Positions 1-64,000 of a DNA stretch of 64,000 bases are shown here, in pieces. Position numbers and translations under genes: made by a program. The stretch is from Roseibium album. GTDB lineage: Bacteria > Pseudomonadota > Alphaproteobacteria > Rhizobiales > Stappiaceae. The notes under the pieces were generated by a model. It was not told the DNA's origin. It was given only the letters and a program-made list of their open reading frames with translations, and searched no databases. The stretch covers positions 186,001 through 250,000 of the forward strand of contig CXTY01000005.1 of NCBI GenBank assembly GCA_001404055.1, in the 5' to 3' direction. Positions within the stretch are counted from its first letter, which is position 1, and the number at the start of each line of letters is the position of its first letter.

Positions 1-408
1 GAAAGCAAAAGAGCCGCCAAGGTCGATGTGCTCGCCTGCAAGTGTTGCTGCCAGACCACCATAATATTCCAGACAATCGGCGCCTGAAGCCGCATCAGCA
101 ACGAGTGTCTCCTGCAAAGGCTTGCCGGTGTCGAGTGTTTCCAGAACCGAGAGTTCGTGGTTCTTCTCGCGCAGAATTTCAGCGGCCTTGCGAAGAACCC
201 GGCCACGCTCCGCTGGCGGCGTTGCTGCCCACGTTTTTTGACCTTCTTTGGCGGCCTGGATTGCTGCATTGATGATTGCATCGTCCGCCGCTTTGATCTG
301 GGCAATCACTTCCCCGGTTGCCGGGTAGAGAGAGTCGAACGGCGTGCCGCTCTGGCTTTCCTGAAAGGTTCCGCCGATGTAATGCGAAGCTTGCGGTTGC
401 GCACGCAT
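1..408 (-). CDS. betB: Betaine aldehyde dehydrogenase, N-terminal part (runs off the left edge)
   Basis: Oxidises betaine aldehyde to glycine betaine with NAD(P)+, the second step of choline-to-betaine conversion in the cytoplasm. The first 136 codons are visible. The reading begins [15 protein letters not shown] and continues through a typical aldehyde-dehydrogenase N-terminus ([53 protein letters not shown]), the NAD-binding half of the family. The catalytic Cys and Glu lie outside the window. It is the last gene of betI-betA-betB, 62 nt after betA. The ATG at 406-408 fits the usual BetB start. The family is clear; the BetB assignment rests on the operon. Confidence 0.93.
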
Positions 409-470
409 GAGAAGCGCTCCTGAGTGTCTCGTTGAACCGGTCAGTCCGGTTGTTATTGTTGCTAGAAAAC

Positions 471-2129
471 TTAGCGCTGACTGGTTTCCCAGTCAGGGTG
501 GATCCATGGATCGAGGTTTGCCGCCGGCAACGGGTCTTTACCTAGAATATGGTCTGAGGCTTTCTCCCCGACCATAATCGATGGTGCATTCAAATTGCCA
601 TTGGTGATTTGCGGAAAAATCGAGCTGTCTGCCACGCGTAGTCCCTCGACACCTGTCACCTTGCATTCGGGATCGACCACAGCCATCGGATCGTCTGTCG
701 CCCCCATTTTACACGTTCCGCAAGGATGATAGGCACTTTCGACATGCTCACAGATGAAACCGTTGAGTTCTTCATCGCTTTGCACCTGATCGCCGGGCTG
801 GATTTCCTTGCCGCGATAAGGCGCAAATGCCTCCTGGCCAAACACTTCACGAGTCAGACGAATACACGTGCGGAAATCTTCCCAGTCTTCCTCATGTGAC
901 ATGTAATTGAAGAGGATCGACGGTTTGTCCCTGACATCGTTTGATTTCAGCTGAACCCGGCCGCGGGACTTTGACCGCATCGGACCGACATGGGCCTGAA
1001 ATCCATGCCCTTCTGCTGCGGCCTGACCATCATAACGGACTGCAAAGGGAAGGAAGTGGTACTGGATGTCCGGGTATTTCACGCCCGCCTTGGAGCGGAT
1101 GAAGGCGCAGCTTTCAAACTGGTTGGACGCACCAAGTCCCTGTTTGAGGAACAGCCATTGTGCACCGATCATCGCCTTGGAAATCAGGTTCCAATGTTTG
1201 AAGAGCGTGATTGGCTGCGTACAGGCTTGTTGCAGGTAAAGTTCCAGATGATCTTGCAGGTTAGCGCCAACACCTGGCCGGTCTGCTATCACCTCTATCC
1301 CGACATTCTTGAGATGTTCAGCTGGGCCAATACCAGATTGCATCAGAATTTTTGGAGAATTGATGGACGACGCCGACAAAACAACTTCGCGTGCCGCCTT
1401 GGCCTCGCGGATTTCACCGCCCACCTCAAACTCGACCCCAACGGCGCGCTTGTTCTCGATCAATACCTTTCGAACCAGCGCCCCCTTGATGAGCTCAAGG
1501 TTCCCGCGTTTCAGGGCAGGTTTCAGATACGCATTGGCGGCAGACCAGCGGCGGCCGCGATGGACCGTCATCTCCATGTCGCCGAAGCCTTCCTGACGCT
1601 CACCGTTGTAGTCAGCTGTAACGCCATAGCCAGCCTGCTCGCCGGCATGCTTGAAAGCATCGAAAAGCGGATTCCACTTCGTACCGCGCTGAACGTGGAG
1701 CGGTCCGTCGGTACCGCGCCAGCCGCTTTGGCCGCCATGGCTGTGTTCAAGCCGTTTGTAATAGGGCAGCACATGGCGGTAGCCCCAGCCGTTTGCTCCC
1801 ATTTCTTCCCAGGTGTCAAAGTCACAAGCATGACCGCGCACATAGACCATGCCGTTGATCGAGGAGGAGCCACCGATGACCTTGCCGCGCGGTGTTGCCA
1901 GCTTTCGGCCACCAAGGTGCGGTTCCGGCTCGCTCTCAAATCCCCAGTCGTAAAGGGGCATGTTCATCGGGTAGGACAGCGCAGCAGGCATCTGGATCAG
2001 AGGCCCGACATCTGTGCCACCAAACTCGAGAACCAGAACACGGTTCTTGGAATCTTCCGACAAACGGGATGCCAGGGCGCAACCTGCTGACCCAGCGCCA
2101 ACGATGATGAAATCGAACTCGTCGATCAT
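471..2129 (-). CDS. betA: Choline dehydrogenase, GMC oxidoreductase
   Basis: FAD-dependent, membrane-associated dehydrogenase that oxidises choline to betaine aldehyde. The 552-residue protein opens with a dinucleotide-binding fold ([19 protein letters not shown], residues 6-24) and carries the GMC signatures [18 protein letters not shown] near residue 82 and [14 protein letters not shown] near residue 265. The C-terminal GMC_oxred_C region contains [10 protein letters not shown] and [17 protein letters not shown], which hold the catalytic His/Asn positions. Length matches BetA (about 550). It starts 21 nt after betI and precedes betB, so the three are probably one transcript under BetI. Confidence 0.95.
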
Positions 2130-2150
2130 GCGGACGAATACTCCAGCGGC

Positions 2151-2753
2151 TCAGGTTTCAGAATTGCGCGCGACATGCGCGGCAATCTGGGTTTCAACAT
2201 AGTCTTCAACCAATGCGATGGCGGCCTGCCTGTCCGTTGAGCCGTCGCTCAGGGCCTGACGGATCCAGACCCCGTCAATCATCGAGGCCGTGCCTTCCGC
2301 AATGCGCCGTGCATCATCGCGCGGCATGAAGGATCGAAGATTGAAAGTCAGGTTGGAGGCTAGACGCGCGGCATATATGCGCAGCAGGCGGCTGTTGCTG
2401 TCGGTTGTGCGGGACTGAACATAAAAAGCGAGCCATGCAGCGATGACTGCCGGCCGGAACTGATCGTGTGAGAAGTTGCCTGCAATAATCGCGGAAATGC
2501 ACTCACGGGGTGTCTCGGCTTTCGCAAGTCCTTCCCGGATTGCCCTGCCAAGCTCGGTCAGCAGATAGCGCATGGTTGCGGCAAGAAGCAGATCTTTGGA
2601 CCCAAAGTAGTGATGCACCAGCCCACCGGACACACCTGCGCGTTTGGCAATCTGAGCCATGGTGATGTCGCTGTATCCACGTTCGTGAATAGCATCGACT
2701 GTTGCATGGATCAGGCTACGTCGTCGCTCTGCTTCCATTCCGACTTTGGGCAT
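2151..2753 (-). CDS. betI: Choline-responsive TetR-family repressor BetI
   Basis: The 200-residue TetR regulator has a clear N-terminal helix-turn-helix (DITMAQIAKRAGVSGGLVHHYF, about residues 29-50, followed by GSKDLLLAATMRYL) and a C-terminal ligand domain. BetI represses choline-oxidation genes and is released by choline in characterised bacteria. Here it is the first gene of betI-betA-betB and sits divergent to the choline transporter choXWV, so it probably controls both directions. The start has a GGGAG Shine-Dalgarno. A candidate operator lies about 35-55 nt upstream. Confidence 0.93.
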   Translation of the reverse strand: MPKVGMEAERRRSLIHATVDAIHERGYSDITMAQIAKRAGVSGGLVHHYFGSKDLLLAATMRYLLTELGRAIREGLAKAETPRECISAIIAGNFSHDQFRPAVIAAWLAFYVQSRTTDSNSRLLRIYAARLASNLTFNLRSFMPRDDARRIAEGTASMIDGVWIRQALSDGSTDRQAAIALVEDYVETQIAAHVARNSET

Positions 2754-2787
2754 ATTGATCTCCCGTGACTTAGTATTTTTATTTTTA

Positions 2788-2806
2788 ATTGATCAATCAA
2801 TCAATG
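2788..2806. promoter_or_regulatory. Candidate BetI operator in the bet/cho divergent region
   Basis: ATTGATCAAT (2788-2797) is a perfect 10-bp palindrome, extended by two further AATC units to give ATTGATCAATCAATCAATG. It sits in the A+T-rich segment between betI and choX, where a single TetR site could control both transcripts. That BetI autoregulates is family knowledge. That this sequence is the site is inference. Confidence 0.45.
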
Positions 2807-2944
2807 AAAACTTGCAAATTCTTTCTACTGATGTTTGGATCTCTTTCAGGCAGGCTGCTATTGGAGGATATGGCGAGCTGCGGGGCTGCTGGGAGAGCCG
2901 CTCCATGCAAGAAACAAAAATCACTTTCCGAAGGAGACATAACC

Positions 2945-3889
2945 ATGAAAATTGCAGCGAAACTCGCTGGAGGTCTGGCGCTTGGTCTGATGCTGTCCGG
3001 AACCGCACTCGCAAGCGAAGCGGAAAGCTGTAAAACCGTCAGCTTCTCGGATGTTGGATGGACGGATATCACAGCGACTACCGCGGCCACGACTGTTGTT
3101 CTCGATGCCCTTGGTTACGACACCGAAATCAAGATCCTGTCAGTGCCAGTGACTTATGCTTCCATGAAGAACAAGGATATCGATATCTTCCTCGGCAACT
3201 GGATGCCGACCATGGAAGGCGATATCAAAGCCTATCGGGAAGATGGTTCTGTCGAGACTGTTCGTGCAAATCTGGAAGGTGCGAAATACACGCTTGCAGT
3301 GCCGCAGTATACCTATGACAAAGGCCTCAAGTCCTTCCAGGACATTGCAAAATTCCGTGACGATCTTGATGGAAAAATCTACGGTATTGAGCCTGGCAAC
3401 GACGGCAACCGGTTGATCATTGGCATGATCGATGAAAACATATTTGGTCTGGAAGGCTTTGAAGTTGTTGAATCTTCTGAACAGGGCATGTTGGCGCAGG
3501 TAGCACGCGCCAACAAGCGCGACAATGATATCGTGTTCCTTGGTTGGGAACCGCATCCGATGAATGCCAATTTCAAAATGGCCTACCTTGAAGGTGGTGA
3601 CGAGATTTTCGGCCCGAACTATGGCGGAGCGACGGTTTATACCAACGTACGCGCAGGCTACACCAAAGATTGCCCGAACGTCGGCAAGCTTCTTGAGAAC
3701 CTGGAATTCTCGCTGGCCATGGAAAATGAGATCATGGGCGCGATCCTGATCGATGGCGAAGATCCGAACAAGGCTGCTGCTGCCTGGTTGAAAGAGCATC
3801 CCGCGACTTTCGAAAACTGGTTGGTTGGCGTGAAGACTGTTGATGGTGGCGATTCATTTGCTGCTGTGAAAGGTGCGCTCGGCCTTTAA
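2945..3889 (+). CDS. choX: Choline ABC transporter, periplasmic binding protein
   Basis: Periplasmic choline receptor of the high-affinity ChoXWV importer, 314 residues. An upstream in-frame start exists at 2789, but AAGGAG (2931-2936) and the signal peptide MKIAAKLAGGLALGLMLSGT...ALA place the start at 2945. The residues forming the choline cage in Sinorhizobium ChoX (W43, W90, Y119, N156, W205) appear here at W39, W86, Y115, N152 and W201, a constant offset of four. That supports choline rather than another betaine as ligand. It is followed by a strong hairpin and then by the permease. Confidence 0.95.
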   Translation: MKIAAKLAGGLALGLMLSGTALASEAESCKTVSFSDVGWTDITATTAATTVVLDALGYDTEIKILSVPVTYASMKNKDIDIFLGNWMPTMEGDIKAYREDGSVETVRANLEGAKYTLAVPQYTYDKGLKSFQDIAKFRDDLDGKIYGIEPGNDGNRLIIGMIDENIFGLEGFEVVESSEQGMLAQVARANKRDNDIVFLGWEPHPMNANFKMAYLEGGDEIFGPNYGGATVYTNVRAGYTKDCPNVGKLLENLEFSLAMENEIMGAILIDGEDPNKAAAAWLKEHPATFENWLVGVKTVDGGDSFAAVKGALGL

Positions 3890-3904
3890 GGTCAACACCT
3901 GTTA

Positions 3905-3929
3905 CGGCGCCGGTCCTGTGCCGGCGCCG
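3905..3929 (+). terminator. Intercistronic hairpin after choX
   Basis: CGGCGCCGG (3905-3913) and CCGGCGCCG (3921-3929) form a perfect 9-bp stem with a 7-nt loop. No T-run follows, so it is more likely a 3'-end stabiliser or partial attenuator than a full terminator. Such hairpins commonly raise binding-protein mRNA over permease and ATPase mRNA. Confidence 0.55.
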
Positions 3930-4110
3930 CCACAAACTGTCTCGGGAGAATTGTCTTTCCAGAACCGAAATGGCTTTGCGCGCGTCTGGTCGATCTGATT
4001 GGTCGGGAGGGCGTTTTCAAAGCATTGCGCTTTTTGTTTCGGGAAGCTGGTAGTTTTCCTATGATGACACGCAGATGAATTCTGCAGGCGATATGTAACA
4101 TAGGGGTGGC

Positions 4111-4956
4111 GTGTTGGACTGGCTGACGGACAACAAACTGCCAATAGGACCTTGGGCGCGAACCCTGGTCGATTGGCTGACCGACAATGCCTATTGGGTA
4201 TTTGACGGTATTTCGATTTTTCTGGAAACCTTGATCGACGGAATATTGTGGCTATTGCAAACGCCGCATCCCCTGGTCATCGTCGTGATAGCGGTTGCGA
4301 TTGGCTATGCAGTTCACCGGACTATTTCCTTCGCCGCATTTGTCACGATTGCCTTGTTGCTCATCATCAATCAGGGCTATTGGGAAGAAACGACCGAAAC
4401 GCTTGCATTGGTGATCGCCGCTTCTGTGGTCTGTATGGCCGCAGGCGTGCCGATCGGGGTTCTGGGAGCTCACAATCCGCGGTTTTATGCAGCTTTGCGA
4501 CCAATCCTTGATCTGATGCAGACCATCCCGACGTTTGTTTACTTGATCCCGGCGCTGATCCTCTTTGGGCTTGGCATGGTCCCCGGCCTGATAGCGACAG
4601 TGATTTTCGCAATCCCAGCGCCAGTTCGTTTGACGCAATTGGGTGTTTCTTCAACTCCAGTTGCCCTGCTCGAGGCAGGGGAAGCCTTCGGCGCGACCAA
4701 GTCCCAACTGCTCTGGAAAGTCGAGCTGCCTTATGCTCTTCCGCAAATCATGGCTGGCCTCACCCAGACCATCATGCTCTCGCTTTCCATGGTTGTGATC
4801 GCTGCACTCGTTGGCGCTGACGGCCTTGGTGTCCCGACACTGCGGGCACTCAACACGGTGAACATCGCACAAGGTTTTGAAGTCGGCGTCTGTATCGTTC
4901 TAATCGCCATTGTTCTCGACCGGTTCTTCCGCAAGGAAGAGGGAGGTAAACGATGA
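4111..4956 (+). CDS. choW: Choline ABC transporter, permease
   Basis: Inner-membrane permease of the choline importer, 281 residues, of the ProW/OpuAB type. Hydrophobic segments run through the middle of the protein. The EAA-type cytoplasmic loop that docks the ATPase is seen as LLEAGEAFGATKSQLLWKVELP (about residues 186-207). The start is GTG at 4111 behind AGGGGT; a stop codon lies just upstream in frame, so no longer start is possible. It overlaps choV by 4 nt (ATGA), indicating translational coupling. Confidence 0.93.
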   Translation: MLDWLTDNKLPIGPWARTLVDWLTDNAYWVFDGISIFLETLIDGILWLLQTPHPLVIVVIAVAIGYAVHRTISFAAFVTIALLLIINQGYWEETTETLALVIAASVVCMAAGVPIGVLGAHNPRFYAALRPILDLMQTIPTFVYLIPALILFGLGMVPGLIATVIFAIPAPVRLTQLGVSSTPVALLEAGEAFGATKSQLLWKVELPYALPQIMAGLTQTIMLSLSMVVIAALVGADGLGVPTLRALNTVNIAQGFEVGVCIVLIAIVLDRFFRKEEGGKR

Positions 4957-5996
4957 GTGGTTCGGACAACATGCCAGTCGTCTCCTTCAAGGATGTTGAC
5001 ATCGTTTTCGGCGATAAGCCCGCCGCTGCTTTGCCGATGATGGATGCGGGCAAGACCCGTCAGGAAATTCAGGAGGCAACCGGGCAAATTCTCGGTGTGG
5101 CCGGGGCGACCTTCGACATTCACGAAGGCGAGGTTCTCGTGCTCATGGGCCTTTCCGGTTCCGGCAAATCCACGCTGCTTCGCGCTGTCAACGGCTTGAA
5201 CCCGGTCATCCGCGGAGAAGTCCAGGTTCACGATGGCACCAGTTACGTGAACCCCGAAACCTGTTCGGAAAACGATCTCCGGGAGTTGCGCCGACACCGC
5301 ATTGCCATGGTGTTCCAGCAATTCGGCCTGCTGCCCTGGCGAACGGTTGCCGAGAATGTCGGCTTTGGCCTTGAGCTTGCAGGCATGTCTCAAAAGGAAC
5401 GTGAGGCCAAGGTCAATGAGCAGCTGAAACTGGTCGGTCTGACGGGCTGGGGCGAGAAGCAGGTGCACGAGCTTTCCGGTGGCATGCAGCAACGCGTCGG
5501 ATTGGCACGCGCCTTTGCCACCGATGCACCCATACTGCTTATGGACGAACCGTTTTCCGCTCTCGATCCGTTGATCCGGGACAAGCTGCAGGACGAGCTG
5601 CTCGATCTGCAGAAGGAACTCAACCGCACCATCATTTTCGTCAGCCATGATCTTGATGAAGCCGCCAAGATCGGTTCTCGCATTGCGATCATGGAAGGCG
5701 GGCGCGTGATCCAGCTTGGCACACCTCAGGAAATCGTCAAGAAACCTGCCGATGATTATGTGGCGGATTTCGTCAGTCACATGAACCCGCTCAATGTTCT
5801 GCGCGCCCGTGACATCATGGTGCCTCCCGGCAGCCTGCCGGGTTCTCTGGCGAGTGGGCTGACCTGTGAGGCAAGTACACCCATTCGGGATGTGGCCAAA
5901 CTGAAGAAAACCAGCTCGGAGCCGGTTGTGGTTCAAACGGACGGCGCGATTGTCGGTGTCATCGGTGAGAACGAGCTTCTGGACTGCATGCTCTAA
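4953..5996 (+). CDS. choV: Choline ABC transporter, ATP-binding subunit
   Basis: Cytoplasmic ATPase of ChoXWV, 347 residues. Walker A is GLSGSGKST, the Q-loop region reads MVFQQFGLLPW, the ABC signature LSGGMQQRVGLARAF, Walker B ILLMDEPFSALD, and the switch region FVSHDLDEA. The N-terminal extension before the Walker A is typical of the ProV/OpuAA class. The C-terminal 70 residues resemble a shortened CBS-type regulatory region and end GAIVGVIGENELLDCML. It ends the choXWV operon and is followed by a strong terminator. Confidence 0.94.
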   Translation: MSGSDNMPVVSFKDVDIVFGDKPAAALPMMDAGKTRQEIQEATGQILGVAGATFDIHEGEVLVLMGLSGSGKSTLLRAVNGLNPVIRGEVQVHDGTSYVNPETCSENDLRELRRHRIAMVFQQFGLLPWRTVAENVGFGLELAGMSQKEREAKVNEQLKLVGLTGWGEKQVHELSGGMQQRVGLARAFATDAPILLMDEPFSALDPLIRDKLQDELLDLQKELNRTIIFVSHDLDEAAKIGSRIAIMEGGRVIQLGTPQEIVKKPADDYVADFVSHMNPLNVLRARDIMVPPGSLPGSLASGLTCEASTPIRDVAKLKKTSSEPVVVQTDGAIVGVIGENELLDCML

Positions 5997-6060
5997 GCCC
6001 CGTCAGGTGCCCCTGGTCAGATACCATTGGCGGGTATGCTCGAGGCATATTATCAGACAC

Positions 6061-6088
6061 AAAAACGGGGCCTGCTGGCCCCGTTTTT
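6061..6088 (+). terminator. Rho-independent terminator of choXWV
   Basis: AAAAACGGGGCC (6061-6072), loop TGCT, then GGCCCCGTTTTT (6077-6088): a perfect 12-bp stem ending in a T-run. The A-run on the left arm means it can also act on the convergent cold-shock transcript. Confidence 0.9.
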
Positions 6089-6145
6089 CATTTATATGCG
6101 CCGTGTCGGTTATGAACCGACTGTCGCAATTCTAAAGCGCTGAGC

Positions 6146-6358
6146 TTAGAGAAGCTCGAGCTGTGCAGCCTGCTTGCCACGACCACGACGGTCGTCTTCG
6201 GCAACAAAGGAAACTTTTGCGCCTTCAACAGGTGTACCGATACCGGCTTGTTCGAATGCGGTCACGTGAACGAAAACATCCTTGCCGCCGTCTTCTGGCG
6301 TGATGAATCCAAAGCCGCGGTCGTGGTTGAAGAACTTGATTGTGCCGTTCTCACGCAT
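6146..6358 (-). CDS. Cold-shock domain protein
   Basis: Single OB-fold, RNA- and ssDNA-binding protein of 70 residues, the usual CspA length. RNP1 is seen as DRGFGFITP and RNP2 as DVFVHVTAF, with the conserved N-terminal GTIKFFN. It acts as an RNA chaperone in the cytoplasm. It is monocistronic and convergent with choV. The long non-coding stretch upstream (6359-6735) may include the extended 5' leader common to csp genes, but I cannot define it. Confidence 0.93.
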   Translation of the reverse strand: MRENGTIKFFNHDRGFGFITPEDGGKDVFVHVTAFEQAGIGTPVEGAKVSFVAEDDRRGRGKQAAQLELL

Positions 6359-6735
6359 GGAGAAACCTTTCCGTCAGTTGAATGCGCTTTCCCGTTCCCG
6401 GCAATGCGCGGATAAACGAGAAGTCAATTAGAAACGGAAAGCTTGGGTATTCAAAGCAGCGCTTAATGGAGCAGCCACCGAAGTCGTCAGTCTCACCAGG
6501 TCTACGTCGTCCCGTATCAGCACAACTCGCGCCAATGTCGAGTAATGTAGGACCGGTTTCAAATTCCGGCAAGTGAAAGATTATTGAGTTTTTCAATCCA
6601 CTGCAAAAACAGGGACAAAAATGTAAACCGCAACCCTGTGACCCCAATCACAGAGCATATCCAAAGACAGGGCTAATGTCCCTTCATGAAGTTGAGGCAC
6701 CAAGCATCGCCTCAAAAGCAAGAAGGGACAAAGAC
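6359..6735. other. Intergenic region between divergent csp and BA14K genes
   Basis: About 377 nt without a convincing gene. It must hold the promoters of both divergent genes and probably a csp leader. I found no clear inverted repeat, riboswitch or tRNA in it. The overlapping reading frames here have no family resemblance. Confidence 0.5.
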
Positions 6736-7077
6736 ATGTTCAGGAAAGTCGCTAACACAACCGTCGCGCTGGCTCTTGTTGCCGGTGCAGCCTTGACCAC
6801 ACAGACACAGTCCGCAGATGCTGCCGAAGGTTGGCAGGTCGGCGTCGGCATTGCCGGTGGTCTGGCCGCAGGTGCAATCCTTGGTTCAGCTTTGTCCCAG
6901 CCGCGCTACTATGCGCCGCCGCCGGTCTATTATCCTGCTCCGGCTCCGGTCGTTTCCTATCGTCCGGCACCGTGGACCCCTGCCTGGTACAATTACTGCA
7001 GCCGCAGGTACCGCTCTTTCAACCCGAACACAGGGTATTTCCTGGCGTATTCCGGCCAGCATCGTTTCTGCCGCTAA
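6736..7077 (+). CDS. BA14K family secreted protein
   Basis: Secreted protein of 113 residues. A signal peptide (MFRKVANTTVALALVAGAAL, cleavage near ADAAEG) is followed by a glycine/alanine segment (GVGIAGGLAAGAILGSAL), a proline/tyrosine-rich stretch, and a C-terminal motif WYNYCSRRYRSFNPNTGYFL...GQHRFC. That motif is the hallmark of the BA14K family, first described as an immunoreactive, lectin-like Brucella protein. The start is set by AGAAGGGA just before ATG 6736 rather than the in-frame codon 60 nt upstream. It is monocistronic, with its own terminator. Function in free-living relatives is unclear. Confidence 0.85.
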   Translation: MFRKVANTTVALALVAGAALTTQTQSADAAEGWQVGVGIAGGLAAGAILGSALSQPRYYAPPPVYYPAPAPVVSYRPAPWTPAWYNYCSRRYRSFNPNTGYFLAYSGQHRFCR

Positions 7078-7187
7078 CCCGTTTCGGGTGTTGGTGACTT
7101 TGAGAGAATACGGGTTTTCGCCTCACTAATGCGCAAATCCATTCACTCGAGCCGGGGTGCAATCGGCCCTTAACGGGTTAATCCGGC

Positions 7188-7233
7188 AACTCCTTGCAAG
7201 GTGTCTCCTCCCCAGCCTTGCAGGGAGTTTTTT
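7188..7233 (+). terminator. Rho-independent terminator after BA14K gene
   Basis: AACTCCTTGCAAGG (7188-7201) pairs with CCTTGCAGGGAGTT (7216-7229) through 14 pairs with one G-U, followed by six Ts (7228-7233). Confidence 0.9.
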
Positions 7234-7241
7234 ATCTGCAG

Positions 7242-7703
7242 TCAGCTTTCTTCTGACAGCCTTTTGGCTGCCCGCATGGTCGTTTCCAGCTGATTGAGGA
7301 ACCTTGAGCGGTCAGCCTTCGAGAACGATGGGCCACTCTCGCGGATTTCTCCGATTTCCCGCAAATGCGTGTTCAGATCCCGCATGGCGAGGCGCATGCC
7401 GATGCCGTCCTCACGAAACGGTTTGCCGGTCGGGCCAATTACCAAGGCGCCCGTCTTGACGCAGCGCGCTGCCAGAGGCACGTCAGCCGTGATCACGACA
7501 TCCCCCTTTTGAGCGCGCTCGGCAATCCAGTCATCGGCAACGTCAGGTCCTTCGGGAACGACGACCCGTTCGATCAGGTCTCCCTCGGGCAACCGCATCC
7601 AGCTATTTGAGACAATCTTGATCGGCGTCTTGTGCCGTTCACCCACACGGATTGCTTCATCCTTCACCGGACACGCATCAGCATCGATGTAAAGCACCGT
7701 CAT
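7242..7703 (-). CDS. UPF0178 (YaiI/YqxD, DUF188) family protein
   Basis: A 153-residue cytoplasmic protein of the YaiI/YqxD family, related in fold to PIN-type nucleases. Visible family marks are the opening YIDADACPVKDEAIRV, the central GDVVITADVPLAARC and the segment IGPTGKPFREDGIGMRLAMRDL. The acidic residues in DADACP and TADVPLA are the presumed metal-binding positions. Biochemical function has not been established for the family. Its start overlaps the stop of the flavoprotein gene by 4 nt (ATGA), so the two are translationally coupled. Confidence 0.92.
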   Translation of the reverse strand: MTVLYIDADACPVKDEAIRVGERHKTPIKIVSNSWMRLPEGDLIERVVVPEGPDVADDWIAERAQKGDVVITADVPLAARCVKTGALVIGPTGKPFREDGIGMRLAMRDLNTHLREIGEIRESGPSFSKADRSRFLNQLETTMRAAKRLSEES

Positions 7704-8920
7704 TCCGGACCGTCCTTTTGTTCCCTCAGATAGGCCGAAATGCCACTTGCTGCCTTGTCACCCATCGCAAAGCAGGCTTGCAGCAGATATCCACCCGTAG
7801 GGGCTTCCCAGTCGAGCATTTCGCCTGCAGCAAAAACGCCAGGCATTTTTTTGAGCATCAAGCTCTCATCCACTTCGTCCAATGCAATACCTCCAGCGGT
7901 TGATATTGCCCGGTCGATTGAATAGGGCGCTTCGCATTTTACCGGAACCGATTTAATGCGTGCGGCCAGTTCCAAGAGATCTTGCGGCAGCGGACCTGCT
8001 TCGCGCAGGAGAGCCTGTTTTACAGGTTTGAGCTTCAGTGTTTTTCTCAAGAAAGTTGAAATCGATTGTTTGCCGCGGGGGCGTGACAGTTTCTGGTGCA
8101 ATTCATCAACTGTTGCGGTTGGTCGCAAATCGATTGTCAGTTCCGCTGAACCTTCACGGTTGATCGTTTCACGAATATCAGCAGACAGAGCATATACAGC
8201 GCCACCTTCCAGGCCTTTCTCCGACAAGACGGCTTCTCCCTGGATGGAACGACCATTCAGGCTGATGGCAATGTGTTTTAAAGGAGAACCAGCGTACCGC
8301 TCTTTGATAAAGGCGCTCCACGGAACCAGAAAGCCACAGTTCGCAGGCTGCAAACGCGTGACCTGGATGTCTTTGGCTTCAAGGGTTGGGACCCAGGAGG
8401 CGTCAGAGCCAAGTTTTGGCCAACTTGCACCGCCAAGGCCGAGCAGTACTGCACGAGCAGGCATATCGATGTCTTCGCCAGCGTCTGTGCGGACCTGTGC
8501 CGATCCGGCCTCTGAAAAACCCATGAACCTGTGACGTGTCAGCAAACGAACCTTGTTTTGTTCCAGTCGTCGCAGCCAGGCACGCAGCAATGGTGAGGAT
8601 TTCATGGACTTGGGAAACACTCTTCCGCTGGTGCCAACGAAGGTTTCCTGACCAAGTTCATGACACCAGCTCAAAAGGTCCTCAGGTGAAAACTCGCGGA
8701 GCAAGGGTTCAATAAACCCGGTCGCCTCGCTGTACCGACCCAAAAAGGCTGTCAGATCTTCGCTGTGTGTGAGGTTCAATCCTCCGCGACCGGCCATTAG
8801 AAATTTGCGGGCAGGGGACGGCATGCTCTCAATCACGGTGACAGAGAAACCTTCAGCCGACAATTTGTCGGCCGCGAACAGGCCGGACGGGCCAGCACCA
8901 AGTATCAGGACATCAATCAT
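7700..8920 (-). CDS. HI0933-like FAD-dependent flavoprotein
   Basis: A 406-residue flavoprotein of the HI0933/BaiN group. The N-terminal Rossmann motif is DVLILGAGPSGLFAADKL (residues 3-20) with an acidic residue ending the second strand (TVIES). The family motif KFLMAGRGGLNLTHSED follows. The C-terminal FAD motif reads GVFAAGEMLDWEAPTGGYLLQACFAMG. The SQ-type middle domain lies between. Substrate is unknown for most members. It is upstream of, and overlaps, the UPF0178 gene. Confidence 0.9.
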   Translation of the reverse strand: MIDVLILGAGPSGLFAADKLSAEGFSVTVIESMPSPARKFLMAGRGGLNLTHSEDLTAFLGRYSEATGFIEPLLREFSPEDLLSWCHELGQETFVGTSGRVFPKSMKSSPLLRAWLRRLEQNKVRLLTRHRFMGFSEAGSAQVRTDAGEDIDMPARAVLLGLGGASWPKLGSDASWVPTLEAKDIQVTRLQPANCGFLVPWSAFIKERYAGSPLKHIAISLNGRSIQGEAVLSEKGLEGGAVYALSADIRETINREGSAELTIDLRPTATVDELHQKLSRPRGKQSISTFLRKTLKLKPVKQALLREAGPLPQDLLELAARIKSVPVKCEAPYSIDRAISTAGGIALDEVDESLMLKKMPGVFAAGEMLDWEAPTGGYLLQACFAMGDKAASGISAYLREQKDGPE

Positions 8921-8973
8921 CAGGCCTTATAGTTCAGCCCGCTTGCAAAAGACCACTGCCGATTTGAAAGGAC

Positions 8974-9762
8974 CTATGATCTTTTCTGCCTGTCGTTAAG
9001 CTCGACTTCATAGGCTTTGGCCACACGCAAAAAACGGGCGTGTGCGTAGTTCATGGCAAGGATGAAGCCCCACCAACCGTATTTGCGATACTTGCGAACG
9101 AAATAGGCCTTGAAAAAACTCACCGGGAATTCGGTCACAAGACGGGCGCGGGACAGCTTCCTGCCACGCGAGCGCATGTCTTCCACCTGCATGCCGGAAT
9201 AGCGGTTGTACTTGCCGACTTGAAAATCCAGCGAACGGATCGAGCGATGCGCCATGATGCCGGAGAGGTTGTCGATCCGGGTCCCTTCATCCGGTCGGAC
9301 AGTGTCATGCACGATCGAGGCTGAAAATCGACCCTTTCGCCGATCATACAAGCGGATCTGATGGTAGCCGTAGGCCCACGACGCCGGTTCGCTTTCATGG
9401 GCATACATGTCCCGGATCATGATCCGCCAGCCATCAGCCTGGATGTAGCTGCCATCATCAAATTTCGAACGGATTTCCTGAGCGAGATCTGGTGTGATTT
9501 CTTCGTCTGCATCCAGGTTGAGCAGCCAGTCATTCCGGCACTGGTCTTCACCGAACCGCTTTTGCGGACCATAACCTGGCCAGTCGTTCGAGATGACCCT
9601 GGCGCCAAGTTTTTCCGCAACGGAGATGGTGTCGTCGGTTGAGCCGCTGTCGATAACGATAACTTCATCCACCCAGTCGATCACGCTTTCAATCGGCCGC
9701 GAAATCCGGTCGGCTTCGTTTCTTGCAATAATGAAAACGGAAAGAGGAAGTCGTTCAGTCAT
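8974..9762 (-). CDS. Family 2 glycosyltransferase, LPS-core (WaaE/KdtX) type
   Basis: Cytoplasmic-face glycosyltransferase, 262 residues, GT-A fold. It begins LSVFIIARNEADRISRPIESV, followed by the nucleotide-sugar motif VIDSGSTDDT and the DXD-like metal motif NLDADEEI. The C-terminus (KYRKYGWWGFILAMNYAHARFLRVAKAYE) is a basic, aromatic membrane-binding helix typical of WaaE-like beta-glucosyltransferases of lipopolysaccharide core. Acceptor and sugar cannot be read from sequence. It lies 53 nt upstream of the flavoprotein gene on the same strand. Confidence 0.85.
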   Translation of the reverse strand: MTERLPLSVFIIARNEADRISRPIESVIDWVDEVIVIDSGSTDDTISVAEKLGARVISNDWPGYGPQKRFGEDQCRNDWLLNLDADEEITPDLAQEIRSKFDDGSYIQADGWRIMIRDMYAHESEPASWAYGYHQIRLYDRRKGRFSASIVHDTVRPDEGTRIDNLSGIMAHRSIRSLDFQVGKYNRYSGMQVEDMRSRGRKLSRARLVTEFPVSFFKAYFVRKYRKYGWWGFILAMNYAHARFLRVAKAYEVELNDRQKRS

Positions 9763-9847
9763 CTAAGGTCCGGCAATAAAAAAGGTTGGCCGGAGCGGCC
9801 CGACGCATCTTTCTTAGCTGCGCCGGGGGAAGTTTTGAAGAAAATAA

Positions 9848-11482
9848 TCAGGCGATGACCTTGGCAAAGGTTGCATCCAGACCGTTCAAGATGATCGTGT
9901 CGCCATCAATTGTTCCCGAAAAGCCCGGACAATTCAGGTTTTCCAGACTGAGGCCGGACAATGTGATGGTCTCAGGTGCCTGACCGAGATTGAACGCGCA
10001 GAGCACAGTTTCGTCCCCGTGGTGGCGCGTGAAGACAATCGTTTCACCCGGGCTTTCAAGAAAGGTCATATCGCCCTTCTTCAAGGGTGCATGATCTTGC
10101 CGCCAGGCATAGAAAGCACGGTTCCGGTTCAGAGCCGATGTAGCGTCTTTTTCCTGTTCGGCCACGGCCTGCTCGCGGTGTTCCGGGGCAACAGGCAACC
10201 AGGGCTCAGCATCGGAGAAGCCGGCGTGAGCGTTGTCCTTGATCCACGGCATTGGCGTACGGCAGCCATCCCGACCCTTGTATTCCGGCCAGAAGCGAAT
10301 TCCGTAGGGGTCCTGCAGCTTTTCGAACGGAACCTCTGCCTGTGTCAGGCCAAGCTCTTCGCCCTGATAGACGCAAGGTGTGCCCCGCAAGGTTGCGCAG
10401 AGTGCCGTCCCAAGGGGTGCAAACTTTTTCAGGTCCAGATCCTCACCCCAGCGGCTGCCGACCCGTTTGACATCATGGTTTGACAACGCCCAGCTTGCCC
10501 AGCCAGAACCGATTCCTGCGTTCATGTCTTCCACGATCCGGCGGATGTAGCCTGCAGAATGCTGCGGCGTCAGCAGGTCGAAGCTGTAAGCCATGTGGAT
10601 GCGCTTGTCGGCTTCGGTATATGACGCCGTCAGTTCCACGGCCTGGCCATCGGCGCCGATTTCACCAACGGATGTTGTGCCCGGATACCTGTCGAGAAGT
10701 TTGCGCAGTTTTTCCAGGAAGACGAGGTTTTCCGGCTGGGTCTTGTCATAGAGATGGTTTTGAAAGCCGTAAGGGTTGGATGGGTCGACCGTTGACGGCA
10801 GCTCGCTAAAGCTTAGCGGAGGATTGTCCCTGAGTTTGGCATCGTGGAAATAAAAATTCACCGTGTCGAGACGGAAACCGTCGACACCGCGATCAAGCCA
10901 GAATTCTGCGGCTTTCAGAACCGCATCCTGAACGTCCTCGTTGTGAAAATTGAGGTCCGGCTGGCTGGCAAGGAAATTGTGCATGTAAAACTGGCGCCGG
11001 CGACTGTCCCACTCCCAGGCAGAACCGCCGAAGATCGAAAGCCAATTTGTCGGCGGTGTGCCGTCCGGTTTGGCATCAGCCCAGACAAACCAGTCCGCCT
11101 TTGCGTTGTCCTTGGAAGACTGGCTCTCCTTGAACCAGGGGTGCTGGTCGGACGTGTGCGAAATCACCAGATCGATCATGACCTTCAGGCCGCGCTTGTG
11201 CGCTTCTGCGGTCATCCGGTCAAAATCTGCCAGTGTTCCGAACATCGGGTCAACATCTTCGTAGTCGGAAATGTCGTAACCGAAGTCATCCATCGGAGAT
11301 GTGAAGAAAGGCGAAAGCCAGATCGCATCCACCCCAAGCGAGGCGATGTAATCCATCTGTTCAGTCACACCATTCAGGTCACCGATACCGTCACCATTGG
11401 TGTCGTTAAAGGAGCGCGGATAGATCTGATAGATCACGGCTCCACGCCACCAATCCGGGTCCTGGATCATTTTTTCCGGCAT
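9848..11482 (-). CDS. aglA: Alpha-glucosidase, GH13 family
   Basis: Intracellular exo-alpha-glucosidase, 544 residues, cleaving alpha-1,4/1,6-glucosides such as maltose, trehalulose or glucosylglycerol. No signal peptide. The (beta/alpha)8 barrel begins WWRGAVIYQIYPRSFNDTNG. GH13 regions seen are VMIDLVISHTSDQHPW (I), GFRLDTVNFY (II, nucleophile Asp), SVGEIGA (III, acid Glu) and LSNHDVKR (IV). ATG 11482 is preceded by AGGAGG at ideal spacing; an alternative ATG at 11518 with GGAG would add 12 residues. It stands without aglEFGK transporter genes in view, and an 18-bp palindrome lies upstream. Confidence 0.88.
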   Translation of the reverse strand: MPEKMIQDPDWWRGAVIYQIYPRSFNDTNGDGIGDLNGVTEQMDYIASLGVDAIWLSPFFTSPMDDFGYDISDYEDVDPMFGTLADFDRMTAEAHKRGLKVMIDLVISHTSDQHPWFKESQSSKDNAKADWFVWADAKPDGTPPTNWLSIFGGSAWEWDSRRRQFYMHNFLASQPDLNFHNEDVQDAVLKAAEFWLDRGVDGFRLDTVNFYFHDAKLRDNPPLSFSELPSTVDPSNPYGFQNHLYDKTQPENLVFLEKLRKLLDRYPGTTSVGEIGADGQAVELTASYTEADKRIHMAYSFDLLTPQHSAGYIRRIVEDMNAGIGSGWASWALSNHDVKRVGSRWGEDLDLKKFAPLGTALCATLRGTPCVYQGEELGLTQAEVPFEKLQDPYGIRFWPEYKGRDGCRTPMPWIKDNAHAGFSDAEPWLPVAPEHREQAVAEQEKDATSALNRNRAFYAWRQDHAPLKKGDMTFLESPGETIVFTRHHGDETVLCAFNLGQAPETITLSGLSLENLNCPGFSGTIDGDTIILNGLDATFAKVIA

Positions 11483-11555
11483 GACTGCCTCCTGGCCTGT
11501 TTCGGCTTCTTCAAACATTGACCGTCTCCGCGCCGCATTGCTTGCGGCAATTGAA

Positions 11556-11573
11556 ATTCAAAGCGCTTTGAAT
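11556..11573. promoter_or_regulatory. LacI-family operator upstream of aglA
   Basis: ATTCAAAGCGCTTTGAAT is a perfect 18-bp palindrome with the central CG step typical of LacI/GalR operators. It lies 74 nt before the preferred aglA start. The AglR repressor of rhizobial alpha-glucoside genes is the obvious candidate binder. No LacI gene occurs in the window, so the regulator must act from elsewhere. Confidence 0.75.
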
Positions 11574-11675
11574 GGCTATATGCGGCGGATCATGAGGTCA
11601 ATAGAAATGAACAAAAAAATGGTGTGAATGTTGAAAGAAGGCGTGAGGGGAATTCACGGAAATCAGACGCAAATG

Positions 11676-11705
11676 CAAAAACCGGCCCTGCAGAGCAGGA
11701 CCGGT
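11676..11705 (-). terminator. Orphan minus-strand terminator
   Basis: Read on the minus strand, ACCGGTCCTGC, loop TCT, GCAGGGCCGGT forms an 11-bp stem with one mismatch, followed directly by TTTTT (the A-run 11677-11681 on the plus strand). It would end a leftward transcript, yet no leftward gene lies between it and the rightward thiolase gene. It may mark a small RNA. Confidence 0.6.
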
Positions 11706-12074
11706 GGAGCAACTGAAAAGTCTCGAAACACAATTTTTTCCGGAACACTGCAATTAATAGCAGGGCGGCGTGACACAGGCGTGAAGTGGCCTGTTACGGT
11801 CGTTATTGACTTCGACCGACACCATTTTTGGATGGGTGGTATTGTCTAAGAGGTGAATATTGTGCAGTTGCGTTATTAAATTAACTTATTGAAAATAAAA
11901 TGGAAAAAATTTTGTTATGACGTATAGGTCAATTTCTTCTTGCAAAGCAGCATGGAAGCTGAAACTTTCTCGCAACGTTGAAATTACGTAAGGTGGAGCT
12001 CACGAGAATCTCGCGAGGCTGGCGTTGAAAACCTCAACCCCCACCCTTGTTGGCAATAATCTGGAGGAAAAGTC
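11706..12074. other. Gene-free region before the thiolase gene
   Basis: About 370 nt with no credible coding frame. It is A+T rich from 11860 to 11930. It must contain the thiolase promoter. Together with the orphan terminator at its left edge it could encode a leftward small RNA; no further internal structure was identified with confidence. Confidence 0.4.
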
Positions 12075-13241
12075 ATGACGGCTGCGATGGTGGGATGGGC
12101 GCATCTGCCCTTTGGCAAACATGCGGATGAAACAGTCGAGAGCCTGATCGTCAAGGCGTCGGTGGATGCCATTCACGATGCCGGTATCGCTCCAGAAGAC
12201 GTAGATGAAATTCTGCTTGGTCACTTCAATGCCGGTTTTTCACCGCAGGATTTTACCGCTTCTCTCGTGTTGCAGGCCGACCCTGCCTTGCGCTTCAAAC
12301 CCGCAACCCGTGTTGAAAATGCCTGCGCCACCGGCTCCGCGGCAGTTCATCAGGGCGTGCGTGCTATCGCGTCCGGCGATGCCCGCTTTGTACTGGTCGT
12401 TGGTGTTGAGCAGATGACCACGACGCCTGGTCCTGAAATCGGCAAGAACCTGCTGAAAGCGTCCTACCTCAAGGAAGAGGGCGACATTCCTGCTGGTTTT
12501 GCGGGTGTCTTCGGCAAGATTGCAGACGCTTATTTCCAGAAGCATGGCGACCAGTCAGATGCCTTGGCAAAGATCGCTGCCAAGAACCACAAGAATGGCG
12601 TCAGCAATCCTTACGCGCAGATGCGCAAGGATCTGGGCTTCGAATTCTGCCGTGCAGAAAGCGAAAAGAACCCATTTGTTGCCGGTCCGCTGAAGCGTAC
12701 TGATTGCTCGCTGGTGTCTGATGGAGCCGCGGCTCTTGTTCTGACCGATCCGGCAACCGCACTCGGCATGAAAAAGGCCGTCGCTTTCCGTGGCATGTCC
12801 CATGTGCAGGACTTCCTGCCAATGTCCAAGCGCGATATCCTGAAGTTTGAAGGCTGTTCCCGCGCCTGGGGTGAGGCACTCGGCGACGCAAATCTGGCTT
12901 TGGAGGATCTCTCCTTCGTTGAAACACACGACTGCTTTACGATAGCAGAGCTGATTGAATATGAAGCCATGGGCCTGACACCTGAAGGCGAGGGCGCGCG
13001 CGCCATTCTGGAAGGCTGGACCGAAAAAGACGGCAAACTTCCCGTCAACCCCTCCGGCGGCCTGAAAGCCAAGGGTCACCCGATTGGCGCAACCGGCGTT
13101 TCCATGCATGTCCTCACCGCCATGCAGCTGACTGATACTGCTGGTGACATCCAGATCAAAAACGCCGAAATCGGCGGCATCTTCAACATGGGCGGTGCGG
13201 CTGTTGCCAACTTCGTGTCTGTACTTCAGGCGATGAAGTAA
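12075..13241 (+). CDS. Thiolase family acetyl-CoA acetyltransferase (SCP2-thiolase-like)
   Basis: A 388-residue thiolase-fold protein. The nucleophile Cys lies in RVENACATGSAAVHQG (about residue 83), and the C-terminal active-site loop is GHPIGATGVSMHVLTAMQL. The segment FVETHDCFTIAELIEYEAMGL contains the HDCF pattern of SCP2-type and archaeal-type thiolases rather than the classical beta-ketothiolase C-terminal CxG. It probably makes or cleaves an acyl-CoA; the direction is unknown. It is monocistronic, starting behind GGAGG, with a terminator after it. Confidence 0.87.
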   Translation: MTAAMVGWAHLPFGKHADETVESLIVKASVDAIHDAGIAPEDVDEILLGHFNAGFSPQDFTASLVLQADPALRFKPATRVENACATGSAAVHQGVRAIASGDARFVLVVGVEQMTTTPGPEIGKNLLKASYLKEEGDIPAGFAGVFGKIADAYFQKHGDQSDALAKIAAKNHKNGVSNPYAQMRKDLGFEFCRAESEKNPFVAGPLKRTDCSLVSDGAAALVLTDPATALGMKKAVAFRGMSHVQDFLPMSKRDILKFEGCSRAWGEALGDANLALEDLSFVETHDCFTIAELIEYEAMGLTPEGEGARAILEGWTEKDGKLPVNPSGGLKAKGHPIGATGVSMHVLTAMQLTDTAGDIQIKNAEIGGIFNMGGAAVANFVSVLQAMK

Positions 13242-13265
13242 AGGCTTCGAACACCAGGAAAAAAG

Positions 13266-13290
13266 GCCGGTGCTTTTCGCCGGCTTTTTT
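13266..13290 (+). terminator. Terminator after the thiolase gene
   Basis: GCCGG (13266-13270) and CCGGC (13280-13284) flank a 9-nt loop and are followed by six Ts (13285-13290). An A-run precedes the stem, so pairing can extend. Confidence 0.85.
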
Positions 13291-13309
13291 GTGTCGATTG
13301 CCTTTCCAT

Positions 13310-13425
13310 TGTCATCCCGGCCCGAGTGAAGCGGAGAGCCGGGATCCAGTACGCCGTGTAACTAATGAATTGAAAACAACGTGAATTCAGTAGGTTACTG
13401 GATCCCTGCCTTCGCAGGGATGACA
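13310..13425. repeat. Palindromic intergenic repeat, copy with two hairpins
   Basis: A 116-bp element bounded by TGTCATCCC and GGGATGACA (perfect 9-bp terminal inverted repeats). Inside, GGATCCAGTA is mirrored by TACTGGATCC. Each arm folds alone: CCCGGC...GCCGGG on the left and CCCTGC CTTC GCAGGG on the right. The layout matches the non-coding palindromic repeats dispersed in alphaproteobacterial intergenic DNA. No second copy of this element occurs in the window. Confidence 0.75.
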
Positions 13426-13458
13426 AGAAGAGAGAAACCGGAGGGCATTCGTCTAGCG

Positions 13459-13525
13459 CCGTCCCGGACTTAATCCAGGACCAATCGTCATTGATGCCTT
13501 GGCCCCGGCTCAAGGCCGGGGCGGC
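13459..13525. repeat. Second palindromic repeat cluster
   Basis: GTCCCGGACTTAATCCAGGAC (an imperfect palindrome starting at 13461) followed by CCCCGG (13503-13508) and CCGGGG (13516-13521) around CTCAAGG. It directly follows the first repeat. Together they fill the gap between the thiolase terminator and the downstream unknown gene. Confidence 0.55.
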
Positions 13526-13572
13526 GAAAGGTGTGAACGGCTTGCTCTGGGTATCGGTGTCCGTAGAACGCT

Positions 13573-14661
13573 CTAATTCGCAGCACCCGCCGCCGCAGCA
13601 TAAAAATCGGGATCGGTCAGTTCCGGTGGTGACACAGGTGCGCCGCCGCCTTCGCCAACATAAGTGTCGCCAACCCCATAGACGAAGATGCCGCCAGCGT
13701 TGCGCTTGACGATGGCGACGCGCTCGATCAACTGATAGTCACCCGCCTCGCAATTGGCGTAGCTGGTATAGAGCTGTTTGCCACCCTCCGTAACGCGTTC
13801 CGAGCCTGAGGAGAAACTGCCTTCACAGGACTTCTGGCTATCGGCGACAATTAACGACATCAACTCATTTTCACTGCCGTAGGTTCCTTCGCCGAATATG
13901 TGCGCCACAAGCGTGCGCGCATCGTTTGTGGCAACAGCGTGCAGACCGTTGAGGTCATCGTCCTCCCGCTGTCCGTCGGGAATGAGTTTCAGACCGGACA
14001 ATCCTGCGCTGCCCATGAAGTTGAACAATGCTTGTGTTGCTTCGACCGCCAATTGCGGATCTGGAGTAGCGGTTGACGTCGTTGCGCCCTGACCAGGGGA
14101 GTTGTTGCCAAGTCCGCCTGAGGATGTCGCAGCAGCATTGCCTGATGCAGGCGCTGCGCCATAACGCGCCACATTACGCTCTACGCATTTGGCCATTCTC
14201 GCCATCAACTTGGAGGTTCCGGTCAGCCGGAATTGAAAATTGTTTGTGCCATCATGGACATAGAGTGTTCTGCCACGGCGGAAACGTTTGATGATGTAGC
14301 CACCTTGCGGCATCGGCATGCGTGCAAGGTTTTTCGTCGTTGCCTTGGCAATCCCTTGCTGCCAGCTGCCGCGGTCTATGCGGTATTGAAGGGGAATGTC
14401 GGAACCGACATCCATGTTCCAATGTGTTGCGGAAAACCCGATCGCCCAGTTGTAGGAGGTGTCAACTTCAACATAGAGCGTGATGCCACTCTTGTAGTCT
14501 GCAGAGGCTACGCAGGAAGAAAAAAGCCCGCTTTGATCGTCGGTAAAGGCACTACCGTTCCAGCCTCCGAGCCGAAAACTGTCAACCGCGGCAGCACTCG
14601 CCTGTCCGATGTTGGCAATCAGAAACAGGCCAACCGCAATCAGTAAACCGTGTAGGCGCAT
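13573..14661 (-). CDS. Secreted protein of unknown function
   Basis: I do not recognise this family. The start at 14661 is chosen because GGTGGGGGAA precedes it and MRLHGLLIAVGLFLIANIGQ...ASA is a good signal peptide; a frame extension 66 nt upstream lacks one. The 362-residue preprotein has an N-terminal domain (about 25-175) with Trp/Tyr-rich strands, a low-complexity Ala/Gly/Ser/Thr/Asn linker (about 176-205), and a C-terminal domain (about 210-340) with cysteines in KSCEGSF and YANCEAGDYQ that could form a disulfide. A periplasmic or surface location is inferred. It lies upstream-adjacent to repeats and next to an IalB-like gene on the same strand. Confidence 0.75.
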   Translation of the reverse strand: MRLHGLLIAVGLFLIANIGQASAAAVDSFRLGGWNGSAFTDDQSGLFSSCVASADYKSGITLYVEVDTSYNWAIGFSATHWNMDVGSDIPLQYRIDRGSWQQGIAKATTKNLARMPMPQGGYIIKRFRRGRTLYVHDGTNNFQFRLTGTSKLMARMAKCVERNVARYGAAPASGNAAATSSGGLGNNSPGQGATTSTATPDPQLAVEATQALFNFMGSAGLSGLKLIPDGQREDDDLNGLHAVATNDARTLVAHIFGEGTYGSENELMSLIVADSQKSCEGSFSSGSERVTEGGKQLYTSYANCEAGDYQLIERVAIVKRNAGGIFVYGVGDTYVGEGGGAPVSPPELTDPDFYAAAAGAAN

Positions 14662-14806
14662 CGTTTCCCCCACCTTGATGCCGATACTTTTTTCGAGGCG
14701 GTGATTGAACTCATCGCCGCCAGTCATTTGGAAAGGCTAAGCGACTTCCGTTGCAGCATCAAGAAAGACGAGTGTTGTGTTGTTTGTTTCCGTGGGTGTT
14801 GATGGC

Positions 14807-15307
14807 CTATTGAATCGCCTGAATGGCCCGGCTGAAACCGGTCAGTGGCACGTCAACTGATTGTCTGCGGTCGGCTGTCGGCGCGAAGTCGATCTGCATT
14901 TTTACACCGGCTTTCATGGCGCCAATCATTTCGTCCGTTGCCGGTGAAGACAGGAAACAGCCACGTGCGTCACAGGTTCCAATCGTCAATTCGCTGATAG
15001 GTGTGCCATCAACTGCGAGCCTGATCTTGCCAGGAAGAAAAAAACCCAAAGGCGCCTGCATCTGCAGGATTGGTGCAGCTTTCTTGGGTGGATAAATCAC
15101 GTCGATCTTGAACAGAAGTTTTCCATTTTCCTTGACCCGGAGGCTTTGGGACGTTTCGCAAGTGAGTGCCTCGGCCGTCCTGGAAGGGCCGGAGCAACGG
15201 GTTTGCCAGAGGTTATCGGAAGCGGGTTGCTGTGCGAATGAAGCCTGGGGCGCAATGGAGATGCCAAGGGCGGCAGCTGAAACGAGAAGGGTCTTCAATG
15301 AAGGCAT
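14807..15307 (-). CDS. Invasion-associated locus B (IalB) family protein
   Basis: A 166-residue periplasmic or outer-membrane-associated protein. The signal peptide is MPSLKTLLVSAAALGISIAP...FAQ, which fixes the start at 15307 rather than 33 nt upstream; the ribosome site (AAAGAAAAAA) is weak. The mature part shows the IalB pattern: W..RCSG, ALTCETSQSL, PLGFFLPGKIRLAVDG, and paired cysteines in TIGTCDARGCFLS. The family takes its name from Bartonella invasion, but it is widespread in free-living Alphaproteobacteria where its role is unknown. Confidence 0.85.
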   Translation of the reverse strand: MPSLKTLLVSAAALGISIAPQASFAQQPASDNLWQTRCSGPSRTAEALTCETSQSLRVKENGKLLFKIDVIYPPKKAAPILQMQAPLGFFLPGKIRLAVDGTPISELTIGTCDARGCFLSSPATDEMIGAMKAGVKMQIDFAPTADRRQSVDVPLTGFSRAIQAIQ

Positions 15308-15583
15308 GATTTTTTCTTTGTTTGTGAGTCGCGCGTCCAAAGAAATTCATAGCCGGGTCCAGAGCTTTCGTCACGTGGGAAACACACCAAAACCATGTTG
15401 GGTTTTTGCCCATTTTTTAGGAATTTCGGTTGATTGCATCGATTCAGGAACTGGAATTGGTCAAACCCGCCATTCAGAAAAAACTTTTCCGCTTATCCCT
15501 CAAGCTTTGAAATCCGGTGCCCGGCGCTCAGGAGGGCCGCGACTTACATTAGATCCATCAAACTGGGAACGGAGACCCTTCAA

Positions 15584-17047
15584 ATGGCGCGTAGCCGTGG
15601 TGACATTGCGAAAACACTGAAAGAACCGGAAGCTCGGCTCGATGTGTTTCCGGCGTTCATGAAAGTCGCCGGTCGCAAAGTGCTGGTCGTCGGCCATGGT
15701 GCTGAAGCCGCTGCCAAGGTTCGATTGCTCGGTGAAACCAACGCCCAGATCCTTGTCGTCTCCAAGCATGTTGAAGCGGATCTGCAAAAGGCGATTGACC
15801 TTTTTCAGGCCGATCACATTGCTGAAGAATTCTCTCCTGCATACTTGAGTGAGGCCGCGCTGGTTTTTTCCGCGCGCGAGGACTGGGACCTCGACAGGCT
15901 CGTCGTTGACGCTGCAAGGGCAGCAGGTGTGCCGGTCAATGCGGTTGATAAGCCTGAGCTGTGTGACTTCTTTACAGGCGCTCTGGTCAATCGAGCGCCA
16001 ATCGCCGTTGCAATTACCTCCACTGGTGTTGGTCCTGTTCTGTCGCGTCATATTCGGGCCCGTATAGAAGCCATGCTTCCGCATGCAACTGGCGAACTCG
16101 CAAGGCTGGCCGAAAGTTTCCGTGACATGGCGACAAAGGTTGTCGCCGAGGGTCCGCTCCGTCGGAACTTCTGGGCGCGGTTTTTCTCCGGTTCCGTCGC
16201 TTCCAACATTTATGCCGGTAGAGCTGGCGCCGCCCGCTCTGAAGCGCAACGCCTTTTGAACAGCATGTCTGATGAGCCGGGGTTTGTATGGTTGGTCGGT
16301 GCGGGTCCCGGTGCCGAAGATTTGCTGACACTGCGTGCACAGCGCTTGCTTCAGGAAGCTGACGTGATTGTGCATGATGCGCTCGTGCCGGCTGATGTGG
16401 TTGCCATGGGGCGCCGCGATGCTGATCGCATTTCAGTTGGAAAGCGCAAGGGTGCGCATTCCGTTCTGCAGTCTGAGATTAGCGAACTGCTTGTCGAGCT
16501 GGGCCAAAAGGGCCTGAAAGTTGTACGCCTGAAAGCTGGTGATCCAATGATCTTCGGCCGGGCCGCAGAGGAAATGGAGGCGCTCCGCGAAGGTGGTATC
16601 GGTTTTGAAGTGGTGCCCGGCGTTACTGCAGCCTTCGCCGCAGCCGCTTCTGCTCAGATCCCGCTCACACTTCGTGGTGTCGCCTCCAACCTTGTTTTTG
16701 CGACCGGGCACAATGCCAAATCTGAAACCCTGCCGGATTGGGCCGGTCTTGCCCTGAAAGGTGCGACAGTTGCCGTTTACATGGGCCGCACGGTTGCCGC
16801 CGCTGTTGCCGAGAAAATGATAGGCGCAGGGCTCACGTCTGAAACACCGGTCGCCGTCATTGAAAACGCCGCGCATCCCGATGAACGCCAGTTTGCCGGA
16901 ACCCTTTCTGAACTCGCGGTTCTGTCCAACCGCGCCGAGATCGATGGTCCGGTCCTGATCGTCATAGGCGAGGCCGTTGGCCACGCCGCACTGAACAATG
17001 CTGAACCGCTGGCGCCGCTGAAGGCTGCCCGGGTTGCGGCTGCCTGA
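15584..17047 (+). CDS. cysG: Siroheme synthase, multifunctional
   Basis: Makes siroheme for sulfite reductase from uroporphyrinogen III. The 487-residue fusion has an N-terminal precorrin-2 dehydrogenase/ferrochelatase domain (residues 20-225; NAD motif VLVVGHGAEAAAKVRLL) and a C-terminal SAM-dependent uroporphyrinogen methyltransferase (235-475; VWLVGAGPGAEDLLTLRA, VVRLKAGDPMIFGRAAEE, VVPGVTAAFAAAA). The ATG at 15584, behind GGAACGGAGA, gives the usual CysG N-terminus; an in-frame codon at 15434 would add 50 unlikely residues. It is the first gene of the sulfur operon. Confidence 0.95.
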   Translation: MARSRGDIAKTLKEPEARLDVFPAFMKVAGRKVLVVGHGAEAAAKVRLLGETNAQILVVSKHVEADLQKAIDLFQADHIAEEFSPAYLSEAALVFSAREDWDLDRLVVDAARAAGVPVNAVDKPELCDFFTGALVNRAPIAVAITSTGVGPVLSRHIRARIEAMLPHATGELARLAESFRDMATKVVAEGPLRRNFWARFFSGSVASNIYAGRAGAARSEAQRLLNSMSDEPGFVWLVGAGPGAEDLLTLRAQRLLQEADVIVHDALVPADVVAMGRRDADRISVGKRKGAHSVLQSEISELLVELGQKGLKVVRLKAGDPMIFGRAAEEMEALREGGIGFEVVPGVTAAFAAAASAQIPLTLRGVASNLVFATGHNAKSETLPDWAGLALKGATVAVYMGRTVAAAVAEKMIGAGLTSETPVAVIENAAHPDERQFAGTLSELAVLSNRAEIDGPVLIVIGEAVGHAALNNAEPLAPLKAARVAAA

Positions 17048-17067
17048 AGTTAAAGAGAGTAGACACG

Positions 17068-17367
17068 ATGAAAGTCATTACCGCCAACCGACTGCTGAAC
17101 GGAGACGTTGTCTGGCTCGGTGAAAACCAGAACTGGGTCGAACGGGTGACCCTGGCAAAGATCTATGACGGCAAGGACGCTGTTGCCAATGGCCTTGAAA
17201 CCGGAGCGATGGCCGAAAAGAACCAGGAAGTCGTTGGCGTCTACGAGATGGATGTGACGGTTGAAGACGGGGTGATCAACCCGGTTCGTCTGCGGGAAAA
17301 GATCCGCGCTACCGGACCAACCACTCATCTCGAATTTGGCAAACAGGCACAGGCCGTATCGGCTTAA
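17068..17367 (+). CDS. DUF2849 family protein in sulfite-reduction operon
   Basis: A soluble, 99-residue protein beginning MKVITANRLLNGDVVWLGEN, the conserved start of DUF2849. It has no cysteine and no membrane segment. The family occurs almost only between cysG and cysI in Alphaproteobacteria, which suggests a helper for sulfite reductase assembly or electron delivery. Its function is not established. It begins 20 nt after cysG and ends 56 nt before cysI. Confidence 0.85.
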   Translation: MKVITANRLLNGDVVWLGENQNWVERVTLAKIYDGKDAVANGLETGAMAEKNQEVVGVYEMDVTVEDGVINPVRLREKIRATGPTTHLEFGKQAQAVSA

Positions 17368-17423
17368 CAGAACAATGAGACCAGGGCAGCGCCTGCAACG
17401 GCAGCGCCCATCAGGAGAGAAAA

Positions 17424-19082
17424 ATGTACCGTTACGACGAATTTGACGCGAGCTTTGTCAATCAGCGCACCGAGCAGTTCAAGGATCAGGTTCGCCGCCG
17501 TCTGGCCGGGGAATTGTCCGAGGATGAATTCAAGCCGCTGCGCCTGATGAACGGTCTCTATCTGCAACTTCACGCCTACATGCTGCGCGTCGCGATCCCT
17601 TACGGGACGTTGAATGGTCGTCAGATGCGCAAGCTTGCGCATATTGCCCGCAAGTATGACAAGGGCTATGGCCACTTCACCACACGCCAGAACATCCAGT
17701 TCAACTGGCCGAAGCTGGAAGACACACCGAAGATCCTGGAAGAGCTTGCAGAAGTTGAAATGCACGCCATCCAGACGTCGGGCAACTGCATTCGTAACGT
17801 GACTGCGGACCATTTTGCCGGCGCAGCTGCCGATGAAATCGCGGACCCGCGTCCTTATGCGGAAATCCTGCGTCAATGGTCTTCGCTGCATCCGGAATTC
17901 TCGTTCCTGCCGCGCAAGTTCAAGATCGCGATCACAGGCGCGCCGAATGATCGTGCTGCCGTTCAGGTTCACGACATTGGCTTGCAGCTGGTTCGCAAGG
18001 ACGATGGTGATATCGGATTTTTGGTCTATGTCGGTGGTGGCCTCGGCCGGACACCAATGATCGGCCGCAAGGTCCGCGACTTCCTGCCGGAAGAAGACCT
18101 GCTGGCCTATTCCGAAGCGATCCTGCGCGTTTACAACCGCTACGGCCGCCGGGATAACAAGTACAAGGCCCGCATCAAGATCCTGGTTCATGAGACCGGG
18201 CTGGAAGAACTGAAAGCCGATATCGAAGCGGAATTTGAAAAAATTCGTTACGGCGTCCTGCGCCTGCCGGACGAAGAAGTGCGCCGCATCGAAGCCTATT
18301 TCGCACCGCCGCCGCTCGAGGTCGGTACTGCAAAATCCGAAGCTGTCGAAGCGCGCCGGTCAAGCGATGCCGCCTTTGCCCAGTTCCTGACACATAACCT
18401 GAACCCGCACCGGGTTCCGGGCTACACGTCCGTCACACTGTCGATGAAACCGATTGGCGGCATCCCCGGTGACGCGTCTGATGAGCAGATGGATGTGATT
18501 GCCGACTTGGCAGAACAATACGGCCATGATGAGCTTCGCATCAGCCACGAACAGAACGTCATTCTGCCTCATGTGAAGCTCGACGACCTGCCGGCCCTCT
18601 TCGACAAGCTGGTCGAAGCTGAGATTGCCGAAGGCAATGCCGGTCTCATCACCGACATCATCGCCTGCCCGGGCATGGATTACTGTGCACTTGCGACTGC
18701 GCGCTCCATCCCGGTTGCGCAGCGGATTTCTGAGCGTTTCGGTACGGCGGAACGTCAGGCCGAAATCGGCGAACTGAAGATCAAGATTTCGGGCTGCATC
18801 AACGCCTGTGGTCACCACCATGTCGGCCATATCGGAATTCTTGGCCTGGAGAAAAAGGGCGAGGAATTCTACCAGGTAACGCTTGGTGGTTCTGCGAACG
18901 AAAACGCGTCCATCGGTGAAATCGTCGGTCGTGGTTTCTCGTCCGAACAAGTCATCGATGCGATTGAGAAGCTGGTCGATACGTATCTCGGCCTGCGCTC
19001 AGGCAACGAAGAGACCTTCCTGGAGGCTTATCGCCGGGTTGGGGAGGCACCCTTCAAGGAGGCCCTATATGGCGCTGCATGA
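17424..19082 (+). CDS. cysI: Sulfite reductase hemoprotein (nitrite/sulfite reductase family)
   Basis: Cytoplasmic six-electron reduction of sulfite to sulfide. The 552-residue protein has duplicated ferredoxin-like and siroheme/4Fe-4S domains. Cluster ligands are C415 and C421 (CPGMDYC) and C458 and C462 (CINAC), followed by GHHHVGHIGILG. The N-terminal siroheme-binding half shows TTRQNIQFNW and GNCIRNVTADHFAG. No CysJ-type flavoprotein gene adjoins it, so electrons probably come from ferredoxin or another donor. The downstream cysH start lies inside its last codons. Confidence 0.93.
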   Translation: MYRYDEFDASFVNQRTEQFKDQVRRRLAGELSEDEFKPLRLMNGLYLQLHAYMLRVAIPYGTLNGRQMRKLAHIARKYDKGYGHFTTRQNIQFNWPKLEDTPKILEELAEVEMHAIQTSGNCIRNVTADHFAGAAADEIADPRPYAEILRQWSSLHPEFSFLPRKFKIAITGAPNDRAAVQVHDIGLQLVRKDDGDIGFLVYVGGGLGRTPMIGRKVRDFLPEEDLLAYSEAILRVYNRYGRRDNKYKARIKILVHETGLEELKADIEAEFEKIRYGVLRLPDEEVRRIEAYFAPPPLEVGTAKSEAVEARRSSDAAFAQFLTHNLNPHRVPGYTSVTLSMKPIGGIPGDASDEQMDVIADLAEQYGHDELRISHEQNVILPHVKLDDLPALFDKLVEAEIAEGNAGLITDIIACPGMDYCALATARSIPVAQRISERFGTAERQAEIGELKIKISGCINACGHHHVGHIGILGLEKKGEEFYQVTLGGSANENASIGEIVGRGFSSEQVIDAIEKLVDTYLGLRSGNEETFLEAYRRVGEAPFKEALYGAA

Positions 19083-19830
19083 GACATTCAGTCTGGGTGT
19101 AGATCCTGAACTGGGGTTGCAGGCGGAAGTTGCCGCACTGAACGCCCAGTTCGAGGATGCGACCGCGCAGGAGATCCTGAGAGCTGCAATCCGGCATCAG
19201 TTTGCCGGTGACATCGCCATGGTCTCAAGCTTTGGTGCGGATTCTGCCGTGCTTTTGCACATGGTCTCCCAGATCGACCCGTCAACTCCGGTTCTCTTCG
19301 GCGACACCGTCAAACTGTTTCCGGCGACACTTCTTTATCGGGACGACCTGATTGAAAAACTCGGCCTGAGCGACGTGCGTACCTTCAAGCCTTCCAAAGA
19401 GGATTTGGCGGACAGAGACCCGGCAGGAATGCTCTGGATGAGCGACACGGATGCCTGCTGTCACATTCGCAAGGTCGTGCCTCTCGAGCGCATCCTGAGT
19501 GGATTTGATGCCTGGATTTCGGGTCGCAAACGGTTCCAGAGCGCTTCGCGCGCCAATCTCGAATATTTCGAGGTGGATGAGGGACGCGTGAAGGTCAACC
19601 CGCTGGCCGACTGGAGCGCGGCTGAAATTCTGGATTACGCCAAGACCCACGATCTGCCAACGCATCCGTTGGTCGCACAAGGCTATCCGTCGATTGGATG
19701 CATGCCATGCACGGACAAGGTGGCACCTGGAGAGGATCCGCGCTCAGGACGCTGGCGCGGGCAGGATAAAACGGAGTGCGGCATTCACTGGCCCACCCAT
19801 GGCAAGGAAGTTGACGGCAGCGGAATCTGA
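19069..19830 (+). CDS. cysH: Assimilatory APS reductase
   Basis: Reduces adenosine-5'-phosphosulfate to sulfite using thioredoxin. The 253-residue protein carries the PP-loop-like SSFGADSAVLLHMV near residue 53. The cysteine pattern of 4Fe-4S APS reductases is complete: C130-C131 (ACCHIRK), C211 and C214 (CMPC), with the catalytic C237 in ECGIH. Cluster cysteines separate it from PAPS-specific CysH enzymes, so CysND/CysC-derived PAPS is probably not needed. The start at 19069 follows CAAGGAGG and overlaps cysI by 14 nt. Confidence 0.94.
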   Translation: MALHETFSLGVDPELGLQAEVAALNAQFEDATAQEILRAAIRHQFAGDIAMVSSFGADSAVLLHMVSQIDPSTPVLFGDTVKLFPATLLYRDDLIEKLGLSDVRTFKPSKEDLADRDPAGMLWMSDTDACCHIRKVVPLERILSGFDAWISGRKRFQSASRANLEYFEVDEGRVKVNPLADWSAAEILDYAKTHDLPTHPLVAQGYPSIGCMPCTDKVAPGEDPRSGRWRGQDKTECGIHWPTHGKEVDGSGI

Positions 19831-19860
19831 CCGCTGTCGCTGCACTGATTTTGAGGACGC

Positions 19861-20400
19861 ATGACTATGGCAACGATTTACAAGGACGGCGAGTTCGTCG
19901 AAGAAAACTGGATCCGGGCAGAGCCTGAAACCGAAACGGCAGCGGGCGGTAATCTGCTCGTTCCGCTTACTCTGTTCTTGAGCGGTTCAGACAGCTTGCT
20001 TGCACGTGAGGGCGCGATAGCTGTTCTCATCGAAGCAGGTGACGATGTCGAACAGCTAGAAAGCTACCTGGATCGACTGGCATATGTCGCCGTCGACTTC
20101 CCGAGCTTTGCTGATGGCCGTGGCTTCTCCGCTGCCCGCGTGTTGCGGGAGCAACTGGGTTACGAAGGCGACATCCGCGCCGTTGGTCAATACATTCTCG
20201 ACCAGGTTCCGCTTGCACGCCGCTGCGGCGTTTCCTCCTTTGAGATTTCCAAGCCGGAAGTCCTGAAGGCGTTGAAAGCCGGTGAATGGCCGGAAGTCAC
20301 AAAATACCTGCAGCCGGTTGGTACCGTTGACGAAATTCCTGCCGGTACACGCCCTTGGGCACGCCGCTCTCACCGGGACATCGCGGTGGCTGCCGAGTAG
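19861..20400 (+). CDS. DUF934 family protein, sulfur-assimilation accessory
   Basis: A 179-residue cytoplasmic protein ending the operon. DUF934 features seen are VPLTLFLSG, VAVDFPSFADGRGFSAARVLRE, IRAVGQYILDQVPLARRCGVSSFEI. The family is nearly always next to cysI/cysH in Proteobacteria and is often labelled an oxidoreductase without evidence; its role is open. One cysteine (ARRCGV) is present. ATG 19861 is used; MATIY two codons later is an equal alternative. A terminator follows. Confidence 0.88.
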   Translation: MTMATIYKDGEFVEENWIRAEPETETAAGGNLLVPLTLFLSGSDSLLAREGAIAVLIEAGDDVEQLESYLDRLAYVAVDFPSFADGRGFSAARVLREQLGYEGDIRAVGQYILDQVPLARRCGVSSFEISKPEVLKALKAGEWPEVTKYLQPVGTVDEIPAGTRPWARRSHRDIAVAAE

Positions 20401-20445
20401 CTCTTTAGATTATGATCCGCAGTTGCCAGCGGTCATAACTGGTCA

Positions 20446-20481
20446 AAAACCAGGCCTCGATCAAATTCGAGGTCTGGTTTT
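20446..20481 (+). terminator. Terminator of the cys operon
   Basis: AAAACCAGGCCTCGA (20446-20460) pairs with TCGAGGTCTGGTTTT (20467-20481), a 15-bp stem with one G-U. Terminal Ts and As on the two sides allow bidirectional use with the convergent methyltransferase gene. Confidence 0.9.
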
Positions 20482-20503
20482 AGCCGTTCTGGCAACGGGC
20501 TGC

Positions 20504-21136
20504 CTACATGCGCCTCAAAAAGATGATCGCGTCTGTCACCGTTGCTTTTTGATTGTCCGGACCGCGGGCGAAACGCTTTTCTTCTCCGACATGAATCTCC
20601 TCCCAGTCATCTGCTTCAAGGTTAAGTTCACGCAGGCTTTCTCTGGCTGTGAAATAGGTTTTATCGGCTTTCGCCCAGGACCAGGGTGCGCGCGATCCGT
20701 GAGCGACGATGAGCAGCAGCCCTTCCGAGTTCAAGCTCTGGGCGGCCTTTTTCAGAACTTCGGTTCGTGGAAAATCCAAAGGCGTCTGCAGGAACATTGC
20801 AGTCACAAGATCACAGCGAATGTCGGGGAAACTCACCGATAGATCGTGCTGCTGAAAATCGATCCGGTCCGCGAGACCCTGACTTTGAGCGTTCGCTTCT
20901 GCATAGCTGAGGGCGGTCTTCGAAATATCGACAGCTGTCACCTGCCAGCCATTTTTTGCAAGCCAGACCGCATCGTCGCCTTTGGCGCATCCTAATTCGA
21001 GTGCGTTGCCTGGTGTTCGGTCGATCAAGAACCTTTCCAAAACGCGCGAAGGTCGTCCATTGGAACCCGAGGGCTTGTTTTTGTAGAGAATTTCCCAGAA
21101 ATCCACGGCATCCAGATTGAGGTCAGGCATGTCCAT
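20504..21136 (-). CDS. SAM-dependent methyltransferase (TPMT/TehB-like class I)
   Basis: A 210-residue class I methyltransferase. The N-terminus FWEILYKNKPSG is followed by motif I ALELGCAKGDDAVWLAKNGW (residues about 45-64) and motif II TAVDISKTALSYAEANA. This arrangement is typical of thiopurine-methyltransferase/TehB relatives that methylate small toxic nucleophiles such as selenium, tellurium or sulfur compounds. Substrate is not determined. It is divergent from an Rrf2 regulator with 127 nt between, which probably controls it. Confidence 0.85.
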   Translation of the reverse strand: MDMPDLNLDAVDFWEILYKNKPSGSNGRPSRVLERFLIDRTPGNALELGCAKGDDAVWLAKNGWQVTAVDISKTALSYAEANAQSQGLADRIDFQQHDLSVSFPDIRCDLVTAMFLQTPLDFPRTEVLKKAAQSLNSEGLLLIVAHGSRAPWSWAKADKTYFTARESLRELNLEADDWEEIHVGEEKRFARGPDNQKATVTDAIIFLRRM

Positions 21137-21263
21137 TATCAGGTCCTTTCACTTATGAATTTCACGTAACTCATAAAGTAACAATATCCAATTTGTCAAT
21201 CTCTCGTATCTTTGTTTGTAACGAGAATGGTTTGATATAGGATTTGTCAAACAGGAGATTGCC
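21137..21263. promoter_or_regulatory. Divergent promoter region, methyltransferase/Rrf2
   Basis: Holds two direct copies of ATTTGTCAA at 21191-21199 and 21242-21250, starting 51 bp apart (about five helical turns), and AACGAGAATGG with GATATA before the Rrf2 gene that could be its -10. The repeats are candidate sites for the neighbouring regulator; this is inference. Confidence 0.4.
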
Positions 21264-21710
21264 TTGCCGACAGACAGCCGCCTTCCAAGAGTGCTTCACG
21301 CATTGCTGCATCTTGATCAGAATGAAGATCCGATCACGTCGGAGATGATCGGCAAAATGTTGAATACGAATCCGTCGCTGGTTCGCCGGCTCATGGCTGG
21401 ACTAAGAGAAGCGGGCTTTGTCAGCTCGACAAAAGGGCACGGCGGGGGTTGGTATCTGGAAAAGCCCCTGACAGAGATTTCACTCGCAGAGGTTTATGAG
21501 GCGCTCGGCTCACCTCAGCTATTTGCGCTTGGACAGTCCGGAGATGCGCCGTCTTGCCTGCTTGCAAGGTCAGCAGACGAAGCAACTCAAAAGGCGCTGG
21601 AAGCTTCACGGGCAACGTTTCAGGCCGAGTTGGCGGGGGTAATGGTGGCCGATCTGGTCAGGCCGCACGTTGAAACGATCAAGAAGTATCGACAAAACAA
21701 AGAAGCGTGA
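21264..21710 (+). CDS. Rrf2-family transcriptional regulator
   Basis: A 148-residue winged-helix regulator. The HTH is ITSEMIGKMLNTNPSLVRRLMAGL (about 24-47) with the wing VSSTKGHGGGWYLEKPLTEISLAEVYEAL, classic Rrf2. Only one cysteine is present (PSCLLA, about residue 98), so an iron-sulfur cluster as in IscR is unlikely; single-Cys electrophile or redox sensing as in YwnA/CymR-like members is possible. The start is TTG at 21264 behind ACAGGAGA. It is divergent from the methyltransferase gene. Confidence 0.88.
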   Translation: MPTDSRLPRVLHALLHLDQNEDPITSEMIGKMLNTNPSLVRRLMAGLREAGFVSSTKGHGGGWYLEKPLTEISLAEVYEALGSPQLFALGQSGDAPSCLLARSADEATQKALEASRATFQAELAGVMVADLVRPHVETIKKYRQNKEA

Positions 21711-21772
21711 ATCCTGCACAGGACGCTTGGGGTTTGGGGTCGCTGGTCGGCTTGACCATGCGACCCGCAAGG

Positions 21773-22180
21773 TTAGACGGGTAGTCCGGCCAATTTCAAA
21801 AGCACATAGATCGGAAAAATGAACATAGGTGTCATAGTCAGCAGCATGCCTATGGCCCGGCCATTTCCCCATCCCAGACGAGTCAACGTGTCGTAATGAG
21901 TCAGGCGCCCCAGTAGCAACGCACCGCCTCCAATCCACAAAAGTAGGTGCGGTGCGCCAGCAAGTTCTGCTGCGGCCATCGCAATCAGTGAAATCGGAAC
22001 CGTTTCAGTGAAGTTGGCATGCGCGCGCATGCGCCTCAGCAAAGTCTGGTCACCGCCATCCAGAAAATGAATGTCGGATTGCAAGCGCCGAAAACCAACA
22101 GCGATTGTCATCGGGATCTGGATCAGGGTGAACAGCGCAATGAAGACCAAGGTCACTGGCAACGAAGAAAAGACGTCCAT
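21773..22180 (-). CDS. MAPEG family membrane protein
   Basis: A 135-residue integral membrane protein with four hydrophobic helices (about 8-28, 58-74, 77-90, 109-131). Family marks are GFRRLQSDIHFLDGGDQTLLRRMRAHANFTETVPISLI, holding the RxHxNxxE-type motif that binds glutathione in MAPEG enzymes, and a GRLTHY motif. Bacterial members are probably glutathione transferases or peroxidases; substrate unknown. Same strand as, and upstream-independent of, the Rrf2 gene. Confidence 0.9.
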   Translation of the reverse strand: MDVFSSLPVTLVFIALFTLIQIPMTIAVGFRRLQSDIHFLDGGDQTLLRRMRAHANFTETVPISLIAMAAAELAGAPHLLLWIGGGALLLGRLTHYDTLTRLGWGNGRAIGMLLTMTPMFIFPIYVLLKLAGLPV

Positions 22181-22234
22181 TTAATAAATCTCCCAGAGCA
22201 GAGACCGGTTTGTAGACCGGCCTGTCGTCAGGTG

Positions 22235-22618
22235 TTACGCGGCAGCGGGTGCTTCGTATGTGATCAGCGCGATGACGCCACCAACCGGATCGACCAGCGT
22301 CGCCATCCGGCCGACACCTGGAATGCTCATCGGTTCGCTGGCAATCGTTGCGCCGAGTGACTTGGCTTTTTCGATCCGCGCGTCAACGTCATCGACGGTG
22401 ACATAGGGAAGCCAGCGGGCTGTATCAGCTTGCATGGGTGGAAAGCCACCGATCTTTTCTTCGCCATTGGTAACAACGGTATATGTTGCTCCCGGCATTT
22501 CCATTTCTTCCGTGTCCCATCCCAGCAGGCCGGTATAAAAGTCCTTCGCCCTGGAACCATCGCCGCTGTGAAGTTCCATCCAGCTGAAGGCACCGTGGGT
22601 TTGCGTCGCATTACTCAT
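22235..22618 (-). CDS. VOC (glyoxalase/bleomycin-resistance) family protein
   Basis: A 127-residue vicinal-oxygen-chelate protein with two beta-alpha-beta-beta-beta units. Recognisable parts are FSWMELHSGDGSRAKDFYTGLLGWDTEEMEM, KIGGFPPM, PYVTVDDVDARIEKAKSLGA and MATLVDPVGGVIALITYE. Substrate unknown. The start at 22618 (MSNATQTHG) is preferred to the one 15 nt upstream. A degenerate second copy lies 3.1 kb to the right, with the same orientation. Confidence 0.88.
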   Translation of the reverse strand: MSNATQTHGAFSWMELHSGDGSRAKDFYTGLLGWDTEEMEMPGATYTVVTNGEEKIGGFPPMQADTARWLPYVTVDDVDARIEKAKSLGATIASEPMSIPGVGRMATLVDPVGGVIALITYEAPAAA

Positions 22619-22747
22619 GTCTATGATCCTCAATTAAAATTGTCGCCTGGCAGGCCCAGGTGATCAGAGGACGGACAAGACTCGGCAAATCCGACAGGGC
22701 ATGAATAATTTTTTGGTTTTCTATGCTGCGTTGAGCACAAGGCTGCC
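22421..22747. repeat. Duplicated block A, intact copy
   Basis: Covers the 5' part of the VOC gene and about 130 nt of its upstream DNA. It is closely similar to 25601-25829 in the same orientation, with an 89-nt deletion in the other copy. The rest of the gap up to 22931 holds no gene or motif that I can recognise. Confidence 0.85.
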
Positions 22748-22931
22748 TATTTAAGCCCGAGAGCGACGCGCAAGTTGCCAGAACTGCTTGCCAGAAGTTA
22801 GTTTCTAACCTTGAAAGAGGGAGACAAGTCTCGGCGGTACACTCATAAATGCGGACAGCCAGCGTCAGCTGGTGACACTGCTTGCGAAGTCGATACCTTC
22901 GACGCGAATGCTAACTTTTCGGACAAATCCG

Positions 22932-23630
22932 TCAGTCCATTCGCACCGTCTTTTCGCTTTTCAGAAACGCTTCTACCCAGTCAGGTACTTGTAAACCCTG
23001 CGCAACTTCCGCGTCTAACGATTTTTCCAATTGGTTTATATGCGCCAAGCTCTTAATAACTTCGTCAATTCGCTCGAATGGGACAACCACCACACCATCG
23101 CGATCGGCCACAATCATGTCACCAGTTTCAATCTCCTGGCCGCCGATTTGAATGGGGAACCCAACCGATCCAGGCCCGGTCATATGAGGTGATGCGGGTG
23201 TAAGACCTGTACACCAAACTGGCAATCCAACCTGCACGATGCCTTCATAATCGCGGACCGGCCCGTCGGTAACAAAACCGGCAGCATCGTTGTTTTTCAT
23301 CATGCCAACAAGTCGATCACCCGCTGCGGCGCAGCCTGTATGGCCTGCAAATGCGGCTACCACCACATCGCCGGCCCTGATGAATTTTAGGGCCGCAAAT
23401 GATGCGAGTACATCTGCAGCACCACAGTCAGCTGTCAATGCCGGGCCGGCGGTAGCGCAGTGCAAATCACGCCCGCCACCAATCGGCTGGATGCTGGGTG
23501 CCAGCGCGCCACCTCCTAGGAGAGCATCCACGACAAACCCAGTTGCCACGCCTTGAAATGCGGAAATCTGCTTCTCCGTCGGACGACGAAATGTGTTTGT
23601 AATCGTAAGGGATGGTAGAGGTTCAATCAC
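22932..23630 (-). CDS. RraA-like protein (HMG/CHA aldolase family)
   Basis: A 232-residue protein of the RraA/4-hydroxy-4-methyl-2-oxoglutarate aldolase superfamily. Family motifs are GGGRDLHCATAGPALTADCG, GDVVVAAFAGHTGCAAAGDRLVGMMKNN (phosphate/pyruvate loop), and FVTDGPVRDYEGI with the metal/substrate DGxxRD. Members are Mg-dependent pyruvate-releasing aldolases or oxaloacetate decarboxylases; classical RraA (an RNase E inhibitor) is shorter. The start is GTG 23630 behind GGAGAAAGG, because the longer frame overlaps the upstream small-membrane-protein gene. Confidence 0.82.
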   Translation of the reverse strand: MIEPLPSLTITNTFRRPTEKQISAFQGVATGFVVDALLGGGALAPSIQPIGGGRDLHCATAGPALTADCGAADVLASFAALKFIRAGDVVVAAFAGHTGCAAAGDRLVGMMKNNDAAGFVTDGPVRDYEGIVQVGLPVWCTGLTPASPHMTGPGSVGFPIQIGGQEIETGDMIVADRDGVVVVPFERIDEVIKSLAHINQLEKSLDAEVAQGLQVPDWVEAFLKSEKTVRMD

Positions 23631-23673
23631 TGTTCTACCTTTCTCCAAGAAATCCTGTTCATGAGCCCACCTT

Positions 23674-23874
23674 CTAGTCTTCTTTGTCGCGGCCTTGGCG
23701 GCTCTCAAAAAAGGCAAGCACAAGATTGAGACAACCAAACAGGAGAATGGCCCCGAAGACCCAAGCTCCAAATGCTTTCGGATGAATGCCGACCGGTAAG
23801 TTAAAAGTCATAACCACCAGACCGAACAGTGCAGCCAACATGATGAGAGGAAGGATGGAGTCCTTGAGGTTCAC
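23674..23874 (-). CDS. Small membrane protein, paralogue 1
   Basis: A 66-residue protein, family not recognised. It has two hydrophobic helices (about 8-28 and 34-55) linked by PVGIHPKAFG, and a charged tail ESRQGRDKED. It shares 60 of 66 residues with the protein encoded at 26478-26678. Comparison with that paralogue, whose start is ATG, sets this start at GTG 23874 (VNLKD...). A longer frame to 24003 has no counterpart in the paralogue. An inner-membrane location is inferred. Confidence 0.75.
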   Translation of the reverse strand: MNLKDSILPLIMLAALFGLVVMTFNLPVGIHPKAFGAWVFGAILLFGCLNLVLAFFESRQGRDKED

Positions 23875-24018
23875 GGGTTCTTCATCCAATCGTTGCATTG
23901 ATGCAAGTTCGTGTTTCAATGATGCAATCAACGAAACATATTTGCTCCGATACGAAAAGTGGCAATCAATTTCCGAGACATCTCTGGACGTCGCCATGAT
24001 CAAGGTCTCCGGTGGCGT

Positions 24019-24642
24019 TCAGTCTTCAAGCTCCACATAACTCAGCTTCGGAAAGACGTCCTCAAGCTCGGGATCTTTTCCGGTCTCTGCATTCGAGGTG
24101 TAGAATTGCCGGTTGGCTTTCAGATTGGCAAAGCCGTGGATAAAGGTCCAGAGCATGGTTTCATTTGTGGTCTGGTGCACCGGGTTCTCACAGCTGTCGG
24201 GGGCAATGCGTTGCGTAACCTCGCGCAGCACTGCGTATGCTTCACGACTGGCGGGCATCAAGTCTGGATAAACGTCGAGTTGTCGTTCCATGGAAAACAT
24301 CAACCTGAACAGATCCGGGTTGGCCTCGGCAAAGGCGACATAGCCCCTGGCGCTTGCCATCACTTGCGTCTTTGAGTCTTTCGCTGCGGCATTCATATGG
24401 CGGCGCATGGTCGCTGCAAATTGTCGGAATCCTTCGGCGACAATGGCAGCTTGCAACACGGCCAGCGTTGCAAAGTGGTTCTTTGGCGCTCCGTGGGACA
24501 CACCCACACGCGCGGCGCAAGCCCTGAGCGAAAGTGCGGCCAGTCCGTCTTCCCGCAATATGTCAAGCCCAGCCTCGACCAAGGCCTGTTTCAGGTTTCC
24601 ATGATGATATTTCGTTTCGTTCAGCCCCGGGTCCTCCAACAA
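24019..24642 (-). CDS. TetR-family regulator with WHG-type C-terminal domain
   Basis: A 207-residue repressor. N-terminal HTH: LAALSLRACAARVGVSHGAPKNHFATLAVLQAAIVAEGF. The C-terminal part (FAEANPDLFRLMFS, TMLWTFIHGFANL) matches the WHG/TetR_C_33-type ligand domain, where the WxxxHG motif gives the name; here it reads LWTFIHGF. It is divergent from a mipA/ompV-like gene with two inverted repeats in the 95-nt gap, so it probably represses that porin-like protein and itself. Ligand unknown. Confidence 0.88.
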   Translation of the reverse strand: MLEDPGLNETKYHHGNLKQALVEAGLDILREDGLAALSLRACAARVGVSHGAPKNHFATLAVLQAAIVAEGFRQFAATMRRHMNAAAKDSKTQVMASARGYVAFAEANPDLFRLMFSMERQLDVYPDLMPASREAYAVLREVTQRIAPDSCENPVHQTTNETMLWTFIHGFANLKANRQFYTSNAETGKDPELEDVFPKLSYVELED

Positions 24643-24647
24643 ATATA

Positions 24648-24709
24648 GACAGCGTCAATATTTTCGTTGACGATGTCGAAATGTGCATATAGACACTGAC
24701 AACATTGTC
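24648..24709. promoter_or_regulatory. Two candidate TetR operators between tetR and mipA-like gene
   Basis: Site 1: GACAGCGTCAA (24648-24658) with TTGACGATGTC (24667-24677), an interrupted dyad. Site 2: GACAACATTGTC (24698-24709), dyad arms GACAA/TTGTC. Both share GACA/TGTC ends. They lie 6 nt upstream of tetR and about 29 nt upstream of the divergent start. Confidence 0.6.
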
Positions 24710-24737
24710 GGATGTTGCAGTGTGTAAAGGTGTTCAA

Positions 24738-25532
24738 ATGTCATCTAAGTGTTATGTGCAGGCTTTGCTTGTTGCAAGCCTGGGAGTGCTGTGTTCTGCC
24801 GCCGCGGCAGAAGAATCCAAGGATTGGAGCATCTTTGTCGGTGGCGGTGGCTTCTATGTCCCGGAATATCTTGGTTCTGACGATTACACTTTTGCACCAG
24901 CGCTGATCGGTACGATCCAGAAGGGACCGTATTTCATCAAGTTCAATGGCACTCAGGCGACCGCCAACATCCTGCCATATGAAAGTTTTTATGCAGGTCC
25001 TCTGGTCGGTTTCGGCATGGGCCGCAAGGATGTATCGGACAAGGTCGTCAAGAAACTGCCCGAGGTCGATAACGAACTTTGGGTCGGGGCTGCGGTCGGT
25101 GGCGGTTATGCCGGGCTCATGCTTCAGCGGGACAACATTGGTGCAGGGATTGAAGTCGCCCATGACGTTCTGGGGGGCAGCGGGACTACGGCAACGTTCA
25201 ACATAGGATACGAGGTGAACGCGACCGAAAGACTGGCTTTTGGCGTCGATCTTTCAACGACCTTTGCTGACGGAACCTATGCGGACACCTACTATTCGAT
25301 CTCTGCCAAGGGGGCGGCCGCCAGCGGTCTCAAACAGTACAAGGCAGATGCAGGTTTCCGCGATGTTTCAGTTGATTTGTCCTCCCGTTACGCTTTCACG
25401 GAAAAATGGGGTGTTGGCGGTGTTGTAGGTGGATCCGTGCTGCTCGGTGACTTTGCTGACAGCCCGATTGTGAAGGAGCGTGGCCAGCGCGCAAACGGCC
25501 GTGGCGGCCTGTTTCTTTGGTACAGGTTCTAA
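24738..25532 (+). CDS. MipA/OmpV family outer-membrane protein
   Basis: A 264-residue outer-membrane beta-barrel. Signal peptide: MSSKCYVQALLVASLGVLC...AAAA, start 24738 behind AAAGGTG. Early mature motif KDWSIFVGGGGFYVPEYLGSDDYTFAPALIG is the MipA opening. Alternating glycine/aromatic strands follow and it ends LFLWYRF, a terminal Phe barrel-assembly signal. MipA in E. coli is a scaffold for murein synthesis; others in the family relate to stress or antibiotic entry. Control by the divergent TetR regulator is likely. Confidence 0.88.
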   Translation: MSSKCYVQALLVASLGVLCSAAAAEESKDWSIFVGGGGFYVPEYLGSDDYTFAPALIGTIQKGPYFIKFNGTQATANILPYESFYAGPLVGFGMGRKDVSDKVVKKLPEVDNELWVGAAVGGGYAGLMLQRDNIGAGIEVAHDVLGGSGTTATFNIGYEVNATERLAFGVDLSTTFADGTYADTYYSISAKGAAASGLKQYKADAGFRDVSVDLSSRYAFTEKWGVGGVVGGSVLLGDFADSPIVKERGQRANGRGGLFLWYRF

Positions 25533-25600
25533 GGTCCCGTACAGGAGGTTCTAATCCTTGTCCCGGTGTCGTTGGCGGTGAGCTAGAGAAATCAGTGTAC

Positions 25601-25709
25601 CGTATCAGCCTGCTTGGGTGGAAAACCACCGATCTTTTCGTCGCCATTGGTCACCACCGTGAAGTTCCATCCAGCTGAAGGCACCATTGGTTTGCGACGC
25701 ATTACTTAT
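25601..25709 (-). pseudogene. Remnant of a VOC-family gene
   Basis: The 5' portion of a paralogue of the VOC gene at 22235-22618. The start codon position reads ATA instead of ATG (25707-25709). The 89-nt internal deletion shifts the frame, and the last two thirds of the gene are absent. Surviving stretches match nearly base for base, so the decay looks fairly recent. It cannot encode a VOC protein. Confidence 0.88.
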
Positions 25710-25829
25710 GTCTTTGACCCTCAATTAAAACTATCGCTTGGCAGACCCAGGTGATCAGAGGAGGGACGAGGCTTGGCAAATCCGAAAGGGCACGAGTAAT
25801 TTTTTAGCGGCGTTGAGCGCAAGGCTGCT
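25601..25829. repeat. Duplicated block A, degenerate copy
   Basis: Aligns with 22421-22747. An 89-nt deletion removes the counterpart of 22481-22569, between 25660 and 25661. Similarity stops near 25829, about 90 nt before the GFA gene, and starts abruptly at 25601. Confidence 0.85.
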
Positions 25830-25919
25830 ATTCATCATGAATGTTCAAAGGGTGATCTCTTGGCCTACGGGTACGCGCGCAACTGTGCCACTGTCGCTTT
25901 TAAGAAAGAAGGATGCAAC

Positions 25920-26348
25920 ATGACCTATCATGCACAATGTTCTTGCGGAGCGGTGCAGCTGGCGGCAGAGGGTGAACCGCTTGTTCAGTGTTACTGTCAT
26001 TGCAATTCGTGCCGCAGCCTTACCGGAAGTCCTGTCAATACGCCGGTTCTTTGGCCCCGAGCAAGTGTGCGCTTTGTTTCGGGAGAAGACAAAGTCAGGC
26101 GTTATTCGAAAAGCGGGCACCGGGAAGGCGGCACTTTGTCATGCGGTGTTTGCAACGGTCTGATTGGAGCGGTTTTGCCCGAAGCGGATCTGTTCGATAT
26201 TTTTGCGGGGCTCCTGTCCGATCTGGACTTCAAACCGACCGTGCATATCAATTACGAAAATTCCGTGCTTCCCATCCGGGATGGCTTGCCGAAACTGAAA
26301 GACATGCCTGAGGAGTGGGGCGGCAGCGGAGAATTTCTTGAAGAGTAA
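25920..26348 (+). CDS. GFA (CENP-V) family zinc protein
   Basis: A 142-residue protein of the glutathione-dependent formaldehyde-activating enzyme family. Zinc ligands are visible as CSCGAV near residue 8, CYCHCNSCRSLTG near residues 28-40, and CGVCNG near 79; the usual structural and catalytic Zn sites are therefore complete. Real formaldehyde activity is proven for few members. ATG 25920 sits behind AAAGAAGGA; a longer frame from 25860 lacks a good site. It lies between the VOC remnant and the second small-membrane-protein gene. Confidence 0.9.
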   Translation: MTYHAQCSCGAVQLAAEGEPLVQCYCHCNSCRSLTGSPVNTPVLWPRASVRFVSGEDKVRRYSKSGHREGGTLSCGVCNGLIGAVLPEADLFDIFAGLLSDLDFKPTVHINYENSVLPIRDGLPKLKDMPEEWGGSGEFLEE

Positions 26349-26477
26349 TAACGAGAACTGACGCGTTGAGTTTCTTTTGTTTCCAACGTGGAGTTCTGCT
26401 CGATTTCGTCGGTCCTGAATTGCGGTCTACAAGCTTGCAGCAATTTGATCTTTGTGTCGCAGTTATGATTCCGCGTC

Positions 26478-26678
26478 CTAGTCTTCTTTGTCGCGGCCCT
26501 CGCGGCTTTCAAAAAAGGCAAGCACAAGGTTGAGACAACCAAACAGGAGTATCGCGCCGAAGACCCAAGCTCCAAATGCTTTCGGATGAATGCCGACCGG
26601 AAAATTAAAGGTCATAACAGCCAGTCCAAAAAGGGCGGCCAGCATGATGATCGGGATGATGGTGTCTTTGAGGTTCAT
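26478..26678 (-). CDS. Small membrane protein, paralogue 2
   Basis: A 66-residue protein with two membrane helices, almost identical to the one encoded at 23674-23874 (six substitutions: T6S, I8L, I10L, A20V, F26L, E60Q relative to it). The ATG at 26678 is preceded by GGATGAG. It is followed on the same strand by nothing for 3 kb, but lies 32 nt after the sigma-factor gene, so it may be the third gene of that operon. Function unknown. Confidence 0.78.
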   Translation of the reverse strand: MNLKDTIIPIIMLAALFGLAVMTFNFPVGIHPKAFGAWVFGAILLFGCLNLVLAFFESREGRDKED

Positions 26679-26710
26679 TAGTGTCTCATCCGGTGGAATA
26701 AAGTGCGCTA

Positions 26711-27964
26711 TCAATCTTCGAGGGAATTTTTCAGTTCGTCAATTTTCTTTTGCAGATGCTGGCGTTCAACTTCTGTCCCGGCATGCGAGAGCGCGACCTC
26801 ATAGGCTTGCTGCGCCTGAGATGTTCTACCCAGCTCCGCCAGAAACGCGGCCTTGACCGTATGGTAGCTCGCATATCGCTCAAGCGGGCCTTCCAGTTGT
26901 ACCAGTAAATTCAACGCTTCTTTCGGTCCTTTCAGTTTTGCCACGACGACCGCTCGATTGAGGGCAACCACCGGCGAAGGGCGAACATGCTGAAGGGCAC
27001 GATAAAGCCTGTCCAGCTCCGCCCAGTCGGTCTCTTCGAAACGTAGTGCGCTCGCTTGTGTGGCTGCGATGGCTGCCTCGATCTGAAATGGACCAGGGGT
27101 TGCGCGGCGGAGCGCGGCCTCCAGCAATATGTTGCCCTCGGCAATCTCCTTCCGATCCCAGGTGCTCCTGTCCTGATCTTCCAACGTAACCGCTTCACCG
27201 TTAGGGCTCAGACGGGCGTGCCGCCTGGAATGATGAATAAGACACAAGGCCAGTAGCCCGCGTAACTCTGGTGCTTCTGGAAAGAGACGCACCAGAAGTC
27301 GGGCAAGGCGAATGGCTTCCTCGCATAACGTCTCACGGATCAGCTGGGGACCTTGCGAAGCTGAATAGCCTTCGTTGAAGATCAGGTAGATGGCATTGGC
27401 GACAGCAGAAAAACGGTCAGCGCGCGCTTTTGCGTCCGGGTCCTCGTAAGGCAGTTTAGCAGCCTGGAGACGCTTCTTTGCTCTCGTGATCCGTTGTTCC
27501 ATCGTTTTGGGTTGGACCAGGAACGCGCGTGCGATCTCATCAACCGAAAGGCCCGCGACGATCTTGAGGGACAGCGCAATCTGCTGGTCCTTACGCAGGA
27601 CCGGATGGCAGCAGGTGAACAGCAATCGCAAGATGTCATCCCGGTAGACCGACTGGTCAAGCGATTGCGTCAGACCCTCTTCCGGGTGCGCGCCATCAAA
27701 TGCCGGTTCCAGGTTTTCTGGCGCTGTCAGCGTTTCCCGGCTTTTCTTGCGAATGAGGTCAATCCCGGTATTGCGACCAGCCACGATCAGCCAGGCAACA
27801 GGGTCCTTGGGAAGAGAGTCGCGCTGCCAGGATTTCAAAGCCCTCAAAGATGCTTCCTGAAAGGCATCTTCTGCCAGATCGATATCGCCAAAGACGCGGT
27901 TCAGGGCCGCAAGGACGCGCGGGCGAGCCGCCCTAAGATGCGTCGATAACAAGCCGCTCTGCAT
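26711..27964 (-). CDS. ECF sigma factor of the ECF42 type
   Basis: A 417-residue extracytoplasmic-function sigma factor. Region 2 reads FGDIDLAEDAFQEASLRALKSW near residues 26-47; region 4 reads LSVDEIARAFLVQPKTMEQRITRAKKRL. An unusual 200-residue helical C-terminal extension follows (DUF6596/TPR-like, for example AIRLARLLVRLFPEAPELRGLLALCLIHHSRR). That extension and the neighbouring DGPF gene define group ECF42, whose members lack an anti-sigma factor. Start 27964 is preferred because 28018 has no ribosome site; it overlaps the DGPF gene by 32 nt. Confidence 0.88.
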   Translation of the reverse strand: MQSGLLSTHLRAARPRVLAALNRVFGDIDLAEDAFQEASLRALKSWQRDSLPKDPVAWLIVAGRNTGIDLIRKKSRETLTAPENLEPAFDGAHPEEGLTQSLDQSVYRDDILRLLFTCCHPVLRKDQQIALSLKIVAGLSVDEIARAFLVQPKTMEQRITRAKKRLQAAKLPYEDPDAKARADRFSAVANAIYLIFNEGYSASQGPQLIRETLCEEAIRLARLLVRLFPEAPELRGLLALCLIHHSRRHARLSPNGEAVTLEDQDRSTWDRKEIAEGNILLEAALRRATPGPFQIEAAIAATQASALRFEETDWAELDRLYRALQHVRPSPVVALNRAVVVAKLKGPKEALNLLVQLEGPLERYASYHTVKAAFLAELGRTSQAQQAYEVALSHAGTEVERQHLQKKIDELKNSLED

Positions 27965-28325
27965 TTTTGAAATCGGCCCCTTCGAAATACTCAATCGGAC
28001 GTACTTCAATACGGCCATGATCCAGTGGCAGGATTTTTACAGCATCGATAGCTTCTTCGAGAGATGGGCAATCGAGCAGATAAAATCCCATGAATTGTTC
28101 TTTGGTTTCGGCAAAGGGGCCATCGGTAACGAGAAACTCGTCGCTTTCCCTGCTGATGGTTACCGCCGTGCCGGTCGACATCAGTTTGGCAGCAGCGGCA
28201 AAGTTCTTGTTTGTTTTGGTTTGTTCATGAAAAGTACCGTGTTTCTTCAATAGTTCCTGATGTTCGTCAGGGGTGAGTGCGTCGATGAAATCTTCACTGG
28301 CGTAAATCAATACGGAAAAAAGCAT
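27933..28325 (-). CDS. YCII/DGPF-domain protein
   Basis: A 130-residue ferredoxin-like-fold protein with the hallmark TDGPFAETKEQFMGFYLLDC (DGPF at about residue 71). DGPF proteins pair with ECF42 sigma factors and are common targets of them; their enzymatic function is unknown. It begins MLFSVLIYASEDF at 28325 behind GAGGA; the longer frame has no counterpart in the family. It is the first gene of the DGPF-sigma pair. Confidence 0.9.
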   Translation of the reverse strand: MLFSVLIYASEDFIDALTPDEHQELLKKHGTFHEQTKTNKNFAAAAKLMSTGTAVTISRESDEFLVTDGPFAETKEQFMGFYLLDCPSLEEAIDAVKILPLDHGRIEVRPIEYFEGADFKNAERLVIDAS

Positions 28326-28361
28326 GTTCAAGTCCTCTGGTTCCATGGGAATTGTGACCAA

Positions 28362-28390
28362 GGAACGTTTCTGCCGGAGCTTACCCGACA
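28362..28390 (-). promoter_or_regulatory. Possible ECF-type promoter of the DGPF-sigma operon
   Basis: On the minus strand TGTCGG (28390-28385) and CGTTCC (28367-28362) are spaced by 17 nt, about 37 nt before the DGPF start. This resembles a bipartite ECF promoter with a TGTCG-type -35. Autoregulation is expected for ECF42 but the match is short. Confidence 0.3.
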
Positions 28391-28535
28391 GTGGCTTCAA
28401 TAAAAACACGCAAAGCTAGTTCTCATTGGCTTGATTGTGACTCCGCGTGTGTGCAACGCTACAAGCGATTTTCGCCAAATGTCGCTGTTTCAAGTGCGCC
28501 GTTTTGAAGGTGCACTAATCCTCAGGGAGGTGTTC

Positions 28536-30464
28536 ATGCGCACTGGATTTTTGACCGCACTCACAATTCTTTCTTCTTGTTCAATTGTTTATGCGCAGGA
28601 GTTTGAGCTGAACAAGGATCAGCTGCAGGACGTCTATCCCGGACACGCGTATTCTCCATACGCAGGACGAAATATTCCGGAAAGACCGCTCTGGGGCGAC
28701 ACGCATCTTCACACTGGGCAGTCAATGGATGCAGGCGGCTTTGGAGCCCGTCTCTCCCAGGAAGACGCATGGCGCTTTGCGCGCGGTGAAGAAATCATCG
28801 CTTCGTCCGGTCAGCCGGTCCGGCTTTCCCGCCCGCTCGATTGGTTGGTCATCACCGAACATTCCGACGGTATGGGGCTGATCACTGACATTCTCGACGG
28901 AGTGCCCGGCGTTACAAGATTCGAACAGGGACGCAAATGGTCGAAGGGCTATCGGGCGGGGGGACAGGAAGCTGTCGACGCTACTTTGGATCTGATCGGC
29001 AACTTCAGTCAGGGTACTGTGGAGCCGGAACTTATGGCGCAGTATCAACCCGGCGCTCGGCGGTTTGCCTCCATCTGGTCGGATAACGTCAAGACAGCCG
29101 ACGCATTCAACGAACCCGGTGATTTTTCGGCAATCATTGGATTTGAGTGGACCTCGCTTGTTAAGGGCAACAACTTGCACCGCAACGTGATTTTCCGGGA
29201 CGATGCGGAAAGGGCAGGTCAGGTGGTGCCTTTTACAATGACCGCACCGTTTGGCAGCTCGGACCCGCTCGATCTTTACAAGTGGATGCAGGCCTATGAG
29301 GATAAAACGAACGGAGCGGTCCTCGCGCTTGCGCACAACGGCAACCTCTCCAACGGCATCATGTTCCCGGTCGATACCCAGTTCACCGGCAAGGCAATCG
29401 ACAAGGATTACGTCGAACTGCGCGGCAAATGGGAGCCGCTTTACGAGATCACGCAGATCAAGGGAGATGGCGAGGCACATCCTTTCCTGTCGCCCAATGA
29501 CGAATTTGCCGATTATTACAATTGGGACAAGGGCAATCTGGATCTCTCTGTCGCCAAAACCGACGACATGCTGGCAGGCGAATATGCCCGCGAAGCCTTG
29601 AAAAACGGCATGCTGCTGGAAGAAAAGTTTGGCACTAATCCTTACAAGTTTGGCTTCTCAGGTGCCACCGACAGCCACACGGGCTTGACAACCTTTGAGG
29701 AAGAAAACTTTTTTGGCAAGCATACCGGCTATGAGCCATCTGCGGAGCGCCTGACGCACCCGTTCGTCAAGACCGAAAATGGTGAACTGTTTGCCTGGCA
29801 AATGGTTGCATCCGGAATTACCGGCGTCTGGGCAGAAGAAAATACGCGCGAAGCCATTTTCGATGCCATGCAGCGCAAGGAGGTCTACGCCACAACCGGA
29901 ACGCGGATGGCGGTCCGCCTGTTCGGTGGCTGGGACTTCGCGCAGTCCGACCTCAATACGCGCAGCCCAGGCATACTTGGGTACAGCAAGGGTGTGCCCA
30001 TGGGCGGCGATCTGATGCCTAAACCCGAAGCGGTGGAAGCACCGTCTTTCCTGGTTTATGCACTGAGAGATCCGATCGGTGCCAATCTGGACCGGATCCA
30101 GATCGTCAAGGGTTGGGTCGATAGCGACGGGAAGACACAGGAAAAGGTCTTTGACGTTGCCTGGTCAGATGACAGGAAACCCGGCGCGGACGGAAAAATT
30201 CCGGCGGTTGGTAATACGGTGAATCTTGAAAATGCCAGCTGGACCAACACCATCGGTTCATCTGAACTGGCGACGGTCTGGACCGATCCGGACTTTGAAC
30301 CCGGTGAACGGGCTTTCTATTACGCCCGTGTCCTGGAGATCCCGACTCCACCCTGGTATGCCTATGACGCGTTCCGCTATGGCATTGAGATGCCAGAAGG
30401 CGCGCCGACCAGTCAGCAAGAACGGGCATACACATCGCCGATCTGGTATACGCCTGAAACCTGA
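28536..30464 (+). CDS. Secreted DUF3604 protein with PHP-like metal motifs
   Basis: A 642-residue exported protein. The start at 28536 follows GGGAGG and gives the signal peptide MRTGFLTALTILSSCSIVYA; an upstream frame adds 35 non-signal residues. DUF3604 is typified by GDTHLHTGQSMDAGGFG. Metal-ligand motifs like those of the PHP/amidohydrolase-type superfamily are visible: H57xH59, E108-H109-S-D111, E204, H214, H267 (ALAHNGN), H315 and D379-S-H381. A binuclear or trinuclear metal hydrolase, possibly a phosphoesterase, is inferred. It is followed by a foldase and a HupE-like membrane protein in the same direction. Confidence 0.87.
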   Translation: MRTGFLTALTILSSCSIVYAQEFELNKDQLQDVYPGHAYSPYAGRNIPERPLWGDTHLHTGQSMDAGGFGARLSQEDAWRFARGEEIIASSGQPVRLSRPLDWLVITEHSDGMGLITDILDGVPGVTRFEQGRKWSKGYRAGGQEAVDATLDLIGNFSQGTVEPELMAQYQPGARRFASIWSDNVKTADAFNEPGDFSAIIGFEWTSLVKGNNLHRNVIFRDDAERAGQVVPFTMTAPFGSSDPLDLYKWMQAYEDKTNGAVLALAHNGNLSNGIMFPVDTQFTGKAIDKDYVELRGKWEPLYEITQIKGDGEAHPFLSPNDEFADYYNWDKGNLDLSVAKTDDMLAGEYAREALKNGMLLEEKFGTNPYKFGFSGATDSHTGLTTFEEENFFGKHTGYEPSAERLTHPFVKTENGELFAWQMVASGITGVWAEENTREAIFDAMQRKEVYATTGTRMAVRLFGGWDFAQSDLNTRSPGILGYSKGVPMGGDLMPKPEAVEAPSFLVYALRDPIGANLDRIQIVKGWVDSDGKTQEKVFDVAWSDDRKPGADGKIPAVGNTVNLENASWTNTIGSSELATVWTDPDFEPGERAFYYARVLEIPTPPWYAYDAFRYGIEMPEGAPTSQQERAYTSPIWYTPET

Positions 30465-30475
30465 CCGCGTTTGAT

Positions 30476-30504
30476 ATGCAAGCAGGTATCATGCCTGCTT
30501 GCAT
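30476..30504 (+). terminator. Intercistronic hairpin between DUF3604 gene and ppiC-like gene
   Basis: ATGCAAGCAGG (30476-30486) and CCTGCTTGCAT (30494-30504): perfect 11-bp stem, 7-nt loop, no T-run. It probably protects the upstream mRNA or lowers downstream expression. Confidence 0.6.
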
Positions 30505-30527
30505 CCAAGGAAATTTCGGGAACAGTC

Positions 30528-31367
30528 TTGTCGACAATCTATCGATTTTTACGCCAGCCGCTTTTGCACTTTCTGGTGCTCGGCGGGTTGATATTTGCCC
30601 TCTATGATCTGGTCACACCGGAGGTGGCAAAGGTTGTTGGTGATCCCAAGACCGAAATTGTTGTTACGCAACTCCAGGTCGAGCGGCTGACCACCGAGTT
30701 CCAGGCTATCTGGCAACGTCCACCGACATCTGAAGAACAACAAAAGCTGATCGACAATTTCATTCGCGAGGAAGTGCTTGTTCGCGAAGCGCTGCGCATT
30801 GGTCTCGATCGGGACGACACTGTCCTGCGCCGCCGGTTGGTGCAAAAAATGGAATATCTGGCAGCGTCCGCTGCGCGCGCGCGCAAACCAACCGACGAGG
30901 AATTGGTCAGCTACTACCAAAACAACCAGCAAAACTATCTTCGTCCAGGGCGTATCGCTTTCGAACAGATTTTCTTGGGCGAGAAGATTGATGAAACCCT
31001 GGTCGGTGAAATTCAGGCGCAATTGAATGACGGCGTACCTGCAATGGAGCTTGGCAAACGGACTCTGCTGCCATCGTCGCTCGGGATTTCAGCCCGGGCA
31101 AAAGTGGATGGACTGTTTGGCGATGGCCTCTTTGAGAGGCTTATGGATCTTGAAGGAACTGACTGGCAAAAACCTCTGAAATCCGGCTATGGGTTTCATC
31201 TGATCCGTATTACCGACAAGCAGAAGGCAGAGCAGCTATCCTTCGAAGAGGCAAGAAAATTCGTTTCGGAGGATTGGTCTCTTCAGAAATATACCGAATC
31301 CAAGGACCGTCAGCACGAGGCTCTACGGGGGCAGTATCGTATTACTGTCGAGGAGAAGGTGAATTGA
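30528..31367 (+). CDS. Membrane-anchored parvulin-type peptidyl-prolyl isomerase
   Basis: A 279-residue periplasmic foldase held by one N-terminal helix (HFLVLGGLIFALYDLV, about 14-29). A SurA/PpiD-like helical segment (IDNFIREEVLVREALRIGLDRDDTVLRRRLVQKMEYL) precedes the parvulin domain, which ends SGYGFHLIRITDK. The start is taken as TTG 30528 after GGGAACA, since the longer frame runs through the hairpin; confidence in that start is moderate. It overlaps the next gene by 4 nt (TTGA). It may fold the DUF3604 protein. Confidence 0.85.
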   Translation: MSTIYRFLRQPLLHFLVLGGLIFALYDLVTPEVAKVVGDPKTEIVVTQLQVERLTTEFQAIWQRPPTSEEQQKLIDNFIREEVLVREALRIGLDRDDTVLRRRLVQKMEYLAASAARARKPTDEELVSYYQNNQQNYLRPGRIAFEQIFLGEKIDETLVGEIQAQLNDGVPAMELGKRTLLPSSLGISARAKVDGLFGDGLFERLMDLEGTDWQKPLKSGYGFHLIRITDKQKAEQLSFEEARKFVSEDWSLQKYTESKDRQHEALRGQYRITVEEKVN

Positions 31368-32374
31368 GCCGCTCGATAGTGTTTGCTCTGCTGTTGGTAC
31401 TGACCGGCTTGTTCGCGCCGTCCTTGTCGCGCGCGCACGAACTGCAGCCGGGCTATGCGGCGCTTGAACAAATCGACCAGAGCAACTGGAAGGTTTTCTG
31501 GCGCACGCCTGATGTCTCCGGCAAACCCATGGCGATCGATCTGCTGCTGCCTTCAATTTGTCAGCCTCAATCCGGACCGGCAACAGTTCCAAAGAGCGGA
31601 GCCTGGGAAACAGGCTGGATTGCGACCTGCGGAGGCAGCCTCCTCGGACAGAAGCTGATTATTTCCGGATTGGAAGCAACGAAGACCGATGTTCTGGTGC
31701 GTTTCGCGCCGCTAGACCAGTCCGCGGTGTCGCTGCGCCTGACTGCCTACCAGCCAAGCCTTATATTGCCAAGAGAACCCGGTCAGTGGGAAGTTTTTTC
31801 GACCTATGCGGGGTTGGGCTTCGAACACATTCTTGAAGGCTGGGATCATCTTCTTTTTCTTTTTGCGCTGCTGATCCTGATCAAGGGGTTCTGGAGGCTC
31901 GTCGGTGCGGTCACCGCCTTCACAGTGGCGCATAGTCTGACACTTGTCGCCTCGACAATGAACTGGATTACTTTACCTGCTGCGCCAGTAGAAGCCGTGA
32001 TTGCGCTTTCTATTGTTTTTCTGGCAAGCGAGATTGTTTTGACAAAACCAGGCACGAAACGTCTGTCGCAATCGGCGCCGTGGCTGGTAACATTTGCCTT
32101 CGGACTGCTGCACGGGCTTGGGTTCGCGGGTGCGTTACGAGAAATCGGGCTGCCGCAGTCAGATATTCCGCTTGCATTGTTTGCTTTCAACGTCGGCGTT
32201 GAAGCAGGTCAACTGGCATTTGTGCTCGCGGCAGGATTTCTGTTCTGGCTGCTGTCCCTGCCATTTGGTCGTCAATCCGTGCTGGGCTACCGAGCGATTA
32301 CAGTGGCACTGGCTTACGCGATCGGCGGGTGGTCAAGCTACTGGCTGATCGAGCGGATTGTGAGTTTTTCATAA
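31364..32374 (+). CDS. HupE/UreJ-type membrane protein
   Basis: A 336-residue protein: signal peptide (MSRSIVFALLLVLTGLFAPS, cut before AHELQPGY), a periplasmic domain of about 130 residues, then six or so membrane helices. The signature GFEHILEGWDHLLFLFALL followed by VAHSLTL and GLLHGLGFAGAL carries the histidines of the HupE/UreJ_2 family, whose characterised members move nickel or cobalt. The start is TTG 31364 behind GGAGAAGG and overlaps the foldase stop. Metal and direction of transport are not known here. Confidence 0.87.
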   Translation: MSRSIVFALLLVLTGLFAPSLSRAHELQPGYAALEQIDQSNWKVFWRTPDVSGKPMAIDLLLPSICQPQSGPATVPKSGAWETGWIATCGGSLLGQKLIISGLEATKTDVLVRFAPLDQSAVSLRLTAYQPSLILPREPGQWEVFSTYAGLGFEHILEGWDHLLFLFALLILIKGFWRLVGAVTAFTVAHSLTLVASTMNWITLPAAPVEAVIALSIVFLASEIVLTKPGTKRLSQSAPWLVTFAFGLLHGLGFAGALREIGLPQSDIPLALFAFNVGVEAGQLAFVLAAGFLFWLLSLPFGRQSVLGYRAITVALAYAIGGWSSYWLIERIVSFS

Positions 32375-32425
32375 GCGAACGGTTTCACTTATAGAGCCAT
32401 CGCACAGAAGTTGCTGATCAGCTTT

Positions 32426-32689
32426 TCAACGTTTGCGCAGCTCAGTTGGATCGACAACGAGTCGCTCCTTTTGCGACTGACGAGGGTCAGGCATGTTTCC
32501 CTCGCTGTAGCCACTTCCATAGGGCGTCCCATTCGACAGAGGGCTTTCAGGTTCTGAAACCTTGAAGTCGCGTTTGGCCTTGTCAGGATTTGTGGCTCTA
32601 AGAAAAATCACGACAACGGTGATTACGCAGATGAGCCCAATCCAGACGGGTAGCGGAATCGCCGCGAGTTTTTCAATTGTTTCAGTCAT
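32426..32689 (-). CDS. Small single-span membrane protein
   Basis: An 87-residue protein, family not recognised. One hydrophobic helix (LPVWIGLICVITVVVIFLRA, about 13-32) is followed by a hydrophilic tail rich in Pro, Ser and charged residues ending DPTELRKR. ATG 32689 behind GGAGAAG gives this form; the longer frame has no ribosome site. It is convergent with the HupE-like gene and upstream-independent of the transaminase. Its topology suggests an inner-membrane protein with a cytoplasmic tail. Confidence 0.65.
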   Translation of the reverse strand: MTETIEKLAAIPLPVWIGLICVITVVVIFLRATNPDKAKRDFKVSEPESPLSNGTPYGSGYSEGNMPDPRQSQKERLVVDPTELRKR

Positions 32690-32840
32690 TTCTTCTCCAG
32701 GGAGTACCTTGGGGACGCAGATACAAATACGTGTTTGGTCTGGAAAATCAATCGCTGATTGTTTTGGTGGTTTCCCAAATGACAACAGGCAGGATCGTGT
32801 TACCCACGTTCCCGGTTCACTCTCACGAACAAAAGCGGGA

Positions 32841-34235
32841 CTACCTCAGCCAGCCATCCTGCTTCAGTGTGTGATGCGTTTCGTCCAGCGTCTTTTCCAC
32901 TGTTGCCACCAGATGATCAGCTTCTTCGTGACTGAGAACAAGAGGTGGGGAGATGATCATTCCATCGCGGACCGCACGCATCACCATGCCGTTGCCGAAG
33001 GAAATATCCCGGCAGATAGTGCCGGCTGTGCCGACCTCTCTGAAAGGCTTCTGCAGGTTGGCTTTATCAGGCACCAATTCCAGCGCGCCAACCAGTCCTG
33101 CCATGCGGGCTTCGCCGACAAGTGGATGGTCGCCAAGCTTCAACCAGCGCTCCTTCAAATAAGGACCGATGTCGCTCTTCACCCGTTCGACCAGGCCTTC
33201 ACGTTCAATGATTTCCAGATTGGCTAGCGCAGCGGCAGCACAAACCGGGTGGCCGGAATAAGTGTAGCCGTGATTGAAGTCGTCTCCGGCAAGCATCAAT
33301 CCCTCCACGACACGATCAGAAACCATGACGCCGCCCATCGGCAGGTAGCCGGACGTCAGGCCTTTGGCGATCGGCATCAGGTCCGGTTTCATGCCGTAAT
33401 GGGTGGAGCCGAACCATTCGCCAAGTCGGCCGAACCCACAGATAACCTCGTCCGAGACGAACAGAATATCCCGTTCGTCCAATATCCGGCGGACTTCCGG
33501 CCAATAGGTGTCGGGCGGGATGATGACGCCGCCAGCGCCCTGGATGGGTTCGGCAATAAAGGCGGCGACCTTGTCTTCGCCAAGTTCGTCGATCGCCTGT
33601 TCCAGCTTGCGGGCCGCAAAGATTCCGAATTCATCGGGGCTCATGTCTTGCCCTTCACCGAACCAGTAGGGCTGGTCGATGTGATGCACGCCTGAAACCG
33701 GCAGATCGCCTTGAACGTGCATGGCTTTCATGCCGCCGAGACTGGTGCCTGCCAGTGTGGACCCGTGATAGCCGTTCCAGCGACCGATGATCACCTTCTT
33801 GTCCGGCTTGCCCATCTTGTCCCAGTAGGTGCGTACCATGCGGAACACGGTGTCATTGGCCTCCGAGCCGGAAGAACAATAAAAAACCTTGTTGATGTGG
33901 GCGGGCGCCAGCTTGGCGAGTTTTTCGGAAAGCGCGATTGCCGGCGGATGAGTGGTCTTGAAGAACGTGTTGTAATACGCCAGTTCATTCATCTGGGCGT
34001 AGACAGCGTCGGCAATCTCCTTGCGGCCATGTCCAACCTGGACACACCACAGGCCCGCCATGCCATCAAGGATCTTCTTGCCGTCGGAATCCTGGAGCCA
34101 GACGCCGTCAGCGCTGGTAATGATCCGGCTGCCTTCTGCGTTCAGAGACTTCATGTCGGAAAAAGGATGCCAATGATGGGCAGCATCGAGTTCCTGAAGG
34201 GCCTTGGTCGGATAGATGTTGGAATGAGCCGTCAT
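32841..34235 (-). CDS. spuC: Class III aminotransferase, polyamine:pyruvate type
   Basis: PLP-dependent transaminase, 464 residues. Motifs: HWHPFSDMKSL near the start, VFYCSSGSEANDTVFRMVRTYW (PLP phosphate), AAFIAEPIQGAGGVIIPP, FVSDEVICGFGRLGEWFGS, and the PLP lysine in PIAKGLTSGYLPMGG. These match putrescine/cadaverine:pyruvate transaminases (SpuC) and related omega-amino transaminases. Location 32 nt after a glutamine-synthetase-like ligase and beside potFGHI favours a polyamine substrate. The SpuC name is by analogy with Pseudomonas. Confidence 0.83.
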   Translation of the reverse strand: MTAHSNIYPTKALQELDAAHHWHPFSDMKSLNAEGSRIITSADGVWLQDSDGKKILDGMAGLWCVQVGHGRKEIADAVYAQMNELAYYNTFFKTTHPPAIALSEKLAKLAPAHINKVFYCSSGSEANDTVFRMVRTYWDKMGKPDKKVIIGRWNGYHGSTLAGTSLGGMKAMHVQGDLPVSGVHHIDQPYWFGEGQDMSPDEFGIFAARKLEQAIDELGEDKVAAFIAEPIQGAGGVIIPPDTYWPEVRRILDERDILFVSDEVICGFGRLGEWFGSTHYGMKPDLMPIAKGLTSGYLPMGGVMVSDRVVEGLMLAGDDFNHGYTYSGHPVCAAAALANLEIIEREGLVERVKSDIGPYLKERWLKLGDHPLVGEARMAGLVGALELVPDKANLQKPFREVGTAGTICRDISFGNGMVMRAVRDGMIISPPLVLSHEEADHLVATVEKTLDETHHTLKQDGWLR

Positions 34236-34267
34236 GGCATGAACTCCAAAGAAATTGGGAAAAGGCG

Positions 34268-35674
34268 TCAGACGTTGAGAAGCAGGTATTCCCGCTCCCA
34301 GGCGCTGATCACTGACATGAAGGTTTCGAATTCTTCGTATTTGATCGCCCGGTAAGTGGCGATGAAGGTTTCGCCGAAGATCTCGATCATCTCTTCGGAA
34401 TTTTCCAAGCTTGCGACGGCTTCAGGTAGCCCCCTTGGCAGGGATTTCGCCATCTCGGTGCAATCGTCAGCTCGCGGTGCATCCGGCTTCAAGTCATTGA
34501 TAATGCCCAGATAACCGCAGGCAAGGCTTGCAGCAATGGAAAGATACGGATTGGCATCGGAGCCGGGAATCCGGTTTTCAAGACGCCGGGCATCCGGGCT
34601 TGAATAGGGAACACGCAAGCCAACGGTTCGGTTGTCGTAACCCCAAAAAACATTGACGGGGGATGTCGATGTCTTGGAAAAGCGCCGATAGGAATTCACG
34701 AAAGGCGCCATGATGCTGGTCACCTTAGGCAGGTAACGCTGATGGCCCGCAATGAATGACAGGAATTCCGGTGTTTCTTCGCCGTTTTCGCCGGAGAAGA
34801 TGTTTTCACCCGTTTCAATGTCGAGCACCGATTGGTGGATATGCATGGCCGAACCGGGCTGGTTGGACATCGGCTTCGACATGAAAGTCGCATACATGTC
34901 GTGGCGCAGCGCCGCTTCCCGAATGGTGCGCTTGAACAAAAAGACCTGATCAGCCAACACCAGCGGATGACCGTGACGCAGATTGATTTCCATCTGCGCG
35001 GCACCTTCTTCGTGGATCAGGGTGTCGATCTCCAGGCCCTGTTTCTCCGAAAGGTCATAGATGTCGTCAATGAGGTCATCGAACTCGTTGAGCGCAGAAA
35101 TGGAATAGGATTGGCGACCTACTTCCGGGCGCCCGGACCGGCCACGCGGCGGCTCCAGCGGATAGTCCGGATCCGTGTTGGGACGCACCAGGTAAAACTC
35201 CAGTTCCGGGGCGACAATCGGCTCCCAGCCCTTGTCGTGATACAGCTGCAGCACGCGCTTCAGTACGTTGCGCGGAGCTGTTTCCACCGGGATACCATCA
35301 CGCGTATAGGCGTCATGGATGAGCTGGGCTGTTGGATCAGCTTCCCAGGGAACAGTGGTCAATGTGCTGTAATCGGCGCGGAAATAGAGGTCTCCATCTG
35401 TCGGGCTGTGTTGAAAGCGCTCGTCATCATCCGGATAGTCGCCTGATATCGTCTGGGCGAAAATCGAGGCCGGCATGGTCATGACCGGGCCGGAAAAGAA
35501 TTTTTCGGACGGCATCATCTTGCCGCGAGCGACGCCCGCAAGATCCGGCACAATGCACTCGATGTCCTGAATGTTGCGCGAGCTCAACCAGTCTCTTGCA
35601 GCGTCCTCGTCGGGAACGCCCCGCAAACTGTCTATCGGGTTCTGTTTTTTGCTGGCGGGTGTTTCAGCAGTCAC
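34268..35674 (-). CDS. Glutamine-synthetase-family ligase (gamma-glutamylpolyamine synthetase type)
   Basis: A 468-residue GS-fold enzyme, ATP-dependent. Catalytic parts seen: APELEFYLV, GAAQMEINLRHG, SAMHIHQSV, PVNVFWGYDNRTVGLRVPYSSPDARRLENRIPGSDANPYL. It lacks the C-terminal adenylylation-site region of GlnA and fits the PuuA/SpuI/SpuB subgroup that glutamylates putrescine or spermidine. The start is GTG 35674 with GGAG at ideal spacing; an in-frame TTG 12 nt upstream is the alternative. Co-transcribed with the transaminase; a GTGATCAC palindrome lies upstream. Confidence 0.85.
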   Translation of the reverse strand: MTAETPASKKQNPIDSLRGVPDEDAARDWLSSRNIQDIECIVPDLAGVARGKMMPSEKFFSGPVMTMPASIFAQTISGDYPDDDERFQHSPTDGDLYFRADYSTLTTVPWEADPTAQLIHDAYTRDGIPVETAPRNVLKRVLQLYHDKGWEPIVAPELEFYLVRPNTDPDYPLEPPRGRSGRPEVGRQSYSISALNEFDDLIDDIYDLSEKQGLEIDTLIHEEGAAQMEINLRHGHPLVLADQVFLFKRTIREAALRHDMYATFMSKPMSNQPGSAMHIHQSVLDIETGENIFSGENGEETPEFLSFIAGHQRYLPKVTSIMAPFVNSYRRFSKTSTSPVNVFWGYDNRTVGLRVPYSSPDARRLENRIPGSDANPYLSIAASLACGYLGIINDLKPDAPRADDCTEMAKSLPRGLPEAVASLENSEEMIEIFGETFIATYRAIKYEEFETFMSVISAWEREYLLLNV

Positions 35675-35784
35675 GAGGAGCTCCAATTGGTTGGCGCGGT
35701 TTCGAGGTTGAACCGATACGAGGCACGGGCGTAGTCGATGGGGCCCGCGTCGTTACTAATAGCCTAAAAATTCCAAATTCAGGT

Positions 35785-35802
35785 ATTTTGTGATCACAAA
35801 AT
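35785..35802. promoter_or_regulatory. Operator 1, GntR-type palindrome
   Basis: ATTTTGTGATCACAAAAT, a perfect 18-bp palindrome, 110 nt upstream of the ligase gene that is followed by the transaminase. The inner TTGTGATCACAA fits the TNGTnnnACNA-like sites of FadR/FCD-class GntR regulators. The GntR gene lies directly adjacent. Confidence 0.75.
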
Positions 35803-35822
35803 GACACGGGTCAGTCACAGGA

Positions 35823-36539
35823 TCAAGTTTTGCCTTGCACAGCGAGGAGCTCCTTCCCCAGCAAGCCCATGCCATCGTTGATATCGGCGGCAATGGCACT
35901 GCGTAGAGCGTCCTCATTCTGCAGCTCTATGGCCCTGATAGCTTCTTTGTGGCGATCATCCAGGCTGACTGTCCCGACACGCCCGTAAACAGTGCGCATG
36001 AAGGGTGCGAATTGCAGCCACAGGCTGTCGATCAGCGGCAAGAGAACTTCGGACCCTGAGGCCCGGTAGATGTGGAAATGAAAGGTGTGATTGAGCCGCA
36101 TGTAGGATTCCGCGTCGCCGCTCAGAATACACTGGTCAATGTCATCGTCGACGGCCTTCAGCCGCTTGGCATCCTTCGAAGTCAAGTGAGGCAGAGCAAG
36201 GGTTGCAAGCTCTGGCTCAAGCAGAAGTCTTGCCTTGAGGACTTCCTGGTAACGGGCAGGGGTCATGTCGGGCACCTGGACACGGCCGTTGGGTTTGACC
36301 TCCAGAGCGTTTTCCGCCGCAAGTCTTTGAAGAACTTCGCGAACCGGCATAGGACTGACACCAAGTTCGGCTGCCAAGCCGCGTAGTGTGACAGCTTTCC
36401 CGGGAATGAAACGTCCTGTGAGGAGGCCAGAGCGTACCGCCCGGTCGACCTGTTCGCGTGCAGCGCCCCGGGTGGAGGTGGGGGCGGTGTCGCCACCTTT
36501 GCTCGGGCCGGATTGTAATGCGGAGCGTCTGACCGCCAA
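35823..36539 (-). CDS. GntR-family regulator, FCD (FadR) subfamily
   Basis: A 238-residue regulator. The winged HTH covers GAAREQVDRAVRSGLLTGRFIPGKAVTLRGLAAELGVSPMPVREVLQRLAAENAL. The FCD ligand domain follows, with metal-binding-type residues in ARLLLEPELATLAL, MRLNHTFHFHIYRASGS and DDRHKEAIRAIE. Placed between two glutamine-synthetase-family genes reading away from it in opposite directions, it is the probable repressor of this polyamine locus, acting at the two GTGATCAC sites. Ligand (a polyamine or its gamma-glutamyl derivative) is inferred. Confidence 0.88.
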   Translation of the reverse strand: MAVRRSALQSGPSKGGDTAPTSTRGAAREQVDRAVRSGLLTGRFIPGKAVTLRGLAAELGVSPMPVREVLQRLAAENALEVKPNGRVQVPDMTPARYQEVLKARLLLEPELATLALPHLTSKDAKRLKAVDDDIDQCILSGDAESYMRLNHTFHFHIYRASGSEVLLPLIDSLWLQFAPFMRTVYGRVGTVSLDDRHKEAIRAIELQNEDALRSAIAADINDGMGLLGKELLAVQGKT

Positions 36540-36601
36540 TGTGACCTTCTCCTATGCGCTGCAGAAGCAAAATTCGCGATCTGCCTTGACAGAGTTCACC
36601 G

Positions 36602-36616
36602 AAAGTGATCACATTT
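36602..36616. promoter_or_regulatory. Operator 2, GntR-type half-conserved palindrome
   Basis: AAAGTGATCACATTT shares the 8-bp core GTGATCAC with operator 1, with weaker flanks. It is in the 155-nt gap between the GntR gene and the divergent ligase gene, so it could control both the regulator and the ligase-potFGHI transcript. Confidence 0.7.
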
Positions 36617-36694
36617 TTGGAAACGAAGCAAATAAAAGCTGGTGCCGGTCTGATTTGACATGTTGATCAGGGCCGGTCTGAAAGCAGGGGTTAA

Positions 36695-38083
36695 ATGAAC
36701 GAACTTCCCCATCAGATTCTGGAACACCCTGCTGAACCAGGGTGGAAAAAAGATTTTGATGCCTTTCTGGAAGCTCATCCGGATCTGGATACTCTGGAAG
36801 TCGTGTTGCCGGATACGAATGGCGTGCTTCGCGGCAAATGGCTTCCGGGCAATGCTTTGCCGAAAGTCTTCGAGCAGGGTGTCGCCTTTCCCTATTCACT
36901 TTACGGACTGGATGTCTGGGGTCGTGAGGTCGAGGCTACCGGTATGCATCTGGAAACGGGCGACAAGGACGGTGTCTGCTGGCCGATACCTGAAACCCTG
37001 AAACTGGTTCCCTGGACAGACCGGAAAACCGCGCAGGTTCTTCTTTCCATGTATGACCGTGATGGAGAGCCGTTTCTTGCCGACCCGCGCCATGTTCTGG
37101 AAAACATGGTCGAGCGGCTGAAGACCGAGTTCGGTGTTACCGCGACATGCGCCTTCGAACTGGAATTCTACTTGTTTGAAGAAAGCGAAGGTGACTGGAC
37201 AGAGCAGCCTAAGCCCCTGTTTTCAACGCATCTGGGGCCTGCTCGCCAGAACATGTATGCGCTTTCCGATCTTGAAGCCCTTCTTCCGGTGGTCGACGAC
37301 TTGCGCAGGGCCTGTGAAGAGCAAGGCATACCGGCAGATGCTGCAGTTTCCGAAGCTGCCCCCGGGCAGTTTGAGCTGAACCTGCATCACCGGACAAATC
37401 CGTTGCTGGCTGCAGATGACGTCGTCTTGCTGAGAAGGCTGGTTGCCGGCGTTGCCCGCAAACACGAGCTGAAAGCGTCGTTCATGGCCAAGCCGTTTGT
37501 GGAATGGCCGGGCAACGGCATGCATGTGCATGTTTCGATGGAAGACGAAGATGGCAATTTGTTCGCCGATCCTGAAAAAGGTCCTGAGCGGCTTGGTTAC
37601 GCCATCAATGGCCTTATGAAAACCATGCCGGAAGCGCTGTTGTTGTTCATCTCCACGTTCAATGGCTTCCGCAGGATGCAGCCCGGGTCTTATGCGCCTG
37701 CTTCCATTTGCTGGGGTTTCGACAATCGGTCTGTTGCTCTCAGAGTACCTGCCTCCAGCCCGGAAGCTGCCCGCGTGGAACACCGCATCGCCGGAGCTGA
37801 TGCCAATCCCTATCTCGTGTTGACCGGAATTCTGGCAGGAATGCTGGAAGGGCTGACGCAGAAGAAAGATCCGCCGGCGCCGGTAACTGGAAACGCTTAT
37901 GAAAAGCGCAAGAAACGCCTGACCCCATGGATGGACGAAGCCATTGATGCCTTCGAGGCGTCCAAACTGATGAAGCAGGCCGTCGGGAAGGAGATGCACA
38001 AGGTTCTGACCGAGATAAAGCGGGAAGAACTGAACGAGTTTGGGCGGGAGATTTCTTCGCTGGAACGGCAGACATATGTCTGA
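36695..38083 (+). CDS. Second glutamine-synthetase-family ligase (gamma-glutamylpolyamine synthetase type)
   Basis: A 462-residue GS-fold ligase, clearly divergent from the one at 34268-35674. Motifs: VVLPDTNGVLRGKWLPG, CAFELEFYLFEE, APGQFELNLHH, GNGMHVHVSMEDEDGN, ASICWGFDNRSVALRVPASSPEAARVEHRIAGADANPYL. Likely glutamylates a polyamine in the cytoplasm, comparable to SpuB beside SpuI in Pseudomonas. It is the first gene before potFGHI and lies 79 nt downstream of operator 2. Confidence 0.85.
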   Translation: MNELPHQILEHPAEPGWKKDFDAFLEAHPDLDTLEVVLPDTNGVLRGKWLPGNALPKVFEQGVAFPYSLYGLDVWGREVEATGMHLETGDKDGVCWPIPETLKLVPWTDRKTAQVLLSMYDRDGEPFLADPRHVLENMVERLKTEFGVTATCAFELEFYLFEESEGDWTEQPKPLFSTHLGPARQNMYALSDLEALLPVVDDLRRACEEQGIPADAAVSEAAPGQFELNLHHRTNPLLAADDVVLLRRLVAGVARKHELKASFMAKPFVEWPGNGMHVHVSMEDEDGNLFADPEKGPERLGYAINGLMKTMPEALLLFISTFNGFRRMQPGSYAPASICWGFDNRSVALRVPASSPEAARVEHRIAGADANPYLVLTGILAGMLEGLTQKKDPPAPVTGNAYEKRKKRLTPWMDEAIDAFEASKLMKQAVGKEMHKVLTEIKREELNEFGREISSLERQTYV

Positions 38084-38235
38084 GGTTCTGGCCGCCTAAA
38101 ATAGGTGCTGGACAAAGTCTGGCACCATCGCTGATGATTGGAATAGATAACCAAAAACAAGCGGCAATGTCCGTTTGCTATGAGGGACAAGGCCGGAAAA
38201 ATGGCCACCGTCAAACCTCTCAAGGGGAGTTCAGA

Positions 38236-39330
38236 ATGTCATTGAAAAGCATGTTGACCGGAGTTGCAGCGCTTAGTCTGATGAGCGGCGTGGCCTTCGC
38301 CCAGGACCGGACCGTGAACGTCTTCAACTGGTCCGATTATATCGACGAGTCGATCCTGGAAGACTTCACCAAGGAAACCGGCATCAAGGTCGTGTACGAC
38401 GTCTTTGACAGCAATGAGGTTCTCGAAACCAAGCTGCTTGCAGGCAGCACGGGGTATGACGTCGTTGTTCCAACGGCTGACTTCCTGTCCCGTCAGATTC
38501 AGGCCGGTGTGTTTTCCAAGCTGGACCGATCCAAACTGCCGAACCTGTCCAACATGTGGAAGGATGTGGAAGAGCGCGTTGAAATTTATGATCCGGGCAA
38601 TGCCTATTCCATCAACTATATGTGGGGCACCACTGGCCTTGGGTACAATGTTGAAAAAGTGAAGGCTGCGCTTGGTGACGATGCGCCAGTCGACAGCTGG
38701 GATCTGCTTTTCAAGCCCGAAAATATCGAAAAGCTCAACGACTGTGGTGTCTACATTCTGGATGCACCAACCGAATTGATACCAGCTGCGCTCAACTACC
38801 TGGGAATTGACCCCAATTCTGAAAGCAAGGGTGATATTGAGAAAGCAGGCGAGTTGCTCAAGTCCATTCGTCCTTATGTCCAGAAGTACCACTCCTCAGA
38901 GTACATCAATGCGCTGGCGAACGGTGATATCTGCCTCGCAGTGGGTTGGTCCGGCGACGTACTTCAAGCGCGCGACCGCGCTGCGGAAGCCGACAATGGC
39001 GTGACCGTTGAGTACGCCATTCCGAAAGAGGGAGCCCTGATGTGGTTCGACCAGATGGCGATCCCTGCAGATGCCAAGAATATGGACGAAGCACATGAGT
39101 TCCTGGATTACATCATGCGTCCCGATGTGATGGCAAAAGCCTCCAACTACGTCTATTTCGCCAATGGAAACAAGGCTTCGCAGAAACTCCTGAATGAAGA
39201 TGTTATCGGCGATCCGGCGATCTACCCGGACGAAGAGACTGTGAAGAAACTCTACACAAAGGCGCCATACGGGCCGAAGATCAATCGCATCGTTACCCGC
39301 ACCTGGACCTCCGTTAAGAGCGGTCAGTAA
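38236..39330 (+). CDS. potF: Putrescine/polyamine ABC transporter, periplasmic binding protein
   Basis: A 364-residue periplasmic receptor. Signal peptide MSLKSMLTGVAALSLMSGVAFA, with start 38236 behind GGGGAGTTC; a longer frame from 38134 lacks one. Opening mature motif VNVFNWSDYIDESILEDFTKETGIKVVYDVFDSNE is the PotF/SpuD hallmark. Further conserved parts are YDVVVPTADFLSRQI, YMWGTTGLGYN, ICLAVGWSGDV and GALMWFDQMAIP, which form the polyamine pocket. An attenuator-like terminator separates it from the ATPase gene. Confidence 0.92.
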   Translation: MSLKSMLTGVAALSLMSGVAFAQDRTVNVFNWSDYIDESILEDFTKETGIKVVYDVFDSNEVLETKLLAGSTGYDVVVPTADFLSRQIQAGVFSKLDRSKLPNLSNMWKDVEERVEIYDPGNAYSINYMWGTTGLGYNVEKVKAALGDDAPVDSWDLLFKPENIEKLNDCGVYILDAPTELIPAALNYLGIDPNSESKGDIEKAGELLKSIRPYVQKYHSSEYINALANGDICLAVGWSGDVLQARDRAAEADNGVTVEYAIPKEGALMWFDQMAIPADAKNMDEAHEFLDYIMRPDVMAKASNYVYFANGNKASQKLLNEDVIGDPAIYPDEETVKKLYTKAPYGPKINRIVTRTWTSVKSGQ

Positions 39331-39340
39331 GCTTTTTAGA

Positions 39341-39369
39341 CCGCCGGGCCGGAAAAGCCCGGCGGTTTT
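39341..39369 (+). terminator. Terminator/attenuator between potF and potG
   Basis: CCGCCGGGC (39341-39349), loop CGGAAAA, GCCCGGCGG (39357-39365), then TTTT. A 9-bp perfect G+C stem. Probably partial, so that binding-protein mRNA exceeds that of potGHI. Confidence 0.8.
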
Positions 39370-39396
39370 AATGTTTCTTTGGGTTGGGGGATTGTT

Positions 39397-40554
39397 TTGG
39401 CGAAGAAATCGATCGGACCGGTACGCCGTGAGTTCAAGCCCTGGGAAAGTCCCGACCACGAACCCTTTATCGAGTTTCGCAATGTCACCAAGAAGTTTGG
39501 TGAATTCGTTGCTGTCGATAATCTGTCACTGAAAATTTACGAGCGCGAATTTTTTGCCCTTCTTGGTGGGTCAGGCTGCGGTAAAACCACCTTGATGCGC
39601 ATGCTCGCGGGATTTGAGACGCCGACATCCGGACAGATATTTCTGGATGGTCAGGACCTTGCCGGTATTCCACCCTTCCGCCGCCCTTCAAACATGATGT
39701 TTCAATCCTATGCGCTTTTCCCGCACATGAGCGTTGAAAAGAACATTGCCTTCGGGCTCAAGCAGGACAAGTTGCCGGCTTCTGAAATTGTAGCCCGCGT
39801 TGCGGAAATGCTCCGGCTCACCAAGTTGGAACAATTCGGCAAACGCAAGCCGCATCAGCTTTCTGGTGGTCAGCGACAGCGTGTGGCCCTGGCGCGCTCA
39901 CTTGCCAAACGCCCAAAAGTGCTTCTTCTGGACGAACCCTTAGGCGCGCTGGATCGCAAATTGCGCGAAGAAACCCAGTTTGAACTCATGAACCTTCAGG
40001 AAGAACTCGAAGTGACGTTCCTGATCGTGACGCATGACCAGGAAGAGGCGATGACAGTTGCTGATCGCATTGCTGTCATGGACAAGGGCACGCTTGTGCA
40101 GGTGGCCACGCCTGCCGAAATCTACGAGACGCCAAACTCACGATTTGTGGCGGATTTCATTGGCGATGTGAACATGATCGAGGCAAAGGTCGCCGAAAAA
40201 TCCGGTATGGGAACGCGATTGGTTTCGGTGGCGGATGGATTTGTCATTGAGAGTGAGCAGGAGACGGACGCAGGCGTCGGGGACAGTGTCTGGTACGCCA
40301 TTCGACCCGAAAAAGTCCGCATCGTGCAGGGGCGGGGACAGGACGGTGTCCCGAACCAGATCAATGGCCTGGTCTGGGACATTGCCTATCTTGGTGACGT
40401 CTCCATCATCCATTCCAAGGTCGGCGAGAATGATGACGACATCATACGGGCCACTTTTGCCAATGTCTCGCGCATGGTCGAAAAACCGATCATGTGGGAA
40501 GACGAAGTCGTGATGTCATTCGACCGGGACGCCGGCGTCATTCTGACAGGATAG
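39397..40554 (+). CDS. potG: Polyamine ABC transporter, ATP-binding subunit
   Basis: A 385-residue ATPase. Walker A LLGGSGCGKTT, Q-loop MMFQSYALFPHMSVEKN, signature LSGGQRQRVALARSL, Walker B VLLLDEPLGALD and FLIVTHDQEEA. A TOBE domain at the C-terminus (about 285-380; VWYAIRPEKVRI) is typical of PotA/PotG. Start TTG 39397 behind GTTGGGGGA gives MAKKSIGP; another in-frame TTG lies 18 nt upstream. It follows the attenuator after potF. Confidence 0.93.
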   Translation: MAKKSIGPVRREFKPWESPDHEPFIEFRNVTKKFGEFVAVDNLSLKIYEREFFALLGGSGCGKTTLMRMLAGFETPTSGQIFLDGQDLAGIPPFRRPSNMMFQSYALFPHMSVEKNIAFGLKQDKLPASEIVARVAEMLRLTKLEQFGKRKPHQLSGGQRQRVALARSLAKRPKVLLLDEPLGALDRKLREETQFELMNLQEELEVTFLIVTHDQEEAMTVADRIAVMDKGTLVQVATPAEIYETPNSRFVADFIGDVNMIEAKVAEKSGMGTRLVSVADGFVIESEQETDAGVGDSVWYAIRPEKVRIVQGRGQDGVPNQINGLVWDIAYLGDVSIIHSKVGENDDDIIRATFANVSRMVEKPIMWEDEVVMSFDRDAGVILTG

Positions 40555-40564
40555 GGAGGGGGTA

Positions 40565-41491
40565 ATGAAAGAGAACATTGCTGCTCCCAAAAGAAGATCG
40601 CTTGGTGCATGGGCGCTGATCGCCGCACCGTATTTGTGGCTGCTGATACTCTTTCTGGTGCCGTTTCTAATTGTCTTCAAGATATCCCTGTCCCAGGTGG
40701 CAATCGCCATTCCACCTTATATCCCGGCATTTGACCTGGCTGAAGGCTGGCAGGCTTTCAGGGACAATCTCAGCGAACTGTCTTTTGAAAATTACATCTG
40801 GCTTACGGAAGATGACCTTTATTGGAAGTCTTATCTTTCCTCCGTCACCATCGCCGGAATATCCACTCTGCTGACGTTGCTGATCGGGTATCCAATCGCC
40901 TACGGGATGGCGCGTAGTCCACGCTCCATCAGGCCGACGTTGCTGATGCTTGTCATCCTGCCGTTCTGGACCAGCTTCCTGATCCGCGTTTATGCCTGGA
41001 TCGGTATTTTAAAGAACGAAGGTTTGCTCAATCAGCTTCTGCTTGCGCTGGGCATCATCAGCGAACCCATGGTGATCCTGAACACCAACATCGCGGTCTA
41101 TATCGGAATTGTTTATTCCTACCTGCCGTTTCTTGTGCTGCCGCTCTATGCCAGCCTGGAGAGGCTTGATGGCAGTCTTCTCGAAGCCGCGGAAGATCTC
41201 GGGTGTCCTCCCTGGAAAGCATTCTGGAAAATTACACTTCCCTTGTCGCTGCCCGGCATGATTGCCGGTTGCTTTCTGGTGTTTATCCCGGCGGTGGGGG
41301 AATTCGTGATCCCGGATCTGCTTGGTGGGTCTGACACCTTGATGATCGGCAAGACGCTTTGGGTTGAATTCTTTAGCAACCGGGATTGGCCTGTTTCCTC
41401 TGCTGTCGCGGTTATTCTGCTGATGATCCTCGTGATCCCGATTGTTCTTTTCCAGAACCAGCAACAGAAAATGTCTGAGAGGGATGGATGA
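40565..41491 (+). CDS. potH: Polyamine ABC transporter, permease 1
   Basis: A 308-residue inner-membrane permease with six predicted helices, first at LIAAPYLWLLILFLVPFLIV. The EAA loop is DGSLLEAAEDLGCPPWKAFWKITLPLSLPGM. The periplasmic loop after helix 1 (about residues 45-85) is long, as in PotB/PotH. Starts 10 nt after potG behind GGGAGGGGG. It overlaps potI by 4 nt. Confidence 0.93.
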   Translation: MKENIAAPKRRSLGAWALIAAPYLWLLILFLVPFLIVFKISLSQVAIAIPPYIPAFDLAEGWQAFRDNLSELSFENYIWLTEDDLYWKSYLSSVTIAGISTLLTLLIGYPIAYGMARSPRSIRPTLLMLVILPFWTSFLIRVYAWIGILKNEGLLNQLLLALGIISEPMVILNTNIAVYIGIVYSYLPFLVLPLYASLERLDGSLLEAAEDLGCPPWKAFWKITLPLSLPGMIAGCFLVFIPAVGEFVIPDLLGGSDTLMIGKTLWVEFFSNRDWPVSSAVAVILLMILVIPIVLFQNQQQKMSERDG

Positions 41492-42315
41492 CGCGCGGCC
41501 CGACCTGGTTCAACATCACCTCTCTCGTTGTGGGCTTTTCTTTCCTTTATTTGCCCATCGTGCTTCTGGTGATCTATTCCTTCAATGAGAGCCGTTTGGT
41601 GACCGTCTGGGGCGGGTTCTCTACCAAGTGGTACGCATCTCTGCTTCAGAACGAGCAACTTCTGGACGCTGCCTGGGTGACCCTGCGTGTGGCGTTTGTG
41701 TCAGCCAGTATTGCGACAGTGTTCGGAACAATGGCGGCGCTTGTTCTTGTGCGCTCTGGCCGATTCCTGGGGCGCTCGTTTTTCTCGGGTATGATTTTCG
41801 CGCCCCTGGTCATGCCAGAAGTGATCCTCGGCCTGTCACTGTTGCTGCTGTTTGTGGCGATAGACCAGACACGCGGGTTCTGGACCGTGATGCTGGCACA
41901 TACAACATTTGCCATGTGCTATGTGGCCGTGGTGGTGCAGTCGCGTCTGGTCGGCTTTGACAAGTCCATCGAGGAGGCCGCAGAAGACCTCGGCTGCCCA
42001 CCGGTCAAAACGTTCTTCCTGATCACTTTGCCGATTATCCTGCCAGGTGTTATTGCCGGCTGGATGCTGGCTTTCACCTTGTCTCTGGACGATCTGGTCA
42101 TCGCAAGCTTCACCACTGGTCCGGGCGCAACAACCTTGCCTATGAAGATCTATTCCCAAGTCAGACTTGGCGTCACGCCGGAAATCAATGCAGTCTGCAC
42201 AATTCTGGTTGCATTGGTCACCGTCGGAGTGATTGCAGCTTCCATCGTTACCAAGCGCCAACAAGTGCAAAGGGAGCGCGATGAGAGAGCTGCATTTGGA
42301 AACGACATGACATGA
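41488..42315 (+). CDS. potI: Polyamine ABC transporter, permease 2
   Basis: A 275-residue inner-membrane permease, partner of PotH. Early motif PIVLLVIYSFNESRLVTVWGGFSTKWY is characteristic of PotC/PotI. EAA loop: DKSIEEAAEDLGCPPVKTFFLITLPIILPGVIAG; then TLSLDDLVIASFTTGPGATTLPMKIYS. Last gene of the ligase-potFGHI transcript. No terminator is evident in the 133 nt after it. Confidence 0.93.
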   Translation: MTRGPTWFNITSLVVGFSFLYLPIVLLVIYSFNESRLVTVWGGFSTKWYASLLQNEQLLDAAWVTLRVAFVSASIATVFGTMAALVLVRSGRFLGRSFFSGMIFAPLVMPEVILGLSLLLLFVAIDQTRGFWTVMLAHTTFAMCYVAVVVQSRLVGFDKSIEEAAEDLGCPPVKTFFLITLPIILPGVIAGWMLAFTLSLDDLVIASFTTGPGATTLPMKIYSQVRLGVTPEINAVCTILVALVTVGVIAASIVTKRQQVQRERDERAAFGNDMT

Positions 42316-42448
42316 CCAGAAAACTCTATTAATTCAGCTGGGTACAAATCTTTTGCGTCAAAGACAGGCTCTCATTTAACCAATTTTAAATTGTGTCATG
42401 ATAGACAATTCTACCTATTGTTTGGTGGTTGGATATGTGTAGTCGGAC

Positions 42449-43603
42449 ATGGTGGGACTTTCTCGGTTGACCCAAATGAATCTTCTTCAGCAACAAGTTG
42501 ATCTGGCAGGTCTGGGTCTTGTTGCGGGTTGGCATGAAAAGCCCTCTTTGGGACAACTAAAGTCCTTGTGGAATTCGCTGGCTGGCGGTCCCGTGTCGAC
42601 ACCCTTTCAGACCCCTGAATTTCTGCATGCTTTTACTGAAAAGATTTTACCTGGAGCCTGCGAGCGATTTGCAGTGTTTTCCCTATGTGATGAAGTGACC
42701 AGAGAGCCTGTCATGCTGATGCCGTTGATCTGGTTCCGCAAGGGGCCGTTTCGCATCGTCTCCAGCCTTGACCTGGGGCTTTCCGATCAAAACGGACCGG
42801 TTTTTGGGAAACGCTGTGGTGATGTCTGCGGCGCACTTAAACCAGCGCTGTTGCCTGCATTGTTGCAGTCGATTCTGGATTGCGACGTGCTCAAGGTCTG
42901 CAAGATTCACCCGACCATCTCTGGTAAGGCGAATCCCTTGTTTGAAGTTCCAGAGGCAAGCCATGAAGGGCATTCGCTCTACCTTGATCACCAAGCGTTG
43001 GAAGATGCCGTAACGAGCTCCAAAAAATCGGTCTACAAGGAAGCACGTACCAAATTTCGCAAGTTGCAGCGTGAGGGAGTGACACTTGTGGAAGCGGCAA
43101 CCGCACCCGAACGCGAACTCATCTGCCGTACTCTTTTGGAACAAAGAAAAAAACGGCATGATGCTCCCGATAACCTTGTGTCGCTGGAAGAGGAAAACCG
43201 GGAAAACTTCTATCAATATCTTGCCGGGTTGAATGAAGATAAGGGACCTCTCACCGCGCTCGCTTTGAAGAATGGTGAGGAGATTGTGGCGGCTGTCGTC
43301 CTACTTGCAGAGGGAACCAGCGCAAATGGTGTTCTCGTCTCCATTGGCGATCCCAAGTGGCATCGCATGTCACCTGGCATGGTCTTGTTCGTCAAATCAA
43401 TCGAATGGGCCAGGGAGAACGGTATCCAGAACTTCAGTCTGGGAGCAGGGCTGCATTCCTACAAAAACAGGTTTGGTGCCGCGATGCAGGAAACCAAGCG
43501 TATCTTGGTACCGATGAACATGCGTGGAAGAACCTACGTCACGGCCATGCATGCAAAAAGACTGTCTCAAGAGATCTTTGAAAAGGCGATGGCTGCAGAG
43601 TAG
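42449..43603 (+). CDS. CelD/BcsL-like GNAT-fold acyltransferase
   Basis: A 384-residue protein with two GNAT-like halves of the CelD/FemAB-like group. Motifs: TPFQTPEFLHAFTEKILPGA near residue 50, KKSVYKEARTKFRKLQREG in the centre, ALALKNGEEIVAAVVLL, and INxxL-like end FSLGAGLHSYKNRFGA. This C-terminal pattern (DFxxGDExYKxxF in the family) is conserved in proteins linked to exopolysaccharide acylation. The start at 42449 is uncertain; ATG 42476 is an alternative. It stands alone after potI. Confidence 0.75.
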   Translation: MVGLSRLTQMNLLQQQVDLAGLGLVAGWHEKPSLGQLKSLWNSLAGGPVSTPFQTPEFLHAFTEKILPGACERFAVFSLCDEVTREPVMLMPLIWFRKGPFRIVSSLDLGLSDQNGPVFGKRCGDVCGALKPALLPALLQSILDCDVLKVCKIHPTISGKANPLFEVPEASHEGHSLYLDHQALEDAVTSSKKSVYKEARTKFRKLQREGVTLVEAATAPERELICRTLLEQRKKRHDAPDNLVSLEEENRENFYQYLAGLNEDKGPLTALALKNGEEIVAAVVLLAEGTSANGVLVSIGDPKWHRMSPGMVLFVKSIEWARENGIQNFSLGAGLHSYKNRFGAAMQETKRILVPMNMRGRTYVTAMHAKRLSQEIFEKAMAAE

Positions 43604-43618
43604 GCAGTTTCTGGGTCG

Positions 43619-43867
43619 CTACTGTCTGTTGACCGGCGGCCTTAGTAGGTAAACCACCACCCAGACAGGCACGACGATAAAAGCGCCCAGGATCATGTTC
43701 GGGACCGCCCAGTCCCAGAAGTCGAGCAAGTAGATCCAAAGCTGGACCGGGCTGAGGCCAACCGAGCCGAGAATATCTTCAGCACTCACATTGATGAACG
43801 ACAAAGCCGCCCCGACGAGCAACGAAATCACTGCGATCTTGAAAAGGGTCGACAGGAATGGGTACAC
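43619..43867 (-). CDS. Small two-helix membrane protein (DUF6460-like)
   Basis: An 82-residue protein with two hydrophobic helices (LFKIAVISLLVGAALSFI, about 8-25, and MILGAFIVVPVWVVVYLL, about 58-75) separated by SAEDILGSVGLSPVQLWIYLLDFWDWAVPN, and a short tail RPPVNRQ. The arrangement resembles the DUF6460 family of Alphaproteobacteria; I am only moderately sure. Function unknown. It is convergent with the acyltransferase gene. Confidence 0.65.
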   Translation of the reverse strand: MYPFLSTLFKIAVISLLVGAALSFINVSAEDILGSVGLSPVQLWIYLLDFWDWAVPNMILGAFIVVPVWVVVYLLRPPVNRQ

Positions 43868-44135
43868 GGGTGGTTGTTGCTCTCAGTTCATTCATTCGTA
43901 CACGGCTATTGATGAAGCCGTCGCGCACTACAAACTACATAACATAATCAACGCCGCAAAATACCGGAAAGACGTCCCGTTTCGTGGTTGATTGCTGACA
44001 GAGTAAACTTGAAAGAAAAAAACTGACACCCAATTCATGTTTTTCGCTGCAGTGCGGCAAAGATCTCTTGACCAGCGGAAAACAAACGGCGAATGTGCCC
44101 GGCACGCACCTTGCGGTCTTAAACGGGAGTGAAAC

Positions 44136-44831
44136 ATGAACAAAATATATCCGGACGCAAAGGCTGCCCTGGAAGGGCTGACTTTCGACGGTATGACTGT
44201 GATGGCTGGCGGGTTCGGCCTCTGCGGCATTCCGGAGAACCTGATCGTAGCTCTTCGGGATTCCGGAGCACAGAACGTCACAGCCATTTCCAACAACGCC
44301 GGCATTGATGACTTTGGGCTTGGACTTCTGCTGCAGACACGCCAGATCAAGAAGATGGTGTCTTCCTATGTTGGCGAGAACGCAACCTTTGAAAAGCAGT
44401 ATCTGAATGGTGAGCTTGAGCTGGAGTTCAATCCGCAAGGTACCCTGGCCGAGCGTATTCGCGCAGGCGGTGCTGGAATACCGGGTTTTTACACCAAAAC
44501 CGGTGTCGGAACGCTTATTGCTGAAGGCAAGGAGCACAAGGATTTCAACGGCGAAACCTACATCATGGAAACCGGCTTGGTTGCTGATGTCTCTCTCGTC
44601 AAGGCCTGGAAGGCCGACAAGGAAGGCAATCTGATCTACCGCAAGACCGCACGTAACTTCAATCCGATGATGGCAACTGCCGGCAAGACCTGTGTTGTTG
44701 AAGTGGAAGAGATCGTCGAAGTCGGCGAGCTTGACCCGGACAACATCCACACAGCGGGAATTTTCGTCGACAGGATCATCGTCGGCAATCATGAAAAACG
44801 TATCGAAAAACGCACCACGCGCGAAGCTTGA
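44136..44831 (+). CDS. scoA: 3-oxoacid CoA-transferase, subunit A
   Basis: A 231-residue alpha subunit of succinyl-CoA:3-ketoacid CoA-transferase, which activates acetoacetate with succinyl-CoA. Motifs: [19 protein letters not shown] (CoA-binding loop, about 18-36), [15 protein letters not shown], and [19 protein letters not shown]. Start behind GGGAGTG. The subunit B gene follows after 12 nt. Phasins elsewhere in the window suggest the cell stores polyhydroxybutyrate, for which this enzyme recycles acetoacetate. Confidence 0.93.
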
Positions 44832-44843
44832 GGAGGACACATC

Positions 44844-45470
44844 ATGGCCTGGACACGCGATGATATGGCTAAGCGCGCAGCGCAAGAGCTTGAAGACGGA
44901 TTTTACGTAAACCTGGGCATCGGCATTCCGACCCTTGTTTCCAACTACATTCCGGACGGCGTTCATGTGACGCTGCAGTCGGAAAACGGCATGCTTGGCA
45001 TGGGCCCGTTTCCGACCGACGATGAAGTTGATGCGGACCTGATCAACGCAGGCAAGCAGACCATCACCGAACTGCCGCAGACGAGCTACTTCTCTTCAGC
45101 CGACAGCTTCGGCATGATCCGTGGTGGCCACATCGATCTTTCCATCCTGGGCGCCATGGAAGTTGCCGAGTCAGGCGATCTTGCCAACTGGATGATCCCG
45201 GGAAAGATGGTCAAGGGCATGGGCGGTGCCATGGATCTGGTAGCCGGTGTCAAACGGGTCGTGGTGATCATGGATCACACGTCCAAGGCAGGCGACCCGA
45301 AGCTTCTGAAGGAATGCTCGCTTCCTTTGACAGGTGTTGGGTGTGTTGATCGGATCATCACCAACTTCGGAGTTTTCGATGTTGCTGAAGGCGGATTGAA
45401 AGTTGTCGAGCTGGCACCCGATGTGACGCTCGATGAAGTCAAGGAAAAAACCCAGGCAACGGTGATCTAA
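44844..45470 (+). CDS. scoB: 3-oxoacid CoA-transferase, subunit B
   Basis: A 208-residue beta subunit. The catalytic Glu that forms the CoA thioester is in [12 protein letters not shown] (about residue 46). Also seen are [32 protein letters not shown], and the end region [21 protein letters not shown]. Start 44844 behind GAGGAGG, 12 nt after scoA. A terminator lies 50 nt downstream. Confidence 0.94.
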
Positions 45471-45519
45471 TCAAGCTGAATATTTCATTCAGCGTTCGCT
45501 CTGTGACATTCAAGATTGA

Positions 45520-45549
45520 GGCGACTGCACCTGGTGTGGTCGCCTTTTT
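45520..45549 (+). terminator. Terminator of scoAB
   Basis: GGCGAC (45520-45525), a 13-nt apex that includes an ACC/GGT pair, GTCGCC (45539-45544), then five Ts. Confidence 0.8.
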
Positions 45550-45561
45550 CTATTACCGTTT

Positions 45562-47388
45562 TTATTCTGCAGCTGCGTTTTCCTGGCGCTCCGAGACAGG
45601 TCTGATTGCGGGAAATTCTTTCTCGGTAAGTGTTTCATTCGCGAGCAACAGTTCAGCTCCCTGGTCGAGCTCTTTCCTGTGGTCGTTCAACAGGTCCTTG
45701 GCGCGTGTGAAAGCGGCTTCAACACGTATCTTGATGGCCAGATCAATTTCCCGCTGTGTCTCTTCCGAGACCTCGGCAACATCTCCGGCTGGCTGACCTA
45801 GAAAATTCTGGCGTTGTGTTGAGTACGCCCGATTGCCGAGCGAAGCTTCCATGCCGTAGCGCATGACCATGTCTCGCGCGACTTCGGTGACTTTTTGCAG
45901 GTCATCCGAAGCGCCAGTTGAGATCTCGTCAAATACGATCTCCTCTGCTGCCCGGCCGCCCATCAGAACAGCCATGCGGTTTTCCAGATCCCGCGTGGAC
46001 AGAAGAAACCGGTCTTCGGTGGGGCGTTGCATCGTATAACCCAGGGCACCGATCCCACGCGGAATGATCGAGATTTTGTGCACTGGGTCACATCCCTCGA
46101 GGTTAGCGGCAACGAGCGCATGACCAATTTCATGAAACGCAACGGTCCTGCGTTCTTTTTCAGAAAGGATCCTGCTGCGTTTTTCAAGCCCGGCCACCAC
46201 CCGCTCAACGGCTTCGTTGAAGTCCTGCTGAGTTACTTTTTCGGCATTGCGCCGGGTGGCGAGTAGGGCTGCTTCATTGACAAGGGTTGCGAGGTCCGCG
46301 CCGGAAAAACCAGTGGTGAGCTGCGCTACCTGATCGAGGTCCATAGCCGGATCGAGTTCAATATTCTTGGCGTGGACATCGAGGATCGCACGACGGCCGG
46401 ACTTGTCCGGGCGATCGACCAGAACCTGGCGATCAAAACGGCCAGCACGCAGTAGGGCAGGGTCCAGAATTTCAGGTCGGTTGGTGGCTGCCAGCAAGAT
46501 GATGCCGCTGGAGGTGTCAAATCCGTCGAGCTCTGTCAGAAGCTGATTGAGCGTTTGTTCTTTTTCATCGTTGGTTCCCATTGGACCGCTCGAGCGTGCC
46601 CGACCGAGCGCATCGAGCTCGTCGATGAAGATGATCGCTGGAGCCGCCTTGCGCGCTTGCTCAAAGAGATCGCGAACGCGGGCGGCGCCAACACCGACAA
46701 ACATTTCAACGAACTCGGATCCGGAAATGGAAAAGAAGGCGACGCCGGCTTCTCCTGCAACAGCCCTGGCCAGTAACGTCTTGCCCGTACCTGGAGGGCC
46801 AACCAACAAGATACCTTTCGGCATATGCGCGCCAAGTCGACCGTAAGATTTGGGATCCTTCAGAAAATCCACGACCTCGACCAATTCGCGCTTGGCTTCC
46901 TCAACGCCGGCGACGTTCTCGAAAGTCACGTTCACATCAGTTTCGACATAAACTTTGGCTTTGGATTTGCCGACGGTCATCATTCCGCCCAGGCCCTGCT
47001 TTTCCGCAAAGCGCCGGATGAAGAACATCCACAGGCCAAAGAGAAGAAGAACGGGCAGAATCCAGGATAAAATGTCCTTGATAAAGGTACTTTGAACCAC
47101 CCCGGTGAACTTGACGTCGTACTTGCTCAGCTCATCCGCCAAAGGGATCTCTACGCGCGTCGTGATGAAATACTGTTTGCCGTCCTTCAAGGGCTTCTTG
47201 AACTTGCCCTCGATGGTGTTTTCCTTGACGGAGATCTCCTCAATTTTCTTGTCTTTGAGGTATTGCTCAAACTGGCTGTAGGGTATGGGCTCGACGGTTT
47301 TATAAGTCGTCCACCAGCTCTGGAACATCAGCACCATCATCATTGCGATGAAGGCGTACCAAAGATTGATCTGGTGTTTCTTATCCAT
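45562..47388 (-). CDS. ftsH: FtsH-family AAA+ metalloprotease, probably an accessory copy
   Basis: Membrane-bound ATP-dependent zinc protease, 608 residues. Helices at about 9-24 and 104-124 flank a periplasmic domain. Walker A GPPGTGKT (197-204), Walker [10 protein letters not shown] (252-260), second region of homology [20 protein letters not shown], zinc motif HEIGH (419-423). The N-terminus ([19 protein letters not shown]) and the context, away from tilS or folP, suggest a second, accessory FtsH rather than the housekeeping one. It lies 89 nt downstream of an iron-permease gene on the same strand. Confidence 0.9.
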
Positions 47389-47477
47389 GGAAATTCTGTC
47401 CTGAGAATAAACTGAGCAATGGGGTAATTGGTACGATTTGACTGGATCGTGTCAAGGCAATCAAACGCTTCAGTGGC

Positions 47478-49166
47478 TCAAGCGGCAACATCGGATTGCC
47501 GCTTGGACTGTTTCGTCCGGAAAGAAGAGGCACTCGAGCGAGCGAGATAAATCACCGGGATCAGCCCAACCAGGACGATTGCCAGCGAAGGCAGAGCAGC
47601 CTCCTCGAAGGCTTCCCGGGAGGCGGCTTCAAAGACAGTGGTTGCAAGCGTATCGAAATTGAAGGGACGCAGCAGGATCGTTGCGGGTAGTTCCTTCATG
47701 CAATCGACAAAACTGAGCAGTGCGGCAGATAGCAAGACTGGTTTTAAGATGGGCAAATGAACCTGCGTCAGTGTCTGGCCGCTGTTACGTCCAAGCGTTC
47801 TGGCTGCCATATCCAGATGTGGCGAGATCTTGCCAAATCCACCTTCTACCTGACCGTAGGAAACTGCGAGAAACCGCACGACATAGGCATAAACCAGACC
47901 CGTTCCGCTGCCCAGAAGCAACAAACCCGTGTTGATCCCAAACCAGGCTTCCATGTGAGCATCGAGATAATTGTCGAAACGCGCCATCGGGATGAGAATG
48001 CCGATCGCCAGGACCGTGCCGGGAATGGCATAGCCAATCGAGGCGAGTCGAACTGCTGCCTTCAAAGGACCGCTGTTGTTGAGGCGGAGCGCGTAGGCCA
48101 GCGAAACGGAAATAATAACGGTCAAAAGTGCTGCCGCGGCGGCCAGGCTGAAACTGTTCCAGACGGTTTCAACAAAGCCAGTTGTGAAAATGTCATCTAG
48201 CCGACGGCTCGCCCTGTCGGCCAGCAGTAGGCCCGGGACGACAAAGCCCACAAAAATCGGCAGACAACATAACAGTAACGCAAAACCAGCCGGTACTCCC
48301 TTGAGATCAAACCGTGTCGGTGGACGGTGTTTGGAACCGCCGCCGCTGTCAAAACGCTGTTTTCGGCGGCCGAACCGTTCCAACCAGAGCAGCACAAGAA
48401 CCACAACCAGCATTGCAAGCGCGAGCTGTGCTGCGCCGCCAAGGCTCGAGCGGTTGAGCCAGATGTCGTAGACGGAGAAAGTCAGCGTCTTCACACCAAA
48501 AAATGTGACTGCGCCAATATCATTCAGGCACTCCATCAGCGCCAGGGATATGCCGATGGCTGTCGCTGGTCTGGCAAGCGGAAGAGCGATACGGAAGAAA
48601 AGTCCGTAAGGCGACGCACCAAGCGTGCGCGACACATCGAGTGTGGAGGCGGACTGGATCAGGAAACTCGCCCGCGTGGTGAGATAGACATAAGGGTAGA
48701 GCACCGCACCCATCACGAAGATCGCACCGCCAAGGGATCGGATCTCTGGAAACCAGTAGTCTCGCGATGTCTGGAAGCCAAAGATTGCACGAATGAAGCT
48801 TTGAACTGGCCCGGTGTAGTCAAGAACTTCTACATAGGCGAACGCAACGATATAGGTCGGGACCGCAAGTGGAACCAGCAAGGCCCAATCCAGGATCCTG
48901 CGTCCCGGAAAATTGCACATGGTCACAAGCCAGGCGGTGACAACCCCGGTAATCCCTGTGCTCAGACCGACACCAAGCATCAGCAGCAGCGTGGTTTGCA
49001 GAGAGCCAGGCAAAACCGTCAGAAATAAATGTCCCCAGACATCCGCCGTTGGCTCAAACGCAAGCCAGGCGATGGCCGCAACAGGAAGCAACACCAGCGT
49101 TGCAATCAACAACGCGGCGAATTGCCAGAAGCGATCAATGATGGTGAGGGAGGGCGTGCGCAGCAA
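47478..49166 (-). CDS. Iron(III) ABC transporter, fused-pair permease
   Basis: A 562-residue inner-membrane permease of the FbpB/SfuB type, formed by two homologous permease halves (about 12 helices). Each half has an EAA-like loop: SASTLDVSRTLGASPYGLFFRIALPLARP in the first, PHLDMAARTLGRNSGQTLTQVHLPILKP in the second. It follows the iron-binding protein gene, with a terminator between. No ATPase gene adjoins; the next gene is ftsH. Confidence 0.9.
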   Translation of the reverse strand: MLRTPSLTIIDRFWQFAALLIATLVLLPVAAIAWLAFEPTADVWGHLFLTVLPGSLQTTLLLMLGVGLSTGITGVVTAWLVTMCNFPGRRILDWALLVPLAVPTYIVAFAYVEVLDYTGPVQSFIRAIFGFQTSRDYWFPEIRSLGGAIFVMGAVLYPYVYLTTRASFLIQSASTLDVSRTLGASPYGLFFRIALPLARPATAIGISLALMECLNDIGAVTFFGVKTLTFSVYDIWLNRSSLGGAAQLALAMLVVVLVLLWLERFGRRKQRFDSGGGSKHRPPTRFDLKGVPAGFALLLCCLPIFVGFVVPGLLLADRASRRLDDIFTTGFVETVWNSFSLAAAAALLTVIISVSLAYALRLNNSGPLKAAVRLASIGYAIPGTVLAIGILIPMARFDNYLDAHMEAWFGINTGLLLLGSGTGLVYAYVVRFLAVSYGQVEGGFGKISPHLDMAARTLGRNSGQTLTQVHLPILKPVLLSAALLSFVDCMKELPATILLRPFNFDTLATTVFEAASREAFEEAALPSLAIVLVGLIPVIYLARSSASSFRTKQSKRQSDVAA

Positions 49167-49228
49167 GGCCGGTCTTTAACTGTTCAATTTGCGGTGCAGA
49201 AGCACTAACGGCAATTGCCGGAAAATGC

Positions 49229-49258
49229 AAAAAAAGCGCCGCTGCGGGCGGCGCTTTT
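49229..49258 (-). terminator. Terminator between iron-binding protein and permease genes
   Basis: Minus-strand AAAAGCGCCGC, loop CCGCA, GCGGCGCTTTT (49258-49232), with Ts continuing to 49229. Perfect 11-bp stem. It should end most transcripts after the binding-protein gene. Confidence 0.85.
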
Positions 49259-49282
49259 CCTTGATTTGACTTGAGCGCCTGC

Positions 49283-50326
49283 TTAGGAAGCCGGGCCGTT
49301 GTCAAAACCAACCCTGTCGACCAACTCACTGGCTGTCTTCCGATTGTTTGCGATATCGGCTAGAGGCAGCGTATCCGGCTTCAATTCACCCCAGCTGCTG
49401 ACGCGCTCGGAGGCTTCGACACCTGGTGTAACTGGATATTCAAAGTTGGTTTCAGCGTAGATTTTCTGGGCTTCCGCAGAGGTCAGAAACTCGATCAGCT
49501 TTACGGCGTTGTCCTTGTTCGGCGCGTTTTTGGCCAGAACAACACCCGCCAGATTCACGTGGCTGCCACGGTCTTCAACATTTGGGAAAAGAATGCGAAC
49601 CGACGATGCCCATTCTTTCTGTTCCGGCTCTTTGTCGTTGGTTTCCATCTTGCCCATGTAATAGGTGTTGCCGATGGAAATGTCGCATTCGCCTGCGAAG
49701 ATGGATTTAACCTGAGCCCGATCGTTGCCAGCCGGCTTGCGGGCAAGGTTGTCACGAACACCTGCGAGCCATTCTTCGGTTTCCTCGGCGCCGTGGTGGG
49801 CGACCATGGAAGCGATCAGGCCAATTGTGTAAACATGTTGGCCTGAACGGGTGCAGATGCGGCCCCTCCATTTAGGGTCGGCCAACTCTTCGTACGTAAT
49901 GCTGTCCTGATCGACACGATCCCTTGATGCATAGATAACGCGTGCGCGATTGGTCAAGCCAACCCAATGGCCTTCCGGGTCGCGGTATTGAGACGGGATG
50001 TTTTCATTTACGACGTCGGAGACGACCGGCTGCGTGATGCCGAGCTTTTTGGCTCCATCAAGACGCCCGATATCAACCGTCAGCAGAACGTCTGCAGGAG
50101 AATTGGCTCCTTCAGCTGCGATCCGTTCGCCCAGACCTTTTTTTGCATAGATCACGTTAGCCTTGACGCCGGTTTCGCCAGTGAAGGCATCCAGCAGCGG
50201 CTGGATCAGGAATGGCTGGCGATAGGAGTAGATGTTTACATCACCATCAGCGGAAGCCGGCGCAGCTACAAAAGCTGCAGTGGTCAGAGCAAAAGCACCG
50301 GTAAGGGCACGAAGTGTCGAACGCAT
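49283..50326 (-). CDS. Iron(III) ABC transporter, periplasmic binding protein
   Basis: A 347-residue FbpA/FutA-type receptor. Signal peptide MRSTLRALTGAFALTTAAFV...ASA, start 50326 behind GGAGAG rather than 12 nt upstream. Mature start DGDVNIYSYRQPFLIQPLL, then VIYAKKGLGERI. The tyrosine pair that binds Fe(III) is in IGNTYYMGKM (about residue 218). It lies upstream of the permease. An Irr/ICE-like element is 114 nt upstream of its start. Confidence 0.92.
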   Translation of the reverse strand: MRSTLRALTGAFALTTAAFVAAPASADGDVNIYSYRQPFLIQPLLDAFTGETGVKANVIYAKKGLGERIAAEGANSPADVLLTVDIGRLDGAKKLGITQPVVSDVVNENIPSQYRDPEGHWVGLTNRARVIYASRDRVDQDSITYEELADPKWRGRICTRSGQHVYTIGLIASMVAHHGAEETEEWLAGVRDNLARKPAGNDRAQVKSIFAGECDISIGNTYYMGKMETNDKEPEQKEWASSVRILFPNVEDRGSHVNLAGVVLAKNAPNKDNAVKLIEFLTSAEAQKIYAETNFEYPVTPGVEASERVSSWGELKPDTLPLADIANNRKTASELVDRVGFDNGPAS

Positions 50327-50439
50327 GGAACTCTCCAAGAGAACTTGTTGATTATTCGCGCCGGCAGAAGGACCGCGGCGCTTGACCGGAATATGTCGCG
50401 AGGAAGAAGGAAAGTCAATAAAGCTAATAAAATCAATAC

Positions 50440-50456
50440 TTTAGAATTATTCAAAA
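50440..50456. promoter_or_regulatory. Candidate Irr (ICE-type) iron-control box
   Basis: TTTAGAATTATTCAAAA matches the dyad TTTAGAA-N3-TTCTAAA known for Irr in Rhizobiales at 13 of 14 arm positions. It is upstream of the iron-binding protein gene in an A+T-rich promoter region. Family knowledge supports iron control; occupancy is inference. Confidence 0.55.
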
Positions 50457-50600
50457 CTAAGTGGAGTTCAAGGCTCCACTATTCCCTTGAAAAGATCAGT
50501 CAAAACAGGAGTTTAATCCTCTACTTTAATCGGATTGGAATATTGCGGCGCAGCAAGTCAGTGATGTTCACGAAAATGTTATCAACAGGTGGAGGGTGTA

Positions 50601-51308
50601 TCAGACCCAGGAAAGAGCCTTTTTGAGAAACGTGGTTCCGCCTTCACGCAGCCATTCTCCGTGCGCAATAATGACCATTTGTGGCTCCCAGGAGAGAATT
50701 CTGTTCCTGCAGCCGCGTGCCTGGCGTCTATTGAAAAATGACAGCCGCCACTCCAGCGGTGCGTAACCCTTGCCTTCGACAATACCCCAAAGCCGCGCGA
50801 TCACCCGTTGCCAGGGTTTCCAGTACTGGTCGAGAAATGAATTTGAAAAATGTTCGCTCAAGTCGGCCAGGATGGCGGTTTGGGAAGCGCGATGAAAGAA
50901 CACAACCTCATCCATCACTGGTGAACCGGCGAAACGGACCATGTCCAGCGCGTTCTCCCACTCAGCTGGGACGAGTTCATCGAGGGCAGATTCAAACGAA
51001 AGGTCAGTCCGCTTGTCAATTGTGCTCTGCGGGCCCCATAGCTTCGCGTTTGGCCAGGCTGATTTCCAGTCCTGCAGAAAAAGATGATGGATCTTGTTGG
51101 GGCTGACGAGATGTGTTGGTTCCCCGAGCGCTTCAATCTTCTGCTTCAAGTCTTCGGACAGCTCAATCGGTGACCAGATCCAAAGATCACCGGAAGGCAG
51201 ACGGACAACGACACAGCGGGTCGGGTAGGCACATGTAAAGAAGGGGACGATGCCCCCTTCAAAAATCCAGATGTTGTCTGCGACCGGAACCGCAGCGCCA
51301 GGTGTCAT
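50601..51308 (-). CDS. DUF4336 family protein
   Basis: A 235-residue cytoplasmic protein. DUF4336 proteins resemble degenerate metallo-beta-lactamase folds. Visible are the opening VADNIWIFEGGIVPFFTCAYPTRCVVVRLPSGDLWIWSPI, the segment HLVSPNKIHHLFLQDWKSAWPNAKLWGP, and the end MVIIAHGEWL. The metallo-beta-lactamase HxHxDH motif is not intact, so hydrolase activity is doubtful. Its ATG overlaps the stop of the large kinase gene upstream by 4 nt, so the two are translationally coupled. Confidence 0.85.
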   Translation of the reverse strand: MTPGAAVPVADNIWIFEGGIVPFFTCAYPTRCVVVRLPSGDLWIWSPIELSEDLKQKIEALGEPTHLVSPNKIHHLFLQDWKSAWPNAKLWGPQSTIDKRTDLSFESALDELVPAEWENALDMVRFAGSPVMDEVVFFHRASQTAILADLSEHFSNSFLDQYWKPWQRVIARLWGIVEGKGYAPLEWRLSFFNRRQARGCRNRILSWEPQMVIIAHGEWLREGGTTFLKKALSWV

Positions 51309-54300
51309 TCGGAAAGAACACGCTGGGTTGGGAAGATGATCTCCACCAGCGTTCCCTGATCCGGCGTTGAGTCGATATGAAAGCTCGCCCTGTTGGCCTC
51401 AACCAGCGCCTTGGTCAGTGGCAATCCGAGACCGGTTCCACCGCCGCGGCTTGCCGTGTGTAACTGGCGGAATGGTTCCAGGGCGGCAGCCAGTTGCTTG
51501 GCGGTCATCCCGGTTCCGGTGTCGCGTACCCTTAGGATGACTTCACCATTGCTTTCCAACGCAGTGGACAGGATGACCTGACCGGCCGACCTGTTGTATT
51601 TGATCGCGTTGGACAGAAGATTGAGAATGATCTGGCGCAAAGAACGCGGATCGGCCACGACGTCCGGCACGGATTCCGGCAGGCTCGCGCGAATGATGAC
51701 CCGTTCCCGGTTGGCCTGTGGCTGCATCAGCGCAACGCATTCGTTGATCACATCGTTCGTCGAGACAGCTGAAAAATTCAGGTCCAGCTTGCCAGCCTCG
51801 ATCTTGGAAAGGTCCAAAAGGTCGTTGATCAGACTCATGATATGCGAGCCGGATGTGCGGATATCTTTCAGGTAATCCTTGTAGCGGTCATTGCCGATCG
51901 GCCCGAAACGCTCTTCCATCATCACTTCCGAAAAGCCGATGATTGCATTGAGCGGCGTGCGTATCTCATGGCTGATCTTGGCCAGGAAATCTGACTTTTG
52001 CGAGCTGGCGTTTTCGGCCTGGCGTTTGGCTTGCGTGAGTTCTTCTTCCGCCGTTTTCCATTGGGTTATGTCACGCAACACAGCGCAATATTTTGCGTCA
52101 TTCTTGCCGCTGGTAATCCGTCCCATGGTCATGAAAAGGGGAATAAGGCCGCCGGTTGGGACTTTCCCGAGCACCTCGCGGCCGTCATTCAAAATGCTGG
52201 CGACCCCGTTACGTGACAACCCGTCAAGATAGTCAGCTGCAGCCCTGTGGCTTTCCGGTGCCAGGAATTCAGTGAATGGTTCACCGATCATGTCGGATCG
52301 GTTGGCGCTGAAAAGAGCTTCAGCGGACCCGTTCACTTTCACGATCGATCCGTGTTGGTCCAGCACCAGAACGCCGTCCGTCGCGGTTTCCAGGATGGTG
52401 TCCATTTCCGCGATCTGATTGCGCGCCCCTTCCAGTTCTTCACGAACCTCAGCAAAGAAATTTGGTGAAGAAGGGGCTTCCAGAGGTGCGGTTGAAGGTT
52501 TGATCACACGCTCAGTGACGGAAATCATCAGGCCCTGGCCTTCGTTCCAGGGAACGGAATGCATGTGCGCGTCAACATTGAGCACACCGCCGTCAGCCAA
52601 ACGTACCTTCATGGTTTCATCGACTTCGTCTTCCAGGCCGATGCCGTAGGGCAGGTCTTCCGTCTCGTCGATGAAAAGGGCCTCAAGGCCACCTGCTTCG
52701 GATAGTGCCTTGGTTGTGTTGTAGCCAAGCAATTTCAAAAGCGCCTTGTTGGCATAGAGCACTTCGCGGTCGCGGACTATTGAGATGCCGATAGGCAGCC
52801 GGTCCAGTAGGCTCGGGTCAATTGGCCCAGCTTCAGGCACTTCTGGGGGAAGCTCGTCAATCTCTTCAATCTCGGGATCTGATGCCTCAAAGTCACCAAG
52901 GTCTCCTTCAAGGCGGGCACCGAGAGCCTCTGCGATCTTGCGGAAAGCCTGTCTCTCTGGACGCGAAAGGCCGGACGTGTCGACTGGAACGACACGCGGT
53001 TTTGCGGTCGCCAGAGGAATGACCTTCCCTGTCGTTTGCTCTGCCGGTTCAGGCGTGTCGTTGTCTATTGCTTCCGCTATCTGGTCTTCATGCTCAAAGG
53101 CAGCGGTTTCTTCAAAGAACTCGCGCTCGTCGTCGGAGCGGTTGTCATCGCTCGCGTCCGTTTCGTCATTAGGTGGCAGATCCGATGAAGACCGAGGGTT
53201 CTCGTTCTCATCGACAGTTTCCAGATTTTCGTTGGCGACCGAAATCTCACTCTCGGACGGTTCGTCCGCATTGTCATTGTCCTGTTTGTCAGTCTGGATT
53301 TCAGAGATCGGTTCTTCTTCCGAAACCGGGGGCTCCTGCGTGTCTTTCAGGCCCTCAGACTTTTCGTCAAAAAGATCAGGCGCTTTCTTTTCAGGCGCGT
53401 TGTAGGACTTTGCCAGTGACTTCACTGCACTTTCGATTTCGGCAGGTTTCAACTCGGCTGGGCCATTGATCCCGACGGGTTCTTCTGTTGAAGTCAGGTG
53501 AACGTCTTCAGCAGCGGCTTCTGATGGAGCCGGTTCTTCGGTGTTCGCCGTCTCTTGAGCATCGGCCTCGCGCGGTTCGTCATCTTCTTCCGCGCCCAAT
53601 GAGGCGCTCTGTTCATTTTTATTGTCCTGACCCAGGTCAACGGTTTCAGTAGTTGTGTCTTTTCCAGCTTCTAGTTCTTCAAGTTTTTGATCGAGGGCTG
53701 CGCCGACAAATTCGGTTTCATCTGGCTGCGTACCAGTATCCTCCAGAGCATCCGGTTTCTCGTCGTCTTCCGGCGTGTCAGTTTTCTCAACAGGATCAGA
53801 CCCGGATTTTCCGGTAAAACGGGCAAGGGAGCCGACAAGAGCAGCCGCGCTTGCGCCGAGGAAGGTTCTTCCAGAAAAGGTGTCTGGCTGGGCTGGCTTC
53901 AGATCTTCAACTGTTTCTTGGGCTTCAGACGCCAATTCGGGTTCTGCTTCAGCCTCTGTGTGTTCCGGCTCTGTCTTGTCTTCTGCAGGTATTTCATCAA
54001 CGGCGTCTTCAATTGGGAGATCTGTCGTCAGCGAACTGTCTGCGTCGGTCTCGCCAAAGTCTTCCCGCACATGGGAAGCCAGCTCATTTTGAACCGCAGC
54101 CTCAGCGGGCTCCTCTGGTGTCTCCAGAGTCTCGGGCGCGGGTTCTGCAGCAAGGGCTTCGTCGAATGCCGCCAGCGCTGGGCTGAGCACAAGTACTTCC
54201 GGCGCGTCGATAGCGTCTGCAGTTCTGCAGACACCAAAGCCGCGATAACCCTCGAATTTGCGATTTCTGTCGAATGCCGGCAGCGCTGCCATATCAACAG

Positions 54301-55813
54301 GCACCCGAAGTGGCGCACCGCTTACAGGCCAGTCGACTGTCCGACCGCTCCAGGTATCCCTGCGATCAAGAGCTCTCGCGATATTGCCCTTCGGATCCAG
54401 TCCAAACTGACTGGAGACTTCTTCCCACGTCAGACCGACAATGTCGGTCGCCAAAGGTCCCAGAACTTCGGAAAACTCGTCGGAAAGAAAAGTGAAGCGC
54501 TGATCGATGTCCATCTTCCAGGCAAAACGGACAGGTCGGCGACGGGGCTGGAAAACGAAGGCTTCTTCAGCCGTAGCGGCGGTTTCGGCCAGATCATCGC
54601 CGGTCTCCTCGCTATCGCTCAAGCCTTCTTCGGCCTCTTCGCTATGCGCCGGTTCATCAAATTCAGCAGTGGTCTCCGTTTCCGGCTCGACTTGCTCATT
54701 TGCCGGGTCTTCGTCTTGATCTATTTTTTCCGGAGTAGATGCCACCTCGTCGGATTCCAAGTCATCTTCGACGGCTGGGCTTTCCTGCACGGTCTCCTGG
54801 ACTATTTCTTCATGTGCATCATCGTCATCACCTGGAACTTCGACATCGGCGATATCGCCAAGACCGTTTTCAATGTTCTGATCAGCATTCTGGTCCGGAT
54901 TATCGCTGTCGAGGTCTTCGCTATCAGCGCGAACCCAGAGTGATGCTTCTTCCCGAATTTCTTCAGCGTCTGTCTCGCCAATTGAAGTTCCCGTTTGACC
55001 GGCTTCAGCTGAAACTTCGGGGGACTGAACTTCGTCACCGGTCTCAATTTCTGTCTCGTCCGGTTCTGCTTCTACCGGGTCTGGCTCTACAGGCTCAGGT
55101 GTTTCGGCTGCCTCAGTCAATGTCGAGGTAAGTACGGGGGGCAATACGGGCGCGTCGATTTCCTGGGATTCTTCTGTCAGCTCGTCGGACAACACATCGT
55201 CTTTGAGCACAATCAGTTCTTGATCATCCGGAAACTGAATGAGCGCGCCTTCATGGAACTCGCCATCGAGTTCGAGCGGACCGAATAATGCGCTCTGGCC
55301 TTCCGGCAGGTCCAGCTCTTCGGGCACGCCTTCGAGTTTGCCAACGCTCCTTTGAACCTTGTTTCCTGCCATCACAAAAGCGGTCAGGCCCGAGGTCTGA
55401 ACCAACTGCGCGAAGGACTCGACTGGATCCTTGGTTGTCGACAGACCCTTGTCGCCACAGACGATCAAGGCAGCAGTTTCACCGTTTTCCAAGTCGATCC
55501 GCTTGCATTGGCAAGTCAGCAGCATGACGCGAAGGCCGCGATAAAAGCGTAACCTGTCGATGCTGAACTTGTCGGTCTGCCCAGTCGTGGCAATGCGCGC
55601 AATATGCGGGCGCGCAGGCGAGCGCTCAAGCGCGGTCAAGCCAGCGAGCTCAGAAGCTGATTGCACTGAGAAAAATGAAGCGCCAGCGGCATTGGCCCAC
55701 AAAACATGGGCCCCGTCTGCCGACCATAGCCAAGCGGCTCTTTTGTCAGCAACAAGCTGAACCAGATCATTCTTGGCACTTAATTCCAGGAATGATTGGG
55801 TCTGATTGTCCAT
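51305..55813 (-). CDS. PdhS-like PAS sensor histidine kinase with long acidic linkers
   Basis: A 1,502-residue cytoplasmic kinase. The order is a PAS-like domain (about 20-125), an acidic low-complexity region (about 205-418), a second PAS-like domain (428-535), a very acidic region (about 550-1010) interrupted near residue 665 by a short hydrophobic stretch (FLGASAAALVGSLARF), PAS (about 1020-1125), PAS (about 1150-1265), HisKA with H1282 (SHEIRTPLNAIIGFSEVM), and HATPase (N1402, DTGTGM 1431, GGTGLGL about 1458). The kinase core (EERFGPIGN.RYKDYL, LINDLLDLSKIEAGK) is of the PdhS/PleC/DivJ group that acts on DivK. No receiver domain. Start 55813 behind GGAGAATG. Confidence 0.87.
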   Translation of the reverse strand: MDNQTQSFLELSAKNDLVQLVADKRAAWLWSADGAHVLWANAAGASFFSVQSASELAGLTALERSPARPHIARIATTGQTDKFSIDRLRFYRGLRVMLLTCQCKRIDLENGETAALIVCGDKGLSTTKDPVESFAQLVQTSGLTAFVMAGNKVQRSVGKLEGVPEELDLPEGQSALFGPLELDGEFHEGALIQFPDDQELIVLKDDVLSDELTEESQEIDAPVLPPVLTSTLTEAAETPEPVEPDPVEAEPDETEIETGDEVQSPEVSAEAGQTGTSIGETDAEEIREEASLWVRADSEDLDSDNPDQNADQNIENGLGDIADVEVPGDDDDAHEEIVQETVQESPAVEDDLESDEVASTPEKIDQDEDPANEQVEPETETTAEFDEPAHSEEAEEGLSDSEETGDDLAETAATAEEAFVFQPRRRPVRFAWKMDIDQRFTFLSDEFSEVLGPLATDIVGLTWEEVSSQFGLDPKGNIARALDRRDTWSGRTVDWPVSGAPLRVPVDMAALPAFDRNRKFEGYRGFGVCRTADAIDAPEVLVLSPALAAFDEALAAEPAPETLETPEEPAEAAVQNELASHVREDFGETDADSSLTTDLPIEDAVDEIPAEDKTEPEHTEAEAEPELASEAQETVEDLKPAQPDTFSGRTFLGASAAALVGSLARFTGKSGSDPVEKTDTPEDDEKPDALEDTGTQPDETEFVGAALDQKLEELEAGKDTTTETVDLGQDNKNEQSASLGAEEDDEPREADAQETANTEEPAPSEAAAEDVHLTSTEEPVGINGPAELKPAEIESAVKSLAKSYNAPEKKAPDLFDEKSEGLKDTQEPPVSEEEPISEIQTDKQDNDNADEPSESEISVANENLETVDENENPRSSSDLPPNDETDASDDNRSDDEREFFEETAAFEHEDQIAEAIDNDTPEPAEQTTGKVIPLATAKPRVVPVDTSGLSRPERQAFRKIAEALGARLEGDLGDFEASDPEIEEIDELPPEVPEAGPIDPSLLDRLPIGISIVRDREVLYANKALLKLLGYNTTKALSEAGGLEALFIDETEDLPYGIGLEDEVDETMKVRLADGGVLNVDAHMHSVPWNEGQGLMISVTERVIKPSTAPLEAPSSPNFFAEVREELEGARNQIAEMDTILETATDGVLVLDQHGSIVKVNGSAEALFSANRSDMIGEPFTEFLAPESHRAAADYLDGLSRNGVASILNDGREVLGKVPTGGLIPLFMTMGRITSGKNDAKYCAVLRDITQWKTAEEELTQAKRQAENASSQKSDFLAKISHEIRTPLNAIIGFSEVMMEERFGPIGNDRYKDYLKDIRTSGSHIMSLINDLLDLSKIEAGKLDLNFSAVSTNDVINECVALMQPQANRERVIIRASLPESVPDVVADPRSLRQIILNLLSNAIKYNRSAGQVILSTALESNGEVILRVRDTGTGMTAKQLAAALEPFRQLHTASRGGGTGLGLPLTKALVEANRASFHIDSTPDQGTLVEIIFPTQRVLSE

Positions 55814-56067
55814 TGCATTCTCCAAACTGGTCTGCAACACCGGTTGACGGGGTGCGGCCGGATCTGCCAGCAGTGGTAAACACTCTGTTAATACAAGCAA
55901 TCTTTCGGGCCGTCCACGTAAAGCAATGTTCTTAAAGGCGTTACATGAAAGCGTGGTTAATCGGTGGCGATAAGTTTGCCGGATTGCCATCTGCGTGTTA
56001 CGAACTTTTTGCATGGGAAGATCTCAGGAGATCAACCACCACCAGCCTTCGATCCGAGGAGCCCGAT

Positions 56068-56457
56068 ATGAGCACCGATAAAACAGCATTTGAAGTTCCC
56101 GAACAGATGCGAGATTTCGCTGAAAAGAGCGTCGACCAGGCTCGCAAGGCATTCGACGACTTCATGGGCGCGACCCAAAAGGCTGTCACAGACGTTGAAG
56201 AAAGCGCTAACACCGTTCAGGAGAACGCTGCTGACGTGAACAAGCAAGCGCTGAATTATGCAGAAGAGCATGTCAATGCTGCTTTCAAGTTTGCCCAGGA
56301 ACTGGTCAAGGCCGGAAATGTTGAAGACATGATGAAGCTTCAGCAGGATTATTTGCGTAACCAGATGGAAACCTTGGGTGAGCAGACCCGCGAGTTTTCC
56401 AACACCGCGACCAAAGCTGTTCAGGACGCTGCCAAGGCGGCCTCCAAAAAGTCCTGA
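56068..56457 (+). CDS. Phasin family protein, short
   Basis: A 129-residue granule-associated protein. Heptad-like, Ala/Gln/Glu-rich helices from residue 8 to the end; segment VDQARKAFDDFMGATQKAV and ALNYAEEHVNAAFKFAQELVKAGNVEDMMKLQQDYLRNQMETLGEQT match phasin_2. Phasins coat polyhydroxyalkanoate granules. Start 56068 behind GAGGAG; a longer frame upstream is not phasin-like. A perfect hairpin follows. Confidence 0.9.
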   Translation: MSTDKTAFEVPEQMRDFAEKSVDQARKAFDDFMGATQKAVTDVEESANTVQENAADVNKQALNYAEEHVNAAFKFAQELVKAGNVEDMMKLQQDYLRNQMETLGEQTREFSNTATKAVQDAAKAASKKS

Positions 56458-56471
56458 TTCCAATTTATTGG

Positions 56472-56502
56472 TTTGGTGCCGGACAACAGATCCGGCACCA
56501 AA
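56472..56502 (+). terminator. Hairpin after the first phasin gene
   Basis: TTTGGTGCCGGA (56472-56483), loop CAACAGA, TCCGGCACCAAA (56491-56502): perfect 12-bp stem without a following T-run. Terminator or mRNA stabiliser. Confidence 0.65.
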
Positions 56503-56677
56503 CAGGAAAGTTGATCGCCTGTGGTGTGGGTTTTGAGAGAGCCTGTCTCATTTTCAGGCTGTGGCGTGCCAAATGTTTCGTTCGGGACAAACCCGCCAGT
56601 TGTTGGCGCGATACATTTTATCCCCTGCGAACCCTGCCTTTTTTGAAGAAAACCTTGTAGCCCCGACGGAAATTTTA

Positions 56678-56710
56678 TTGTGCAGTGCAAAAAGATGTTG
56701 CAATGCACAA
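56678..56710. promoter_or_regulatory. Inverted repeat, candidate PhaR site upstream of second phasin
   Basis: TTGTGCAGTGCAA (56678-56690) and TTGCAATGCACAA (56698-56710) are inverted copies with one mismatch, 7 nt apart. TGCA-rich dyads are bound by PhaR, the granule-sensing repressor of phasin genes in Alphaproteobacteria. It lies 109 nt before the start of the second phasin gene. The rest of the 361-nt gap shows nothing else apart from the hairpin at 56472-56502. Confidence 0.6.
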
Positions 56711-56818
56711 TAAGATATCCTATGTAGAGCATGCGGATGACGACAGGGTCCGCCGACATCGTTTCGGCGGAATGAATTTCACCAATGATCGCATCCGAAC
56801 TCTTAAGGAGATGAGATC

Positions 56819-57331
56819 ATGACTGACACTACCAATGCTACCAAGACGGCTGCGAAAACTCGCGCCACAAAAGCAAAAGCTGCAACTTCCACAGTGACTT
56901 TCCCGGAATTTGAAGCTTTCGCTATGCCGAACATGGAAGTTCCGGCTGCGCTCCGCGAAGCGACCGAAAAAGGTCTCGAAAATGCTCGCGAAGCTTACGA
57001 CAAGGTCAAAACAGCCGCTGAAGGCGCAACTGATCTGATGGAAGACACTTTCGAAACATCCCGTCAGGGTGTCGTCGAGTTCAACCACAAGGCAGTTGAT
57101 GCAGCGAAATCCAATGCAGACGCTACCTTCGGCTTCATCAAGGACATCATGTCCGTGAAGACACTGACTGAAGCCATCGAGCTGCAGTCTTCCTTCGCGC
57201 GCCAGCAGTTCGATGTTCTGAGCACCCAGACCAAAGAAATGCAGGAACTCGCCACCAAGCTTGGCACAGACGTTTCTGCTCCGGTCAAGGAAGCAGTCGA
57301 AAAATCCTTCAAGGACCTGAAGGTCAACTAA
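56819..57331 (+). CDS. Phasin family protein with basic N-terminus
   Basis: A 170-residue phasin. The first 25 residues are Ala/Lys/Thr-rich (TDTTNATKTAAKTRATKAKA), similar to DNA-binding tails of PhaF-like phasins, though far shorter. The phasin domain runs from about 45 to 160 (EATEKGLENAREAYDKVKTAAEGATDLMEDTF, SVKTLTEAIELQSSFARQQFDVLSTQTKEMQELATKL). It carries its own promoter with an inverted repeat and its own terminator, so it is independent from the first phasin gene. Confidence 0.92.
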   Translation: MTDTTNATKTAAKTRATKAKAATSTVTFPEFEAFAMPNMEVPAALREATEKGLENAREAYDKVKTAAEGATDLMEDTFETSRQGVVEFNHKAVDAAKSNADATFGFIKDIMSVKTLTEAIELQSSFARQQFDVLSTQTKEMQELATKLGTDVSAPVKEAVEKSFKDLKVN

Positions 57332-57370
57332 TTCAATTACGCTGCGCCAAGGCTCAGCACCAAGGATTAA

Positions 57371-57402
57371 TGCCCGGAGCCACGCTCCGGGCATTTGCTT
57401 TT
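57371..57402 (+). terminator. Terminator of the second phasin gene
   Basis: TGCCCGGAGC (57371-57380), loop CAC, GCTCCGGGCA (57384-57393), then TTTGCTTTT. Perfect 10-bp stem. Confidence 0.9.
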
Positions 57403-57516
57403 CAACAGGCTGAATTTTTAGAATTTCATGCTTGCCGATTGCGAAAAACGTGTTTAGAAGACGCCTTGCAAATGGCGACACGGGCAGTTATGGTCCGCGC
57501 CAATTCAAGCCCTTAA

Positions 57517-57593
57517 GCAGACGTAGCTCAGTTGGTTAGAGCGTCGGATTGTGGCTCCGAAGGTCGGTGGTTCAACTCCACTCGTCTGTACCA
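57517..57593 (+). tRNA. tRNA-His (GTG), alphaproteobacterial type lacking encoded G-1 pairing
   Basis: 77 nt including CCA. Acceptor GCAGACG/CGTCTGT (with G1-U72), D arm AGCTCAGTTGGTTAGAGC, anticodon stem TCGGA/TCCGA with loop TTGTGGC (anticodon GTG), T arm GGTGGTTCAACTCCACT, discriminator A73, CCA. Nearly all other bacteria have G-1 paired with C73; here position 73 is A, the known divergent alphaproteobacterial tRNA-His form. Confidence 0.95.
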
Positions 57594-57654
57594 CTTCTCA
57601 TCAAAAACAATTTGTATGTTCAGCATTCGCCTTGCGAATGCGATGGGTGTTTGA

Positions 57655-57960
57655 TCATCCCTGGAACACATCTGCCCATTCGGCGTGTTTCTTGCGCAAC
57701 GCGTTTACATAAGGGCAAAGCGGGACGATCTTGATCTGCTTTTTTCGAGCGTCCGAAACAAGGCGTTCAACCAATGCCTTGCCAACACCAAGACCGCGCA
57801 TGGCATCTGGAACACCCGTATGATCGGCAATGATCAACTGGTCGTTCACGACCGAGAACGTGAGCTCGGCAGCGACCTGAATTCCATTCACCTTTGCAAT
57901 ATAGCGACCCTTTGTTGCCTCCATCTCGAGAGTGATGGCGGGCTTACTGATTTCTGTCAT
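57655..57960 (-). CDS. Small GNAT-fold N-acetyltransferase (NATD1/YidJ-like)
   Basis: A 101-residue protein of the short Gcn5-related group. It retains the acetyl-CoA loop VPDAMRGLGVGKALVERLVSDAR (Q/RxxGxG/A as RGLGVG) and ends KIVPLCPYVNALRKKHAEWADV, typical of NATD1-like proteins. Substrate unknown. Start 57960 (MTEISKP) behind GGAG; a longer frame would overlap the pirin gene end. It follows pirin by 61 nt on the same strand. Confidence 0.87.
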   Translation of the reverse strand: MTEISKPAITLEMEATKGRYIAKVNGIQVAAELTFSVVNDQLIIADHTGVPDAMRGLGVGKALVERLVSDARKKQIKIVPLCPYVNALRKKHAEWADVFQG

Positions 57961-58021
57961 GTCAAACTCCGATGAGGCACGGGAGCGATGCTCCCGTGCA
58001 AAGTGAGATCTTGATTCCAGA

Positions 58022-58726
58022 CTAGGCTGCCAGATCGAACAACAGGAATTCAGTCTCATCCAGCGAGGTAAGTTGAACCATTCCTGGATCAAGAACACCG
58101 AGACCATCTCCGGCAACCAGGATGTCGCCGTTGACCCGCAACGATCCTTTCACCACCTGCAGCCACACCTTGCGGTCGGGCCCGATATCATGCGAAAGGC
58201 TCTTGTTGGTCGCCAGCAGGGACGCATAGAGGTTTACATCCTGATGGATGACAACCGATCCATCACGACCGTCGCGGGACCCGATCAGGAGCAAGCTGTC
58301 CTGGCGTTCGGTGTCCTTGAAGGCCTTCTGCTCGTAACTTGGCTTCAGCCCGTCCTTTTCCGGAATAATCCAGATTTGCAGAAAATGTACTGGGTCAGTG
58401 TCGGAGTGATTGTATTCACTATGCCGGACACCGGTCCCGGCGCTCATCCGTTGCAACTCACCTGGTCGGATTACTGATCCGGTGCCCAGAGAATCCTTGT
58501 GCTCCAATCCGCCTGAAATCACATAGGAGATGATTTCCATATTTTCATGTGGATGGGTTGGAAACCCTGCGGAGGGATCAACCCTGTCTTCATTGATGAC
58601 GCGAAGGGCTCCGAATCCGATGTGCTTCGGGTCGAAGTAAGACCCGAAGGAAAAGCTGTGCTTGCTTTTCAGCCAGCCGAAATCAGCTACACCACGAGCG
58701 TTTGAAGGGCGAAGTATCTGGTTCAT
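58022..58726 (-). CDS. Pirin family protein (quercetinase-like cupin)
   Basis: A 234-residue bicupin. The N-terminal cupin holds the metal ligands: FPTHPHENMEIISYVISGGLEHKDS and GTGVRHSEYNHS, that is the two His of HPHEN plus further His and Glu. Opening RPSNARGVADFGWLKSKHSFSFGSYFDPKHIGFGALRVINED is strongly pirin. Bacterial pirins can have quercetin dioxygenase or regulatory roles. Start 58726 behind AAAGGA; an upstream ATG at 58744 is less likely. Confidence 0.92.
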   Translation of the reverse strand: MNQILRPSNARGVADFGWLKSKHSFSFGSYFDPKHIGFGALRVINEDRVDPSAGFPTHPHENMEIISYVISGGLEHKDSLGTGSVIRPGELQRMSAGTGVRHSEYNHSDTDPVHFLQIWIIPEKDGLKPSYEQKAFKDTERQDSLLLIGSRDGRDGSVVIHQDVNLYASLLATNKSLSHDIGPDRKVWLQVVKGSLRVNGDILVAGDGLGVLDPGMVQLTSLDETEFLLFDLAA

Positions 58727-58866
58727 CGTACGATCCTTTCCCAAAGAAGGGTTTTCCTTGGCACGAAGACAAGTTCGTGCGCTGTTGGGGTTTAGATCGG
58801 TTGGCTAGTTTTGTTTTACAATCACGATGGAATTGAACAATTAGTTTTAAAATGTTGAACAATAAG

Positions 58867-59433
58867 TTACTGCACAGCTTTTGGAGTGTCGGTTCTCAAA
58901 CAGTTGCGCTGAGCAATCTCTCGCGCCCGTTCGGTGTTTATGGCAAGTGGCATGCCACGCGGGTCAAATGCAGCCTTGAATGTGAAGGCCTCTGGTGATG
59001 GGCCGTTGTCACCCAGCAATTCGTGGCGGTCGACAGCATCAACCCAGTCCGGCTGCTGGTCTTTTGACACCCACCACAAAACATAGGGCGGATAGTCCAC
59101 GGTATCTTTCACAAACAGATGCCCCAGACGCAGCATCTCCGCATGTGGTCCCCGATAAATGGCAGCCAGCGCCGTTTCCAAGTCCTGCCAGAGAGAAATC
59201 GTGGACGGGGCCCAACCATCTCCATTGTCTTGCCAGTATTTCGGAAACACCTGCTCGCCCCAGGTTTCCGGACCCGGGTCATCTTCGTATCCGGAACGCG
59301 CGATAAAACCTTCTGCCCGTTCCATGGCAGCCAGAATCGCTGGTTCATTATCAAAGAAATCATCGTTAGACGGGTCGTCAGCCCGCTTGCGGAATTGAGC
59401 AAATGTATAAACTGCGAGCCAGTAATCAGACAT
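58867..59433 (-). CDS. DUF3291-like protein
   Basis: A 188-residue cytoplasmic protein beginning MSDYWLAVYTFAQFRKRADDP, then FIARSGYEDDPGPETWGEQVFPKYW, TISLWQDLETALAAIYRG and LFVKDTVDYPPYVLWWV. This layout resembles DUF3291, a ferredoxin-like dimeric alpha/beta barrel fold related to antibiotic-biosynthesis monooxygenases. Activity unknown. Start 59433 is fixed by GGGAG directly upstream. It lies 141 nt before the pirin gene on the same strand. Confidence 0.75.
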   Translation of the reverse strand: MSDYWLAVYTFAQFRKRADDPSNDDFFDNEPAILAAMERAEGFIARSGYEDDPGPETWGEQVFPKYWQDNGDGWAPSTISLWQDLETALAAIYRGPHAEMLRLGHLFVKDTVDYPPYVLWWVSKDQQPDWVDAVDRHELLGDNGPSPEAFTFKAAFDPRGMPLAINTERAREIAQRNCLRTDTPKAVQ

Positions 59434-59629
59434 TTTTTCTCCCATGCCAGGCTGCAATCGCTTCGAGATTGAACGCAAACGGAGGCAACTTCAAGAGTTT
59501 GTACGCAAGGCAAAACAGTTTGTACTGATTTCTGTCTGGAAATTGCGTAGATCATGGTCTAAGCGCTGTTAACAACTTCAAGGTGTTCCGCCGTTCTTGC
59601 GCGAACATTCGGCTAACAAGGAATACACT

Positions 59630-60457
59630 GTGGAAGATCTCAGCCTACTCTCCCTGGGCCTTCTGGCTCTTGCGCTGCTGGCAACAGGTGTCGTGGCGGG
59701 GATCATCGCAGGACTTCTTGGCGTCGGTGGCGGCATCGTGATCGTACCTGTGCTTTACTACATGTTCACCGCGCTCGAGATTGACGCATCTGTCTTGATG
59801 CATGTTGCTGTCGGCACATCGCTCGCGACAATCCTTGCCACCGGAGCTTCTTCAACCCGGGCGCACTATAAGCGCGGCGGTGTGGATCTGGATCTGCTGA
59901 AACGCTGGTGGTGGGCGATAGCTCTGGGTGTTGTCGCGGGAGCAATGCTTGCCGGCAATCTTTCTGGTGGTGCGCTAACACTTGTTTTTGGTGTCGTCGC
60001 GCTAGCTGTCTCGGCCAACATGATGTTTCGCAAGGATGGCTCACATCTGGCAGATGAACTGCCAGGTTCTCCCTTGAAAGAGCTGCTCGGTTTTCTCATT
60101 GGTGGAATATCGGTGATGATGGGGATTGGTGGCGGAACGCTTGGTGTACCAACGCTGACGCTCTTTAACTATCCGATCCGCAAAGCAGTCGGCACGGCAG
60201 CCGCCATTGGCCTTATCATCGCGGTGCCGGGCACATTGCTGTCCGTCTACTTCGGTTGGAACGCCGAAGGTCTACCGCCGTTTTCGCTCGGATATGTCAA
60301 TATGATCGGCTTCATCCTGATCATACCGGCATCCACCTACGCGGCTCCGCTGGGTGCAAAGATCGCCCACGCGATTGATCCGTCGAAACTCAAACTCATC
60401 TTCGCGCTCTTTCTGGGCGTCACCGGATTGCGTATGATCTACGACGTCATGCTCTAA
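59630..60457 (+). CDS. TauE/SafE family sulfite/anion exporter
   Basis: A 275-residue membrane protein of the TSUP family with about eight helices. Two homologous halves each have the glycine motif: GIIAGLLGVGGGIVIVPVL (about 23-41) and GGISVMMGIGGGTLGVPTL (about 164-182). Families include sulfite, sulfoacetate and other organosulfur exporters. Start GTG 59630 follows AAGGA at good spacing; a longer frame from 59597 is less likely. Substrate not determined. Confidence 0.88.
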   Translation: MEDLSLLSLGLLALALLATGVVAGIIAGLLGVGGGIVIVPVLYYMFTALEIDASVLMHVAVGTSLATILATGASSTRAHYKRGGVDLDLLKRWWWAIALGVVAGAMLAGNLSGGALTLVFGVVALAVSANMMFRKDGSHLADELPGSPLKELLGFLIGGISVMMGIGGGTLGVPTLTLFNYPIRKAVGTAAAIGLIIAVPGTLLSVYFGWNAEGLPPFSLGYVNMIGFILIIPASTYAAPLGAKIAHAIDPSKLKLIFALFLGVTGLRMIYDVML

Positions 60458-60580
60458 AGCTAAACTGAAGCGGCATTGATAAGTGGATCAAAAGGTTTCA
60501 TTGGTCCTCGGATCCGTTTTCAGGGATAGTGTCGGACCTTTCCATGGCCAATAGTCTGGCCTTTGAACCCATGGACACCC

Positions 60581-61282
60581 ATGCTTGATAAAAATGTCAC
60601 CCTCAGCCTGAGAGGCTGCGTGCAGGGCGCATTGATGTGTTTGCCGGTGCTGCCCGGCGTCATTGCGCTTGCGGCGGTATTTGGGACAGTGGCGGCTCAA
60701 AAGGGACTGACGTTCCTTGAGACGGTACTGATGAATTCGCTGGTTTTTGCCGGGGCCAGTCAGTTTGTCGCCATGGAAGTTTATGGGGACCCACTTACCT
60801 TGGGTACGCTTATTGCCATGGTCGGGGTTACTGCAGCTGTAAACCTGCGCATGTTGCTGATTGGCGCGAGTCTCAGGCCCTGGCTTGGTCAGGTTCCCGG
60901 TTATCAGACTTATCCTGCGCTGTTTTTCCTGACCGACCTGAACTGGCTTCTTGCCATGGGCCAATATCAAAAAGGCTCACGCGACTGGGGCATTTATCTT
61001 GGCAGTGGTTTGATCTTCTGGTCCGTCTGGTCCTTGTCAGTCATTCCCGGGTATTTCGCAGGCAGCTTGATTTCCGATCCGAAGACCTTTGGTCTGGATG
61101 TAATTTTGCCCGCATTCTTCGCGGCCATGCTGGTTCCACTATGGAAGGGCAAGCGTCAGACCGTCAGCTGGCTGATCGCAGGTGCTGTTGCTGCTGTCAC
61201 GTGGTTCCTCGTCGGCGGCTACTGGAGTATTTTCACCGGCGCCATCGCAGGGGCATTTGCGGGAGCGTATCTCGATGACTGA
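60581..61282 (+). CDS. azlC: Branched-chain amino acid exporter, large subunit
   Basis: A 233-residue AzlC family membrane protein with seven or eight helices. Motifs are GALMCLPVLPGVIALAAVFGTVAAQKGLTF and the FAGASQFVAMEVYG signature near residue 56, then NLRMLLIGASLRPWL. AzlC and AzlD form LIV-type exporters (as BrnFE). The start is uncertain: ATG 60581 lacks a strong ribosome site and an in-frame TTG lies at 60563. It overlaps azlD by 8 nt. Confidence 0.9.
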   Translation: MLDKNVTLSLRGCVQGALMCLPVLPGVIALAAVFGTVAAQKGLTFLETVLMNSLVFAGASQFVAMEVYGDPLTLGTLIAMVGVTAAVNLRMLLIGASLRPWLGQVPGYQTYPALFFLTDLNWLLAMGQYQKGSRDWGIYLGSGLIFWSVWSLSVIPGYFAGSLISDPKTFGLDVILPAFFAAMLVPLWKGKRQTVSWLIAGAVAAVTWFLVGGYWSIFTGAIAGAFAGAYLDD

Positions 61283-61595
61283 GGGGGCTTTTTCCGTCGA
61301 CGGAGTGTTTTTTCTGGCGGTGATCTGCATGACGGCGGTTACCTATTCGCTGCGGGCAGGCGGCTACTGGGTCATGGGCAGGCTGCCGATAACGGAAAAA
61401 ATGCGCCGTGGTCTTGAGGCGTTGCCGGGCGCAATCATTGTCTCAACGATATTGCCAATCGTGATGCAGGGCGGACTTGCTGTTGGTCTCTGTCTTATCG
61501 TTGCCGCGGCGGCACAATTTCTGTTGAAGAAGGAATATATCGCTGTGTTTTGCGCTGCCGGGGCCGCCGCCGCATTGCGGGCTGCGGGGGTTTAG
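61275..61595 (+). CDS. azlD: Branched-chain amino acid exporter, small subunit
   Basis: A 106-residue AzlD family membrane protein with four helices. Typical motif TYSLRAGGYWVMGRLPITEKMRRGLEALPGAIIVSTILP. It starts inside the last codons of azlC (ATGACTGA), so the two are coupled. Its stop codon overlaps the stop codon of the convergent kinase gene (TTAG at 61592-61595). Confidence 0.92.
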   Translation: MTEGAFSVDGVFFLAVICMTAVTYSLRAGGYWVMGRLPITEKMRRGLEALPGAIIVSTILPIVMQGGLAVGLCLIVAAAAQFLLKKEYIAVFCAAGAAAALRAAGV

Positions 61596-63142
61596 TTCTT
61601 CTCTAAAGCTCTTCGTGCCAAGCCAGCTGTCTTTGATCTGCTGCCGCCTGCATCAATCTCACTCCACAACATGGACCCGGTGTCGTAGCCAAGCTGTCTG
61701 TCGATGACATCAACTGTGGCATCTGAGGCATCTCCCGCCCTGGCCGCGACACGGGTTTTCAAAATGTCCATCGGTGCAGTTAGCCATAGGCCAAGAAAGT
61801 CTGCCTCAACGTGGGCAGCAATTGACTGAACTTTGTCGCGTTCGGTTTCGGCCGCGAACACCGCGTCATAAATCGCAGAATGTCCCGCAGAGAGTACCGC
61901 CTGAATTGTCTCGTCGAGTGTTCTGTAAACTTCCTGAGACGCTTCCAGCGTGTAGGCCGCCGGAGGCGCCTTGTCTGACAGGGAAATATTCAGCAACCGC
62001 TTTCGAATTACGTCGGTACGCAACACTCTTGCGCCAGGTGCGCGTCCTAAATTTTGCGCGATATCATAAGCCAGTGTCGTCTTTCCCGTCCCCGACAATC
62101 CTCCGACGGCAACCAGTTTCGGTTGCGAGGGATCCAGAAAGCTGAGGGCATATTGAAAATAGGTTTTGGCCAGCGCCTGCTGGGCTCGTTTCAACTCCTG
62201 ATCGGTTTGGGCGAGTGCAGTGCTTGCAGCGATTTTTGATCGGATTGCCGCACGCATCATCAGGTAAAACGGCAGTGCGGCAAGACCGGTCGCATGGGCG
62301 CCGGACACACTCATGTCCAGATAACGGTTGAACACGCGGTTCGCCGCGCGATGCTGGTTGCGTTCCCAAAGATCCATCAGGAGAAACGCTAGATCGTAAA
62401 GTATGTCGCCAGTCGCGATGGCGTCTGAAAACTCGACAGCGTCAAAAAGAACCGGCCTGTCTTCGATCAACACAATATTGCGCAAATGAGCATCACCGTG
62501 ACAGCGCCGGACATATCCCTGTTCCCCGCGCAACAAAATGAGTTCGTGGAGTGAGCCCAGCACGGCACGCGAGGTTTCGGTCAGATGACGAACCTGTTCA
62601 GATGGAAACAGGTCCGGGTGTTCTCGAAAGGCGGCATTGTTTTGTTCAACATAGGATGCGAGTTCTGCATGAAATCCGCTGCCGCTGCGCAGCGGCGCTT
62701 CATGGTGGGCATCCACCATCATGTCTGCGAGTTGGTCCGACAGTACGTCCGGTATCTGAGTATCACTCGCCAGCACGTCCAGTTCGTTGGCACGATCAAA
62801 GCGGTTCATCTGCACCACCCATTCCACGGGTGAACCGGTACCGTTCAAAGCCAGTTTTCCGTTACTTTCGCATGTGATCGGCAAGGCGACACAATAGATT
62901 TGGGGCGCGTTTGGTTTGTTGTAAGTGATTTCAGCCTTGCAGGCTTCCTCGCGTAGGGGCAGAGTTGAATAATCGAGAAAAGGAAATTTGACCGCCCGCT
63001 TGACCTTGTAGGCCTGGCTTCCAACCAGAAAGATGATGTTGGCATGGGTATCGATCCTCTTGACCTCAGACCGATTGGGATCATCCGAGGGGAGACGCTC
63101 CAGAAAAGCGAGCGCTTCATTTTGGCAAGAGGGCAGATCCAT
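61592..63142 (-). CDS. Fused aminoglycoside-phosphotransferase-like kinase and P-loop ATPase
   Basis: A 516-residue two-domain protein. The N-terminal part (about 30-320) is an APH-like kinase with VRRCHGDAHLRNIVLIEDRPVLFDAVEFSDAIATGDILYDLAFLLMDL, the Brenner-like HGDxHxxN and D motifs. The C-terminal part (about 340-500) is a P-loop kinase: VAVGGLSGTGKTTLAYDIA and VLRTDVIRKRLL. This fusion is widespread in Proteobacteria and its substrate is unknown. Start 63142 behind AAGGA; ATG 63145 is the other option. Confidence 0.87.
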   Translation of the reverse strand: MDLPSCQNEALAFLERLPSDDPNRSEVKRIDTHANIIFLVGSQAYKVKRAVKFPFLDYSTLPLREEACKAEITYNKPNAPQIYCVALPITCESNGKLALNGTGSPVEWVVQMNRFDRANELDVLASDTQIPDVLSDQLADMMVDAHHEAPLRSGSGFHAELASYVEQNNAAFREHPDLFPSEQVRHLTETSRAVLGSLHELILLRGEQGYVRRCHGDAHLRNIVLIEDRPVLFDAVEFSDAIATGDILYDLAFLLMDLWERNQHRAANRVFNRYLDMSVSGAHATGLAALPFYLMMRAAIRSKIAASTALAQTDQELKRAQQALAKTYFQYALSFLDPSQPKLVAVGGLSGTGKTTLAYDIAQNLGRAPGARVLRTDVIRKRLLNISLSDKAPPAAYTLEASQEVYRTLDETIQAVLSAGHSAIYDAVFAAETERDKVQSIAAHVEADFLGLWLTAPMDILKTRVAARAGDASDATVDVIDRQLGYDTGSMLWSEIDAGGSRSKTAGLARRALEKN

Positions 63143-63269
63143 CATTCTTCCTTTTCGCAGAACCATTCGGACAGTGCCTGACAAGCAGTGCCTATGATTT
63201 GATCCTTCTCAATGAGCAATATCAGCGATGTGGCACATATAGAGAGAAATGTCAGCAAAGGAGGCTTCC

Positions 63270-63650
63270 ATGATCGACTATCCGGCTTTGAAAAAGATCA
63301 GGCTGAACCTGGCTCGGACGAAAGAGTATCCGCAAGGCTCGGCGCGCCATGGATATGAATTTACAGCTCCTTTGGACGAAACCGGCCATATTGATGCAAG
63401 TCTTTGGAAAAAAGAACGCGACCTCTGCCGCGTCCGCCGATTCTGGGGCAGCGAAGTAGAAGAAGTTGGTCATCTGGTCCATCGGCCTGGCGGTTCCTGG
63501 GCGTTCCACTACGATATTGACGGCGAAGATGATGACGAAGCGGGATATCGTTTCGGCGCTCACGCCTTCAGTCCCGGAGAGTATGTTTCCATAAAGGATG
63601 AAGACGGTGATTTGCATACATTTCAGGTCGTGACTGTCCAGTCGATCTGA
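63270..63650 (+). CDS. Small acidic protein of unknown function
   Basis: A 126-residue protein I do not assign to a family. No signal peptide or membrane segment. Aromatic and acidic: ARTKEYPQGSARHGYEFTAPLDETGHID, DLCRVRRFWGSEVEEVGHLVHRPGGSWAFHYD, DGEDDDEAGYRFGAHAFSPGEYVSIKDEDG. The ending suggests a compact beta fold. AAAGGAGG directly before ATG 63270 fixes the start. It is monocistronic with its own terminator. Confidence 0.78.
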   Translation: MIDYPALKKIRLNLARTKEYPQGSARHGYEFTAPLDETGHIDASLWKKERDLCRVRRFWGSEVEEVGHLVHRPGGSWAFHYDIDGEDDDEAGYRFGAHAFSPGEYVSIKDEDGDLHTFQVVTVQSI

Positions 63651-63674
63651 ATATTGATGGCGAATTTCCTGAGG

Positions 63675-63704
63675 AAGGGCGGCGGACATCCGTTGCCCTT
63701 TTTT
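63675..63704 (+). terminator. Terminator after the small acidic protein gene
   Basis: AAGGGC (63675-63680) with GCCCTT (63695-63700); an inner CGGA/TCCG pair extends the stem; TTTT follows. Confidence 0.8.
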
Positions 63705-63908
63705 GATTTTGTAATCGGCGCAGGTGTCTGACACCGCTCTCAAAACTGTGTGGCGCTGGGTCAAGTTGTGAGCTGATAACCTTGAATGCCGCTCTTTCTT
63801 CCAGTTTGGAATGAACTCATTGCCAATTAATCTGATTTTTGGCTCTGACGGTCTGTTCTTTCATACGTTATAGAATGAAGGGCGGAATTTTGGATCAGGA
63901 AACGGGTC

Positions 63909-64000
63909 ATGCATCAGAAGACTGGCGGTGAATTGTTGGTGGAGGCGCTGGAGCTTCACGGGGCGGAACGCATATTTTGTGTACCGGGAGAAAGCTATCT
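63909..64000 (+). CDS. Thiamine-pyrophosphate enzyme, N-terminal start (runs off the right edge)
   Basis: Thirty codons are visible: MHQKTGGELLVEALELHGAE then RIFCVPGESYL. This is the classic opening of the N-terminal TPP-binding domain, with the conserved Glu (GES) that protonates the cofactor. Acetolactate-synthase-like enzymes, including large groups with other substrates, begin this way. The family beyond this cannot be settled. AGGAAACGGG precedes ATG 63909. Confidence 0.85.
   Translation, partial: MHQKTGGELLVEALELHGAERIFCVPGESY

Follow-up and report, generated by a model that had tools for sequence, protein, structure and literature searches.

It is an open question how metalloenzymes exported through Sec acquire the correct metal once they are in the periplasm, and few dedicated helpers are known. 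The question is raised by a locus in the window analysed here, a stretch of 64,000 nucleotides (G000:C5:186001-250000) from an alphaproteobacterial genome of 6.0 Mb, in which the gene for a DUF3604 protein (D) is followed by genes for a divergent membrane-anchored parvulin (P) and a HupE_UreJ_2 protein (H). A sequence-only reading had treated the three as a set, in which a periplasmic metalloenzyme is made together with its own foldase and its own supply of nickel or cobalt. The families are known and their combination is visible in public annotation; no functional account of the set was found in the literature searched, which was short of most subscription journals.

Layout of the locus and the DUF3604 enzyme

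The D, P and H genes were confirmed at the positions given in Table 1, and each family match exceeds its curated cut-off. D matches PF12228 over residues 48-640 (E=1.7e-239, 796.6 bits, profile positions 3-591 of 591), P matches PF13145 (E=6.7e-13, 49.9 bits, cut-off 27), and H matches PF13795 (E=1.5e-46, 158.4 bits, cut-off 24.5). The open frame of P spans 30471-31367, with the TTG at 30471 as its upstream limit; translation probably begins at the later TTG listed in Table 1, because homologues begin there and because a hairpin occupies the gap after D. The stop codon of P and the start codon of H share the letters TTGA, and this 4-nt overlap, already recognised from the sequence, is the commonest P/H spacing.

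Table 1. Features of the three-gene locus, in positions of the window
Feature	Position	Strand	Evidence
RBS of D gene, AGGGAGGT	28524..28531	+	sequence
D, DUF3604 protein, 642 aa, ATG start 28536	28536..30464	+	PF12228 profile match, model
Intercistronic hairpin, 11-bp perfect arms, 7-nt loop, no T-run	30476..30504	+	sequence, folding
P, Rotamase_2 membrane-anchored divergent parvulin, likely TTG start 30528	30528..31367	+	PF13145
RBS of H, GAGGAGAAGG, within P	31350..31359	+	sequence
H, TTG start 31364	31364..32374	+	PF13795

The hairpin folds far better than shuffled sequences (z -3.8). Hairpins with perfect stems of 8 bp or more are found 3′ of D in 9/44 D-to-P junctions, where a rough 4^-8 estimate predicts well below one. 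As they have no T-run, such hairpins would more likely be attenuators or mRNA stabilisers than terminators, and in the window D may be made in excess of P-H. An anti-phage defence reading was rejected, with no PADLOC match. A protein with an ACGxHDP motif, considered as a fourth gene at 12 loci, was also rejected: most cases are shadow frames of H, and about five are real.

D comprises a Sec-type signal, a PHP domain (~45-456) and a C-terminal beta-sandwich (~457-642). The PHP-like metal motifs that had been read from its sequence (H57xH59, EHSD 108-111, H267 and DSH 379-381) are all present, and D65, E204 and H215 complete with them the nine-ligand PHP set H57, H59, D65, H109, E204, H215, H267, D379 and H381. 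All nine ligands are invariant in 157 full-length homologues, bar one or two gapped fragments. Position 108 is Asp in 152 homologues and Glu in four, and the window has the rarer Glu; a segment Q307-x-K309-G310 is invariant in the same 157 except for one change at K309.

The structural model of D (pLDDT 89.2) was compared with known structures. Foldseek alone returned no PDB match below E 1e-3, and the PHP fold was recognised by VIA-align, in which 3e38 (Z 16.0) and 2anu (Z 15.2) aligned over more than 210 residues each, followed by PsfC (Z 12.3) and RNase AM (about 9). PHP proteins ranged from Z 16.0 to 8.8, and unrelated rows lay near 4. D is thus predicted to fold as a PHP protein, its PHP metal site is intact, and its chemistry would be of the phosphoesterase type. 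It shares the fold and the nine metal ligands with PHP-superfamily hydrolases such as 3e38, 2anu, PsfC and RNase AM but differs from them in its length (~640 aa), its extra C-terminal beta-sandwich and the lack of any significant PDB sequence match. Sb-PDE of Sphingobium TCM1, a PHP phosphodiesterase secreted by a Sec-type signal with 2.1 Zn per subunit (PMC5460133), appears to be the nearest characterised analogue of D by fold and location, with no claim of homology. Membership of the CehA/McbA carbamate hydrolase family was rejected (13.6 bits against a cut-off of 80). DUF3604 occurs in Chlamydia too (PMC11925237). No functional account of DUF3604 was found in a literature search that did not cover most subscription journals, so that this absence is not proof; the one mention retrieved was a single line in a table of Chlamydia mutants.

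By pattern rather than by SignalP, most N-termini of the 157 homologues are Sec type I signals (108) or lipoprotein signals (25), and only nine contain an RR motif. Given the Sec and lipoprotein signals, D should cross the membrane unfolded and acquire its metal outside the cytoplasm. Tat export, which would permit metallation in the cytoplasm, was rejected, the RR-type signals (9/157) being probably chance occurrences. With the predicted metal site, these signals are in keeping with the periplasmic metalloenzyme that had been proposed.

The parvulin-like protein and the HupE_UreJ_2 protein

The identification of P as a foldase holds in part. Like PpiC/PrsA-type foldases, P carries a Rotamase_2 domain on a periplasm-facing membrane anchor. 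Unlike them, it has Gln in place of the first parvulin histidine in the window, as do 36/61 homologues; the second histidine (H243 of P0002 in the window) is kept in 61/61. Both active-site histidines are thus not present together in P, which does not by itself exclude activity. The loss of the first makes isomerase activity uncertain, and a chaperone role would be the safer assumption than catalysis.

H consists of a signal peptide, an ectodomain (~24-138) and a HupE_UreJ_2 membrane domain, and its model (pLDDT 88) shows a beta-sandwich head at 24-138 joined to a helical membrane domain. Its sequence has no match in the PDB. The modelled head has the fold of the zinc-binding proteins ZrgA and PA4063: the best match was ZrgA (Foldseek E 1.9e-4, probability 1.00; Z 9.9, rmsd 2.7 over 103 residues), with PA4063 at Z 9.0-9.5 and Ang-1 (9gce) at Z 7.3, below the 9.0-9.9 of ZrgA and PA4063. 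ZrgA and PA4063 are soluble periplasmic partners of ABC importers, whereas in H this domain forms one polypeptide with a HupE-type membrane protein. H resembles the anglerases Ang-1 and Ang-2 in its signal peptide, N-terminal His and C-terminal PF13795 domain, and perhaps in its beta-sandwich ectodomain, and differs in having a shorter ectodomain and, in about a fifth of cases, Asp for His. Reported neighbours of anglerase genes are DUF4198, indigoidine A-like and PfkB genes (PMC12537917); DUF3604 and isomerase are absent from the main text of that paper. With the hydrogenase nickel permease HupE of Rhizobium leguminosarum, H shares the HX5DH motif of the first membrane helices (H155-D161-H162), which is invariant in all 18 aligned rows of H. 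Unlike HupE, it carries an ectodomain and would serve a periplasmic client, and its match to PF04955 is marginal (23.1 bits against a cut-off of 23).

In both ZrgA and Ang-1, metal is bound by histidines that lie at the mature N-terminus or close to it (PMC9820375; PMC12537917). In the window, the mature N-terminus of H, with the cleavage site placed by pattern, is also His (AHEL). Two loci (L146 and L161) have a third gene that keeps the head, has no match to PF13795, and encodes a short membrane segment and a new C-terminal domain; at L122 and L177 the same new domain is fused behind the HupE domain. Across the H clade the mature N-terminus is mostly His; about a fifth of the clade, and all four of these variants, have Asp instead. 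Since the head is kept at L146 and L161 without PF13795, it is the head of H that stays constant, rather than the permease.

These observations leave the proposed nickel or cobalt importer unsupported, because metal taken into the cytoplasm would be of no use to an enzyme in the periplasm and because the ectodomain points to zinc or copper, with its likeness to zinc-binding ZrgA and PA4063 and to Ang-1, which binds copper and nickel. Some lineages moreover keep the ectodomain of H without the permease.

A different form of import is a scavenging operon, in which D would cleave a periplasmic compound such as a metal-binding organic ester, H would act as an anglerase-permease that imports the freed metal, and P would fold H or D. 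Ang-1/HupE_UreJ_2 proteins bind copper (Kd 74 nM) and nickel (220 nM) and have been proposed as uptake systems (PMC12537917), the HX5DH motif is kept by H in 18/18 aligned rows, and TonB-ExbBD genes adjoin the triplet at one Ruegeria locus. However, the permease-less lineages retain the ectodomain together with P and D, genes for metal uptake do not recur in the neighbourhood of the set, and no Rfam match to a B12 or metal riboswitch was found at positions 26000-34500 of the window. We regard scavenging as unlikely.

Conservation, coupling and neighbours of the set

The set proposed from the sequence is a conserved unit across genomes. Adjacency of its genes is not rare: P-H lies within 6 kb of D at 18/40 class loci and at 33/80 named-genome loci (51/120 in total). 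The 80 named-genome loci are those nearest to the query and not a random sample, so that the rate among them is descriptive, and 24 of them end early at contig ends. The hosts include alpha- and gammaproteobacteria, Myxococcota, Thermodesulfobacteriota, Bacteroidota, Verrucomicrobiota, Nitrospirota, Campylobacterota and Krumholzibacteriota, and public annotation shows the same gene order on a Rhizobium leguminosarum plasmid and a Ruegeria plasmid. Every H scoring above 250 bits adjoins a P. The P-H pair can lie downstream of D, upstream of it, or in convergent or inverted orientation, so rearrangement has not broken the association.

The set is conserved far more strongly than chance would predict. 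When 349 Pseudomonadota genomes were scored with a profile built from the D-linked H proteins, they separated cleanly, with matches either above 310 bits or below 220. The H clade is carried by 22/22 genomes with a full-length D and by 2/327 others (Fisher p 7e-33, phylogeny ignored). One genome with H and without a full-length D (G337) has a D fragment with a stop codon directly upstream of P-H; in the other (G515) P-H is intact and no D was found. In G298, by contrast, H is absent and the D-like protein is more divergent. In the class sample (n=190), HupE_UreJ_2 is present in 17/18 genomes with full-length D versus 33/172 others (Fisher p 2e-10, phylogeny ignored), G052 being the genome with full-length D and no HupE_UreJ_2. 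Four of the 22 D genomes are common to the class sample, and the remaining 18 alone give 18/18. The genes are patchily distributed and the genomes come from many families, which may be set beside p-values that ignore phylogeny.

The genes need not lie close together. The D and P-H genes are 42 kb apart in Stappia and on different contigs in G471. Among 38 genomes in which a matched D locus has no P-H nearby, 29 carry the H clade elsewhere, two carry a fused variant and seven carry neither, all seven being metagenome assemblies. In Stappia, G471 and the 29 genomes, P-H must therefore work in trans, if at all. Paralogues of D outnumber P-H in many genomes, with up to five D in one (G091), as expected for a shared service module. 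Correlations of tree distances (Mantel rho) are highest for P-H (0.57), followed by D-P (0.45) and D-H (0.33, modestly above the best shuffle at 0.29), which makes P-H the stable core around which D copies come and go. A divergent DUF3604 subfamily (L071-L075) is accompanied by a separate P-H clade, which places the association in two HupE_UreJ_2 branches. The putative helpers that the sequence-only reading had called the enzyme's own are phyletically coupled to D, as it supposed, but are common to up to five D paralogues and can lie elsewhere.

The three genes might merely travel together as a mobile operon, with P and H not acting on D. Their occurrence across phyla and on rhizobial and roseobacter plasmids fits such a history. 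The 22/22 co-occurrence, which includes genomes with D and H far apart (Stappia, G471), and the retention of the set in inverted, upstream and downstream orders speak against it, and we consider it very improbable.

Sulfatase genes are the commonest other neighbours (6/112 scanned; six near D versus 1.2 expected). Genes for DUF1254/1214 and acyl-CoA dehydrogenase proteins also neighbour the set. In a catabolic operon, D would hydrolyse an organic ester and H would carry the product or substrate over the inner membrane, with metal supply irrelevant. The sulfatase, DUF1254/1214 and acyl-CoA dehydrogenase neighbours and the several D paralogues per genome are what such an operon might show, but one H for many D paralogues and neighbourhoods is unlike a substrate-specific carrier, and H combines a predicted ectodomain of the metal-binding type with metal-permease motifs. 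A catabolic role is accordingly highly doubtful.

A candidate folding and metal-loading module

We propose that the P-H pair is a module dedicated to the folding and metal loading of DUF3604 enzymes in the periplasm, a reading to which we give about an even chance. D would enter the periplasm via Sec, unfolded and metal-free. P, anchored in the inner membrane, would hold or isomerise the chain as it emerges. H, whose translation is coupled to that of P, would bind a transition metal, with zinc the likeliest, on its periplasmic beta-sandwich and pass this metal to D; the membrane domain of H may supply the head with metal or may be mainly an anchor. One P-H pair could serve one or several DUF3604 enzymes, adjoining or in trans. 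Zinc is favoured by the head fold and by the analogy with Sb-PDE, and copper or nickel is possible from the analogy with Ang-1.

A membrane-fixed, metal-holding head beside a chaperone fits better than an importer, because an importer would deplete the compartment of D of metal. Against a loading module stand the Asp in place of His at the mature N-terminus of about a fifth of H proteins, the genomes G298 and G052, the modest D-H tree congruence, the occurrence of DUF3604 in Chlamydia and the view of the anglerase authors, who interpret this architecture as a system for metal uptake (PMC12537917). The narrower claim that a degenerate parvulin and a HupE-family protein with a ZrgA/anglerase-type head hand metal directly to exported PHP hydrolases, without importing it, is more tentative and falls somewhat short of an even chance.

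The near-perfect joint retention of an enzyme family and a putative pair of helpers across distant genomes makes the question of periplasmic metallation directly testable. For the large DUF3604 family it offers an initial clue, and it gives the recently proposed anglerases a concrete candidate client.

Variants and companions of the parvulin–HupE/UreJ pair

The third gene of the set encodes a ZrgA/Ang-like head of metal-binding type followed by a HupE_UreJ_2 permease, and four variants of it were observed at other loci (table below), each with Asp at the N-terminus of the head. The extra C-terminal domain shared among these variants has the pattern ...YRAF...E...Y..L..SV...YLQNRE... and no Pfam match of its own. 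In the Thermodesulfobacteriota loci L125, L155 and L157, a second, classical HupE_UreJ gene (PF04955) lies directly behind the third gene; the PF04955 scan was done for L155.

A small secreted protein with the pattern ACGxHDP... LN..YP.SLHV, for which no Pfam match was found, is encoded between the DUF3604 gene and the pair at some five loci, one of them being the second DUF3604 locus in the genome from which the window comes. This protein's gene is possibly a fourth member of the set. Genome G515 carries an intact pair (L190, contig C22), and a search found no DUF3604 gene anywhere in that genome; either recent loss of that gene or another client of the pair could account for this.

Features in the window and at other loci
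Feature	Location	Description
Repeated blocks	window 22560-23887	
Repeated blocks	window 25651-26691	
Sigma factor (with DUF6596) and YCII-domain genes	window 26711-28409	minus strand
Apparent polyamine cluster	window 32841-40554	
Third-gene variant	L146:3000-4115	head retained, permease absent
Third-gene variant	L161:12908-13981	head retained, permease absent
Third-gene variant	L122:4634-6907	head, permease, extra C-terminal domain
Third-gene variant	L177:4197-6587	head, permease, extra C-terminal domain
Second HupE_UreJ gene	L155:18362-19126	
ACGxHDP protein	L046:9048-9731	
ACGxHDP protein	L139:9198-9983	
ACGxHDP protein	L149	
ACGxHDP protein	L153:2204-3022	
ACGxHDP protein	L179:11911-12483	

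Surroundings of the set in the window

Upstream of the DUF3604 gene, blocks of 155 nt (87%) and 227 nt (85%) recur in the same order at two places, flanking an RraA-like gene at one and a GFA-like gene at the other, as if cassettes had been exchanged between common flanks. Genome-wide, the 227-nt block occurs at these two places only. The sigma factor and YCII-domain genes, divergent from the DUF3604 gene, look independent of the set. Judged from translations only, the downstream cluster appears to serve polyamine catabolism and transport, with an aminotransferase, two glutamine-synthetase-like genes, a GntR-type regulator, a solute-binding protein and an ABC ATPase.

Sulfatase neighbours of the DUF3604 gene

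Sulfatase genes are the most frequent other neighbours of the DUF3604 gene (36 genomes; L155, L202, L210, L212). Six lie within ~6 kb, where their density in the genomes would lead one to expect 1.2 (Poisson p 0.002, with the number of DUF3604 loci counted approximately). These neighbours hint at a possible sulfated or esterified substrate for the DUF3604 protein.
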